64,000 nt of DNA from Crambe crambe (Eukaryota > Porifera > Demospongiae > Poecilosclerida > Crambeidae), in assembly GCA_963924555.1 (NCBI GenBank), contig OZ004594.1:4061563-4125562 (forward strand), in the 5' to 3' direction. Position numbers and translations under genes: made by a program. Position 1 is the stretch's first letter. Every line of letters begins with the position of its first letter. The notes below the pieces were generated by a model. That model was not told the DNA's origin. It saw only the letters and a list, made by a program, of their open reading frames with translations, and searched no databases. Shown here one piece after another: positions 1-64,000 of this stretch.

Positions 1-3000
1 TGTATCTTCTCCCATTACTTCATCTGCTTAAATGCACACGTATACCTCCCCTTGTTAAACCTCTCAAGCTAGCGGAGATAAAGTGGGAATGGGATGAAAA
101 CTTTCTTTCTTTGTGGACAGTAAAAGAAAGATTGAAGCGACTGAATCCTGGAGTTTTCAGGTATAAATATGCAGTACTTAATGACCACCAAAAGTGTACA
201 TTCCTGTTCTGGAGGTAAAATGCAAACAAACTTTGCAGCTGAAGGACTATCTTCATAACCGTAAGAAGAGGATAAATCATAGGTCCTCCAGAACAGGCAG
301 GCACTATTTTTGAATTTGATTGTTGCAGATGTGGTAATAATAAGTGGTTTATGTAATGCTTTGTATGCTAATCTGTAATAGCTGTATTATTATTAGCTGC
401 ATAGCCATACAATTTCAATGAGCTATGAGTATTACTTATGCTTTATGGTATTAGTATGACTGAAGTTTATATTCGAGATTTGGAACCACTAACTAAACTG
501 GACCCTTTGTTATTACCACAATTGGTTTTCATCTGTCCAAGTCATGAGCTTCCAACCTTCTTCAATCATATTCCAACTGATGTATCAGCTGCCTGGTTAT
601 TTCGTGAAGTGAATATGAAAGAAAAGCACGGATACTTCAATGTTAAAGAGGTAACTGATACTGGGAGTGGATATATATAGCTAGGTTGTGGTGTCATAAT
701 TTCTTTTTGTGTAATTATAAAGCACCATGTGCAGTTGGTTTGCATCGTTATGTCTGTCCATCAGTACTCTATCAGCTGGGTTGTAAACTCAAGTGAACAA
801 TTCAGCAGCAAATACATCATGCTTTCTTGATTTTTACTTATGGATTTTCAAATGAATGCTTCATTTAAGAGTTTTTGTACTTCTTGCTCACCGTATAGTG
901 TGCTACAACAGTTAAGAGAGTTTAACTATAAACTGGCTAGCTATATAGAACATAGTTCGAGGTGGGCTACGGTATGTGTGCAGTACACGTATAGTTATGT
1001 AGGATGGTTATCAATTGCATGCACCCCAAGGCTTGAGACTTATACCTTTACAGGTGCTCTGAACAGTACTGTCAATCAAGTTTGCCTATTGCAATTTCAA
1101 TTGGAGCATGCACATTATGCATGTGCAGGTACATACGCCTGAGGCATTTTGGAGTGTAGACCTACATCTATAGCTAATACACAACAATTTCAATGAGTCG
1201 TGACCTGCTCGCTCGCTGAATAATACCTGGGCTTTAAGTAGTTAGTGTATCCTGGAGAGAACCCTACATACTAGGCAAGCTAGCTCAGTTTCTAACAATT
1301 TTTCTTCTGATAACAGATAACAAAATACTCTGAGTTGGTCCAAAATTTGAACCAGGTTATAATGCAACAGTCCGTTGTTGAGCACAGGTAAGCTATTAAT
1401 ATACACTCATATTGCTCGAAAAAATTGAGCTATAATTATGACTTATAATTCAGTAGAATTGAGGCAACTTATAATATCATATGGATGCTGATTTTTAATC
1501 TTAAATTCGTATCAAAGCTCCATGATAAGACACCTGTGTATGTCAAGGCTCTGCATTCAGTTTTGGAGTTATTGTTCTCAGCATTTGCAGCAAAGGAAAA
1601 TATGTCACCAAAAGATGACTCAAAACTAGTGAAGCTAATGAATGAAGTACAAAAGGTTTTGAGAGATGAATGGATTATAAGACACTATACTCCAACATTT
1701 GGACAGCCAAACCTTAGAGAGAAGAAATTTTCGTATGCCAAAGAAGACTTGAAGGTATTTTCCACTGCAATGAAGTAATTAGGATTATAATATTTAGTGG
1801 AACTTTTAGGCTATTGATGAACTTGCCAGGATTTGCTGTCCAGAAAAAATACAATCAAAATGGCATGAGATCATTGGGAAAATATTGAAGGACCGAGTAG
1901 CTAGAGTGGTAAGTATATTAGCTGTAGCTAGTGAATATTACAAGTATGTATATGTCTATTTAGAATGATGACTTGAAAGTGGAACTTATAGTCATTCTTG
2001 AGTCCTCTGTAAATCCTCATCCCATCATATCTGAAGTGTTCATTGAGGTGATTCTGCAAACTTTTGAAAGAAAGGTACTGGTTTATTGTTTGTCAAATTT
2101 GAGAGTAAGAACTTGAGAAAAAATTATATACATGTATCTAACACAAATTATGGTGATGGCTAATAGGTATTATCACAATTTTACTAGGATCGTGGACAAG
2201 AAAACAGGCTGGAAAAATTATTCAAGGAAACACAAAAGCATAAAGCAATGATTGGAAAGATAGTGAATAAAATGATTTCAAGAGTCTATCGAAATGATAA
2301 AACATCTGTGTCCATCGATGACCTCCTTGAGTGGGACATGTGGCCCATTTGTATCTTCATCTATAGTATGTGACAAAAATAAAGGTGATAGTTGTTTTAT
2401 AAATAGAATGTTGTTATGAATAGGAAGTGAACCAATGAATATGAAGGGAGAAGAGTCATGCCTTCCTGATAACTGTAGAACTTTGTGTTCCTCTGCTGTT
2501 GAAACACTCACTGACATGATGACGAGAATCTTCAGTGGAGCTATTACTGTTGAAGAAATCAAAGGAATTAAGAGGGAACAGCAGATTAAAAAGCTCTGTA
2601 GTGCAGTGATGTCTGAAAAAGAGATCTTCCAGCCAGACAAAGCACAAGTGAAACTGGAGCTGCGAAGAAAGGAATATGAAGATTTTCGTATGCATAGAAA
2701 TGTACTTGCAACATTTTGTCTTGAATTGGAATCTGTTAATATTGAAGGTGAGAGGTCAAAAATAGGTAACATGTATACTTAGTATACCCACAGGCCCACA
2801 GGTCTGAGTAAGAGAGAAACCATGTCTGTTATGAAGCTACCATGCATGAAATAGTGATGGCTTCCTATACTGATCTTGTGTGCAATTAATTTTTTATTTA
2901 TCAAGGATTGTCCACACTGATAAATGAAATCAAGGATCCGAATCATAACCAGAGGCCATTAAATTCCCTCTGCTTTATCAAATCGGAAGAACCACACAAT

Positions 3001-6000
3001 TTTGAATTTCTCTGCTTCGAAGCAGCCATCCCACTTGAACCAATAATATACAAATATCGTTCCATCACTGTTGAGTATCACAATGTTTTCTTTTCAAAAC
3101 TTTGGAGTATGAGACTGAGGGAAGTTATGGTTCAAAAGAAGTCTTTATCAATTTCTGATCTTGTGAATGAGATATGGAATCCAGTGTTCCAAGAGTGTTG
3201 CACTCTTGTTGATAGCATTGAGCAAAAATGCATAAAACTTAAGGACATTGACAAGTACTTTTATGGACTTTCAGAACAAGATTGTTACAAAGAGCTGAAG
3301 AATCTCTTTTGTGCTCTTGAAAAAATCCATAACAGAAATCCTTCACCTGAAAAATGCAAGTGGATACGAAGGGCAGTGACACATATAGAGCAATATCGGT
3401 CTTTATGTCAACTGGCAGAGGCTGCGAACATCATCCTGGAATTGAAGGAAAAGCTAAATCTCAGTGGAAATTTTGGAGCTATTGAAGTTGTTTCAAATAA
3501 AGTGTCCACTGCAATGAAAGAAGAAACGCTGGAATCTATTAGTGTAGAATTGATCGAAACTAAATCATTTCTGGAGCAAGTTAAAAATTCCAAGAAGAAG
3601 TTAAATTGCCTGCAGAAGTTTGCTGAATGCTCAACTCTAGTCGAGTGGATACGAGAAGGTATAATACATATCATAAGACTATACTGTACAGTGTAGTTAT
3701 GTATACTTAGCATGCATATGGTATTGACTTGGTTATATGTAGCTACAGTATGAAAGTACCATTTGACATCATGAACATAGCAACACACACCAGTTTTTTT
3801 ATGATAATAATAATTCCACTTTAATTGCTTTAAGTCAATTCAGTCAATAACCAATATACATTTACTTGCATTGAACATTTGCAGAGGTGGATGATCTGCA
3901 TAAATTTGTTAGTGTTGCTCTTCACACATCTGCTGGAGAAGGTGACCTTTCCAGTGACAAACTCTCTAACTTGAAAACAGTTGGAAGTTGTTATGGACCA
4001 CTGATATTTTATTCACGTGAAGATGGAACTCTAGCCTCGTTTCAAGAACGATGCAAAGAAGTATGGAAAGCAATGGAAGATGTTCCAAATTTATCAAAGC
4101 TTCTGGTAAGTGGTTAAGTTATAATAGTAATTCCAGTGAAATGTGTCTATAGTGGGCCACTAAAAGGTGAGGTCAAAACCAATGGTACAAACACACTATA
4201 GGGACATATTACCTAGTGGTCTTTAAATAGAGGTGGTTTCTTGATACATTTTTCACTAACTACATTAACAGGTTGATTGTACTAAAGAACTTGAGTGGTA
4301 CAAAGCTGTTAAAGGAACCCAAGCTTCAGTGGAATTGACTACATATGGTCAAATGAATAATATTTTCAACTATGGCTGCTATACCATTGGATCAGACCGT
4401 ACCAAAATATGCCAGAACTATCATGAAGTTATCCATTTATCACTTGAAGAGAAGGATAAACCTCTTACCAAGAAGAGTTACAAGCTAGATGAACTTCGTG
4501 ACCTCGAGAGCAAGTTAGTCCTCATCACTGGAAGCAAAGCTGAAAACAGAGAACAAGTCAACATCTTTTTGGATGTAAGTAATAAAGACATTAATAGAGT
4601 GTGTTTATATAGGTAATACAGAGGTTGATAACCAATCATGTATGACCTCAATAATCTACCAACATACGTATGTATATCAACCTCTTAAATTAATGATCAT
4701 CATTTTTTTGTATGTGATCAAAATTAATGCAGAAATCTTATTGGTCCAAAATTTTAACCGTATGGTACAATTATTAAGTATAGGGTGGAGGATGAGAATT
4801 ATATAAATAATTAATGTACTCCACTGAGTAATGTTTGCAGGAATAATGTGTCACTCCTTGTATTAAATTGCATGTTTATTGCATAGACCTTTCACAGTAT
4901 TTGCCGCATAGCAGAAGTGCTCATAACCTTACAACAAGAAGGCAATGTGGACTACATGAAATGGAATCTGGAAGTGCCATGTTCAACTGACAGAAAGGTC
5001 ATTAGTGAACTGCAAGATAAAGCCAAAAGTATGGAGCTTGAACTGGAGAGATGGAGAGATGAAGTGAAGGAAAACCGATGCCGATTCTATGAGCTGAACT
5101 ATTACACCACTCTGCAACTGCTGACTCTCAGGAGAGAGTTGGGAAAGTTGAAGGAATGCAAAGAAGAGCCTACAATATCTGCCGATGTGCTAGCACTGCT
5201 TCAGAGCATCTCGACAGAGATCACTTCCACTGAAGTTGTAGATGCACTGAAAAGAGGTATGGCATCCATTCCAAAACCTTTTGAACAGATACCTGAAACA
5301 CATGAAGTTTTAAATTCGTCCACTACAAGGGAAGATGAAGCTATGAAAATCCAAACATCAGGTGAGGCATTAGATTATATTGTGGAACCTGATAAAGGAC
5401 ACTCTGAAAGTGGACAAACCTCTCAATAAAGGACAATCCCATTATATATTTACACTCTATAAAAAAATACTTCCAAAAGAGGACAACCTCTCTATAAAGG
5501 ACAAAAGGCTGGGTCCCATTATCTGGAGGTTTCAAAGTATGATAATATATGCTTACCAGAGCTATATGGTTAAAAAAAATTTCAGACTCTGGCTCTCGTG
5601 CTGATGAAATCGAGGAGGACTCTCAAGAGCTTATCGATGAAAATCACTCAGTAGTCACTGATCTGGTGTCAGCAGGTTATAGTTTGGAAGAGAGTATTCA
5701 TGCAGTGGAGAAGTATGGGACACTAGATGAGTCTCTTGAATACCTGGAGACCATAGAGGATGAAGGAGAAGAGACACAGTTATTGCCATCCACAGCTTTT
5801 CATCAGGAAGTGCCTCAGGAAGATCCACATGGAGACAGGATCAGTTCAGACAGGTAAAATTTATTCTCTTTGCTAGCTACTTTATACTATGTTGATCTCA
5901 GTAGAAGTAGATGCATGCTAGCCATAACTATAGCAATATTTATCTCCCTCCTTGAGAAGAATCACCATCACCAATTATATACTAGCTCTATGGGTTATGA

Positions 6001-9000
6001 AATTCTGCTTGCCAAACCATTATGAAGTGTTTCTCTGAAAATATTGATCAGATTGATGATGACCTTCATATGATATGTAGGCAAATTGACCAGATTACTG
6101 AAGAGCCAGAGTTAGAAATCGAGTACTTGACTATTGAAGTACTTGGACAAGTGCTGAAATTTCTTAATGAGAGTGAAGTAGTGCAAGGTAAGCTAGGTAC
6201 ATATACATATGTTATTAACATCATTCACCTTGCAACTGTTTCAGATAAGGTGCATCCAAAGCGCTCCTTTTCTGCTAGAGTGTGGAAGACTGGCCTTCCA
6301 AATCTTGTGATAAAGAAACCTGGTAATACTAGCTTGATAACTTTGAGTAGATTGAGTATTAACCAAATTCTTTTCCTTCAGAGCATATTCTGAAAACTGT
6401 TCTGTCTCTGTACATGGAAGATCCTCATCTTCCTTTACCTACACCTGAAGAAGTACTTGTATGCAATCCTTCCACCACTGCTGAAGAGGTCATATTTCCC
6501 TCCATGTTGTTGTTGTTATTGTTGTTGTTTTTGTTTTTGTTTTTGTTGTTGTTGTTGTTGTTGACACCGAATGGGCCACTAACTATGATAGAGCCTTAAT
6601 TGATTCCCTCCCTTTTAGGTTGAGCTTTTCTGGAGGAGAGCCATCAATGATCCAGAGTACAGACGCATATTTTGCTTAGTACATGCAGAGAAGCTCTCTT
6701 ACCAAGTCAGTGATTTAGCTTTGCAGTCTTTATCTGAACACTCTCAAGGAAGGCGTGGTAAGAATTTTTCTCCTCCTACATACATGCAGAGTCAACTTGA
6801 TTATATATATTTTCGTAGATTATCGGCTGGTAATAATCTGCAGTAATGAGGAGGAAGAGAAATCCCACTTCATCTCCAAACTCCATCTCTTTAAGCGAAC
6901 TCATCTCTTGCACAGTGGCATGTCCAGGACTTGTAAGGAATACCTTACTGCACACTTTACCAAGCAAGTCCAAGTGGATGGATCCCAAGCCAGTGAATGT
7001 GATGATGACACCTCAGCATCTTCTGTAGATCATCAAAAGTATGTATGAATGTTGAATTCAATTAGTGTGTTTGTATGGCAAACACATGAATTTTCTCCTG
7101 TTTTAGCTATGTGTCATAATTAATGTTATTGTTAAAATCATCTATCATAGATCCTGTGTTTGTATTGTGAAGTCAACTCGTTCAGGGATGGGCAAGTCCC
7201 TGTATGTCCAGCGCCTAGCAGAAAAACTCCAGCAGAAGCAGGAAGATTTGGATGAGGATTTGGACGAGTCTGCAAGTGTCCATGTGACTATCCCCCTCCA
7301 TGGCCCCGTGGTCACTCCTGACACTATCCTAGAGCTGTTCAAACATCACATGAGGAATCCAACCTGCTGTATCTATCACATTGACATTGCTCCAAATGTA
7401 AGTGTTGATGGCTGGGACAAGTGTAACTGCATACTTGAAAGTTCAAATAGCCATACAGTATATGGAGAAATGCTTATAAATGTACATGTACCAACTCAAA
7501 AAGCCTGTATCATGATTCTACCATTGACCACATAAACTCTCAATGTGGATGTAATTATAATGCTGTTGGGACCAGCATAAAGTGCAAGTGCAAGTGTTCT
7601 TATTAGAGAAGCATCCTCATTTCAGGTAGCTATAAGAAATTGTTTATTTTGTTGTTGTTGTTGTTGTTGTTGTTGTTATTGTTGTTGTTATCATTGTGTT
7701 GTTGTTGTTTGTGGAGGATTTAAGATGTTAAACTTATTTTTCTACAGATTCTTTGGAAAGTGGACACCATTCTATTCAGCTTACTGATCCTACGTGGTTT
7801 GAGTGACAGTCATGGAAGAGTCTGGCGCTGTCATCCCAACCAACTCTACACCATTGAAGTCACTCTACCAAACAGAGAAGGTCTTTCTGATAAAGAGATC
7901 ATTCCAGAGAGCAGAACTTTATCGCTGCTCGAATTGCTGCCTTCAGTCTTGTGCTTAAATCCCCTAGATGTGATAAAGCATTCACAAGCCAGAGTCAAAG
8001 GTATCTTGATTCTATTTCTAAATTCCATAGAGACTCATGAAATCACTCTGTCGTAGATGATTCTGTGGTATTAATGGATGAAGAGGAGTTTCAAAGTGAC
8101 ACTTATCAAAGAGTCTGCCAGTATCTCCAATTGTATAAAGCAGGAGGCAATCTGGACAGTTTCAGTTTTGATGATGAAGAAATGCACACTTCGAAATCTG
8201 TTTTTTCTACTCAGGATTGTATCCGGATCATTATAGAGTAAATTATAAGAAAGTACACTTGAACCCCTAAATGTGGAATCCCTGAAATGTATATTCAGCT
8301 TTTCGGGTTGCTCTGCAATATGAATGTGCTTATTTCACCCCCTGAATTAATTAAGGACACCCCCTTAATCAGGACACCCCCTTAATCATGTCAGGATACT
8401 GCATTACTGGTCTCAAAAGTTTCCACATTTAGAAGTTCCACTCTATTTGTATTAATTAGTTCGCCCCTGAAATGAGGACACCCCTCCTCTAATTAGGACA
8501 TTTTCTTCTGGTCCCCAAGGTGTCCATGTTTCTCTATTCTAAATTCATGTTCTCTTTCTGCAGTTATTGTGGAGTGAGAGATCCTTCGTGGTCAGAAATT
8601 CGTAATTTCGTAAATTTCTTGAATCTCCAGTTGGAGTCTTGTGAAAAATCAGACTTCACAAATCCATACTTGACTCAGGACATCATGTCAGGCTTCAAAG
8701 GATTCGTAGTGAAGTTCATGATATACATGTCACGGGTGGGTTTTTATGATTGAATTCAGCATTGGAAGTCATGTAACATGCAGAGAGATTGTAATTACAA
8801 AAATTTAATTAATGCAGATCATGTAAAATGCAAAATGAAAGGTTTATATGAAATGCTTTATGTGTAGGATTTTTCGACTTCTTCTCTCTGTGGGGAGATC
8901 AGTTTAGAGAATCAGACAAATGAAGTGATGGATGGAGATGAAATTGATGTCTACCAAATCAGTGAAAGGAAACTCTGGGAGCAAAAGTAAGATGTAGTAA

Positions 9001-12000
9001 ACTGGTTATTCACCAAGGTTAGGTCTCACCTGGTATGTTGATAATTGTCTTATGTTGGGAGGGGAGATAACTATATGCTGGAAAATGTTTGCCCTGACTA
9101 CACCCACTTTTCCCGTATAGAATAGGTGAAGATGAATCCCTAACTTATTGACTAACTTATTGGTCAATGCCCTGAAGAACAGGTTGATATCTAATCTATC
9201 AGCAATCCTATATTTAGATCCCGTTGCTATGTGGTTGCTATGTGCATTAAATCAGCAAGTGTGCACTAATTCTGTAGGAGTGCACTAATTTTGTAGGAGT
9301 GCACTAATTTTTTTGTATCCCCAGGCTATGCTGAATGCTGCAAGACAGCTTGAAGAAGTTGTTGAAATTCTGCCTTTTATGCTGGCTACTATACTCTCTG
9401 AAAAGCTTGTTGGGTTTGAAACGTTATGTCATTATAAACGTGCAACGTGGTTAATGAATAACATTAAAATTCCACGTTTCAAACCCAACAAGCTTTTCTG
9501 AGAGTAGCTAGTATAAAAGAAGGAACATTCTAGCTGGTCTACAGCAAGCTGGTGTTTCACACGCCGCCTTCTTTGATCTTTGGACTGGGCAGGCACAAAA
9601 TACTTGTATCCTTCGTGCTCAGGGAGTATCCCCGACTTATAGATAGCTATAACAGGAGCATCAGCAGGTACGTGGACTATTCTTGCCGCCATTTCACAAC
9701 TCGAGAAAGAAGTGGAGACACAACAATTAGCTAGCTATAGCAAACCAAACAGTACTGATGTTTGTAACTATGGACTACAGTAGCTACGCGCATGCGCAAT
9801 GGGATCTAAAATAGATAAAGCATGCGCACTCGGTTTCTGGTTGATTTAGTGCACCATCCCTCGGGCCTGCGGCCCTCGGGCTACGGTGCACTAAATCAAC
9901 CAGAAACCTCGCGCACATGCTTTATCTATTACATAGTCCAATTATAGATTTATGTTTTTCCTTCAAATGATTATTATCATTCTCTCTCTTTCAGTGCTCA
10001 TCCGTATCTATTCTTCAACCAAGATGGACAGAGTATGACTTTTGTTGGATTTTCAGTAACAAAACGTGGAGATCTGATTGATCCTGCCAATAATGACATC
10101 CTACAACATGCTATCATGACCCGTGACCTCTACATTGGACTAGAAACTCAAAGAGTCAGATTCAATGATGACTATCGTCGATGGAGTAAATCAGAGATAA
10201 TCAAAAAGCTATCCACTGTGATGGGTGTGGACTATCCTTATGACCCAGATGAATCTTACGTGCTCACTGTTGATAACCTCATCAAAATGCTAGCCATACA
10301 TATGAGATTCAGGTGGGTGGGCATTATTTGCTAGTTAGTTCGTTAGTTTTAAAAATTTTGCTGGTTGATATTTTATGCTTTTCAATACAGGAGGATTCTA
10401 TTACTACTAAACTGCTACATATACTTGATATGTGTTTGAAATTGTCTTGTGCACTGTATAATGTAGGTGTGGTATTCCTGTGGTGATTATGGGAGAAACA
10501 GGATGTGGCAAGACTCGACTCATTCGCTACATGTGTGATCTCGCCAGGCAAGGGAAAGACAGAAAGAACATGTTGATCTTGAAGGTGTGTATTTTCAGTT
10601 ATCTTTTCGTCACTAAAGAGTTATCTATTCTGAAGTTAGCTGCATCCAACTGCAGCATTTCAGTATGCAAATGGCATCTCGAAGTCTAATTAGAATTTCC
10701 CCCTGAGAAATACGAGTGGGTATCCAAAATTAATAGGGCAGCTTGGTATAGTGTTGATCAAAATACTCTTATCTTTATCATTTTGATTGATAGCATGTAT
10801 ATCAATAACAAACCTAATAAATAATTTTCCTTAGGTTCATGGAGGGACCACTGAAGATGATATAGTTAGGTTCATTGAAGCTGCTGAAAGAGAGTCCGAG
10901 AAGAACTCGGACATGTACACTGTTGCTTTCTTTGATGAAGCTAACACCACTGATGCCATTGGTCTGATCAAGGAGGTCATGTGTGATCACAGGATAAAAG
11001 GGAGACCCATCTCTCCCGACATCAAATTCATAGCAGCCTGTAACCCTTATAGGAAGTGAGTACACACAATAATAATATTATACAGTGGAATTCTCAAATG
11101 AAGGACACATTCCTCTCAGAGAAAATCATCAGCAGTCATCTTTCATGCAATATCGAATGATATTTGTATCTTTTTTTTATGCATTTACAACTTGTTCTCA
11201 TGTGCAGGCATACTGATGATATGATTAAAAGGCTGGAGAATGCAGGTCTTGGTTTCTTTGTCAAAGCAACTCAATCGCAGGAAAAACTTGGTATGGTAGA
11301 ATCAATCTCTGTTCAATTTTCTATCTTTTGATTTTTTTGAATAATTATGATAATGCAGGAACAATTCCCCTTCGGCAGCTTGTGTACCGTGTGTTGGATC
11401 TTCCTGCCAGCATGAGACCTCTCGTCTATGACTTTGGCCAACTCAATACAAGCACTGAGAGTGATTATATCAGACGGATAGTCCATGATCATGTCAGTTT
11501 AGTAATAACTAATTCAAGTATTGGTAGAAACTAATTATTAGCTGGATCTTTATTAGTACATAATCGGCATTGTTAAAGAATGATTTTGTTAAATTTAGAT
11601 CAATAAACATCAGAAGTTATCAGGATCTCTTAGTAGAATAGCTGGTCCTATTACCAATGTTTTGGCCTGTTCTCAGACCTACATGAGACAAAGAAAGGTT
11701 AGAAGTAAATGAACATAGCTGATCTTTGAGTTTAAGATCATCTTTCACAGGATGAATGCAGTTTTGTAAGTCTTAGAGATGTGGAAAGAACCATGATTGT
11801 GTTTGAGTACATGTATGATAACATGGATGTATTTGGTCACCACATGGACCAATGGGCTACAGGAAAACGCCGTCACATTGGAAATGAAGATGACAGCATG
11901 GTGAGAACAATAAAATGCTTAACTCTATTGACAGTTGATGCTCATGAGTTACTAATCTGTAGAGGAAAAAGAATAGTCTTAACCCCTAGCCTTGTACGCA

Positions 12001-13364
12001 GGCCCTAGCCCTAGCCCTAGCCCTAGCCCTAGCCCTAGCCTTAGCCTCATTACCACATTATGTGCCCAAATAATTATATAATAGAACACCAGTAGTTGTG
12101 ATGAATAACTTTCTCTGTAGGAGGATTTCGATTACCAGTCCCCTGGTCCCATCACTCGAGCTCTTGTGCTTGCTCTGAGTGTATGCTACCATGCAAGACT
12201 CCAAGAGAGAGAGAACTATGAAGAGGAAGTCACTGAACATTTCATTGGCCCCATCAGTCTCCCAGGAGGAGCACAGCAATTCAGGGATGAGATCAGATGG
12301 TAATTTAGATTATAGACTAGTACATGTGTGTACATAAGGAATAACAAGATGCTGAGACCTGTTTGATGAGCAAAATAATCCAGTCCTTCTCTATCCAATA
12401 TGGTGATAAGTACTTAAATTATTTGTACCAGACATTCTGTAGCAGTGTCAAAGCTAGCTATTAAGCTACCTAATGTGCAGATGTTAGGAAGCAAGCACCC
12501 TACTCAAATTAAACTAGGGGGAAAGATTTTTGAAGAGATTATAATTACTTATACAGGTGTCAGGAAGTCCTTTTGGAAAGTATGGAACTAGGTGCCAACA
12601 TAGCCAAGAACGCTGCACTTCGTGAAAATGTATTCATGATGGCCATTTGCATCGAACTCAAGATTCCCCTCTTTCTGGTGGGAAAGCCAGGAAGTTCCAA
12701 GTCCCTAGCCAAGTCGATCATCAATGAGTCTATGAAAGGAAAACACTCAAGAAACGACCTCCTCAAAGGCTTCAAAGAAGTGAGTTGAAAACTGTACAGC
12801 TTGAGCTATAACAACAAAATTTCATGTTGGGTGTGAACTGCTATTGAACCATTATAGCTAAGGGATATTAATGTAGAACATTTGTGATAACTCGATCTTA
12901 CTTAATTCTCAAAGACCAGTGTAGATGGCTGATTGTGTGGTAGTTTTATACTCCATACCAGTCAAGAGTTATTGTATCTCAGTTACTTTTAGGTGCCAAT
13001 TGAACGCACAAATACACTTATCCCTGCTCCCATCATTATACCATCATTTGTTATAATGATAAATTATGACTATGCACTTCATGTGGTCTTGGATTTATTT
13101 TTCCTTAGGTTGAAATATTCTCGTATCAGTGCAGTCAACTCTCCACCCCCGAGAGTGTGATTGAAGTCTTCAATGATGCCAAGAGATTCCAAGCCAATCA
13201 GAATATGTTGTCCCATGTGGCTGTGGTGGTGCTGGATGAAGTCGGACTAGCAGAGGACTCCCCCAACCTCCCTCTCAAGGCTCTCCACCCTCTCCTGGAA
13301 GACGGGACAGAGGGAGCTGGTTCAAAGAATTTTGAAGATGAGGTCACTAATACATGAAATGCTA

Positions 13365-13395
<31 letters not shown>

Positions 13396-16300
13396 ATATA
13401 TAATTAATATTAAAATAATATTGTCATAGGTCGGTCACATGCAATATCTATCTAGGCAGTGCACAATTCATGTGCTATGGTCTATAACTACAACTGCTTA
13501 ATATATTGCAGGTTGTTGCTCAGCAAGACAGAGTGGCTTTTGTTGGGATTTCTAACTGGGCTCTGGACCCAGCCAAGATGAACAGAGGTGTGATGGTGAC
13601 AAGGGCTGACCCCAGTGAGGAGGAACTGGTCTTCAGTGCCAAGGGAATATGTTCTGACAAGAAGGAAGATCCTGTTAGGAGAGACCTAGAGAAATATTTC
13701 AAATATCTTGCCAAGGCTTACAAGTGTATCTGTGAACAGCAAAAGAGAGAATTCTTTGGATTAAGGGATTTTTATAGGTCAGTTTGTAATTCGTCAAATA
13801 CCCACTTCTTAAGCATAGTCTTAATGATATTGGCCATTCAATTCAGCCCTAATGCTACTCAGGGTTCTCCCCAGGATTTACTGAAGGCATGGGGGCAAAA
13901 CCATGATCACCATAAAAAGGGAGGGGCCCAACAATTTCAAGATGCCCTACTGTAGCTTGTATGGAGAGTGAAGCTAGCCACTGCTTAATTAAACTGACTG
14001 TCCATTTATACTAATAGCAAGGCATAGGGGGTAAGAACTGAAGGCATAGTGGCAAGACACAAGGCATAGGGGGAAGAACTGAAGGCATAGTGGCAAGACA
14101 CAAGGCATAGGGGGAAGAACTGAAGGCATAGTGGCAAGACACAAGGCATAGGGGGAAGAACTGAAGGCATAGTGGCAAGACATAAGGCATAGGGGGAAGA
14201 ACTGAAGACATAGTGGCCCGCTATGCCTTAAGATGCCTGGGGAAAACCCTGCTACTAGTAAGCATGAGTCATAGAGCTAATAGTTACAGCAGACTGCAGT
14301 GGTGCTAATGCACTTTTCAACATTGTGGCCGGCATATCTTCTAATTATGAAACTCCCAGGCACATTCACTTCCTATTACAGCAGATTGCAGTGATCTTGC
14401 AACACAAATCCAGAACAGCAAAACCAAATTTACATAGCCTCCATTCAAGTAGTCCAACTATGTAAATTTTGGTCTTGCTGTTCTTTTGCAAGATCACCCT
14501 TACTGTGTTTTATAGTAAGTACAGTGAATTGCAAGTTGGTTGTCCAATGTAAGATGCAAAATTCTAAAAGACCTGTATAAACATGAGGCTGTTCCTGAAT
14601 AGATGTGTGGCTTTTCAATAGATGCAAGTTTTATTGCAGTCAATTTATGCTTTACATTTGGTTCACTGTATGTACATGCCATACTTTTTAAAATGTTGTC
14701 TATCAATACCTTAGCCTGATAAAGATGCTCTACTACATGCGTGAGAAGTCGAACAAGCATCCTCTTAACTGGCAGCAGTTGGAGCATGCCATTAAGAGGA
14801 ACTTTGGAGGTCTGGAATCTGAGGAACTTAATCCATTCAAAGTGTTTCATGAGCACATAACCATGAGCAGAGAGCCCCCAAATCTTGCCAATATTTCTGA
14901 AGAGGTATGTAGTAATTGTCTGGCACACTATATATACACATCGTATGTTTACAGCCTTTTCATAACTGTTACACTAATATTTTTATTATGAATAAAATTC
15001 CTTACTCTTATCAGTTACATCCCATCATTAACCCTGACTGCTCCAGACTTGGATTGATCAAAGCTAGTCTTGGTAGTCGAGAGAAAGACTGTCATGGGTT
15101 AGTGTAATATTGAAGAATCACTTCGACAATAATAATATTATTAACATCTATTTTTTTCTTTTAATAGAGAAAATCGTTATATGCTTTTCTTGACGGAGAA
15201 TTATGCTGCACTGGATATCTTAAAAAACCCTCGGAATTATTTGAGTGGGAGCATTAATTTTGCTCAAGCTAAAGAAGGGTCGATTGACAGTGGCAGCACT
15301 GACAGCATCCCTGCTCCATTCATTCTCTTTGGCAGTAGTTTCCCAAAAGATAAAGAATACACTCAAGTGAGTCCATAGTAGCACTTACTTAAGTTCAATA
15401 TGAAAATCTGCCTGCATTTAAGAACAGATTTGTTCTAATATGCAATACGTACAGTCATACATAATCTGAGAGGCATTATTATTGCATATGTTCACCAATT
15501 CATGCTGCCCAGGTTTGTCGTAACATCAATCAGATTAAGATCTGCATGGAAACCGGACTGACTGTCATTCTCCTCAACCTGGAAAATCTTTATGAGAGTC
15601 TTTACGATGTCCTGAACCAGTACTACATCTTCCACGGTGACAGCAGATACGTGGACCTGGGACTACAGACACACAGAGTTCGCTGCAGAGTCCATAATGA
15701 CTTCAAGTAATTATTTTATATATAATACAAGGAGGATTATTATTGAAGTCTATTTCTCTTGTAGATTGATCCTCATAGCTGAGAAGGATACAGTGTATGA
15801 TAAGTTCCCCACTCCTTTGATCAATCGTCTAGAGAAGCATTTCATCCTGACATCCTCTATACTGGAAGACTGGCAAAAAGAAGTCCTAGAAGATTTTGAA
15901 GCTTGGATCAACTGTTTTTCAAATCCTGAGTAAATAGCTATGGCTATGTACTATTGTTTGTTTGTTTGTTTGTTTGTTTGTTTGTTTGTTTGTTTGTTTG
16001 TTTGTTTGCTGGGTTGTTTTTATTTATTCGTCCATTCATACAGAGATACAAGTTTCAAAGCAAGTGATGCTTTTATTGGCTTCCAGAAAGACATTCCAGC
16101 GTCCGTGATATTTCAGGCTACTAACCAACTGAAATCAGATGCAGTTCATGGTCGATTTGAGGAGAAGATTACAAAATGTAGTGGGTTGAACCCTGAGGAT
16201 TTATTCATATCTGATGCTATTAAGGCAAGTCTACTGGCTGTTTAAAATAACAGAAACCAACACCTTTTCCTTAGTGTAGCTACATTTCATTATGCATGCC

Positions 16301-19300
16301 TGAAAAATAGGGAGACCTCTCACTTTTTTTTCTGATCCCTTATAAGTGTCCATTATTTATGGCAGTGCATGCACCTTAGCCTGTATTATGACAGCATAGA
16401 GATGCAGCCATTCTCACCTGGATGTCATTGTTCATGGTTTTTTTTTATGATTTCCTTTCTTTTCCAGGTTCTGAAGCGTAGCCAGTATCTCTTGCTGCAA
16501 ACAGCTGCTCCAGATGCTATAGTCCGCCTCAAAAGCACAAAGTTGGCTAGTGAACAAACTGAAATCCAGAAGATTTATTTCCAAGAGCAGCACCATGAAT
16601 CAATGGAAGATTTTCTGATTCACCATGTGCATGAAAATGGGACCCATTCTGGACTACTAATGCAGGTAAAACCATAAGTATACAAATCAAACTATCAGAA
16701 TTTCATTATTGATAACCAAATTAGTTTGGTGTCTTACTTCTAACACTGTCTACATTTTGATTTTCGTCCATTTATGTAGCATACTACAAAATATTTTAAC
16801 AAAATTTATGAAAATATGGTACATTTTAATTGAACCAGTTTACTACTGCATCTAGGTCACTACTCACAGTCACCTTCTCTTTCTTGACGAATTAAAAGAA
16901 GTTGAGAGAGCCATTGGCATTAAAGTGGATTCCTTCTTTCTGCACGAATTTGACACAGAGCTTGACTTTTCAAATAAAATTGGGTAAGCCACTGAAGCTA
17001 TATAAGTAAGAAATTAATAGCACCATTATATTATTTATCATTACTTTATAAACACAGCCCATTATTCAAGACTCATACTGACAGAATCCAGAATCGTCTA
17101 GTGATAATACAATGTGATTCTGGTCATTTGAATGGAGACCTTATAGCATGTGCCCGCTACCGTATCTACACTCTCAGGAATGATGCTGACAAAGACCAAG
17201 TCACACATGTCCTATTCGTCATTCATCTCCCTCACCAAGTCACAGGTTCTTTCATCGGCTTTCAAGGAGATCCATGGATATCGGCTCACATCGACGATCT
17301 TAGGCCAGCTGCCGATGATTTAGTGGCACCCTATCGAGCCCTAAGCATGTCTATAAGTGAACTATTTCGTGGTTCTTGTGATACTTCATTTGCAGGATTG
17401 ACTGGTGATGAGCAAAATTACTCAAGCGAGTTAGAAAGTGGTGAAGTTAGTGATCATGAAAATGATGGCTTTAAAAGGGATTCTAGTAGTAGTGATGAAA
17501 ATGAAAGTACATCTGAAGGAATGGAGAGTGAGGAAGAGGAAGATGAAATGGATGATGGTGAAACATCCAAGATATCAGATGAAGTCAGAGAAAGTCCACA
17601 TGAGATGGGTTCAACCGATATGTATGTAGAGGATATCGAAAGTGATGATTTAAGTGAAAAATCTGTCTCTGATCATTCACATGGTGATGTTAACAGCCTC
17701 ACATCTGTGGAGCCAACTCAACTTGTAGTACATGAAGGTGATGATGGAACGTCTGCTCAGATTCCAGTAACGGTAGCAGCAAGACCAGAAAAGCTCGAAG
17801 CATCGCCTCTCTTCAAACGACTGCATGGCTGTATCCAAGCAGCTGCCTCAAAGTTCGAGGATGTAGCTACTCAACGATCAATTGAAAGAGTTGGGATCTT
17901 GGTCAGCCTCATTCCAGAAGAAATACCAAATCAACCAGGTATGTATATTACAGTGGAACCTCTGGTAAAGGAACTCTGAAAGAGGACAACCTCTCAACAA
18001 AGAAGTACCTTTGTATACCTCTGATAAAGCACACTCTGAAATACCCTATACAAAACAAACAAAAAAAAAAACCTCCAAAAGAGGACAACCTCTCTACATA
18101 GGACAAAAGGCTATAGGTCCCAAATGTGTCCATTATTTGGAGGTTCTTCTCTATTATGAGCATGCTGGGGTTCTCAATTCTTGCAATCATGTTTACCTTT
18201 TTTCATAGATTTTACTACATTTCATGGAGTTCTAATTCAACACATGTGCCGAATTCTGGACCAGAGGGAGCAGGTGTGGAAAGATGAATCAGAATGGGTC
18301 ACTAAGGAAGCCATGAATGCTAAGAAACTGCAACATGGAGGAACCTTCCGCAATGTCCTCACCAGGAAAGTGGATGAAGTGGTGGTACCTCTTTTTGCAG
18401 AGATCATTGCAAGAATTGACAGGAACTACAACCTCAATTTGATCTATCCGATGAGTCAAAACTCACCGCTCTTTCTCTTTTGGATGAATGTATTTGGTAA
18501 TGTAGCAGTGATGGATTTTGACTACAATGAAATGATTACCCCAAGGCCACAAGTTCCAGGAGTTGGAGGGAGGAAGGCAGATGTTGACTTCAAGTGTGAA
18601 CTTCCCTTTTCGTGGCTGATCTTAGATGCTGTGAAAGGTCAATGGGACAATGCTAAAAGCTCCACTGGTATGTGGTAGAGTTTTTTTTTGTTATTGTTGT
18701 TGTTTTGATCCGAATAAAAACAAACAACATCACAAAAAAATTAAACAACAAAAATACTTTAAGCTGCATGCAACCATGAACTAATTTTTCATTCCATTCT
18801 AATGATAAGATTGATAATCTGCTCCAAGTGAGTGATTTTTCTATCACCAGCAGAGATTACTGTAGCCGATTCTAATGGCATTGCTTTTCTCTTTTCAAGA
18901 AAGACAAGAAGGGATCTTGGAACTCCGTGTTTACCTACTTATATACATGCATGCATGTTTCCTTGCCTGAAAATGGTGCTAAATAATTGTCATTGTGAAA
19001 TCCATACAATCGAGATCTCTTTTTTTTAAAAATAGTGGATAATGATACATCCCAGCTACACCAGCAGTTGTGTGACTCAATTGAACAGACTCCTTTTGGA
19101 AGCATTCTGAATCAAATTGACCCAACATTCCATGAGGAGTTCTACCGAAAATATCTGCATGATTACTTGAGGATCGAGTATAGATGCCACCACAAACTAA
19201 AAGAACATGAAGTTAAGGAATATGAGGTCTGTATGAATAATTAATGTGGGGCTTTTAGTGGGTGGGTGGGGGGGGGGGGGTTTAAAATTCCACTTCCCTC

Positions 19301-21840
19301 TCTCCATTGTAGCTGTATAACTTAGCTTGGCTATAATATAAATATAATGTTACATCCTTCAACCCCACATAATTTGCTACACCATGTTTAATTGCTATAT
19401 CATTTAATTGCAGCTTTTATTCAATGCTCTGGATGCTCTGGTACATGGAGAAGGTTTCTGTAGCAGTGATGGAGCTACCAGTCTATTGGCTAGAATAGCT
19501 GCCGTGCATGTGGTCTACAACGTGAACAGGAATCAGGTGTTATGTTTCGGACGACTTGTCATGCATCATCCAGGCATCATTACTGACTTGAAGAAGAAAC
19601 ATACACCTGATCAAAGTGAAATGGTATGAGCAGGAGTTCAGATAGCTCTCAGGACTTTACATTCCATGAGTTCAATAAATACCTTTCCCTCCTTTCTTTT
19701 CTTTGCACTCACAAAAACTATACAATTCATTCTTTCAAGATTCTGCATCTGCAAGCTGTGACTGAAGCTTTTGAGGAAGGTCGTCTCTTCCCCAAGTGTG
19801 ACAAGGATATGTCTACTGCTAACCTTGTTCCGTGGCTGAGAGATGTTCAGTTATCACAGAATGCTGTCACAGCAATCGTCAACTTATCCTCCCAACATCA
19901 AATTAGAGTGGAAGCCCGGTATAGTTATGTAAACAGTGTATAGCTAATATAAATATATTGGGAAAATTTCGTAGGGTAGAAATTTGTAAGGTGTATGTAC
20001 AGTGAACTTAAAAATTTCTATTGTATTTTAGTATAGTGGGAAATTTTTGTGAGGAATTTTTTTTTGTAAATTTCTTGATTTTTGAACTTAAATTATGGTG
20101 TTTACACTTCAATTTTGTCCTATGAAGAATACAGTAGCTAGAGTGGAACCCCTCAATGTGGACACATTGTTGATACTTTCTGGTCCCAGAAATGTCCACA
20201 TTGAGATTCTAATCATTGCTGTCATTCTCATATCAGATCAAAATGGGAAGTCATTCAGTCTCTTCAGTTATTCTTTGAACATGTTATGCTGAATACCCCA
20301 AATCTACCCATTACTCAACTGATCAAGTTGAGGCTCGTAAGTGATGGTTTAGTTCTTAGCCACAGTGTTAACTGTTCTGTTTTTCATGATTGTATCGTAG
20401 TTATTGAAATCAGAACAGAGCTTCTCTAACGTGAAGGTTCTCCAGAAAGTACAGAAATTTTTGAATAAATTATCCACTGAAGTGACTAAGAAAAAGTACA
20501 TTATTGCTACACACCTTTTTTAAACATTGATAGCTAATTGAATGTTTAATGCAGGCTCGTGGATGATATCAGGACATTCCAAAAACATTGCCACAATTAC
20601 TTTGTGGAAGTGGTTTCAACTCTCTGCTTCGGTGGAGATAAAGTACCTGACCCAGCTCTCATCCAGATGCTGATGGCCATTGTGTATTTTGAGAATGAAA
20701 ACTCCACACTTGATACACGTGACCTTACTCCCTTTGACAAGGGGAATGTGGATGAGGTTCCTATCATCAGGTCCTCCCTTTTACAGTTGTTACTGGAACA
20801 CAAGTATGTATTTGAAATTTGAGCAAATCCACTGATTTTATCATTTTCTATTTAGACTCACAATACATAACTTAGCCTCATACCTAGGCCCGCTTTTTTC
20901 ATGGGGCCCCGTGAAAAAAAACGGGCCTGGGTACGAGGCTATACATATTTATGTAACAATTTTAATCTGTACATATGCACCATCTCTAGGTAGCTAGCTG
21001 GTTTAATGTATCCCACTGTCTCTGTTAACTCACTTCAAATCTTAGAGAAACTTATAATAAATGATGTCAAGTTGTTCTTTTTATTTCATCACAGTTTCGA
21101 AATGATCAAGGAACACCTGGAAGAATTCTTCCATATCTCTCAGAGAGCACTTGACAAAAGTAACAATCAAAACCTGTGTCTTTTATGCATTCAATGTTTT
21201 GAGGTAAGTTTTAATAGCTAGCTATAGTTCCAAGAGCTCTTGGTAGTTCTACAGCCATGAAATATAGGATAACAAGAAATCTATACATGTATGTAGGATG
21301 CATTGTACAAGGAGCACTCAAAACTAGAAGATAAGGTCCATGCTCTTGTGAATAAACTGACAGATTCGTTTGGAGCCCTGAAGGCCTACAAGGTCAAGCC
21401 AGAAATCACTATCAAGTATCTGGAAGCAATTGCTGGTATGAGATTTGCTTTGATGGAGATTTCACGTCTTCTTCACTTGAGCTGTTCTGACAAACAAGTA
21501 TCTGATGGGTCACCTCCTACACAACAGATGTCACATTCAATTTTAAGTATCCTTCAGAATGTGTGTACTGATCTTGATATCAATAACTTCTCTGCTGATG
21601 ATACCGACATAGTTGGACCTGCCGTGTATCTTTTGAAGTTGCTGGTGAGGGTGTATGGTTTCCCTTGCCTGAAGCAAGTGTGTGAAGCATATCCTTGGAT
21701 AGTTCCTGAAGGACTTCGCATAACAGATCAGGTCTGTCAACTCTCAGAGAGTTACTTTGCTGGCTGATACAACTAACTACCAGTGGAGATAAATGCTATG
21801 TACCTTTATATTGAACCCCTAGTAGCTAAAAAAAAGAAAG

Positions 21841-21888
<48 letters not shown>

Positions 21889-24800
21889 AATGCACTCATT
21901 TACTTTCTGAAATGTAGGAAAAAGTCATCGATCCATTTGTAATTTACAGAGGATATTGCAGTCTGAGGGCCACAGTCAATGAAGGAGCTTTCGGAAAACA
22001 AGTTGAAAAAATGATTGAAGTCACTGAGGTAGAGCTGAAGTTAATTTACTAGTTCAACTTGTATTATAATAATAATGTACTGTTGACAGGGTTTTGACAT
22101 CAATGAAGCTGTGGTTTTATTACTGGCATTTTATGAGACAATCACTTTCAAGTATGCTGAACAAGAGAGACCCATTAGTGGTGATGTAAGTTGAACCCAT
22201 GCAGTAGCTAGCAAGCTGTAGAGGAGTAGAGCAGTAATGTACGTATGTCCTTATGTTAATAGGTATCAGAGAAGTTGAATCAATTCTCTCTTGACATGAA
22301 ATCTTTTTCTCCTTCAATGCGGGATATTGCTCGACTACTCCTGAGTAATGAACAGGGTGGTCCCCTTGCCCAGATGACTCTTCGTCCTGGATTGCCCTTA
22401 GAGTGCAAACTACTTGGCACTTTAGTGATTCATGAAGTCTCAGTATTCAGTAGCAAGGCTAACTTGAGTTTGCTGCTTCCCTTCATCAACATGATGACCA
22501 AACCAGAAGCTTTGATGGTATGGTATTGGCATATGTCTGTACACATACTGCATGGCAATAGTTAGTAACTACTAAATGTATTTAATAGCTATACTTGTTA
22601 TACACTCGTTTAGATAAGCACACTGTTGGATGGGGGGGTGCATTTTCTATTTCCTATTATAAGAGCATGTGTCGTGTATGCTGGAGGGAAATCTTTGTGG
22701 GGTCTTTTACCAATTTCTGATATACAATAGTGATTGACATTAGCTATATTTTTCCTCTCTATTTAAAATCATTATAGAATGCATTTTTGCCAACTATGCC
22801 AGAGGACAGCTTTCAAGAAATAAGAAGGACGATGATTGATGGTGAAAAGGCTTATGGTGAGGCAGCTGTGTGTATATAATATTCATTAAAAGTTGCTCTT
22901 CTTTTTTTGATAGCTTGTCCCAATGGCCATCGTTACATAGTTGGAGAGGTAAGGGACATGATTTTAGTGATCTTATCATCTCATATCAATAACTAAATGT
23001 TGTATGTAGTGTGGAAGGCCATATGAAGTTAGAATATGCAATGAATGTGGAGCTAGGATTGGTGGGACTTTCCATCGATTACTGGAGGATAACACTGATC
23101 AAATAGTGTAAGTCATTTCCAGTCATAATTTGTTTGTATTATGTGCACATTAAGTGAATTTCGTCTCTACAGCTTAACCTTTAAGACTTCAGTATTTTTT
23201 CATTATACAAAAGTCAAAAATGAGCAATTACGATGCTATTTTCTGTTATAGACACGATACTACTCAAACTGGACATACATTGGGAAGGGCAGAGTTGAGG
23301 ACAAGCATTCCCGCTCCTGAAAGGAACCTTTCCTCCCCAGCTGTTTGCATCATGAGGGCTCTCATGCACGCAGCCTTCATCTGGTGCTCTTGTCACCAAC
23401 AAGACTTGGTTCATGATTTGGCCACATTGGTGAAGCCCTTTGTCGACCTCGGGCACCTTCCAGAGTACTTCTGGATGCACCTCCATAAAGATATCCAACA
23501 CTTATCACGTGTGACTGGAAGGTCCATGGATGAGTCTGTGCTTATCATTCATCTAATACTGAAAGATATTCTCACCAGAGAAGCACCACCTAGTAAGATT
23601 TAATTATACTGAGGTCTCAAGAAAAACCAGTTTTAACCCCTAAATTGACTAAATTTGAGTGGAGTGTTTTTATTTGTAGTTGCAGCATATTCTCTAGCAT
23701 CTAAAGAAGACAGAAAACTCTGGGAGAGAGAATTCAACACTTACTACATCCAGCCAGTTCTTGAAGATTTGGACGACAAAATAGAGGGGGCTATGGATCT
23801 CATTACCAATGATGACACACAAGGTGGATTAGCCAGCTATGTAGCTGTGCACCTGCTCTATTAATAATTGCACACAATATTCAGAACATGATCAGCTGTT
23901 CTACTTGGTGTATGAGAGAGTGAAGGTGAGTGAGGGGAACATGGAGCCTCACTTATGGAGCTATCGTCAAAGAGTCTCCTTGGAACACCTTGGACAAACA
24001 CTGCAGGAGAAAAAACTCAAAGATCAGTATCCAATACTCCACGAATTCCTTGAGGCTGTAAGTTGAAGATTGAGCAACTTAATCCTCTTCTTTGGAGTAA
24101 TTTTTTTCAGTTTATTTTTTGAAATAACGTTCATATGTCAACTGCAGGAGCCCATGTTGAGAGCTACTAAATACCTCCCTGATGTAATAAAACTTCAACA
24201 GTTTCTGTATGACACTTACCATCATCGTCTCGATCGGGCTGATGCAAAGGCACAAACTATTGGAGACTTCCTGGAGAAACTGAAAAATGGTATGGTAGTG
24301 TACAACTATTGGAGTAGCTGCAGGTTGTTCTCAAGTCAAGAACCGTGTCTCCATGATCATAATTAGGGACATCTATTATAAGACCAATTGTTTTTTTCTT
24401 TGATATTTTAGAAAATTCTCGAATTGAATATGGTGAAAGAATAAGAAGCTTACAAAAGGCTTGGGAGTTAGTTGGACAGAATTTAAAGACACATGGTATG
24501 TTACAATGCATGTATATACATGTAAATTTAACATTCTGTAATTTCTGTCTTAATAAGGTGCATTACCTGTTGAATATAAGCACTGTCTCCCTGCAATCAC
24601 ACATGATGTACCCTTGGAATATCTCATTCCTACTCGATCTGGGGCTGGTGCCTGCACTGCTTCTCTCGTGGACTTCCTCACTCGCACTCACAATGACTTC
24701 ATTCACAAGTGCCAAACCATTGCAACAGCTACTAATAGTCAGAGGTAACACATACACACACTTCACTGGCGCAGTTATAGCTAATAGGTGTGCTGAAGGC

Positions 24801-26727
24801 ATTTAGTAAATACTTGGTACATAAGGATCAGCAGTACATGGATTACCAGTATATTTATACTGATTCAGGAGATAGCTCATGTGCTTGTTCTGATAGCTCT
24901 CTTTTCAATTGCATGACTATGTATATGACTAGGCTATAACATTATCTTGGATTTATGAGGTGGGACATTTCTGTTATTGCAGTGAGTGGTCGATGCATGA
25001 AGTCCCCATCACTCACATCCATCATTGCCACCTCTTGGACTATGAGCATCAGATAGTGTCCGTGGTTCTCTCCCATTGTCGCTACTCCCTCAAGGTGGGT
25101 GAGGCCCACAACGTCCAGTACGACTACCGAGCTCTGGAAAGACACATCTTGAACAAATTCATACATGGAAAACCAAAGATTCTCTATGATAGTTCTGATA
25201 TTCCCCAAGTGGAATATAGTAAGGAAATTTACACCAGAAAAACATTTGGAGCTGTGAGGAAGAATGTCCATCCACAAGTAAGCACCAGGAAAAGGTCTCA
25301 TGTTATATTAGCAGAGGAGTTAAATGTATATACTGTCCTATACCTAGATCTTCCCAATTGTAATCATGGTGGGTGGTTCATTTTGAACAGTTCCAAAATT
25401 GATGATTGTAGTTCATTAATAATTGCCCATTGTGCCTAATAAGGTCCCAATTTTACCACAAAGGTATATCCCCTTTTGTACTTGTTCATATACAACTCAC
25501 TTGATTTGGTACATAGATTTTACATCATCATCAATGTCATGTGCTATTATCTACAGATGGACTTGGATTCTCACATCAGAAGGGAGATTCTAGCTGAGCT
25601 AAGCACTCCTGACAGGCTTCGAGAGAGTTTGGATGTCATAGACATCGTGATTGGTTTTCTGTCATCTGCTGGTACAGTGGAAGCCAATAAAGACTTGGGA
25701 GACTACATTGATAAAATCCTGAGGATGAAGAAGAAACCATTTAGCAAAAAGGTATAGCTAGCTAGCCAAACAAAACTTGGAAAGCCTCCATTGACTGTAT
25801 GATGATACAAGAGTCTTGTTGATTATGTGCAGGCTCGAGAATATTGTAAACTCAAGCACATCATATCCCTTTGGAAAACACTTTCTTTGGAGTTATCAAG
25901 ACTTTCTTGGATTCATGGACAGGTATATAGCGAACTAATGACAAGTCGGGACCTAGCATTTTGTCCATTGTAGAGAGATGGTGTCCTTTATGCATTATTG
26001 ATTAATATTCGGAGGTTTCACTAATACAACAAGGGGGACTATACAACCCCTGAAAAAATTCTGCTTTAATGTATGGTTTACACCCTCATACATATCTAGT
26101 CGTATCTATATTATATGCATAGGAGGAAACACTGAAGCTTGGGCACAAGGCTAGCAGCTACATTTAATTAATAATTGTACCAACTACACATCAGTATTCA
26201 TTGTATCTTCCCAGGAACCTTTTGACTCAATGAAGGATGAGTACCTGAAGGGATTGGATAAAGAAGTAGATGGTCAGAGGGCTGCTCTTGATAAGTGCTT
26301 GCGTACTTTTGATTTGGACAAATGGCTGGGAGCACTTTATGAGTTCATTGAGACTTATGTCAGATATTCACTTGATAATGAGTTGACTGACCCGTAAGTT
26401 ATGGTATTATTACATCACGTCAGTTCTTCAGTATTATCCATAGCATCTTAAATGTTTCATTCATTATAATGTTTAATGTAAAGCATTATCAGAGAGTAGC
26501 TAGCTGTGTCACATATACTCTCTAAGTAGATGTGGCACAGATGCCTGCTACATTATTATGCGTTATTACGTATAATTCCCAGGCTCAAGGAAATCATGGA
26601 AACGTTTTCATACTTTGATTTACCTGCTGGATGTTTTGAAGAGTTTCCAGAATCCATCACTCTGAGTCAAACAGTTGCTGTCTGGAAACATACTGTACTC
26701 TACCATGGCAGACTAAGACTACAATAA
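1..26727 (+). CDS. RNF213/mysterin-like giant AAA+ E3 ubiquitin ligase, gene A (5' end outside window)
   Basis: I reconstructed 69 coding exons by matching GT-AG (one GC-AG) splice sites to an open, phase-consistent frame, about 14.06 kb of coding sequence (roughly 4,690 residues); exon coordinates are in the domain entries that follow. Order: N-terminal arm and linker, UBA-like insert, six-unit AAA+ core, acidic insert, E3 module, RZ finger, C-terminal domain. Landmark motifs GETGCGKT, FFDEANTT, GKPGSSKS, LDEVGLAEDSP, GISNWALDPAKMNRG and CPNGH...GECGRP match human RNF213 as I remember it, in the same order. The family forms a cytosolic ATP-regulated ubiquitin ligase. The usual protein is about 5,200 residues, so several hundred N-terminal residues are upstream of base 1. 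The RING finger is absent. The stop is TAA at 26725-26727. The only junction I could not close is between 5853 and about 6028. No internal stop breaks the reconstructed frame. Confidence 0.96.
203..297. repeat. Short inverted repeat in gene A intron
   Basis: CCTGTTCTGGAGG at 203-215 is repeated as its reverse complement CCTCCAGAACAGG at 285-297, with about 69 bp between. It lies in the intron 161-454 and could be the end pair of a tiny MITE or simply a hairpin. Confidence 0.6.
840..1240. repeat. Dispersed repeat in gene A intron, inverted copy near 44.1-44.3 kb
   Basis: The intron 651-1316 carries sequence (GGAGCATGCACATTATGCAT, then TTTTGGAGTGTAGACCTA, then GCTCGCTCGCTG) that recurs on the opposite strand around 44120-44330. 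An open frame over this repeat (840-1142) is not an exon: it has no family similarity and no fitting splice sites. Confidence 0.6.
5362..5585. repeat. Intronic MITE-like repeat (copy 1; copy 2 at 17940-18160)
   Basis: The intron between exons 12 and 13 holds phrases such as GGAACCT, AAAGGACACTCTGAAA, AAGAGGACAACCTCTCTA and GGACAAAAGGCT, followed by CATTATCTGGAGGTTTC. Nearly the same phrases in the same order occur in the intron at 17940-18160. Both introns are therefore largely made of one dispersed element. Confidence 0.7.
5586..5853 (+). other. Gene A exon 13: UBA-like domain insert
   Basis: This 268 bp exon is phase-compatible with the preceding exon and encodes an acidic flank followed by SVVTDLVSAGYSLEESIHAV and then EKYGTLDESLEYLE. 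The pattern (V..L...G(Y/F)...E.(S/A)..A(V/L)...G.L(D/E).(S/A)..YL) is that of the three-helix UBA fold, which binds ubiquitin. It sits between the linker and AAA1. I do not recall an equivalent in human RNF213, where this place holds only helical linker. The tail is acidic and rich in E, D, Q and P, so probably a flexible tether. The donor (cag/gtaaaa at 5853/5854) leaves phase 2, which does not fit the next clear exon; a short exon may be missing or the next start may differ. Confidence 0.65.
6028..8986 (+). other. Gene A exons 14-23: AAA1-AAA2 of the AAA+ core
   Basis: Exons: about 6028-6187, 6245-6322, 6382-6488, 6619-6757, 6819-7038, 7151-7397, 7748-8000, 8057-8237, 8564-8735, 8868-8986. 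Recognisable pieces are LPLPTPEEVLVCNPSTTAEE (AAA1 entry), DYRLVIICS, and STRSGMGKSLYVQRL, a Walker A P-loop whose GxGKS lies near 7189-7204. In the family this is the P-loop of AAA2, which holds a structural ATP. VRDPSWSEIRNFVNFLN and GFKGFVVKFMIYMSR complete the unit. Donor sites are mostly GTAAGT-like. The first exon start is inferred from an AG at 6026-6027 and is the weakest boundary in the gene. Confidence 0.9.
6502..6565. repeat. (TTG)n/(TTTTTG)n microsatellite in intron
   Basis: A run of TTG and TTTTTG units directly follows the donor side of exon 6382-6488. A similar (GTT)n run lies at about 7650-7712 and another at about 21842-21889, all in gene A introns. Confidence 0.85.
9387..9513. 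repeat. Palindromic MITE in gene A intron (first of two)
   Basis: Arms of about 38 bp: 9387-9424 (containing AAAAGCTTGTTGGGTTTGAA) and its near-perfect reverse complement at 9474-9513, with a 49 bp loop. It sits in the 1,008 bp intron 8987-9994, one of the largest of gene A. Confidence 0.8.
9810..9930. repeat. Palindromic MITE in gene A intron (second)
   Basis: Left arm 9810-9854 (AATAGATAAAGCATGCGCAC, then GGTTTCTGGTTGATTTAGTG) and right arm 9884-9930 are reverse complements with few mismatches around a GC-rich loop that is itself partly palindromic (CCCTCGGGCC...GGCCCTCGGG). Typical of a foldback element. Confidence 0.82.
9995..11900 (+). other. Gene A exons 24-30: AAA3, catalytic ATPase unit
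   Basis: Exons: 9995-10312, 10467-10584, 10835-11055, 11208-11290, 11359-11492, 11599-11697, 11751-11900. The second exon carries Walker A GETGCGKT (near 10490-10515). The third carries VHGGTT, Walker B FFDEANTT and a sensor-1-like AACNPYRK. IPLRQLVYRVLDLP and DFGQLN follow, then SFVSLRDVERT. These are the motifs of the hydrolysing AAA3 unit of RNF213, including the Lys of Walker A and the Asp-Glu of Walker B, so ATP binding and hydrolysis are expected to be intact. One donor, gttaga after 11697, is a weaker than usual GT site. Confidence 0.95.
12003..12044. repeat. Telomere-variant-like (CCCTAG)6 array in intron
   Basis: Six perfect CCCTAG hexamers at 12003-12038 are followed by a CCTTAG variant; a degenerate CCCCTAG lies just upstream at about 11982. 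The unit differs at one base from the animal telomere repeat CCCTAA. It lies in the intron between exons 30 and 31. Confidence 0.9.
13362..13396. repeat. (AAAT)n microsatellite
   Basis: Tandem AAAT units occur in the intron 13343-13511, followed by AT-rich sequence. A (GTTT)n array is present at about 15955-16010 in the intron before exon 16044. Confidence 0.85.
14019..14217. repeat. 41 bp minisatellite in gene A intron
   Basis: About 4.8 copies of a 41 bp unit starting AAGGCATAGGGGGAAGAACT and ending GGCAAGACAC. Each unit is itself two diverged half-units of about 20 bp beginning AAGGCATAG. Copies differ at only a few bases. It occupies part of the 937 bp intron 13778-14714. Opposite-strand open frames over it are products of the repeat. 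Confidence 0.9.
15015..17938 (+). other. Gene A exons 36-43: AAA5-AAA6 and acidic insert
   Basis: Exons: 15015-15097, 15168-15366, 15513-15706, 15765-15929, 16044-16224, 16468-16665, 16856-16983, 17058-17938. RNINQIKICMETG, LENLYESLYDVLNQYY and FPTPLINRLEKHF are strongly conserved family signatures without Walker motifs, as expected for these non-hydrolysing units. The 881 bp exon includes WISAHIDDLR and then a long Ser/Glu/Asp-rich stretch (about 17400-17690) with runs of acidic residues. Human RNF213 has a shorter acidic insert at the same place, probably a disordered loop linking the AAA core to the E3 module. Exon 16044-16224 ends at a GC donor. Confidence 0.93.
16221..16230 (+). other. 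Non-canonical GC-AG intron donor in gene A
   Basis: After the codon for the Lys of DAIK the exon edge reads AAG/GCAAGT, a textbook GC donor with otherwise perfect consensus. The acceptor is ttttccag at 16460-16467. Reading frame and protein similarity continue without a gap on both sides (DAIK then VLKRSQYLL). All other introns I placed in this gene start with GT. Confidence 0.85.
17939..18208. repeat. Intronic MITE-like repeat (copy 2)
   Basis: The intron shares ordered blocks with 5362-5585: GTGGAACCTCTGGTAAAGGA, CTCTGAAAGAGGACAACCTC, AAAGAGGACAACCTCTCTA, GGACAAAAGGCTATAGGTCC and a closing TTATTTGGAGGTTCT. Related fragments with GTGGAA(C/T)CCTC and TGTCCACATT occur in introns near 8260-8510, 11085-11130 and 20140-20210. 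No coding capacity. Confidence 0.7.
18209..20803 (+). other. Gene A exons 44-50: first half of E3 module, RING finger absent
   Basis: Exons: 18209-18667, 19036-19226, 19414-19623, 19740-19918, 20237-20336, 20401-20495, 20555-20803. GTFRNVLTRKVDEVVVPL, QTPFGSILNQI and SKWEVIQSLQLFFEHVML align with the pre-RING part of the human E3 module. Exon 20555 (HNYFVEVVSTLCF, then LTPFDKGNVDEVPIIRSSLL) aligns with the part right after the RING. Between them is only the short exon 20401-20495 (SFSNVKVLQKVQKFLNKLS), with no C-x2-C...C-x-H...C-x2-C pattern. The introns on each side are 64 and 59 bp, too short to hide a RING of about 40 residues. The RING core is therefore missing rather than overlooked. Confidence 0.88.
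20873..20941. repeat. Short palindrome in gene A intron
   Basis: TAGCCTC(A)TACC(T)AGGCCCG with a poly-T spacer on the left and CGGGCCTGGGTACGAGGCTA on the right form a hairpin with loop GGGGCCCC. It lies between exons 50 and 51. Confidence 0.8.
21095..22856 (+). other. Gene A exons 51-56: E3 core/shell up to RZ finger
   Basis: Exons: 21095-21203, 21297-21731, 21918-22028, 22090-22185, 22263-22517, 22778-22856. Landmarks are ITIKYLEAIAGMRFALMEIS, VGPAVYLLKLLVRVYGF, FSPSMRDIARLLLS and NAFLPTMPEDSF, which follow the order of the vertebrate E3 shell. The segment CLLCIQCFE in exon 21095 has three Cys but is an ordinary helix of this region, not a RING. All six exons join in frame. In the family this shell presents the RZ finger and catalytic Cys to the E2. 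Confidence 0.92.
22914..23592 (+). other. Gene A exons 57-59: RZ zinc finger with conserved catalytic cysteine
   Basis: Exons 22914-22948 (only 35 bp), 23010-23107 and 23252-23592. The joined peptide reads CPNGHRYIVGE then CGRPYEVRICNECGARIGG, giving C-x3-H-x6-C-x8-C-x2-C, the RZ (RNF213/ZNFX1) finger. The next exon continues DTTQTGHTLGRAE as in vertebrates. From memory the first His and the Cys of GECGRP correspond to human H4509 and C4516, residues tied to RZ-dependent ubiquitin transfer; the Cys codon is 23010-23012, the first codon of its exon. Ligase chemistry that does not need a RING is therefore plausible. Confidence 0.95.
23680..26727 (+). other. Gene A exons 60-69: E3 C-terminal half and C-terminal domain
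   Basis: Exons: 23680-23823, 23885-24057, 24148-24289, 24412-24495, 24558-24744, 24983-25277, 25557-25751, 25833-25922, 26215-26393, 26583-26727. The intron 23824-23884 is only 61 bp. EVPITHIHHCHLLDYEHQIV, IVIGFLSSAG and CKLKHIISLWKTLS match the family C-terminus. The last exon ends FPESITLSQTVAVWKHTVLY then HGRLRLQ and TAA, the same terminal pattern as the human protein (FPEEILLASCVSVWKTAA), so the stop is natural. No strong AATAAA follows closely; ATTAAA-like sequence occurs near 26825. Confidence 0.93.
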
Positions 26728-27282
26728 TACTATAATATGAATTTATTATGCCGTGCCCAAGTGTATCTATTTTCCATACTAGTGCAAGCAAATTGTCATA
26801 ATATTCTCAAATTTCAGCTAGCTACATTAAAATATTAAAATAATACCCAGTGCTTCAATAGCTACGTTATTAAAACTTGCAGTCCTGATACCACTTGCTG
26901 AACAATGATCTCAGTGAATTATTGGGCACTTAGTAAACCTACTGTTAGGCACTTAGTATCCCTGTGATGCATTATGAGGTTTAGAAGATCTGATTTTGTA
27001 TTGTGAATGTACAGAGCTGTGTTCTTCGCCATTAGACTATAGCTAGTCACAATCAAAATTAGTCCATTTTGGTGAACTCTATTCACTTAGAATCACGCCT
27101 TATGGCACTTAGAATTCACTTGCCCTAGGTAAGACCCGGTATAAAGATGGTCATTCCAATTGGTCCAATTCTAGCAACGCATCGCGGCCACGGTTATTGT
27201 TTCTAGGTGCGCTCTGATTCATGTTTGTTGCATTTAAAAACCATGGTTATTGTTTCCAAGTGCGTGTTGAGGTAAGTTAAAC
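26728..27282. other. 3' flank of gene A, no gene seen
   Basis: AT-rich sequence after the stop codon presumably includes the 3' UTR. I see no further exon, no strong polyadenylation signal and no clear repeat apart from two similar phrases around CACTTAG(T/A) at 26930-26960 and 27080-27120. Confidence 0.5.
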
Positions 27283-28394
27283 CATAGATATAAGATGTTT
27301 ACGGGATTGGAAACGCCCAATGAACTGCACAACCGTGGCGCGTTGATAGATGCGCACGCGCATGCAGCATTAATTATATTAATCGTTGTGAAAAGAGATC
27401 AATATTCACTCCTTTCAAGGCAGTTAAAGTGATATTCTGCCCCTACAGCTCACAGAATAGTACAAGTAAGCTAAGGGGAAGGTATTGAAGAAGTGAAGAG
27501 TCAGAGAGTTGAAGTTGGAGAGTCTGAGGAAGGAAGTTATTAATTATTCATAACTTTTTTCCTTGTAATTATAACTATGAGTACCTATCATTGCTCATTA
27601 TACATTAATTTTATGTGATTGATTTGAAAGAAAGGCCAGAATGACTTTTGGTATTAAAATTAGACATAAATTCATTATTATTATAGCTAGATAATTTTGC
27701 CCCAAAGTTATCCGCCAGTTTCTGCTCAGTTCTCCCTCATCAACATTATTACAATACTTCCAGCTTTTGGCTGTTGGGTTTTGACACCATCCACCTCAAG
27801 AATTCGGCTCAGTCAGCTGTCCTGTGGACCCTATGGATATTAGGGGGGAAATATAGTAAGCTTGCCATCTCCATAGGATGACTATTGTATAGAAAACGAA
27901 TGCACCAATTCCATTTACTGTTCTATCCTTTCCCTGAAATAACTAATACAGTTTCAATATTGTTAATCTATTTCTTGGGAGAGGGATTACAGTTTTAACA
28001 CCACTTGCAAATGCTAGAGACAATATATGTCAGCTAATACAAAAACCAACATTACTATTCCATGTAGCTAAAGTTTACATGCCTTTTGATCAGAAAATGG
28101 GCAACAGCAATTGATTCCATCAAGCGTGAGAGGGATTACAGTCCCATTAACCACTACAGTAGTATTTGTAGGAATAAACTTGAAAATCTGAGCTGAAATT
28201 TATTTCATACAGTAAATCTATGCCCCAGTGTATTATAGTATCATTGGCATAAGTCTTACCTCACGGATCTTGTCAGAACAGCAACTTTGACAAGTGCTAT
28301 GTCATTCAGCTGTCAACGCGCCTCGGTTGTTAGTTGCTAACGAGAGCACGTGATCCGTTTCCAATCCCGTAAACCTCTTATATCTATGGTTAAA
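27283..28394. mobile_element. Non-autonomous DNA element with about 35-40 bp terminal inverted repeats
   Basis: The left end has CCATAGATATAAGATGTTTA then CGGGATTGGAAACG (about 27283-27322). The right end at about 28348-28394 is its reverse complement (GTTTCCAATCCCGTAAAC, then ATATCTATGGTT) with small differences. The interior of about 1.0 kb has no long open frame. The ends resemble those bounding 33762-35118. Confidence 0.75.
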
Positions 28395-28535
28395 CAACTC
28401 CATGTGATTGGCTATAGTCTAAATAAGTTGGACACCTCGACCAACGGGATCTACGGTCTGTTTAGAAACCTTCGGGCCCTTAGTAGCGCCCTCGCTGCGC
28501 TCGGGACGCTACAGCCCAGGGCTCTCAGGGTCTGA

Positions 28536-30376
28536 CTAAAACACGGACCGGACCGGACCACCGGACTACGATAAACTTTTGCGCACGAAGTCAAAAATGC
28601 GCATGCGCGCTTGATTGCAAAGATCTGGGACACAGCCCTGGACTTTGGCCAAAGAGGTACCAAGGTAATACAGTCACTATTCAAAGAAATAACCAGACCT
28701 GTGTTTTGGCAGCATCCCATGCAGCCTATGCGATCAGTCAATTCTAGAGTCTAGGGTAGATCACTATGTGAATGAACACATCCAAGGACAAGAGATGACC
28801 AAGGAAAATAAAAGACCCTTCCTGGACCTTGCACCTATCATTACACTGTTTTCCACCACACCCACCTGACGGGGGCACTTTTCTCATTTTATTTCACTCC
28901 TACCTGTTTGTGCCCCTGCGGCTTATTCAAACTTGGAACTGTTTGGAATTGCCACAGGCCAGGTGTGGCTGATAAAATCACAGACCATGGACCACTAATA
29001 AAGATGCTTCCGTAACACTTAGCCTACGTAGCTAGCTACAGTCACACACTTGCTGAACCAGTTAATATTATTATTAAATAAAAATCCTAATTGCATCTGT
29101 TTCCTTTTCAAATGAATATCATTCTGTATGAGATAAAATTAATGAGACCATAACAATAGTTATCTGAGTATATGGTTATTAAATCAACCCACCTGAGAGA
29201 AGGTGAATGGCCAGTTTAGAGCCTGGTAGCGTGCATACTATTATCATAACAGTAATATGCATAATTATAGCTAGAGCTTGTACTATTAGTAACACTTACT
29301 GTACTAAGCACAAAAATACTCCACAATCATGGCCATGTTTGAAAAATAAAAGTATAGTTCCATAATAGCTATAGCTGTAGCTATACTGGCTAGCTAGCTT
29401 AACTCACTATAGCAGAAAACAATCATGATATGTTTAATATTTGCTGTGTGGACATAAATATTATCCTCTAGTGGTATAGACAGAGTAGCTATAGCTACTT
29501 GACTTACTGCACATTTTGTAAGCATTTCATGTTATCACCCAATAATGAATCATTATCTGATCTCATAGCTACTTCTCAAAATCGAGAGTCCAATGACACC
29601 CCAAAAATATTGGTATGATAAATTTCTTGTACTGTGCTATATCCACCTATAATTATTAGCACAATTAGCTATTAGCCTATAAGTTTTAAGTTACCTATCT
29701 TATCAATTACTTTAATCCAAGATTCAACTTCAAGTAGGAGCTTGTAAGTTGACACACAGTAGACACTATTTTCAAGTTTCTTATTGCATTCTTCTGCAAT
29801 CAAAAATAAGTAGAAGTCTACGATCTGAGCAAACCATAGCTACTGCATACAGTATATACACATACTTGTTATAATTATGTTGCAGCACACAACATACGTA
29901 CCCTATCATTCACTTAGTGATCTACCCTAGACTCTGAAGGGTCTTTTCGATATCTTCCTTGGTCAAGTACTCAGGAGTCACGTGCAAGGTGCATGGGAAT
30001 AAATTTCTATTATAATTTATTTATCGAAATTATTATTATCATAATGTTGATAAAATGAGAAAACTGCCCCCGTCAGGTGGGTGTGGTGGAAAACAGTGCG
30101 ATGATAGGTGCAAGGTCCAGGAAGGGTCTTTTCGATATCTTCCTTGGTCATCTCTTGTCCTTGGATGTGTTCATTCACATAGTGATCTACCCTAGACTCT
30201 GGAATTGACTGATCGCATAGGCTGCATGGGATGCTGCCAAACATGGGTCTGGTCATTTCTTTGAATAGTGACTGTATTGTCTTGGTACCTCTTTGGCCCA
30301 GATCTTTGCAATCAAGCGCGCATGCGCATTTTTGACTTCGTGCGCAAAAATTTATCGTGGTCCGGTGGTCCGGTCC
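28536..30376. mobile_element. Foldback element with about 340 bp inverted arms
   Basis: The left arm, about 28540-28895, reads ACACGGACCGGACCACCGG... through to GGGGGCACTTTTCTCAT. The right arm, about 30040-30376, is its reverse complement with about 10% differences. The centre (28900-30035) is AT-rich. A third partial copy of the inner arm lies at about 29918-29964. The arms encode a short Cys/His peptide, listed separately. Confidence 0.82.
30017..30256 (-). pseudogene. Short C2H2-like zinc-finger fragment carried in inverted arms
   Basis: The - strand reads IPCSLCDQSIPESRVDHYVN then EHIQGQE, a C-x2-C-x10-H-x4-H spacing resembling a small C2H2 or UBZ-like finger. The other arm (+ strand, about 28705-28800) encodes nearly the same peptide (one P to L change) and then diverges through a frame change. 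There is no start context or full gene, so I regard it as an exon fragment captured by the element. The parent gene is unknown. Confidence 0.45.
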
Positions 30377-30785
30377 GGGCTAATTTTTTTTTTGGACGTA
30401 CTTCTGACTTAGAATTTTTTTCAAGTCCTGGTTTAACCTTTAACCCCCACACGGACACACCCATTTAGCTCATGCACATGCTTATACTTGCACGCGGGTA
30501 ATTTTTCGCGGGAAAGCGAAGCAAGGGATCAGGCTAAAGGTAGCAGGTGTGCATCTCTGTCCCTAAAAAGAAGAAAAAAAGACTACCCATATTCCAGACT
30601 CTCAAAACGCTCCTAGTATTTATGCCATTGACTGGCGATCCAAACTACCTGCAGGGTTTAATTCAGAATTTTAATTAAGGGGGGTCAAATGCCTAGTTTA
30701 AAAAATTAAGGAGAGGCAACTACAAACCAGTACATGTATGTGGAATTCTATGATAATCCCATTACGAAAGCTAGCTAATTCCTAG

Positions 30786-30834
30786 GGGGGGGGAGGTGGG
30801 GCCACCCATTGTTCAGGGGGGGGGGGGGGGGGGG
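30786..30834. repeat. Poly-G tract
   Basis: Two runs of G (8 and about 20 bases) separated by AGGTGGGGCCACCCATTGTT lie on the + strand, with C-rich complementary sequence shortly after (30842-30860). A G-quadruplex is possible; the exact run length may be unreliable in an assembly. Confidence 0.75.
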
Positions 30835-30869
30835 AACAGAAGCCCCCCTTCGCCCCCCTTGAAATAAAC

Positions 30870-32430
30870 CCTGACCTGGGTTTGTCAGCAAGAAGAATTG
30901 CTGCTATGCTAATAGTGTTGTCCATTGCATGAACCATGTATCAACTCTTCAGCTGTTGTGTAGATGCCTGGGTATTTGTGATGGAGTTGAAGGTAAATAA
31001 ATATAATAATTGTATGCACAAAAAAATAAACAATTTTTTTCTGATAAAAATTAGGCTCATAAAAGAAATCAGTGAGCTAAAGAAAAGTTATTGTTACTCG
31101 TTCAAGCATTCAGTCTCCCTTGATCTGGAACCTCTTCTCAGTAATCTGGGTGGTAAGGACAACTATGGATAAAAAATTGACTTTACCCATAGCCTACAGG
31201 CATAACTCCAAGTATGGTTTATGGGATGCAAGAGGATGTTAACGAATTTTACATTGGACTACGCCAGACCAGTATGTGAAAATAGAGCAGATTCATAATT
31301 TGCTGAACTGCCAGAATTTTCTCAAAGTGGTTGGTACAATGCTGATTGTTTCAGCATTCACATATCCAAGTTGAATTACACAATGCAGCGATTCACAGCC
31401 ACCTGATGGCCATATACTAGTGCTCCTAGCCAAACACAAGGCCAGCACAGTACTTTTTAACTCCATTATTACTACACCCACTGATATTTGTAGACAGCAA
31501 ACTGAATATTTGGACGAATTCTCAGTGGTATACACAGAGACTTGTAGGTTATCATTAAGGGGGGGTTCCCTGGTTAAAAATTCTGCACTAAAAAATGTTG
31601 GATTACTCATTTACCGTAATGTGTATTCGCATGAAATTAAGTATGCTATTTCAATGATAGTTGGAGTACTTACGAATCAAAAAGTGGGTGTGGCTTAAGA
31701 ATTGAAGCCCCAAAATATTGTGTTCAAGCAAAAATGAAGACCACTGTTAGGGACAGTAATAACTCAGGAAAAAATTGTGGTAAAATTTCATCACTTTACA
31801 CAGTGCTAATTATGTAGAAGGACTACAAAATGTGACTTTCCTTTTTCCATAGCAACACACACAAAAGTTTTAAATCATCTTTCAAGTGATTCACTAATGT
31901 TTCAAAGTACCTTTCAGTACTTTAGGTCATTTAACGTGGATTACAGTGCCTATAGTTTGAAATAGAGAGCCACATTTTGTAGAGCTTCTAAAGAAGATTC
32001 AAATGATATCTTAAGTATAATTTTAAAATTTTTTTATCATTGTCCCAAGAAGCAAATTTTTAACCCTTTAGGGTATACAGCTACTCTCATAGTACCTTCA
32101 CAAGTGGTCGTTAAAAAAATATTAATTAAAAATAGTTAATTATGTGATAAAGGCTTCTAATTTGGCATCGACTTAGCTATAGGATGAAACTAAGCAATGA
32201 ATTTTTTAATCTGGGTTATATGGACATTGGTATGGAGGAAGGGAAGGGCAAAGACAGGAAGTAAAAAGTGGGCGGAGTTACGCTAATACATTTGTAAAGT
32301 GGCAAGTTTTGGAGCCAGGGAACCCCCCTTAATTTTGTGGTGGGTAATAATAGCAAACTGACATGCAGCCACATGGTATATACAACTATAAATGAGATGG
32401 TGCTGTACACAAAACTTGAAGACTAACATA
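30870..32430. other. Unassigned AT-rich intergenic stretch
   Basis: Open frames of 78-105 codons occur (for example 31420-31698 +, 31293-31610 -) but show no domain, no codon signal I trust and no splice partners. Low-complexity A/T tracts are frequent. I see no supported feature. Confidence 0.4.
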
Positions 32431-32441
32431 TTACGTTTACC

Positions 32442-32819
32442 TAGTCTCGCGTAGCCAGACCCTTTCCCGGTTTTTGGCGCGAGGCGGGAAAGGGTCTGGC
32501 CCACTGACGTTAAGCGTTTCGTTCTGAGCTCCACCGGATGCACGGTGGCCCGGTAGTCAATGAATCTCATTAAGTCCACGTGATGTAATTGCGCGCGAAT
32601 ATTTCTAGCTAGCAAGCTTTGCAAGCTAATAGCTAGCTTTTAGCACGCGCGCACATAAAAAAGTGCTGACTAATAGACACGTGATTTTTTAAATGAGATC
32701 CATCGATCACCGCCGCCCCCACCCTACATCCTGCCAGAACGAAACGCTTAACGTCAGTGGGCCAGACCCTTTCCCGCCTCGCACCAAAAACCGGGAAAGG
32801 GTCTGGCTACGCGAGACTA
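32442..32819. mobile_element. MULE-like MITE with about 85 bp TIRs and 9 bp target duplication
   Basis: The element begins TAGTCTCGCGTAGCCAGACC and ends with the reverse complement GGTCTGGCTACGCGAGACTA. The arms match over about 85 bp (to GCGTTTCGTTCTG and CAGAACGAAACGC). ACGTTTACC flanks it on both sides (32433-32441 and 32820-32828). A 9 bp duplication and long TIRs are typical of Mutator-like elements. The interior is about 210 bp and non-coding. Confidence 0.9.
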
Positions 32820-33216
32820 ACGTTTACCTACATGCATGTGTTGAATGATTATAGGAAAGTCTATACCAGCAGTATGTAGACAGTAGACACTTAAGATTCT
32901 CAATACTGGTAGCTTGCATACCTGTCTATGTAACAATACACAGCAGTGGGAGGGAGAAAAATCGACTTCACTCTTCTTGATATTGTTCTTTCTTCTACAA
33001 TTTGTCAACTCACATGCCGTGAAGATAAAGTAAGGAATCTGAAGGTGTTACAGCTCACTGACACAGATAGCTACCACTGCCAGTATGAGTCCCCATCCAT
33101 TCCCTGTTACAACCATAAGTTACTTACTCAAGGAAGTTCAACTAGCAAACAGAAAGTGAGTGCTGCCACAAGTTAACTGGCTACTGGCATATGGGTAGTC
33201 ACGTGCCCCCCGGGCT

Positions 33217-33866
33217 ACATGGGTGTGGCCGTGTTGGGGTGAAAGGTTAAACCAGGACTTGAAAAAAATTCTAAGTCAGAAGTACGTCCAAAAAAAAAAT
33301 TAGCCCGGTCCGGTCCGTGTTTTAGCATAGATATATTATTATTACACGGAACAGGATTGGAAACTCCCCAAATTCGCGGACTATCCGTGCCATAGCGCGC
33401 GCGGCCTGCTATGCTCACAATATGCGGCCTAGTTATACATGGGTGTGGCCGTGTTGGGGTGAAAGGTTAAACCAGGACTTGAAAAAAATTCTAAGTCAGA
33501 AGTACGTCCAAAAAAAAAATTAGCCCGGTCCGGTCCGTGTTTTAGCATAGATATATTATTACACGGAACAGGATTGGAAACTCCCCAAATTCGCGGACTA
33601 TCCGTGCCATAGCGCGCGCGGCCTGCTATGCTCACAATATGCGGCCTAGTTATACATGGGTGTGGCCGTGTTGGGGTGAAAGGTTAAACCAGGACTTGAA
33701 AAAAATTCTAAGTCAGAAGTACGTCCAAAAAAAAAATTAGCCCGGTGCGGTCCGTGTTTTAGCATAGATATATTACACGGAACAGGATTGGAAACTCCCC
33801 AAATTCGCGGACTATCCGTGCCATAGCGCGCGCGGCCTGCTATGCTCACAATATGCGGCCTAGTTA
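33217..33866. repeat. Three-copy tandem array, unit about 216-220 bp
   Basis: Copies begin with ACATGGGTGTGGCCGTGTTG at 33217, 33437 and 33653 and end GCGGCCTAGTTA. They are almost identical; the clearest difference is a (ATT)n stretch that loses one unit per copy (three, two, one). Each copy contains CATAGATATATTA...CACGGAACAGGATTGG, the same type of sequence as the element ends nearby. A related inverted fragment is at about 30360-30470. Confidence 0.92.
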
Positions 33867-35118
33867 ATCTTTCAGCACAGGTGGTGGCTCTGTTATAAGT
33901 CAAACAGGCTTCTTTATAATCTAGCTACGTAGCTATCTGAAAGATAGTCTTCTTATAGAGAAAAACACAAACAGGACTGATATTTTTTGGAGTTGCTGTT
34001 TGCTGACTTGGATGATGATAGGAAGAGGTGGATGCACAAAATGTGGGGTTATTCTGTGACTTGTACAATACGAGTACACATTTTAAATGCTCACCCTTAT
34101 ATCATTCTCTGATATCCCACTGAAATTCAAACATTCCCTTCTTGCTCTTCTGATCTTTAAGCTGATCATGGTGCACGACCCAGCAATGGCCCAGTAATCT
34201 GCCTCTGACTTTGCAGGCAGAAATTGCTTCCACTCTCTTCTTTCACTGGTTATATCTCACATTTTGTAAGGTGAGGCAATTATTAGTTGTAATGAACTGC
34301 ACTGCCCACTCCCTGGGTATACTGGACTGTGATCTTGTCAGCATGGTGTATAAACTCTTGGCAGAGGAGCTCAGTAGATGGAATGTGGGATTTGGATAAT
34401 CAGAGATGTGTCATCTTCTCTTCCTCTCGTGGTTCTTCCTTGTATCAAATATCAATTTTCTTCTAGCTACTCATCCTTGTCTAATGATATGCCTAGCTAG
34501 CTAGCTATTTTCATGACAATTTTATAGTGCACAACATTGTACTTCGAAGTTCTACTCGTTTCATTCCAATAGTAATGCTGTTACTGCTTCCATACATATT
34601 CAAATGAACATACATTTCTCTTATTTTCATAGTGTTTTTGTTACACAAAGTAATGTACCAAATTTATATAAAATATGACCATTAAACAAGTTATAACAGA
34701 ATTCATGCATAAGAAAGTCATTTAATCCAGTAGTTCATACCTCAATGCATGCAATTTATACTTGCTAAAACTTTAATGCTATCTCCTAACTAGAGAAAAT
34801 GTGACACAAAACATTTCAGCCATGAAGTAAGGTCACTAAACAGTCCTCCAACTCTGTATGGTTACTGCTTTCTCACCTACAATAAGGAAAGATGATCGTG
34901 GTAAGTTCCGTGCATGTTTCACGGACAGTCCTGGCCTAGCAAACTGTAGCACGCTTTGCAAAAACCACAAAACCACAAGACAGAGCGTCTACAATATCGC
35001 CTAAAACCATGGCAACGGAGCGAAAATGCTATGGCAAAGATTGTCCGTTTACAATTATATTAGGCCTATGGGCGCACGTGACGAGTTTCCAATCTTGTTC
35101 CGTGTAATATATCTATGG
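33762..35118. mobile_element. Probable non-autonomous element between inverted CATAGATATATTACACGGAA ends
   Basis: The third array copy provides CATAGATATATTACACGGAA then CAGGATTGGAAACTC at 33763. The reverse complement (GAGTTTCCAATCTTGTTCCG then TGTAATATATCTATGG) is at about 35080-35118. Between them I see no gene; one 62-codon frame at 34211-34399 has no recognisable domain. The ends are similar in layout to those of 27283-28394. Confidence 0.6.
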
Positions 35119-35261
35119 TTTTAGTCAGACCCCATGCAACTCCCGCACAGCCTGTATAGCCACCGAAATGCTGGAGGTTACTAAAAATAGATCGCGGTTT
35201 CGCGTCACGTTTCGTCACTACTACTACGCGCGCCCACGAACAGCTGCAGCTGTTACACAGC

Positions 35262-36665
35262 ATGGCTGAGGCAAACTTCTTTGTTTATGACCAGGAATTG
35301 GAGGAAGAGATAGAAATGGACACCATAATTTTTTTAGAAGAAGATATTGAGGTTGAAGAACAGATGGCTAGGGAAATGAGCATGGATGATCCAGAGGATA
35401 ACACTGGTAGCTATAATAATTTGCACGAACACAACATAAACACAACAACTAGCTATAGGTTCATCCTTCCATAGGTTCTTCAGTCATCAAATCACCTTCT
35501 GGACCTGGACCTTCCATACCTGCACCTTCTGTACCTGCAAAGAAAAAAAAAAGAGACTGCTAAGGAAAGAAGAGCGTAGCCTGGTACAAAATATTAATAC
35601 GGCAGCAGTAGAATTACACGTAAAAAGATCAGTACCCCCTGGTCTCGTATCATCCTTACGTATTTCCTGAGCGTAAGAGATTTTGGGATTCTATTACTGA
35701 CTCTGAACAGCTTAAAACCTTTATAGGACACCTTGTTGACAAGTATATTTCACTTTATGAGAAGTACAGTAAAGAGAAGGATAAATACACCAATCTGTAC
35801 CTTGCCTGGCTCGAAGTTATTAGAAATTTTACTTGTAAATCACAACAGACACAATCTACCAAGGCAGAGTGGACACCAGTATTAGCTAAGCATGACACTA
35901 CAGTGTCAGACAGTGTTCAATCCACAGTACTAGCCAGTATACTCCATGCTGTCCAAGAAGAAATTCAGTTGCAAATGGCTAACCATATTGAATCACTAAC
36001 AGAAGGACCAGCCTTAACTACAGAAAAGCCATCTGATCACACAGCCCTTTATAGAATCTCAGGGTGGGCTTTAAAATCAGCTATAGACTACCGAACAAAA
36101 TATAAAACAGTAAAATCAGAGGATGAACTTCAACTGCTTAAAGCATTGAAGCAATCACAAGTTTCCAAGACAACATTACCAGCTGGTGCTCAATATTTGG
36201 ATCGTGGAGGCCTAACATTCATGAAGCCCGAATTCTTGCCATGGATATGTGAAATTGAAGAGAGCATAAAAAAAAATTTAAATCAAAGGGGGTACCAAAA
36301 GTATGGAAAACACATCTTCAGGGTAAGTGAATGTATGTACTTACTCAATACGTACACTCACATTCTTTGTATACATTCAGGTTACAAGGGATAGTGTCGT
36401 ATCAGATGCACTATTGCTACAACATTTCAGTAATGCAGTTGATGGTGTACTTCCAACTGCAACTACTGAAGTAATTACAAGAGTCCATGGAATCTTATTA
36501 ACAAAGATGTACAATGCAAGAAGCAATGAATTCTTGCGCTCAATTGGAAAAATTGAATGCTTCAGAAAAAATAGGGCAGTAGATGTGAATATTGGCTTAA
36601 GAGACAAACTTAAGTCATATGCAGCTGACAAACAGTCCAGTACTGTAACAACTTCAAATAAATAG
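35262..36665 (+). CDS. Transposon accessory protein, unknown family
   Basis: The clear coding exons are 35633-36322 and 36381-36665, joined in phase 0 across a 58 bp intron (agg/gtaagt, ttcag/gtt). They encode about 325 residues with a charged N-terminal helix (EKYSKEKDKYTNLYLAWLEV), LDRGGLTFMKPEFLPW in the middle and ITRVHGILLTKMYNARSNEF near the end. An acidic 5' exon (35262-35406, MAEANFFVYDQELEEEIEMD) is probable, followed by a Pro/Ser and Lys-rich exon after 35474 whose frame is uncertain at a poly-A tract. No catalytic motif is visible. Its position inside the TIRs and its convergence on the transposase suggest a role in transposition; that is inference. Confidence 0.68.
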
Positions 36666-36711
36666 TCACTCTCATACTCACAGTTCATATTTATCATCAT
36701 CTGATCACCTT

Positions 36712-39700
36712 TCATTTTTTAAAACACTCACCACTTTTTGTAACTGATTTCCGTCTGAATTGTGATTGCCATATGTTAAGGGGTGTGTCCCAATAGTCAT
36801 CCTTTGGCTTAGTGCCCACTACCTGTCGTCTAGTGAGCAATACAGCTTTAGCACTTTCATAGCTGTGCCCTGTAAGGTTGCCACTAGTTCTGTGCTTCAG
36901 TTGGCCAAATAGTGTCTCAACACCACTACCATTCACTCTCCTAGGATTAATGTGGTGCCCAGGATGACTAGATAAAAAGTCTTTCACCAGTCCACGAAAT
37001 CCATAAACTGTCACACGAAGAAGATTCCAAGTCTATGTATACAGGGCACACACATACAATGGTGTACTATACGATGGGCATTAAATAGAACATTAGGATT
37101 GCTAAAATACATACCTGCCATGCAATAAACCTTTTACTATCAACTCCATCATCAAACTCCCCAGAAGATACCAGTTCCTCTGCCCAGTCCTTGAAATATT
37201 GAAACCCTTCATCCAAGCGCTGAATCCCAGTGCCTTCATAATCAAAGAAACGGGTCTTCGATCCAAGGAGCGTCTGTTCAAATATCCAACCAGGTATTTC
37301 GTTGTGGCCAATACTTCTTGACGCTCTGGGCCTGTGCAGTTTGTTGCAAATTCTAACAATTCACTGATGACTTCATCTTGCTACAGTGGGAGAGAACACA
37401 TGGTGGTATTTAAATACACTACTTGCAGTGAAAATCGAAGTATATTTTCCATTCTACATAATTATGTATGTACACGCAACACACAACCCTGATGCATATA
37501 TGCACCTGCATAACTTTTGAAGGCATGACATTCAACCGCGTCCATGAATCTCTCACAATAAAACTCTCCTTCAGTTTAGGAACTCTTGTCACCTACCCAG
37601 CTTGAATGTGTTCCACCTCCCTCTGATACAGGTCTTGAATTGATTGCCATCCAAATTCAATGCCATTCGTCTCCAAAGACCTTGTCCCTCCTGTCCCCCG
37701 AGGCCGAGATTGGAAGAGCACTGATACCATGTTCTTTAGCTGCCAATAACGGTCACCAATATTAGTAAACACAGAGTGCAAAGATTCTAATTATTACCTG
37801 GTGACTAGGACAAATCACAAAGTGTACCCGGCAATCAGTATAAGGATTCACAAACCATGTCTTCACCATGAATCTGTCACTTTCAGAAACACTCAGTTTA
37901 AACCTAAATAAAGTATCATACATGTAGTCATAAGTGTTTTATTAACTAAGGATTTCACCCACCCATATGCTTTGCGATCAGCACCTGTCATCACCTTGAT
38001 CATACTGAGATTTGAAGATGCTCCATCACATACAATAGCACATGTTTCGAATCCACATTTGTGAAACTTGAACATAGCATCCATTACTGTTGGTAACAGA
38101 AATGTGTGATCTGCAGTCTCCTCACTGGTGTAATGAGGGCTAATTATATCCACCTATAGGTTCATAAGTACAGATTTTCTTAAAATAAGATAATAAGTTT
38201 ACCTCTGAGGTCAGGTCTCGCCATAGGGTCTGCAACACATAAGAAGTCTTTTTTTGGCGAAACTCTGGGTCAATACTCTTGTACACATCACATAATGAAC
38301 TCAATTCCTCGTGAGACATGCAGTGGCCTATGAACTTCTGGTTCCTGCTGCTCCATACAAGTCTGACTCCCACCTAAATAAAATAAAGTAATTATGCTCA
38401 CAGTAACACAATCCCACCCACCTTGACCTCGTCAATGATAAGGACTCCATCTCCAGTAGGCAAAACTTCACGAGTTACTTCATCATCTGCAGTAAAAATC
38501 TAGCTACCAAAGTGTCCAACTGATCAGAGGGATGGCCACATGTATCTCAGGGAGTCTTGTTTGGACAATTTAAGTGACTGGGGTACACATTAAAGCGTGT
38601 TCACTATAAATCCTATGCACTTTCATTACCTGTTTGATTGGTCTTTCTTTTCTTTTTTTCTTCCAAAGCACGCCTCTTCTCCTCAACCATCACCAGGTAC
38701 TGTCTTCTTTCCTGCTCTAACCGATCCATACACTCTCCAGTATCTTCAACATTAGCACCTACATAGTGCTTTAGGGTACACACAGATGTGGAGCTGCAAT
38801 AGCTTAAAACTTCTCAAGCCTTCATAAGCTGCAGGGCTCCTAGTATACACTGCAAGTGCTGCAAATAAATATGCTATAGTACACTGTTCAAGAGCCATGC
38901 TGATGTATTACTTCTCTACCCAATGGCATTCCACCGGTTCCCCTTCTTGCCAGTAACTATGTGTGCAAAAACCAGTCACATACTTATTAATCAATGCACA
39001 TCATTAGTAGGTATGTAACACACCTGAATTTGCCTGGTCTTTCGCATAATCCAATCGTTCTACCACATCTTCCTCCCATGCTGTACGTAAAATGTTATTC
39101 TCTTCACCAAAGTCATCTCCACGAGAACAAATTTCTTCAATCACTTTGGAATCTCTTTGGTGAATTGCACGCACGGTTTCCAGGAGTTCATCATGTTGCT
39201 TGTCGTTCATCTCACAAGTAAATCGGTTGCAGCCAGCTAGCTTTGCAGCCAGGTTTCTCCGGTCCTTTGCTATCCGTGACACTCTTCTCATCTGACTCTC
39301 AGGTGACAAGTATTTCAGTGGGTAATTTGAATCAGGTCGAAGCCTGGATAACCGGTCCACATTTTCACTCTTTTGAACCAGCTGTCTAATATCATGGGTT
39401 AGCCACCTACATGGTGTACAGGTGTCTCGAAGGGGACTACCATGTGGGTGCTTAGCATTAGATGGAACATGCCACAGCATACATTTCAGTGCATCCATCC
39501 TATTAAAGGGAAGGCCCCACTCCCGCAAATTTTTTGTTTTGAAGCGAATTTCAGTACGAGGATAGTTACTAATTCCAGGGCAAAGCTTGTACTCTGACGT
39601 TGAAAGCTGGTCCAAGTATGGCTTTAGTATTTCAAAAGAATATACACCACTGGTGACAGTATGAAACCAAACTTGCCACTTATACAAAATTGAGTCATCA

Positions 39701-40135
39701 TGAGCATAAATACAGAGACGAGGATTTTGTAAAGGCCCAAATTCTGAAGAGACAGTTACAGCCCTATAAGGAGTATAAACAATAATGTTCAGCAGTATCC
39801 CTCTAGAAGAATCAATAATATTATGATAGCGTGTTAGGGTTATTTTTATAGTACCTTGATACGACTATCCACTCTTGACCTTGTTCTACATTCAGTGTTG
39901 AATACTGCTCTTTCACCAACTGGAAGATTGAGCCTAGTTCCACCGTTGAACTTGAGGCAAACTTCGACAACAACTTCTGACCGGTTAAGGTAGAAATAGG
40001 CGAATCCCTCTGCAGTCGCTTGTACTTCCTCAGCACATTCCTTGCAGCAAGCTGTGTTGGAGTTCTTGGACTGGCACGCCTGGAAGGTGACTCCATATAT
40101 GGCCATCTCTCTATAGTACTAGTACAGTACGTCAT
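36712..40135 (-). pseudogene. Decayed RNase-H-fold transposase (P-element-superfamily-like)
   Basis: Multi-exon on the - strand. The N-terminal exon 40135-39857 starts MTYCTSTIERWPYMESP. The long exon 39790-39025 includes CTPCRWLTHDIRQL and LSPESQMRRVSRIAKDRRNL, a basic coiled region common in these transposases. Then come LIIDEVKV (about 38400-38450), VCDGASSNLSMIKVMTG (about 37980-38030), CRVHFVICPSHQ, and GVETLFGQLKHRTSGN (about 36890-36930), which supply plausible D, D and E catalytic residues. Damage: an in-frame TAG at 37593-37595 with the frame continuing beyond it, an apparent shift near 38800, and another within 37130-37290. The family assignment is tentative; a PHIS/KDZ-like relative is an alternative. 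Confidence 0.72.
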
Positions 40136-40217
40136 GATGCATAGCGCGCTGAAATCTATTTTTAGTAACCTCCAGCATTTCGGTGGCTATACAGGCTGTA
40201 TAGGAGTTCGAGTTGCA

Positions 40218-41640
40218 TGCCCTGGCGGGTCGATACGCCCTTCATAACACCGAAGTGCCTGGGGCTGGCTACGCCGCCAGACTAGGCCGGGGGCATCAGA
40301 GGAGGTCCGACACCCGGCTGGCCTGGGTCACGGCCGTTTGCCGGTGGCATTTACACTAAATTAGATACGTGTAAATAATTACGGTATTGCATGCTCAATC
40401 TGCACATAGCAACGGTTAAGAACGCTAAGTAGTACGTTGTTATGGCTGCCTTTCCTCTTTTTGTGCCTAAATAAATTATAAGATGCCTTTATTCTGAGTA
40501 AGCCACACCTGTGGAGAGCCCCAATAACTATTGCGCATAAATTCTTGGCTTCTTGTGATAACTGGGCATCCCATCAACACATGGAGCTAATCTTCAATAA
40601 TTGAAGGTGGTTACTTTTAAAGCCCACAGCATTGTTCCAGAAGTTTTGCCATTAGTTCAGTAGATGCAATAGTGAAGTAGACACTTGAAATAATCTCCTG
40701 AACCAAATTTCTAAGAGGGTATATTTTTTTAACACAAAATACTGCTGCTTAAATTAATAGCTGTGGACATGATAAATATGTGGTATTTCACACTAAAATA
40801 ATGGAATGATGAGATCCAAACAACACAGTGGGGTCTAATTCTCTCTACATTGAAAGTCTGACTCAATCCAGTTGTGTCACTTCACCTGAACAGAATTAGC
40901 AATAAAAATTATATGACGTCATGATGAAATAAAGTTAACTTACGTTGGTGGGTGATCAATCCACACAGACCACTTCAAGTCAAATCAGAACACACAGGAG
41001 AGTCTACTAACAAACTGTGTAAGAGAATATCTTCTTACATACTGTTACTCCCACATACGAGGTGATCCAATAGGACCGCTCTTGTAATTACATCTCATGC
41101 ATCTATGATCAGCAAAGATCATCTCTAACCAGAATATTTATACAGATATACACTCTAAGGAAACAGTAGCAGTAATAACACTGGAATAACTGGTTCTAAT
41201 TGGTGAAATTAGCACCACTCTACATATCGGCATGACACGCCGATATCACAGTGATGGCATGGAGATCTGTGAAAAAGAATGGTGTCTCAATAATCAGATG
41301 GCTTCTACATAACTACTACGTGGTAGAACACTACCAAAAAGGCTCTCAAAGACTTTAAAATTCATGATAATATCCATTTTATCTGAAATATCATACATAT
41401 TGCATACAGTACTTACCAGGGAGTGATCTCCAAGCAAAAAAATATACCTTCTTAGTGTAAAGTATTACCATACTTCATAAAGATAGACCATTCTAAAAAT
41501 CTTGGAGATGTAGCCTGAAAAACTTCAGGGAGTCAGTTCTAAGCCTCACAAGTTTTTAGTAGTGTCCTAAAGTAAACAGTGCATAACTAAGGCTTCGTTT
41601 GGACTAGAGCCACCACTCTTTCCTCCATCTTGTTATATAA
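40218..41640. other. Intergenic stretch upstream of gene B, no gene seen
   Basis: GC-rich sequence at 40225-40340 gives way to AT-rich sequence. I find no exon with domain similarity, no RNA gene and no convincing repeat. It may hold distal regulatory sequence for gene B. Confidence 0.45.
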
Positions 41641-41680
41641 ACAGCGCATGCCTTAGGCCACTCCCAATGCCCTAAAACAC

Positions 41681-41712
41681 TATATAAAGCATAGTACTAT
41701 AGACCGGAAGTG
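41681..41712 (+). promoter_or_regulatory. Candidate core promoter of gene B: TATA box and ETS-type site
   Basis: TATATAAA at 41681-41688 is followed 15 bp later by ACCGGAAGTG at 41703-41712, a strong ETS/GABP-type site. The inferred start codon is about 220 bp downstream. ETS sites near the start are common in widely expressed genes. Several ATGs, including a minimal ATG-CGT-TAG frame at 41732-41740, occur in the presumed leader, so the transcription start or a leader intron is uncertain. Confidence 0.5.
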
Positions 41713-41930
41713 CTGTTGCTATACTGTTGCTATGCGTTAGAAAAAATTACTTTTTACAAGCTAATACGGATAAAACACCCGTGGGGTACCGGGTGTCAAT
41801 TCAATTCAATACTCACCACGTGATGCTATTTGCTGATACAGCGGATTTACATTCCGTTCGAATATTCCGTATGCCGTGCAAAGGAAGCGTATGCTTTGTG
41901 CTTAGCTAACGGCTATCCACGCCAATCAAG

Positions 41931-43083
41931 ATGTCTGACCATTCAGGAGGAGGTGAAGCCCCTCAAGCTAGTACAAAGTGGAGTTGTAAGGATTGTCACT
42001 ATGAAGATCCTAATTCTCAGCGTACGCCTAATTTTTGTCCCGATTGCGGGGCGAAACAATCGGAAGAAACTGAAACAAAGAAAACTGTCAGCCAGCAACC
42101 AAGTGGAAATCAGACCATAGATCAGATTTCAAGTGAAAATACTTCCCAGAAATTGTTCTGTAAAGAGTGTAATGAAGAATCAATTACCCCGGCAACAAAG
42201 ACGTGCTTGAAATGTGGCAGTGTACAGAATCTCGAGAAAAAAAGTAAAGAGAACATGCAGAGTGATAATGAGCATGCTGTTGATCATACCCAAGAACAGA
42301 GAGATGGCAGTCAGCAGGTTGTCATTGATAATGGCAGTGATCCAGAAGGGAAGGGTCAGCAAATTAATCCTCAGCAAAAGCATGACTGCCATGGCAACCA
42401 AATTGAACCTCACCCTATTCAAGACGGTACTAACCAGAACGACCAGGACAGTGATAATAAGAATCAGACCAATGACAAGCAAAAATCTTTTGCATATGGT
42501 CAAGGTGAAAATGAAGGCTGTGTGGGTGATTCAGATAGAATGGTATGTATATTACTATTTCTGAGCTCAAGTTAATATCATTCATTGTAGGGTGAAGATG
42601 AGAATCTTACTCCAAGAGATGATCAAGAACCAAGTGATGATCAAGAACCAAGTGACAAGGAAAGTGGCGGCAAAGGTGATAATCAGGATGCTACTCCCAC
42701 TCAAAATAAAGAGTCTGGTGGTGATCTTCCACAAAAAATGGATATGGATGGTCAGACCGGCAAGAACCATGTGAGTGATCCTGAAAAAATACCTAGTGAT
42801 AAATCGGAATTACAAGATAATCAAGGCAAAAGTCTTCAAAACAAGAATGGTGCTCAACTTGACAGTAATGAGAATGAATCAGGGGAAGCAAGTTTCCAAG
42901 TTGGACAGGTATTATATTATATAATCACAATATCTTCATCTGACCACTATAATTATGTTGTACCTAGGATGAATCTCGGGTTCTTGTTCCAAAATCTGAA
43001 AGAAAAGATCAAAGTTTAGTGGAAGAAAGTGGAGCAAAGAAAAAGAAAAATAATGATGGTGCTTCTTCTAAGCCTCAAATAAG
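41931..43083 (+). other. Gene B exons 1-3: double zinc ribbon and disordered N-terminus
   Basis: Residues 19-39 form ribbon 1 (CKDC...CPDC, C-x2-C-x13-C-x2-C) and residues 77-95 form ribbon 2 (CKEC...CLKC, C-x2-C-x11-C-x2-C). Human RNF213 starts with one such ribbon, as I recall. The rest of exons 1-3 is low-complexity, with a small internal repeat (DDQEPS twice at about residue 212) and many N, Q, D, S and K. Exon boundaries: donors atg/gtatgt and cag/gtatta, acceptors cattgtag and gtacctag. The third exon ends in phase 2 (ag/gttact). Confidence 0.85.
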
Positions 43084-46000
43084 GTTACTACCCTGGGCTG
43101 CTTGATATGTTTATGTATGATTTTGAAAGTTTTGAATTGCTTCCATATACACTATATAAAAACATTATGTGTAGCTAAAAACAACCCATTATTACAGTAG
43201 GTTATCTGAGTTCCAATTTGCAACTAAGAAATGGATTGTTTTTACACTATAAAAATGAAAGTGTTTACTGCCCACCAATTTATCCCAATACACACTGTTT
43301 TGTTTCTAATTGCAGCGAGCGAGCGCAGTGACTCTCAGGTCATGACTCATTGAAATTTTAAATATGTAATAGTTAGAACACGGTAGTCTGGTGATTATGG
43401 CCAATAAACAACCGAATCCGAGGGCGCAGCCCGAGGATAAGGTTGTTTATTTGGCCATAATCACCAGGAGTGTTCTAACTGTTATATATCCCCAGGGCGC
43501 ACGATTTCATTGGTCGGTCTGTAGCTAGAGCGTAGCTACCCCTTAGTTATGAAACAAAACGAAAACTCCTGCCATGGCTTGTCCCTGTCCTGTGATGTGC
43601 CGTTGTTCAGACGCCAACTCTACAGTACAGAGCCTCGTGCTCTCAAGCAAGACTACGAACTACGAGGCTCCTCCCATGCCCACCACACCCAGCTATTAAC
43701 GAGTTCCTCCACCCACGTTTTGTGTTTGCTAGCGACAGCGAAGCTAGCGGAAGGTATGACGCCAAATACCAATGGGCCTTAGAAATAATTTCTTCTTGTG
43801 GAAAATTGCAAAAAAAAAAAGAAGTTTCCTTGTGACCCAGCACCAGATGACTTCTTCATTTTCCAACAATCAGCTATAAACTACCCAGAGACAGAGATAG
43901 ATTCTTTAGTAATAGTTAATGACAATGTTATAGACTGATCGTTAACTTCATAATCATTATCACAAGGATGCTAATATGATCATGATTCTTGAAGGTTCAT
44001 ATAATCACTTAGCTAACTCTGCAGGCATGGGATGAAATTATAATTATTAATTGGATAATAAAAGTGGTCTGGTGAAAACCGGACCAACCAGAGTGGTGGA
44101 TACATCCCTGTAGAGTTGTAGCACTAAAGAATGCTTGCTCGCTCGCTGTCAACTGAATGTTGAACATTGCCCTAGTATCTAGGTCTACACTCCAAAATGT
44201 CCCAGGCATACGTATGTAGGTACCTGTACTGTATGTTACTGGTTACTGTATGTATGTACGTACCTGTCCTGCAATAGTAGCGCTCTGCATGTGCATTTAT
44301 GCACATGCTCCAATTGTAATTGCGAATTGTTGTAGGCACTAGACATATCTACGTATGTGCTTTAGCTTTCTATGCATGCAGCTGCCTGCCACTTACATAT
44401 AAACTCACATCAAAATCTTCTAAGGAGTTGAAGCACAAATGAATATCAGCACAAGCCTAGCTACTTGCTCGCTCGCTGCGACTCAAATGTTGTACATTGC
44501 CCTAGTGTATATATTGGGACAATTTAGTGTGCAATACACACTTTCATTTTACAGTGTACATAGTGTATGGGGTGGGTAGCTCATTGATCAGATTTGAGTA
44601 CACATTCTTCCATGGAATGATTTTAGCATTTGAGGATTCTTAAGGGGTGCATGCTGTACCCACTGCTAATGATCCCTGCAGGTTTGGAACCCCCATACAG
44701 GTAGTACTTTAAAGGGGGACGTGGTTTTCTTTGTTCATTATGATCTAGATCTTCCTCTATGGGATATCTGCCTTTAGGCCACTTTTTGTGGTACCTCCCA
44801 TGTTAATTTTTTTTGCCACATGTTTTTTCGTCATCAAATCATTATCAGCTGCACAATGGGAATTATTAACTACCGCATAGCAGGTGTATTTCGAGAGGAA
44901 ATTTTTTTGCGGATTTCGTGATTTTTAGTCTGCGAATATTTAACCGTGTGAATCACGTGCACATTTTAGAAGAAATTTGGCAAATCACTAGATAGTCTCA
45001 CTTGGGCCAGACTCTCAGACTAATTACTAGAGTTGCGTCTAGTTCATGTGTCTATGACTCTACAATGGATGGACTCACTTCACTGAAGCCACTGATCAGA
45101 TAGTCCGATGAGCTTGAGGTGGCAGAACATATCACCGCCGCACCATGGCAAAAGGACCGCTGGGTCTCTTTCACAATATAACACTTTGCTAACTACGGCA
45201 CTCCAGATATTGTTTTAAACTTAATCTGTCTAGAATGTAGTCTCAAACGAAAGCCATCGAAGCTTTAGCTCCAGCTAGCTAGCTGGCCAGGTTTTGAACC
45301 ACAAATGATTTCCCTGTGAAATAAGACAAAAGGGTCTAATCACAAAGCTTTTGCCCCTCGAAATATACCCATTTAGTTTATTGTCAGAAAGCTAGAAGTA
45401 CTATCATTCTGCTGCTGTAGAGCAGCCTTCTTACACATTTAACATATAAACATAGCTGTGCTGAATAGAGCAATCTGATTGGTCAGGTACAGGGCACTAT
45501 ATCTTCTCACAATGCCTTCATAGAGGGGCATATATAGGGCTACAAAGGTTAGTGCCGGTTGTCAGCATTACAGATTGACAGTGTACATTGTGTAGGGATT
45601 TATGATATCTTAGAAACCGGGCCTTTGGGTTTCTAAATCCCTTGGTCTCAATGTCCAACTATTATATATTCAGGCCCAGAGATCACCTCCTTATAAAGAA
45701 CCTATTTCAGACTTTTCCAATATGACAGGGTGGACTTAAGGTTAGGGAGTCTGAAATACATAGCTTCACAGAATTGGTTGACATGTCAGGGTGGTTTAAT
45801 TAAATAGAGAACTGATCTCATAACAGGGTGACCTGATTAGACATGTTTCACTGTGTAGCATTGGTCACCAAAATTGTAACTTGAATCAAGTAATAATGTG
45901 ACCAGTAATACTGTCCATTGCAGGTTGGTTGTCAGGAAAGTTAGAGGAATAGGTGGATACATTTTGTCCTATGGTTTACACAACTGCATGGGACATAAAA

Positions 46001-49000
46001 GATTGGGTTTCTTAGGTCCTTGTAAGCCACTACCTATTTCTCATTCCTTATGGACAACCATCCTGAAATCTACAGTAGCTTATTACTGATCAAAATCCAG
46101 AGATAGGCAGTGGCTCTGGAGTAGCTAGTGGCTAAGAACAATAGGGCTATGAAAACATTTATTGTTCCCCAGCCAAAAACACTTCAAAGCCACCACCTAT
46201 CCCTGCCTGACAACTGTTCTGCAAACTACTGTATAGTTGAAACTGTGGCTGATAGGGCAAATTAGTGGTTTTGTGTTTACAACAGCTGCTATAGCTTCCA
46301 GCTATTATTTTTTGAATGTTGGCTTTATTTTACCTAATGGTCAGCCACTAAAGCCCTGACCGAAGTATGTGGTATGCTATACACATTGAGGTGACATGGA
46401 GGGGGAAGTGGTGATGCTGTGGCTACTAATCATATCATTCCTTCTGAGAGGGAGGCTACAATTTGAGAGAGGCCACTTAATGGGGGTGGCGACTATTATT
46501 GTTGAACAACTACAGTTACTAGTCCTCTTTTTTAGGTCTTAGCAGCTTCACAAGTCTCTTGATGGCTTTTGGCTTTCCAGAAAGCGTGTAAACACCACGA
46601 ACAACACCATGAACAACACTATCACAAACAACACACTATCTACAAGTGAAAGGAAAAAAATTTATGCTAAATAAAAAGGCCATTTAGGGTTAGTCTATAC
46701 TTTTACCTATAGCAGTTTCTGTGAACAAACATCAGACTAACCCTACATGGCCTTTTTATTTAGCATAAATTTTTTTCCTTTCACTTGTTTGTTTACTATA
46801 TGACCTCATTTTTTTATTTAGAGGCTAGCTAGGTACTGGTTGGCACATGCGTACATGCATGTGATGAAACGACTGTGCTATAATCCTTTACCTTTAACTC
46901 GACATGTTCAAAAATAGCACATCATTTTCCAATTTGCTAGCTTTCAACCTACAACGTGGCAGACATTTTTATGCCCCGCCCGTACACGTGACTCTTGGAC
47001 CTTGACCTCACAACTGCTGACTAGCAAATTTGTCATTTAGCTTTCTCTGTCTCTCGATGCTCAGAGTGTAAACCCTAGGCACTAGTCTGGTTATGAATTA
47101 AGCCTTGATGCAACAGTATATCAGGTACATATCATAAAAAATTTAGGTAATGGTAATCTTATTATAAACTGTATAGATAGCATTAGTCCTTCCAGATCAG
47201 ATTCATTTCGGCTCATACAATACTATGATGAAACCTCCAATGAACTACATAGCTACAATACGTGAACTTTAACTTTGATAGCATCCAGTTGCCTATAATA
47301 AAATAATAGAACATTACATCAAAAAAGGTGATGAACAAGTAAAGGAATAAAAAATTAAAAAAGAAAAGTAGGGATGGCTGTGTGTGGTTCAAAAAAGTTC
47401 AGCAACAAGAGAGTGAACTTCACTTACCCATCACCAATATTACCAAACTACGAGCTTTTATATCTGGCCTGTCATGGGAGTGATTAGCTCGTAGTTTGGT
47501 AATATTAGTGATGGGTAAGGGGTTACTTGACTGAAGTTCACTCTCTTGTTGCTGAACTTTATTGAACTGCACACAGCCATCCCTACTTTTGTTTTTTATT
47601 TGGAATAAATATTTTTTCCTTTATACCATATAGAGGTGGCATCTGATCGCGGAAATACGGTAAGTCTTTTTAGAAAAACGTAAGTTCTGGGGTAGTAGTG
47701 GAAAACCAAAATTACACAGCTACCAAATAGTTACAAATTATAGAAAATTACATACCAAGTAGAAAAAACAACAACAAAATATGTAATGTAATCTAAATAA
47801 ATCAGAGAGTGCAGTAGCACTCTATGTAGGGATGACTTGGACAGCCGCGCGCGCCGCCTATAGACTAATACAAAAGTGAAATTCTAGTTCCCCCACTTAG
47901 ACTTAAGGGGGCTCCGACATCCCACCCACGCGCTTGTTTTGCAGGTTGCTAGGGACTGATATTGAGACTACCGACACTTGCAGAGATAAGCTATAAAAAC
48001 CACAGTGGAGGACTTATCTACGGTCACTGATCTCCCAAGAACTAGGAAAAACAGGGCAGTTACCAAAAGGCTAGCACCGCTTGAAGCTAAAAGGACTAAA
48101 ATTAATACTTCTTTTTTTTTGTGCTAAACTTACAGTGTTGAAAATAGTTTCACATCCTTCCTTTGCATGCTTGTAAGACAACTACGGATTGAATTGTCTC
48201 TATATAACCTAGCTTCCTAGATACATGAATTTCTAGCTTTAGAATGAACTGCTGAAAGCACTGATTACTTCAGATTTCCTAATCCCATCCGTAGCTGTCT
48301 ACCCAAGACCATGAGGAAACAACATGCCAAGTACGGACTCTTCTGGATTTACAGGCATCTGCAAGTATATGATACACAGCCCCACCCCTGCCCCACCCAC
48401 TATATCCGGCAGGATGCCGATTCTTTCTACCGTTGGTCTAGTGATCGCTCATGCCTAGTCTGGCGTAGTCTCGCTCGGGCCAGACTCTTCCGGTGACACT
48501 GGCTCTGGAATAGGCTCTGAATCTGGCGCTGGAAATAATTATAGATTGCCTACATTATTTTTCTTCAGGAATGCTACCTATCTACTAGCTATTATAGCTA
48601 CATGCAATTGAATAAATTATTACTTTTCCTGCTTGTATGGCTCATGTACCACCTGCACAAAGTTACGTTCCTAACCTTCTTGTGGTTTTTCAGCTCGTTT
48701 TGATTCTGTTATTAGTGCTTATACTTAGTTGCGCGCGTAGTCATGTCAGAGCCCCCTTAACAAAAGCTACTGTGAATGATTATCCAGCCTACTAGAGCCT
48801 ACGACCAAGTTTCAGGACCAGGGAGCTTACCGTTTCAGAAATATGGCAAGCGGCGTATTGTTATCGTTATTATTCTTCTTAGACAACCATATCTCTTGAA
48901 CCACTCAAGCTACAGCTATGATTTCTAGATAAATCTGCTCCAAATTCTACCAGCTACGATCTTTTGCACTCGTCAATCCTCGAAAGAGTCGGTGTAAAAG

Positions 49001-52000
49001 GAGACACTACAGAGCACAGTACTTGACTAACTTATTGAAAGCCATTTTTTGATACTATACGCATGAGCATGTATTTGATATCCAATTATGCGAAATTATA
49101 ATATTACTCAGCTACTGTGCATGTGCTAGATCGATCATAGACTACTCTATCAACTCGGGGATTTTAGATTCACCATTCCATCTACTGGTAGACTCTCATC
49201 TGCATTCTCGACCTCCAAGTAAGTAGCTCAATACTTCAAGCCTCGACTCGCTGATAAATAATCATTGGGCTGCTATTTCAAGAAACTTCTGTCCCTGCAT
49301 ACACATAGAAGAATGAACTCTTGCATTTATGCGTAGCTACATGCATAAAATCATAAAGAGAGAAAGAGAGAGAAAAAAGATCAGGAACAAGTAAGGGAAA
49401 AAACATTTCCGTGAAATGAAAAAAGATGTAGGGATGACCATTGCTCAAAAAAGTAAGGAAACAAGGGTAGCTATGAAGAATGGAAGGATGGAAATGGGAT
49501 CAATCTTCGTTCTGTATATCCAGCCAACAATCCCTACATATACGTACTATTATCTGAAGCTACCTGACGTATATGTAGGGATTGTTGGCTGGATATACAG
49601 AACGAAGATTGATCCCATTTCCATCCTTCCATTCTTCACAGCTACCCTTGTTTCCTTACTTTTTTAGCAATGGTCATCACTACATCTTTTTTCATTTCAT
49701 GGAAATTTTTTTCTCTTATAAATAAATAATCAAAGCGTGTTTCTTCCCTGAGTACCACAGCACTTCTTGCCATCACAGATCTCTAAAGCAACTTCGTCCT
49801 TCTCCATGCTATTCAGCGCCTAACTCTACTTCGTTTTAGACTGCGCATCAGGTCAGAAATTGTAAAACCATCTCCATGTTAACGATCTTTACTATACAAT
49901 TTAAGAACGCATGCAAGCAGAGTTCTATAGCTTTATCCTGTAGTAGCAGCAAGCCTTGATTGCAGACAGAGATGAGACTCTGCTAAGCAGCAGTGTGTAC
50001 AGGCATTATGTGGTTCAGGTGAGTATCAAGTCAGCTTTACTATCATCGGTAATTGTACTACTGTCTCCATGTTGACGAGCAATCTAAGAACACATGAAAG
50101 CAGAGTTCTTTAAATTTCTCCTGTTGATTGCAGACAGAGATGAGACTCATGTACAGGCATTATGTGTCGGCTTTAACTATCATCTGTATTAATATGACAA
50201 AAAGCAGTTAGGTCATAATTAACTACTTGTATTATGGAAATGTTTCCTATCTTTTATCAGGTTATGGCCTTCCAGCTTCAATAATCTATGACTTGGGACA
50301 CTAGTGAGAGAGTAGAGTTGTGCTTCCTGACCTTTCACCTGTTAACTTGCTAGCAAAATAATATTTTTAATGATCACAGCTTCTCTCAGTGATACATCTG
50401 TAATGTAAAAAAGCATACATTATAAATATGAATAAGACTTATTGCCAGTTTTTTTCTACTTGGTATGTGGTCAACTCTTGAAAAAAAAAAAAAAGAAATA
50501 TGTAATGTAATGTAAATAATTAAAGCGTGTTTCTTCCCTGAGTACCTCAGTACTTCGCTGGATCTCTAAGGTACCTTCATCCTTCTCCATGCTATTAACT
50601 TAGAGCGCCTAACTCTACTTGGCACCAGTGCCCTTGGGCCTACCTCCAGAAAAGTCTACATTGTATTCTTTACTAGCCACTTACAGATTTCTTACTGAAG
50701 GGGAGAGGTACATTTTTTGCAAACCTTACAATTGAAGTGACTGTGATGGCCACAAGACTTGCACGTGCACACTGGGCACTGGTGCCAGTGACATTACTCT
50801 GTAGGCCGTTCTAGAGGGGCACTGGTGCCAGTGACGTTACTCTGTAGGCCGTTCTAGAGGGGCACTGGTGCCAGTAGGCAGTTCTGAACGTAGGCCCGAG
50901 GGCATTGGTCCCAGTGAGGAGGCTGTTCTTGAGGGCACTGGGGGTTTATTACTGCAATAAACTAGTTTATAGGCCATCCATCTGAGCCTGATCAATTTTG
51001 TGCAGGTCGAATCATGCCATACCACTTGACTTCCCCCTGCCACCGCATCCTCCACTACAACATATTATCATTCTTACTGCACCTCTACCACTGCCCCTCC
51101 ACTAGCACCACAAGACCAAAGATACTTTCATACCCTATCCTATAACTTATTATTGTAATAAAAAATGTATAAATAAGTATAATAAGCACATGCGCTGGAT
51201 GCTGCTCTACTTGGTATGTCGGTTACGCTTGAGTACATACCAAGTAGAGAAATATGTAATGTAATAAATAAATAAATAATCAAAGCGTGTTTCTTCCTTG
51301 TGTACCACAGAGCTTCGCTGCCATCACGGATCTCTAAAGTACCTTCGTCCTCCTCCATGCTATTGCCTTACTCTTCTTCATCTTGGACTGCACATCAGGT
51401 CAGAAATTGTACTACCATCTCCATGTTGACGATCTTTACCATACAATCTAAGAACATGTGCAAGCAGAGTTCTTTAGCTTTCTCTCCTGTAGCAGCAAGC
51501 CTTGATTGCTGACAGAGATGAAACTCTGCTAATCAGTGTGTATGTGCAAGTCTTGTGGCCATCACAGTCACTTCAATTGCAAGGTTTGCAAAAAGTGTAG
51601 CTCTCCCCTTCAGTAAGAAATCGTAAGTAGTAAAGAATGCAATGTAGGCCCTTCTGGAGGTAGGGTGCCTGTGATGGTTACTCTGGTAGGCCCATGCCAC
51701 CACTTCCTCCACAACACATTATCATCCCTACTACACCTCTACCACTGCTCCCTCCACCAAGACCAAAGATACTTTCACACCCTATACACTATACAGTCTA
51801 CGCTAAGAGCAAGGTACAAAGGTTACAACTCGCGGGAAAAAGGCTTGTATTAAGCAATAGGACATGTTTTGCTCATTCAGTATATCTATATTTTTTATAT
51901 CATAACTTTCATTCTATCATATTTTATCGTTTCTTATTTCAATAACAGCAAAAATAATAGTTGATCTATAACCTACGCCGCTTAAATGACATTTTACTTG

Positions 52001-55000
52001 AATAATCCATTGAAAAACGAAGCAGTTCTAGAGGTGAATTTACTTAAGGGCGGTGACTTGGGTTGACTGTGCAAGTTGCAGCAAACGCTTTCCTGATCTT
52101 GTCTCTTTGCTGAGAGGTAGTCCATGCTTCATGTTTCAACATACCTTTGAAACTTTTCAGTATCATACTTCGTGCTTCGAGATACACGGTCACAAATAGT
52201 GACCACTTTTTAACCACGAACTGGCATACTCAAAACTAACTTCAAATCTTTTATAGCTCCACAGTAGTCTAGATTAGACCCACTAGTATCACTGCATACA
52301 ATAGTTGGCCCTCTGTGACCAATGGCTTTAGGCTTATAATGTCCTTGCTACACGGCCTTCTTCTTCTCTGTCCATTTTCCCAATTTTCAGTAGACTGTGC
52401 GACGTGCAGCAAAAGGTCAGTGGCACTTCATTTTTGGATGACATCATCCCTGACCTCAATACTATAGTATTATACTACCATGGTAACTCCTACCGTCCAG
52501 AATTAGAGATATCAACTGGTTTTCTGGCTCATCTCCTCCCAAAACATTGCCTAGAAACGTCATTGGTGGGTGTGGCACTGTGACGACACTGCAAATTTCG
52601 CGGGTGGGCCATAATCCTTTGTTGTTCATGTCTCAGATAATTTTAGCGACAGAATTTAAAGTTGTAATAGTTGTTCACGTGAATGTTATGAAACATCATA
52701 CCGTCAAGCGTGGTTTGTTTTGTAGTTGCTGATAATGTACACTCCTGAGTACCCAATTTAGTGGGTCTTAGTGTAGACTGTATAGCTATTATTATCTGTA
52801 AATAAGCACAAGTAACATTTGCTGCATGCTGCTCTACTTGGTATGTCGGTTATGCTTGAAAACAACAACAATAACAATGACAATGACAACAAATAAACAA
52901 AAAAATAACAACAAAAACAAACAATATTCATAAATTTCAGGAATGTCTGTGTGGTCACTAGATCATCAGATTTTTGCCATGTAATGATATTCATATCTTG
53001 TACTTTGGGTGGGGTATTAACTTAGGCTACTACACTAGGGCAGTACAAGGGCAGATCTAGATGGGCTTGAATCATAATTTAATGTGAGTTTACATGGCTG
53101 GTTAAAAGGGTCTGGCTCATTTAAACTGGTCTAGATCTACCACTGCACTATTGTGGGTACCAAATTTAGTGGAGATTCTTAAATGCTGAGAATTACACTA
53201 TTATTATCACTTTACTTATTTCTTCTTTTATCATAATTTAACAAGTGAGCGCAAAAAATTTCTTCTAAATAAAAGGTGAAGTAGGGATAGCCATAAAATT
53301 TAGCTGCATTCCTATCACTCCTTGCCCTCCTAATTTCAATAACCACGCCTATATCACCCAACTTAAATCCCTATACTCTTCACTCCTTCAGCAACAAGTG
53401 AGTCAAGTAACCCCTTACCCGTACCCATCACCAAACTCAAGAACCACAGCAATAATACTATTACAAAACTACTATTCCTACTTCACTCCTAGGCCTACCT
53501 TAGGAAGCCAAGGAGTGAAGTAGTTTTATAATAGTATTATTGCTGTGATTCTTGAGTTTGGTGATAGGTATGGGTAAGGGGTTATACTTGTTGCTGAAGG
53601 GGGAGTGAAGAGTAGGGATTTAAGTTGGGTGATATAGGCGTGGTTATTGAAATTAGGAGGGCAAGGAGTGATAGGAATGCAGCTAAATTTTATGGCTATC
53701 CCTACTTCACTTTTTATTTAGAAGAAATTTTTTGTGCTCACTTGTTTCCATTCTTTTTCTTTGTAAACTAGCTATGACAATTCATTGCACAAAATTTCAG
53801 GGTATTTGCAATGAATTTATCTTCATTTTCTTTGTAGCCTGTTGACACCTTTATAATTATGAATGCAAAAAATTTCTTCGAAATAAAAATGTGAAGTAGG
53901 GATGCTATTATAACTGCAGCTTCATTATGAAAACCAAGTACTGCAGCATCGAAGCAGTATGGCCCAAAAATCTAGCTGGAATATGTATTATAACTGCATG
54001 CAAGAGAGTGAACTTAGTGAAGTGACCCTTACCCATCATCAAGTACGAGATACCCAAAATTTACTTGATTTTGACTTATTTTGAATTTATTCAAAATTTA
54101 TTCAAGGTAGAGAGTGAAGTGTACAAAAAGGCCATAATAAAATCTTAAGAATTTATAATTTCCCGCCAAATCCGTGCGTGGTCAAAGATCGTGAAAATAA
54201 AACTGCGCATTAATTAATCAGCTAGTGGTGCCGCGTTCTTTATTCTTGATCTAGAAACGATACTGTCAGCCATTTTGAAATTAATGACTTCATTTGTCAC
54301 ACGCGAGTGTCTGTCAAGATCACTTATGCGTGTACGCGCGTGCCAACCAGTACCTAGCTTTTTTTGTGTGCTTAGTTTACATAGGCATAAGAAAAAAACA
54401 ACAAAGGAAAAAACAGTGCACAGCACAGTGTAAAACAGGGTTCTGGTGAAAAAAAAAGAGAAAAGTCAGATGATGAGAGCATGATAAGATGAAAACAAAA
54501 TTATGCTTCAATGATAATGTTTGTCACAGAGACAGGCTGCAAAATTGTGAGGTGTTTAGGCAGTGATGTAGGGATTATTAGAAGGCAGCATAATTTTGAT
54601 GTTAGTTCACAGAAACTGCTATAGGTAAAAGTACAGACTTACCCTACATGGCCTTTTTATTTAGCATATTTTTTTCCTTTCACTTGTTTGTTTACTTTTT
54701 ATATGACCTCATTTTTTATTTAGAGAGGCTAGCTAGCTCACGCGTGACAAATGACGTCATTAATTTCAAAATAGCTGACATAGTATTGTTTGTAATGAAA
54801 AGTCGTTCGATATGACTGATTATTTCGGAGGAAAACCATGTGGATAACGATGGTAAAAGCACATTGTGTGATTATACTGTAACTGCACAAGTTGATATGA
54901 ATTTGATGTTGTATGTGAAAGGATCATGGAATTATAGCCGTCAAAGAAGATGAATCTGATGATGAATCTGATGATGATGATGATGAATGAATTATAAAAA

Positions 55001-58000
55001 TTTTAGATTTAGACGGCGGCTGGTGCCGATTGTTGACACTGTTCTGGAGGAGTTTGAGCAGACATATCATCTTCTGCATTGTTTTCCAGATGTAAGAAGT
55101 TTAGTTGAGCCTGTAGCAAATATAGAGAGTCCAGTTTGTATTGTTCTAATGAGAGAAGCCACACCCATTCTGTACTAACCCTACATAGAGAGTGCTACTG
55201 CACTCTCTGATACTCTTGTATGTACGTCCGTCCGTCACAGTTCAAAGGTCAATTGGTAATGCACATGCATATCACTCGTGGCAACATACAAATTCAAAGC
55301 AAGGAAAGGCAAATCGAGCCGCAGAGTGGCTTGATACGCCCAAGCATTCAAGTTTCTAGCTATGGACTTGACTCAATGATGAATCGTGATGCTCTAAGAG
55401 TGCAAGTTACAAAGAAGTGAGGAGAGAAAGAAAGAAAAAGAGAAATATGGTTCAAAGGTCAATAGTTACTGCGACTGCAGCAAGCCTAGCCAGGCTGACA
55501 AAGATAGAAACAAGTGAGGGGCTGGAGATTGCAGTAAGCCTAGGCCAGCGAAGAATGCAGGGCTGCAAATAGCAAGCAAGATGCCAGAAAACTACATAGG
55601 AAAAGCTTCGCTAAAGGAAGAAGAGCACAGCATAGGCTTAGCTAGAAGAAAGCATGCAATTTCAAATGTAAAATAAGATTGCCACAGATTTTCTGTGGGT
55701 GCTGGTTAGTTATCATTATTATTATGAACAAACTGAACAAAAGTAGATTTTTGATGTCTTCTTATGTTAGCGAATGAATTGAACATTACTGTGTAGGTGT
55801 AATAATTCACTGTAGCCTTCTGAGAACTTGTAGAGTAAGGGTAGAAGAGAAAGAAGAGTTTTTAGTCCTATGACCTTTGACCTGCCATCCCTACTTAGAG
55901 AGTGCTAGCGCAATCTCTGATAAAAATGCTTAGGGATTGTTGGCTGGATATACAGAATAAAAAATATTGACCCATTTATTTCCTTTGTCCCCCTTGTTTG
56001 TTTACTATTTTGAGCAGTGGTCATCCCTACACTTTTTTCATTTCACAGAAATGTTTTTTCCATCATGTAATCACAAATAAGCAGAATTAATATATATGGA
56101 AAATTCATGGATAGTACAATTAATGCACACTTGACATGTTTAACATTTTCATAGATCACAGACTGTTGAACATTTTCAGACTGTTGATATTGCTGGTATT
56201 CAACCAACTCCTGAGAAGAAATTTTCAATTTTCTTTCATATTTTAATTCCGAAGAATGTTTGGGGATTAAACAATCACACATGCAAGTCATGTGTACACT
56301 TGAGATTTGGCCACTCCAGTCTAGGCATGTGGACAAGAGATATTGGAGAATTTGAGCTCATGGGGTGAGTTCAAAAGAGTCTTTTATAGTGGCTCATTCA
56401 CTCAATATAATGTTTGTAATAGTGTGATCAATGATGAATTATACCGATATCGGTGTCAGCTCTCAATGGACTCTGATATTCTACGAGATGAGAATAAATT
56501 AGCTTATAAGTATGTGGTATACAACTCAATGGAAGAAAAGGAAGAAAATCGTTATGAGTTTTTATACGGTGTTCCAGAAAGTAAGACTAGACCAATAAAC
56601 AGATGTTTGATAGTGCCCACAGCAGAATTTCAGTCAGGTAATTGAATTTTTATGTCTGTGTGTTACCAAGGGTTTTAAGTTGCAACTACACTACTTCAAT
56701 ATCATCTTCTAAACTAGCGAGTAGTTTCCTTGTGTGTGTGTGTACTCGACTAACTTAATCATTGGAAGCCATTTTTTCAATAATATGCATGCGCATGTAT
56801 TTGATATCCCGAAATTATAATATTACTCAGCTAGCTAGGCTCTAGCTAGCTATAGATAATAATGATCATAGACTACTGAATCAACTCAGGGAGATTCACC
56901 AACCCATCTTCCAGTAGACTCATTTCAGATTCATTTGCATCTTCGACCTCCAAGTATAGCTCAACACAGCACTTCAAGCCTTGACTTGCTGATAAATAAA
57001 TTTTGGAGAACTATTCTTCTTTTACCTGTCCCTGCATACACATGGAAGAATGAACTCTTATATATAACCACAGGAACAAGGGAAAAACATTCGAAAAAAA
57101 ATATAGGGATGACCATTGCTCAAAAAAGTAAGGAAACAAGGGTAGGGATGAAGGATGATGGATGGAAATGGGATCGATCTTTGTTGATGGATATATATGT
57201 AGGGATTGTAGGGATTTTTGGCTGGATATACAAAACAAAGATTGATTCCATTTCCATCCTTCATCCCTACCCTCGTTCCTTACTTTTTTGAGCAATGGTC
57301 ATCACTACATTTACCGAACTTGTTCCTGGCCTTTTTTTCTCTCTCTATGGTTTTATGTATGTTCAGGACCATAGAGCTTACCGTTTCAGAAATACAGCAA
57401 GCAGGTGAGTTGCTTCTTCTATAATTATTGGAAGCCATTTTTTCTCGATAATATGCATATGCAAATTACGATATTACTCGGCTATATATGCATAATATAA
57501 TTCAAAGTTGCTGGTGATTGTAAACTAATTTTGTACTGAAGAAGTGAGAGTAAGCTGTCTACTCCTTGGAGCATTCATGGAAGAACAAGTAAAAGTTCCC
57601 TTGATGAAAACATCTCTTGATACAGCTAAAGCTCTGAATGTTGCTTTATCAGTGGCAGCAGTTGATGTTCCATTTACCAGTAGACTCTATTTCAGATTCA
57701 TCTGTGTCCTTGACCTCCAGCGCAACACTTCAAGTGAAAAATAATCATTGGGCTGCTTAAGTTATTGCTGTGCTATTGGAGAACTATATACATACTCAAG
57801 AAATTTCTTTGCATACACATAGAAGTCTTGATTATGCATAACTTGGTCTGCACTTTGTAGTAGGCTCTAGTAGGCTGGATAATCCTTTACAGTAGCTTTT
57901 GTACATGTAAGTCTAAGTGTGGGAACTAAAATTTCATTTTTGTATTAGTCTATATGCAGCGTGCGCCAGCATACATCCACGTCATCCCTACATAGAGAGA

Positions 58001-61000
58001 GCTACTGCTCTCTCTGATTATATTTTTAAGCAAACTTTATAGCAACAGGCTAGCTATGCAAAACTAGTTTGAACCAGCAGTTTAAAAATAGTATGTCATG
58101 TTCTCTTCAAAGTCTCTATAAAAGAAATCTTACTAACTGCATATTCCTAGAACATGATGGATATTTGCTCTTACTTTGCAGCAAGTACTTCTCAGAATCA
58201 GCACAGCAAATATGTAGAGGAGTGGAAATGTTTGCGCTCCACAACATCCCCCTCCCATACTCTCCCCCTAGCAGCCATGTGATACTAGCGTAGCCTACCG
58301 ATTACCGACCAGAAGTTATTCCTCGCACCATAACTCCCTCACCGATGGTCGTCAAAGTCTCAAACAACAACCATAGGAAAGATAATTTCATCCTCTATAA
58401 CGTCATATGAATTATTTTCCTCACAATTGGATAGAAATTTTGCTATGCTGAATCTACTACGTCAAGTGTGAAATCATTTATCGATCACCATTACCTATTT
58501 TCGACCACCCGTTGAAAATCATAATATCAATCATCGTCTGTTCCATTCTTTTTTTCAGTTTTGCTCCACTACATGTTAGGGCCCTTAAAAAGATACTGTT
58601 ATACTATTTTATGCTATAAAATACATCATCATAAAAAATTATATAAAAAATGAACGAAGCTTTTCAATCATAAACTGCTTCACAATTTAACGGTGGAATG
58701 GAACTGCTGCAGAAGCTCTCCTTTTGGCTGGATTCAGGTGATACTTTTCAGACACAGTCTTCATTGGTCTGTGTTACATATTCTACAGAATCAAGTCGTA
58801 ATCTATCCATACAGTCCTCACTAAACAAGCACCAAATTCGACTCTTAAGTTGATAGCTTTCGTAGCTTTTAGCGATCTTCCGGAGCCAATGGCGATGGGT
58901 AACGTGAGCTAGTAACTTACTTTCATACTGCAGTCGATAAATACTTGCTGTTGAAATCCTGTTTTCTCTCTAGAGCTTTAAGTTTTCCCCATATATTTTT
59001 CAATGCAGCCATTTCTTAGACTCCGTTTACGTTTGTTTACAACCGTAGACTTTCCGTATACTAAGTAGTCGATAATAGGTGCTAAAATGGCCGACAATAG
59101 ATGCCGGTCGATAATCGGTAGCCTACGCTAGCATGGTTTCATAGAGGGGGGTGGGAAACCTAGCATCCCCCCCACGCTTAAAAATTTGTATCATTCCTGT
59201 GTGCTTGTGAATCTTGGTTTGTGTTAATCTGTTACAGTTTGATGTGTTCTAGAACTAGGTTTTTTGGTAGTGACTTTATTTCAAAAGGAGGAGATATAGA
59301 TGAGTCGAGCTCCTGTTTTTTGTTTTGGTGGGTATCATCCTGAAACTCTACCTCTACTATTAATATTTTTCTGATACTTGACTTCTGCATCGCGTCCTGA
59401 CAGACGACATGATTACATTACCACTCGCACCATATCTCCCTCACCGATGGTCATCAAAGTCTCAAACAATAACCATAGGATTTCATCCTCTATATGAATT
59501 ATTTTTCTCACAATTTTGCTATGCTGAATCTATTATGTCAACTAAAAAAATCATTCATTGACCACTGACACCTATTTTCGACCACCCGTTGAAAATCATA
59601 ATATCAATCATCGTCCGTTGCATTCTTTCTTTCAGTTTTGCTCCACTACATGTTAGGGTGTTTAAAAAGATACCTTTATACTATTTTATGCTATAAAATA
59701 CATCATCATAATAAAAAAATGAATGAAGCATTTCTGCTTCATAATTTAATGGTGGAATGTAACTGCTGCAGAAGCTCTCCTTTTCGTTGGATTCTGGTGA
59801 TACTTTTTGGACACAGTGTTCATCATAGGTCTGTGTTTCATATTGCTACAGAATCCAGTCATAATCTATCCATACAGTCCTCACTAAACAAGCACCAAAT
59901 TCGAATTTAAGTTGATAGCTTTTAAACGATCTTCCGGAGCCATGGCGATGGATAACATGAGCTAGTAACTTACTTTCATACTGCAGTTAATAAAACTTGC
60001 TGTTGAACTCCTGTTTTCTCTCTAGAGCTTGTAAGTTTTTCCCATTTCAATGCAGCGATTTTCTTAGACTCCGTTTACGTTTTTTACTACCATAGACTTT
60101 CTGTATACTAAGTAGTCAATAATAGGTGTGCAACAGTTGATAATAGATGCCAGTCAATAATTGGTGGCTTACGGTGTAGTTATACACAAAACAATAATAC
60201 ACAACATTGGCATTTGCTGATACTTATGAAAATGATAGGAGAATTAGCCACGTGGTTGTCTATACCATACTTTTCCTTTGCCCTCCTCCCCCCTCCCCTT
60301 CTTAGTAAAATTTCTGTATACAGCCCTGGGCCATGGTTTTGAAAGTTTTCCACACACAAGTGCACGCATTGAAAAGAACCCCCCTCCCCCCCCCCTTTCA
60401 AATTTCCTGGATTCGCCCTTGAATTGTGAAGTAGAACTATAGTCAAAACTAATAGCAAAAGATCAGTCTACGTATAATTATGTGGCTCTAAGAGATGGCC
60501 AAACAGAATTTCGATAACTATAGCCATGTGAGTTAGTATGTAAATCTTATATTTAGCATAAGCGATCAATTGCTGACCAGCACACATTCTTGACCATTGT
60601 TGATCATCATTATTAATGTTCAATTTTTTGGTATAAAATACTTGGAGTTATATAAGTTTACTGGGCGGGTTCCATAAACTGTAGTGCTGCCAGCTATGAA
60701 AAAGGCTACTATCTTGAACAAGTTCAAGGATAAGAAAGCTAATTATCCAGCAAAACTTAAGCAGTGGTCGGAGGAGAATATGCTTGCTGCTCTCTCCAAG
60801 CTGTACATGAAGGGACTGTGGGCAGCACTGGTGCACTCTGTTCCAGCTACAACACTGAAGGACCGACTTAGCATGCTGCTGGATATGTGTGTGCTCTTTG
60901 GTTTAATGTGTTCAGTTAAGCTTTCTTGTATAAAACATTAAATTAAATTTGTTCAGGTCCACTTAATAATACATTGTAGCCTTCTGCATCTGAGAACCTA

Positions 61001-64000
61001 GAAGAGTAAGACAAGTTTTAGTCTTATGACCTTTGACCTGCCATCCCTACTTAGAGAGTGCTATTGCACTCTCTGATAATACTCACCTAAAAATGAACTT
61101 CAAATATATCAGCTGCGTATCAGAGAGTGCAGTAGCACTCTCTATGTACGGTTAGTACAGAATGGGCGTGGCTTCTCTCATTAGAACAATACAAACTAGA
61201 CTCTCTGTATCTCTTCTATTCTTGCTACAGGCTCAACTAAACTTCTTACATCTGGAAAACAATGCAGAAGATGATGATATGACTGCTCAAACTCCTCCAG
61301 AACAGCGTCAACGATCGGCACCAGCCGCCGCCTAAATCTAATCATCATCACCTTCTTTGACGGCTGTAACTCCATGATCCTTTCACATATGACAATGAAA
61401 TTCATATCAACTTGTGCAGTTATAACCACACAGTGTGCTTTTACTCTCATTATATCCACAGTTTCCCTTCAAAATAATCACTCATATCGAACGACTTTTC
61501 ATTATAACTATGTCAGCCATTTAAAAATGACATCATTTGTCATGTGCGCGCGTCTGTCACTATCACGTGCACGTACGCGCGTGCCAACCAGCTATTTTTA
61601 CTTGAAAACAATATAGGTCTTACAAAAACAAGTGAAAGGAAAAAAATTTATGCTAAATAAAAAGGCCATGTAGAGTTAGTCTGTACTTTAACAGTTTCTG
61701 TCAACAAAAATCAAAATTATGCTGCCTTCAATAATAATCCCTACATCACTGCCTAAACCAAGCAGAACACTATACTGACATGAACAATTAAAGCAGCTTG
61801 GTGGGAGGCAGTGATGTATTATTGAAGGCAGCATAATTTTGATTTTTGTTGACAGAAACTGTTAAAGTACAGACTAACCCTACATGGCCTTTTTATTTAG
61901 CATTTTTTTTTTTCCTTTCGTTTGCATAGGACTTCGAAGATTATGCACATTAGCTAGATAAACAATGTCGAAAGTAACTACAAAATTGTTAAGAATTATT
62001 TTGACCAAAAAGTACTTCTTTTTCTTTTGAATTATGTGTGTACCCAACTACATCTACATAATTAGCTAAAAGGTGAGAAAGTAAAGCAATTAGGGTTCTG
62101 CCAGTGACCTTGTTTTTTTGAAATTTCATGTTCAAAATATTTTAGGATCAACTGGGGGGCTCACTTTTTTTTTGGCCTATTATTTTTGAGCAAGTTACCT
62201 ATTTTGCTTTTAATTGTGCCTGTTTAACCCCATTATGCTTTTTCTGATGGCCTATTACTACAGGGCAATATTATTACTTGCTGTTATTTGCTATAGGCAC
62301 ATATCATAAATATGATAGCGTGGCTTATCCTAAAACTGAAACCAAGAATGTGATTATGAGAGCAGTCAATAAGATTAGGTCTAAGGACTCCACAAAAAGT
62401 GAAGTTACAATACCTAGCCATGAAGTAATGCAGTCGGATGCACTGTTTATTTACCTTGAAGATCACAGCAATTCTTTATATGACCTCAGCATTACAAATA
62501 TTGAAAAAGTGTCTAGAGAAATAACACACATATTCACTCAACTCAATGACTGTTTGATCTGGATAGATGGGCATGGATCAAGGTCATGGAATTGTGAAGG
62601 ATTGGCTAAGGTAAATAATTATACAGATACATGCATTATGTTTAGCCTATTACTTCCATTAAGAAGAGGTTGAATAGTAGACACGTATCTGACAACTATT
62701 AGTTATACACTGCAAGCTATTCTAAAATTTATATGGATAAAGAAAAGAAGGAGCTTATCACAATCAAAATTTAACTGGATGCTCCACTTTTATTAGCTAT
62801 ATTATACTCTGGATGCATGTGTGTGATCCATTTTTATTATATATGCTGTAGGACATGATTAATCATCTACTTTCGATTGTTGATGATCTGAATGAATTTG
62901 TAATTGGTGACGCAAAAAAAAATGGGAGAAGGATGTCATCAGTATTGACTATTCTGTGTTCATTATCTTCTATAATTCCAAATTATGCTAAGATGGAAGG
63001 AATACATTATGACTATATATCCCAACTGCTATCAATGCTTCGTTTGATGCCAGACATAGTTAAGAGAGAATGTGTGGATTATGACTATTTGATGCAATTG
63101 ATTCCTGGTCATTTTAGGAAGGTTGCTCGTGACTCAGTGTATAGATTTATTATATATTTAAGTCATGAAAAACATTTTGATCTACCGAAATGGCTATATT
63201 CTATACCCCTTGCACATTTCTTATATGAGCTGTCCAAACCATTTGAATGTTCCAATCTCAATCTTGATCCTAAGATGATTCAGTTTGGTGACAAGATATT
63301 TGGATTTAAATGTGAAATGAGTGGCAAAAATTACAAGTATGTTATGTTGTAATAATTATTGTGCATGAATTTATTTATAATTATTTTAAAGGATTGTGGA
63401 AACTATGCTGGAGGATTTAAAAACATTGATGGAGCTGGATCCTTTGTTTATATATGGCTTCATTGACATTTGTCCACGACAGGAACTATCTAAACTTATT
63501 CATAACATCAACCCTTTTATATCTATATCATTTCTGGCTAAAATGTTAAAAGAAAAACAAGCAATCAAAAGTATTGAGGTGAGATCATGCATGCATGGAG
63601 GCCTGATCTCTTCATGCTGTGATATACAAAGTTAATAGCACCTGATATAATCATAATAGGGATTTCATTATTGGAATATTTATTGTTGTGTCAATGAATG
63701 AGTTAACTTTAAAATTTAAAAAGTAGCTATAATTTATAATGTCAGTCATGCTAATCATTGTAACCATTTAGTTATTGTATTTCCTATAATTATTATGCAG
63801 ACTCACGAGATTTCCCAAATGGTAGCCGCTGTGATGATCCCTTTGAGATCATGCAATCAAGAGTAAGTATATTTGTATGCACTGAACCTGACTGTTTCAG
63901 GCCCATAGCAAGCTATTTAGGCCAGGAAGTGGGTATGGCAATATCGAGTAGGTGTGGTTAAATGATTAATGATAGTGATGTTCTCAAGGTTAGTGTAGCT
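41931..64000 (+). CDS. RNF213/mysterin-like protein, gene B (N-terminal part; 3' end outside window)
   Basis: Exons: 41931-42542, 42591-42908, 42968-43083, 56155-56364, 56423-56637, 62297-62610, 62852-63336, 63392-63578, 63801-63862, all phase-consistent; the gene continues past base 64000. ATG at 41931 (aagATGt) opens MSDHSGGGEAP, two zinc ribbons, a low-complexity N/D/Q/S/K-rich region, a Lys-rich segment (AKKKKNNDG), a CBM20-like domain and the helical arm. GTYHKYDSVAYPK follows the CBM20-like domain, as GDWHQYYDIVYMK does in human RNF213. Exons from 62852 on match gene A in phase and content. Whether B has a RING cannot be told from this window. Confidence 0.92.
43362..43488. repeat. Palindromic MITE in gene B intron 3
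   Basis: TAATAGTTAGAACAC...GGTGATTATGGCCAATAAAC on the left and GTTTATTTGGCCATAATCAC...GTGTTCTAACTGTTA on the right form arms of about 50 bp around CCGAGGGCGCAGCCCGAGG. Confidence 0.85.
43489..46640. other. Gene B intron 3, first part: no coding feature
   Basis: AT-rich sequence with dispersed-repeat pieces: an inverted copy of the 840-1240 repeat at about 44090-44340 and a second GCTCGCTCGCTG phrase at about 44467. A tract at 43549-43782 is open in one frame but has no domain. No exon fits the phase-2 splice needed between 43083 and 56155. Confidence 0.5.
46642..46788. repeat. CAAGTGAAAGG-type MITE, complete hairpin
   Basis: CAAGTGAAAGGAAAAAAATT, then TATGCTAAATAAAAAGGCCA, is reverse-complemented at the right end (TTTAGCATAAATTTTTTTCC, then TTTCACTTG). 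Arms of about 55 bp, loop about 40 bp. Related copies lie at 54540-54703 (half) and 61629-61920. Confidence 0.88.
47334..47622. repeat. ACAAGTAAAGG-type MITE, long hairpin
   Basis: Near-palindrome with arms of about 130 bp containing GTAGGGATGGCTGTGTG, TTCAGCAACAAGAGAGTGAA and ACTACGAGCT on the left and their reverse complements on the right. The ends are of the same general type as 46642-46788. Confidence 0.87.
49388..49718. repeat. Long-hairpin MITE, family also at 57071-57330
   Basis: Arms of about 150 bp: GATGTAGGGATGACCATTGC, GTAAGGAAACAAGGGTAGC and TCGTTCTGTATATCCAGCCA on the left are mirrored on the right. The second copy at 57071-57330 shares most of this, and a half copy lies at about 55930-56060. 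An 83-codon open frame across it is a by-product of the palindrome. Confidence 0.88.
49728..51670. repeat. Cluster of direct and inverted duplications
   Basis: A block starting AAAGCGTGTTTCTTCC and running through TCCATGCTATT, CAGGTCAGAAATTGTA and AGCAAGCCTTGATTGC occurs at about 49733-50000 and 51283-51540, with a shorter piece at about 50522-50620. A second block (GTCTTGTGGCCATCACAGTC and flanks) at about 51545-51670 is the inverse of about 50640-50770. At 50773-50875 a unit of about 44 bp (GGGCACTGGTGCCAGTGAC...) is tandemly repeated about 2.3 times. Confidence 0.75.
52760..52925. repeat. CTACTTGGTATGTCGGTTA-type repeat end with A/C-rich tract
   Basis: GCTGCTCTACTTGGTATGTC followed by an AACAAC/AACAAT-rich low-complexity tract at about 52826-52925. 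The same phrase occurs at about 51202-51230, similar ones at about 50456 and (inverted) at about 47752 and 51234-51247. These probably mark ends of one dispersed family. The surrounding 51900-53230 has no gene that I can support. Confidence 0.6.
53240..53747. repeat. 508 bp near-perfect palindrome (MITE)
   Basis: The left end AACAAGTGAGCGCAAAAAAT and right end ATTTTTTGTGCTCACTTGTT are reverse complements, and the similarity continues for about 240 bp per arm to the centre near 53490-53510. The right arm lacks a few short segments of the left. A half copy follows at about 53868-54050. Confidence 0.9.
54540..55208. repeat. Composite repeat, inverted copy at about 61120-61900
   Basis: Ordered blocks (GGCAGCATAATTTTGATG, CCTACATGGCCTTTTTATTT, AGTCGTTCGATATGA, then a block encoding FRRRLVPIVDTVLEEFEQ) recur on the other strand at about 61120-61900. 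The element ends at the hairpin AGAGAGTGCTACTGCACTCT. A (GAT)n tract lies at about 54957-54988. Confidence 0.78.
55187..55208. repeat. Short hairpin repeat AGAGAGTGC-N4-GCACTCTCT, six copies
   Basis: The motif occurs at 47804-47822 (slightly shorter), 55187-55208, about 55897-55918, about 57994-58016, 61053-61074 and 61122-61143. It is usually preceded by CCCTACWTAG or followed by its complement, so it marks the end of a repeat family in either orientation. Confidence 0.8.
56155..56637 (+). other. Gene B exons 4-5: CBM20-like domain
   Basis: Exon 4 (56155-56364) gives FSIFFHILIPKNVWGL, then VHLRFGHSSLGMWTRDIGEF. A 58 bp intron (gtgagt...aatag) leads to exon 5 (56423-56637) with YRCQLSMDSDI, LAYKYVVYNS, RYEFLYGV and INRCLIVP. 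The order corresponds to the CBM20 of human RNF213 (VFIRGG..., PYKYVIYN, FEYEFIY, NRCLFI). Without this small intron one would see a false frameshift at about 56364. CBM20 domains bind glycogen-like glucans; binding here is inferred from the family. Confidence 0.85.
57071..57330. repeat. Long-hairpin MITE, second copy of the 49388 family
   Basis: The ends CAGGAACAAG and CTTGTTCCTG are inverted, and the arms share GATGACCATTGCTCAAAAAA and GTAAGGAAACAAGGGTAGGG. It lies in gene B intron 5. Overlapping open frames on both strands arise from the palindrome. Confidence 0.85.
58286..59133. mobile_element. Non-autonomous TIR element, 0.85 kb, copy 1
   Basis: The left end TAGCGTAGCCTACCGATTAC then CGACC is reverse-complemented at the right end (GGTCGATAATCGGTAGCCTA then CGCTA). 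The interior shares long stretches with 59405-60178 (for example GACCACCCGTTGAAAATCAT, TTTTGCTCCACTACATGTTA). No open frame of note. Confidence 0.8.
59405..60178. mobile_element. Non-autonomous TIR element, copy 2 (diverged)
   Basis: Direct-orientation copy of 58286-59133 with small deletions and base changes throughout; the left end is eroded and the right end is partly kept (AATTGGTGGCTTACGGTGTA). About 270 bp separates the two copies. Confidence 0.78.
60690..60905 (+). pseudogene. Pogo/psq-type helix-turn-helix fragment
   Basis: Encodes KDKKANYPAKLKQWSEENML, AALSKL and HSVPATTLKDRLS, the N-terminal psq-like DNA-binding domain of pogo/Tigger-type (Tc1-mariner) transposases. The usual segment after LSxxV and the DDE domain are absent, and the frame stops at 60939-60941. 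It is a relic inside gene B intron 5, not a gene B exon. Confidence 0.7.
61629..61920. repeat. CAAGTGAAAGG-type MITE, long version
   Basis: CAAGTGAAAGGAAAAAAATT...GTAGAGTTAGTCTGTACTTT...ATCAAAATTATGCTGCCTTC on the left is mirrored on the right, with the centre near 61770-61800. Arms of about 130 bp. It shares both ends with 46642-46788 but has a longer inner part. Confidence 0.87.
62000..62296. other. End of gene B intron 5
   Basis: AT-rich, with T-rich tracts before the acceptor tgctatag at 62289-62296. No other feature seen. Confidence 0.5.
62297..63862 (+). other. Gene B exons 6-9: N-terminal arm
   Basis: Exons 62297-62610, 62852-63336, 63392-63578 and 63801-63862, predicted mainly helical. 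Exon 63392 (EDLKTLMELDPLFIYGFIDI) and exon 63801 (THEISQMVAAVMIPLRSCNQ) correspond to gene A exons 455-650 and 1317-1387 with the same phases. The final 138 bases of the window are the next intron. Confidence 0.88.

Follow-up and report, generated by a model that had tools for sequence, protein, structure and literature searches.

A natural RNF213-like gene without a RING finger in the sponge Crambe crambe

Can RNF213, a giant immune ubiquitin ligase, exist in nature without the RING finger from which it takes its name? The question is raised by a gene in a 64,000-nucleotide stretch of contig OZ004594.1 (here C17) of the sponge Crambe crambe, the whole of which is called the window below. According to the authors of PMC12440826, what the RNF213 RING does is still elusive, and the fact that it has persisted points to an important role. 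As described in PMC7311170, many of the gravest moyamoya variants lie in this domain. RNF213 has been described as conserved in vertebrates (PMC7311170, PMC4632019), and a cnidarian study lists RNF213 among induced genes (PMC13319465). Among the papers listed by searches of open-licence PMC full text, a collection outside which most subscription papers and preprints lie, none was found to describe a naturally RING-less RNF213.

The window holds an RNF213-like gene, the features of which are collected in Table 1. Upstream of 17058 the exons are those of an automatic chain whose boundaries are wrong and which contains two stops, both at joined codons. The E3 part alone was rebuilt by hand, except that its first acceptor is the one given by the automatic chain, and in this model the intron phases are consistent and the one stop is at the end. 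Both AAA3 and AAA4 carry the Walker motifs of an RNF213-type AAA+ core. The stretch preceding the AAA3 Walker A motif matches an RNF213 PDB sequence with an E-value of 1.1e-58, and AAA4 aligns to RNF213 PDB chains with a best E-value of 5.4e-69. Homology to RNF213 is also found in the E3-back (E = 2.9e-18 for the whole joined protein against chain 6tax), the E3-shell/core (7.8e-40) and the C-terminal domain, CTD (3.2e-35), and in each of these searches 9/9 PDB sequences among the matches listed are RNF213. Chain 6tax is taken here to be mouse RNF213, while 9jwg and 9jw1 are presumably human. For the N-terminal stalk and CBM20, Pfam gave no matches at E ≤ 0.05 in 710 aa of a rough N-terminal model. 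A long acidic, serine-rich stretch where the E3 part begins (17410-17700) is likely disordered, as judged by eye.

Table 1. Positions of the features discussed, in window coordinates unless a contig is named.
Feature	Position	Strand	Basis or remark
RNF213-like gene	438..26727, approximate; 5' end rough	+	conservation with paralogues on C17, the window's contig
AAA3 Walker A (GETGCGKT)	10492..10515	+	frame scan
AAA3 Walker B (AFFDEAN)	10925..10945	+	frame scan
AAA4 Walker A (GKPGSSKS)	12681..12704	+	frame scan
AAA4 Walker B (VVLDEVG)	13226..13246	+	frame scan and alignment to RNF213 chains
Hinge and E3 module	17058..26727	+	hand-built; 27 exons, 1851 aa, GT-AG introns, open frame
E3-back exon before the RING position (SKWEVIQ...LRL)	20237..20336	+	in-frame join, alignment to 6tax
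E3-back exon spanning the missing RING position (LLKSEQ...KKK)	20401..20495	+	alignment; homologous exon in 7/7 C17 copies
E3-back exon after the RING position (LVDDIRTFQKHCHNYF...)	20555..20803	+	alignment, genome search
RZ finger, first half (CPNGHRYIVGE)	22914..22948	+	equivalents of zinc ligands Cys4451 and His4455; aligned to 9jwg
RZ finger, second half (CGRPYEVRICNECGARIGGTFH...)	23010..23107	+	equivalents of catalytic Cys4462 and of His4483
E3-shell exon after the RZ finger	23252..23592	+	alignment to RNF213 chain
CTD exons	26215..26727 (26215-26393, 26583-26727)	+	TDPLKEI where chain 9jw1 reads WSLRDTL
Diverged RNF213 homologues	C10 2928400-2934399 (L048); C9 5250769-5256000 (L050, L051)		

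The three E3-back exons around the RING position join in frame across GT-AG introns of 64 and 59 bp. The upstream flank of the joined protein aligns to 6tax residues 3338-3394, weakly when taken alone (5.6 bits, i-E 89), and the downstream flank to residues 3478-3614 with 61 bits. Between them, 16 residues of the query (107-122) face the 83 residues of 6tax (3395-3477) that hold the RING. The Trp-to-Cys spacing is 145 in 6tax versus 74 in the window protein, a comparison that leans on the weak upstream piece. The numbering of chain 7oik is offset from that of 6tax by 523, and its numbers were taken as native because the RZ Cys falls at 4451. In 7oik numbering the gap is 3918-4000, which encloses the entire mouse RING construct published as 3941-3999 (PMC12075652). 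No Cys/His RING pattern lies in these exons, as the sequence-only reading had stated; neither a strict nor a looser pattern matches in any of the six frames of the window or of the paralogue regions. Judged by alignment, the gene is an RNF213 without the RING of vertebrate RNF213, in which a short linker joins the flanks, and it lacks the cross-brace RING of a RING-type E3. That finger gives RNF213 its name but is not what defines the catalysis demonstrated for it.

The gene does not stand alone. Searching all 143 Mb of the genome with the exon that follows the RING position gave seven copies at E ≤ 0.01, the window's own and six others, all on C17 and spanning about 371 kb. The window gene is thus one member of a co-orthologue cluster, for which the term 'orthologue' used at first is loose. 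The exon order is identical and the RING-less junction is common to all seven copies. Measured between alignment ends, the first two E3-back exons lie 53-77 bp apart, and the next two 59-86 bp apart in six of the seven and 229 bp in L025. The copies form two groups: the window copy and L022 are 90% identical, and the other five are 52-56% identical to the window copy. For the RING-less exons, dN/dS is 0.12-0.35 in 17 of the 21 pairs (Nei-Gojobori, 136-145 codons). In the other four pairs, all between groups, synonymous sites are saturated; between-group dS is otherwise 1.6-2.3 in these exons and 0.8-1.0 in the shell exon. At these ratios, the RING-less exons are under purifying selection.

The RZ finger is recognised by Pfam (PF20173, E = 2.6e-18). 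According to PMC12075652, the zinc ligands of mouse RNF213 are Cys4451, His4455, Cys4471 and Cys4474, with Cys4462 acting as nucleophile and His4483 probably as base. The window copy has both the zinc ligands and the Cys4462/His4483 dyad. The claim that this is an RNF213 that lacks the RING and keeps the RZ finger therefore holds in both parts, with 16 versus 83 residues at the RING site and the RZ residues present. Equivalents of Cys4451, His4455, Cys4462, Cys4471 and Cys4474 occur in all seven C17 copies and that of His4483 in six, L025 having Gln (C17 4266872-4266955). Compared with vertebrate RNF213 (mysterin; human and mouse), the window gene shares the AAA3/AAA4 motifs, E3-back, E3-shell/core, RZ finger with its zinc ligands and Cys/His dyad, and CTD, with significant alignments in the parts tested. 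It differs in having no RING between the last E3-back helices and, in the window copy, no CTD Trp. Like ZNFX1-type RZ proteins, it has no RING, and its presumed catalytic unit is the RZ finger; those proteins, however, are not known to have the RNF213 AAA core or the E3 shell. ZNFX1 is an RNA helicase with the same finger (PMC12075652). Outside C17 the genome holds 13 RZ-finger matches (C1, C6, C16, C18 and C21; loci L009-L020), eight of them in single open frames of 1457-1927 aa. These loci are perhaps a ZNFX1-type expansion; for two C-terminal pieces, Pfam gave the RZ finger only.

What might such a protein do? Engineered deltaRING RNF213 (PMC7311170, PMC11549300, PMC12440826) is alike in that the RING is gone and the other parts of the E3 module are kept, whereas the form here is natural and belongs to a multigene family under purifying selection. 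In mouse and human RNF213, ubiquitin is passed on by way of the RZ finger and the RING is not required: the deltaRING protein keeps autoubiquitylation (PMC7311170) and pathogen ubiquitylation (PMC11549300). As explained in PMC12075652, ATP binding at AAA3/AAA4 together with CTD-bound E2 drives transfer to Cys4462. By mechanism, the RING-less gene should work like the deltaRING protein. Since the family has the parts that the mechanism needs and lacks the dispensable part, this RING-less RNF213 family is best explained as, and most likely is, an RZ-type transthiolating ligase. ATP-loaded AAA3 and AAA4 would license the E3 module, E2~ubiquitin would dock on the CTD and shell, and ubiquitin would pass to the RZ Cys (the equivalent of mouse Cys4462) and then to a substrate, aided by the RZ His. 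We infer this catalytic cycle, the pairing of helices and any target; the absence of the RING, the intact AAA3/AAA4 motifs and RZ residues, and the purifying selection on the RING-less exons are read from the sequence. The earlier proposal that RZ/E3-shell chemistry is the core activity fits the gene, although it has already been published from mouse and human biochemistry (PMC7311170, PMC12075652, PMC11549300) and the gene proves no activity.

Some published findings count against the ligase reading. According to PMC4632019, human mysterin failed to rescue zebrafish fast muscle both as an ATPase mutant and as deltaRING, the deleted RING being given as 3997-4093, which speaks against a fully dispensable RING in vertebrates. 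Either the RING has some role there, then, or the deletion harms the fold; fold damage was the objection raised in PMC7311170 against an earlier large deletion. The isolated RING is active in vitro according to some groups, as cited in PMC11549300, while its activity was not detected in the assays of PMC12075652. A natural animal family without the RING, in which the RZ residues and the constraint on the E3 module are kept, shows that the RING is separable from RNF213 and offers a ready comparison for what the RING adds. Nature appears to have made the deletion that was engineered in laboratories.

Further homologues were found with AAA4 and with RZ-plus-shell queries on contigs C9 and C10, and with AAA4 alone on C41. 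Their AAA4 is 71-73% identical to that of the window over 65-70 aa. The equivalent of the E3-back exon pair was recognised by eye in C9 and C10, with a counterpart of the exon spanning the missing RING position (by eye and pairwise alignment). Aligned pairwise with the window, they score 88 and 74 respectively, higher than any of 1000 shuffles in either case (top shuffle scores 57 and 50). An intron of 149 bp separates the two exons in C10 and one of, by eye, about 80 bp in C9, and the C9 and C10 pieces fetched contain no RING pattern. Altogether, 9/9 E3-back regions read are without a RING, two of these calls (C9 and C10) being made by eye and pairwise alignment, out of at least 10 RNF213-like genes; the C41 homologue is not among the nine. 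In both the C9 and C10 genes the RZ finger is missing its first half, with neither CxxGH nor the catalytic Cys, but CxxC knuckles are still present close by. Their sequence suggests members without ligase function, perhaps pseudo-ligases that carry another kind of zinc element, and the absence of half the RZ finger from two diverged homologues in the same genome counts against the RZ-ligase reading. A RING-bearing RNF213 elsewhere in the genome was sought and, for the copies read, rejected; at E ≤ 0.01 the E3-back query matched the seven C17 copies alone. Among the matches listed for the AAA4 query there are also eight weaker AAA matches (37-38% identity) on C1, C5, C19 and C21. RNF213 in viral contigs was considered as well; two pattern matches were obtained, neither of which was confirmed.

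How the family came to be without a RING can be explained in two ways. We lean towards a RING in the RNF213 of the animal ancestor that was lost once in this lineage before the copies duplicated. Since all nine E3-back regions read are RING-less, the C9/C10 branch included, one loss before duplication suffices. AAA4 is 71-73% identical to C9, C10 and C41 versus 39/67 to 9jwg, which would place the duplications after the separation from the vertebrate line, and a single ancestral state in the lineage then accounts for all copies read; identity, however, is not a tree. The motive for a loss was perhaps a docking site exploited by pathogens, or a client that was itself lost. A bacterial effector binds the human RNF213 RING, and deltaRING escapes degradation (PMC12440826), although pathogen escape as a motive is speculation borrowed from a mammalian pathogen.

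The other explanation, plausible even if we would not call it probable, is that the RING was inserted later between the two last E3-back helices on the line to vertebrates, the RING-less form being ancestral. PMC7311170 describes the RING as an insert that separates the two ultimate E3-back helices, has no linchpin residue and is dispensable for transfer, and the RING-less form is under constraint and present in every copy read. A domain insert, however, is lost as easily as gained. Somewhat more tentatively, RNF213 may have begun as an RZ-only ligase, with the RING as a vertebrate-line insert for regulation or partner binding and not for ubiquitin transfer; this genome would then preserve the original, and a side branch would have dropped half of its RZ finger.

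Within the cluster, the ligase reading fits some copies better than others. The CTD Trp is kept in L024-L027, four of the six copies with a CTD found (WPLKD versus WSLRD of 9jw1); the CTD of L023 was not found. By numbering, this Trp should be mouse W5097, and at the residue so matched the window copy has no Trp; L022 reads TDSLKEI at the same site. According to PMC12075652, changing mouse W5097 to Ala costs activity in the way that loss of the whole CTD does. Without the Trp, E2 docking by the window copy may be different or poor, which lowers our confidence in this copy as a ligase. It might even be a weakened or non-ligase member, an AAA scaffold whose sister copies are still ligases, but we think this unlikely. 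In alignment to the WSLRDTL of 9jw1, L024-L027 show LWP at the place where the window copy has TDP and L022 has TDS, which points that way, as do the C9 and C10 homologues without the first RZ half, its His and the catalytic Cys. On the other hand, the RZ finger of the window copy is intact, the Trp match depends on pairwise alignment and our own W5097 numbering, HMMER placed an Asn of the window protein opposite the Trp, and the L025 CTD alone had no PDB match at E ≤ 0.1. For the family as a whole, the RZ-type ligase stays the preferred reading.

That the missing RING is an artefact of collapsed assembly, a missed exon or a pseudogene is hardly credible, despite a repetitive cluster, a 318-bp intron just upstream in the window copy (19919-20236), one of about 1 kb at the same spot in L022 and the 229 bp between the last two E3-back exons of L025. 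The sequence-only reading had itself named a collapsed gap at the RING site and an extra RING exon as what would overturn it. There are no Ns in the window, the paralogue blocks or the C9/C10 pieces, and six paralogues have the same RING-less junction. Several paralogue introns are too short for such an exon when checked on the DNA; the three gaps around the RING site of L024 are 58, 71 and 71 bp, too short because a 59-residue RING needs 177 bp. The frame is open across 27 exons, and the purifying selection on the E3-back exons also speaks against a pseudogene. The strict RING pattern has no match in the window and the seven loci (L021, the window's own stretch, and L022-L027), and the looser one none in the window and the 200 kb in which the paralogues lie; neither pattern would recognise a RING interrupted by an intron. 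Pfam, run on residues 1-1479 of the 1851-residue E3 module, gave no RING at E ≤ 1. Based on the paralogue intron lengths and the pattern and Pfam searches, a hidden RING exon was ruled out. Cys clusters of C-x-H type at C17 4358628 and 4453094, which in two paralogues lie between E3-back exons two and three, were rejected as chance readings of related intron DNA.

Besides the seven copies, several further observations were made on C17 and in the genome. An inverted near-copy of the gene (window 338-26002 versus C17 about 4.368-4.394 Mb) is 86.6-99.2% identical in pieces of at least 400 bp, with one 862-bp tract at 99% that may reflect gene conversion. The RZ-to-CTD end has a partial copy (window 22725-26721 versus C17 about 4.189-4.194 Mb, 86-92%). 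An extra E3-shell match at C17 4255826-4256155 is 79% identical with four internal stops and is perhaps a decayed copy. Genome-wide there are at least 150 RING matches (150 of 598 candidates were scored), many of them within reading frames near 700 aa in length, which we take to suggest a large TRIM-like expansion. An open frame at 41910-42575 of the window gives a double zinc ribbon match below threshold (Pfam DZR, E = 1.3e-4), unrelated to the RING. Finally, the ten matches to the C17 cluster in window 46871-61670 (402-899 bp, 76.6-90.8%) are probably dispersed repeats.
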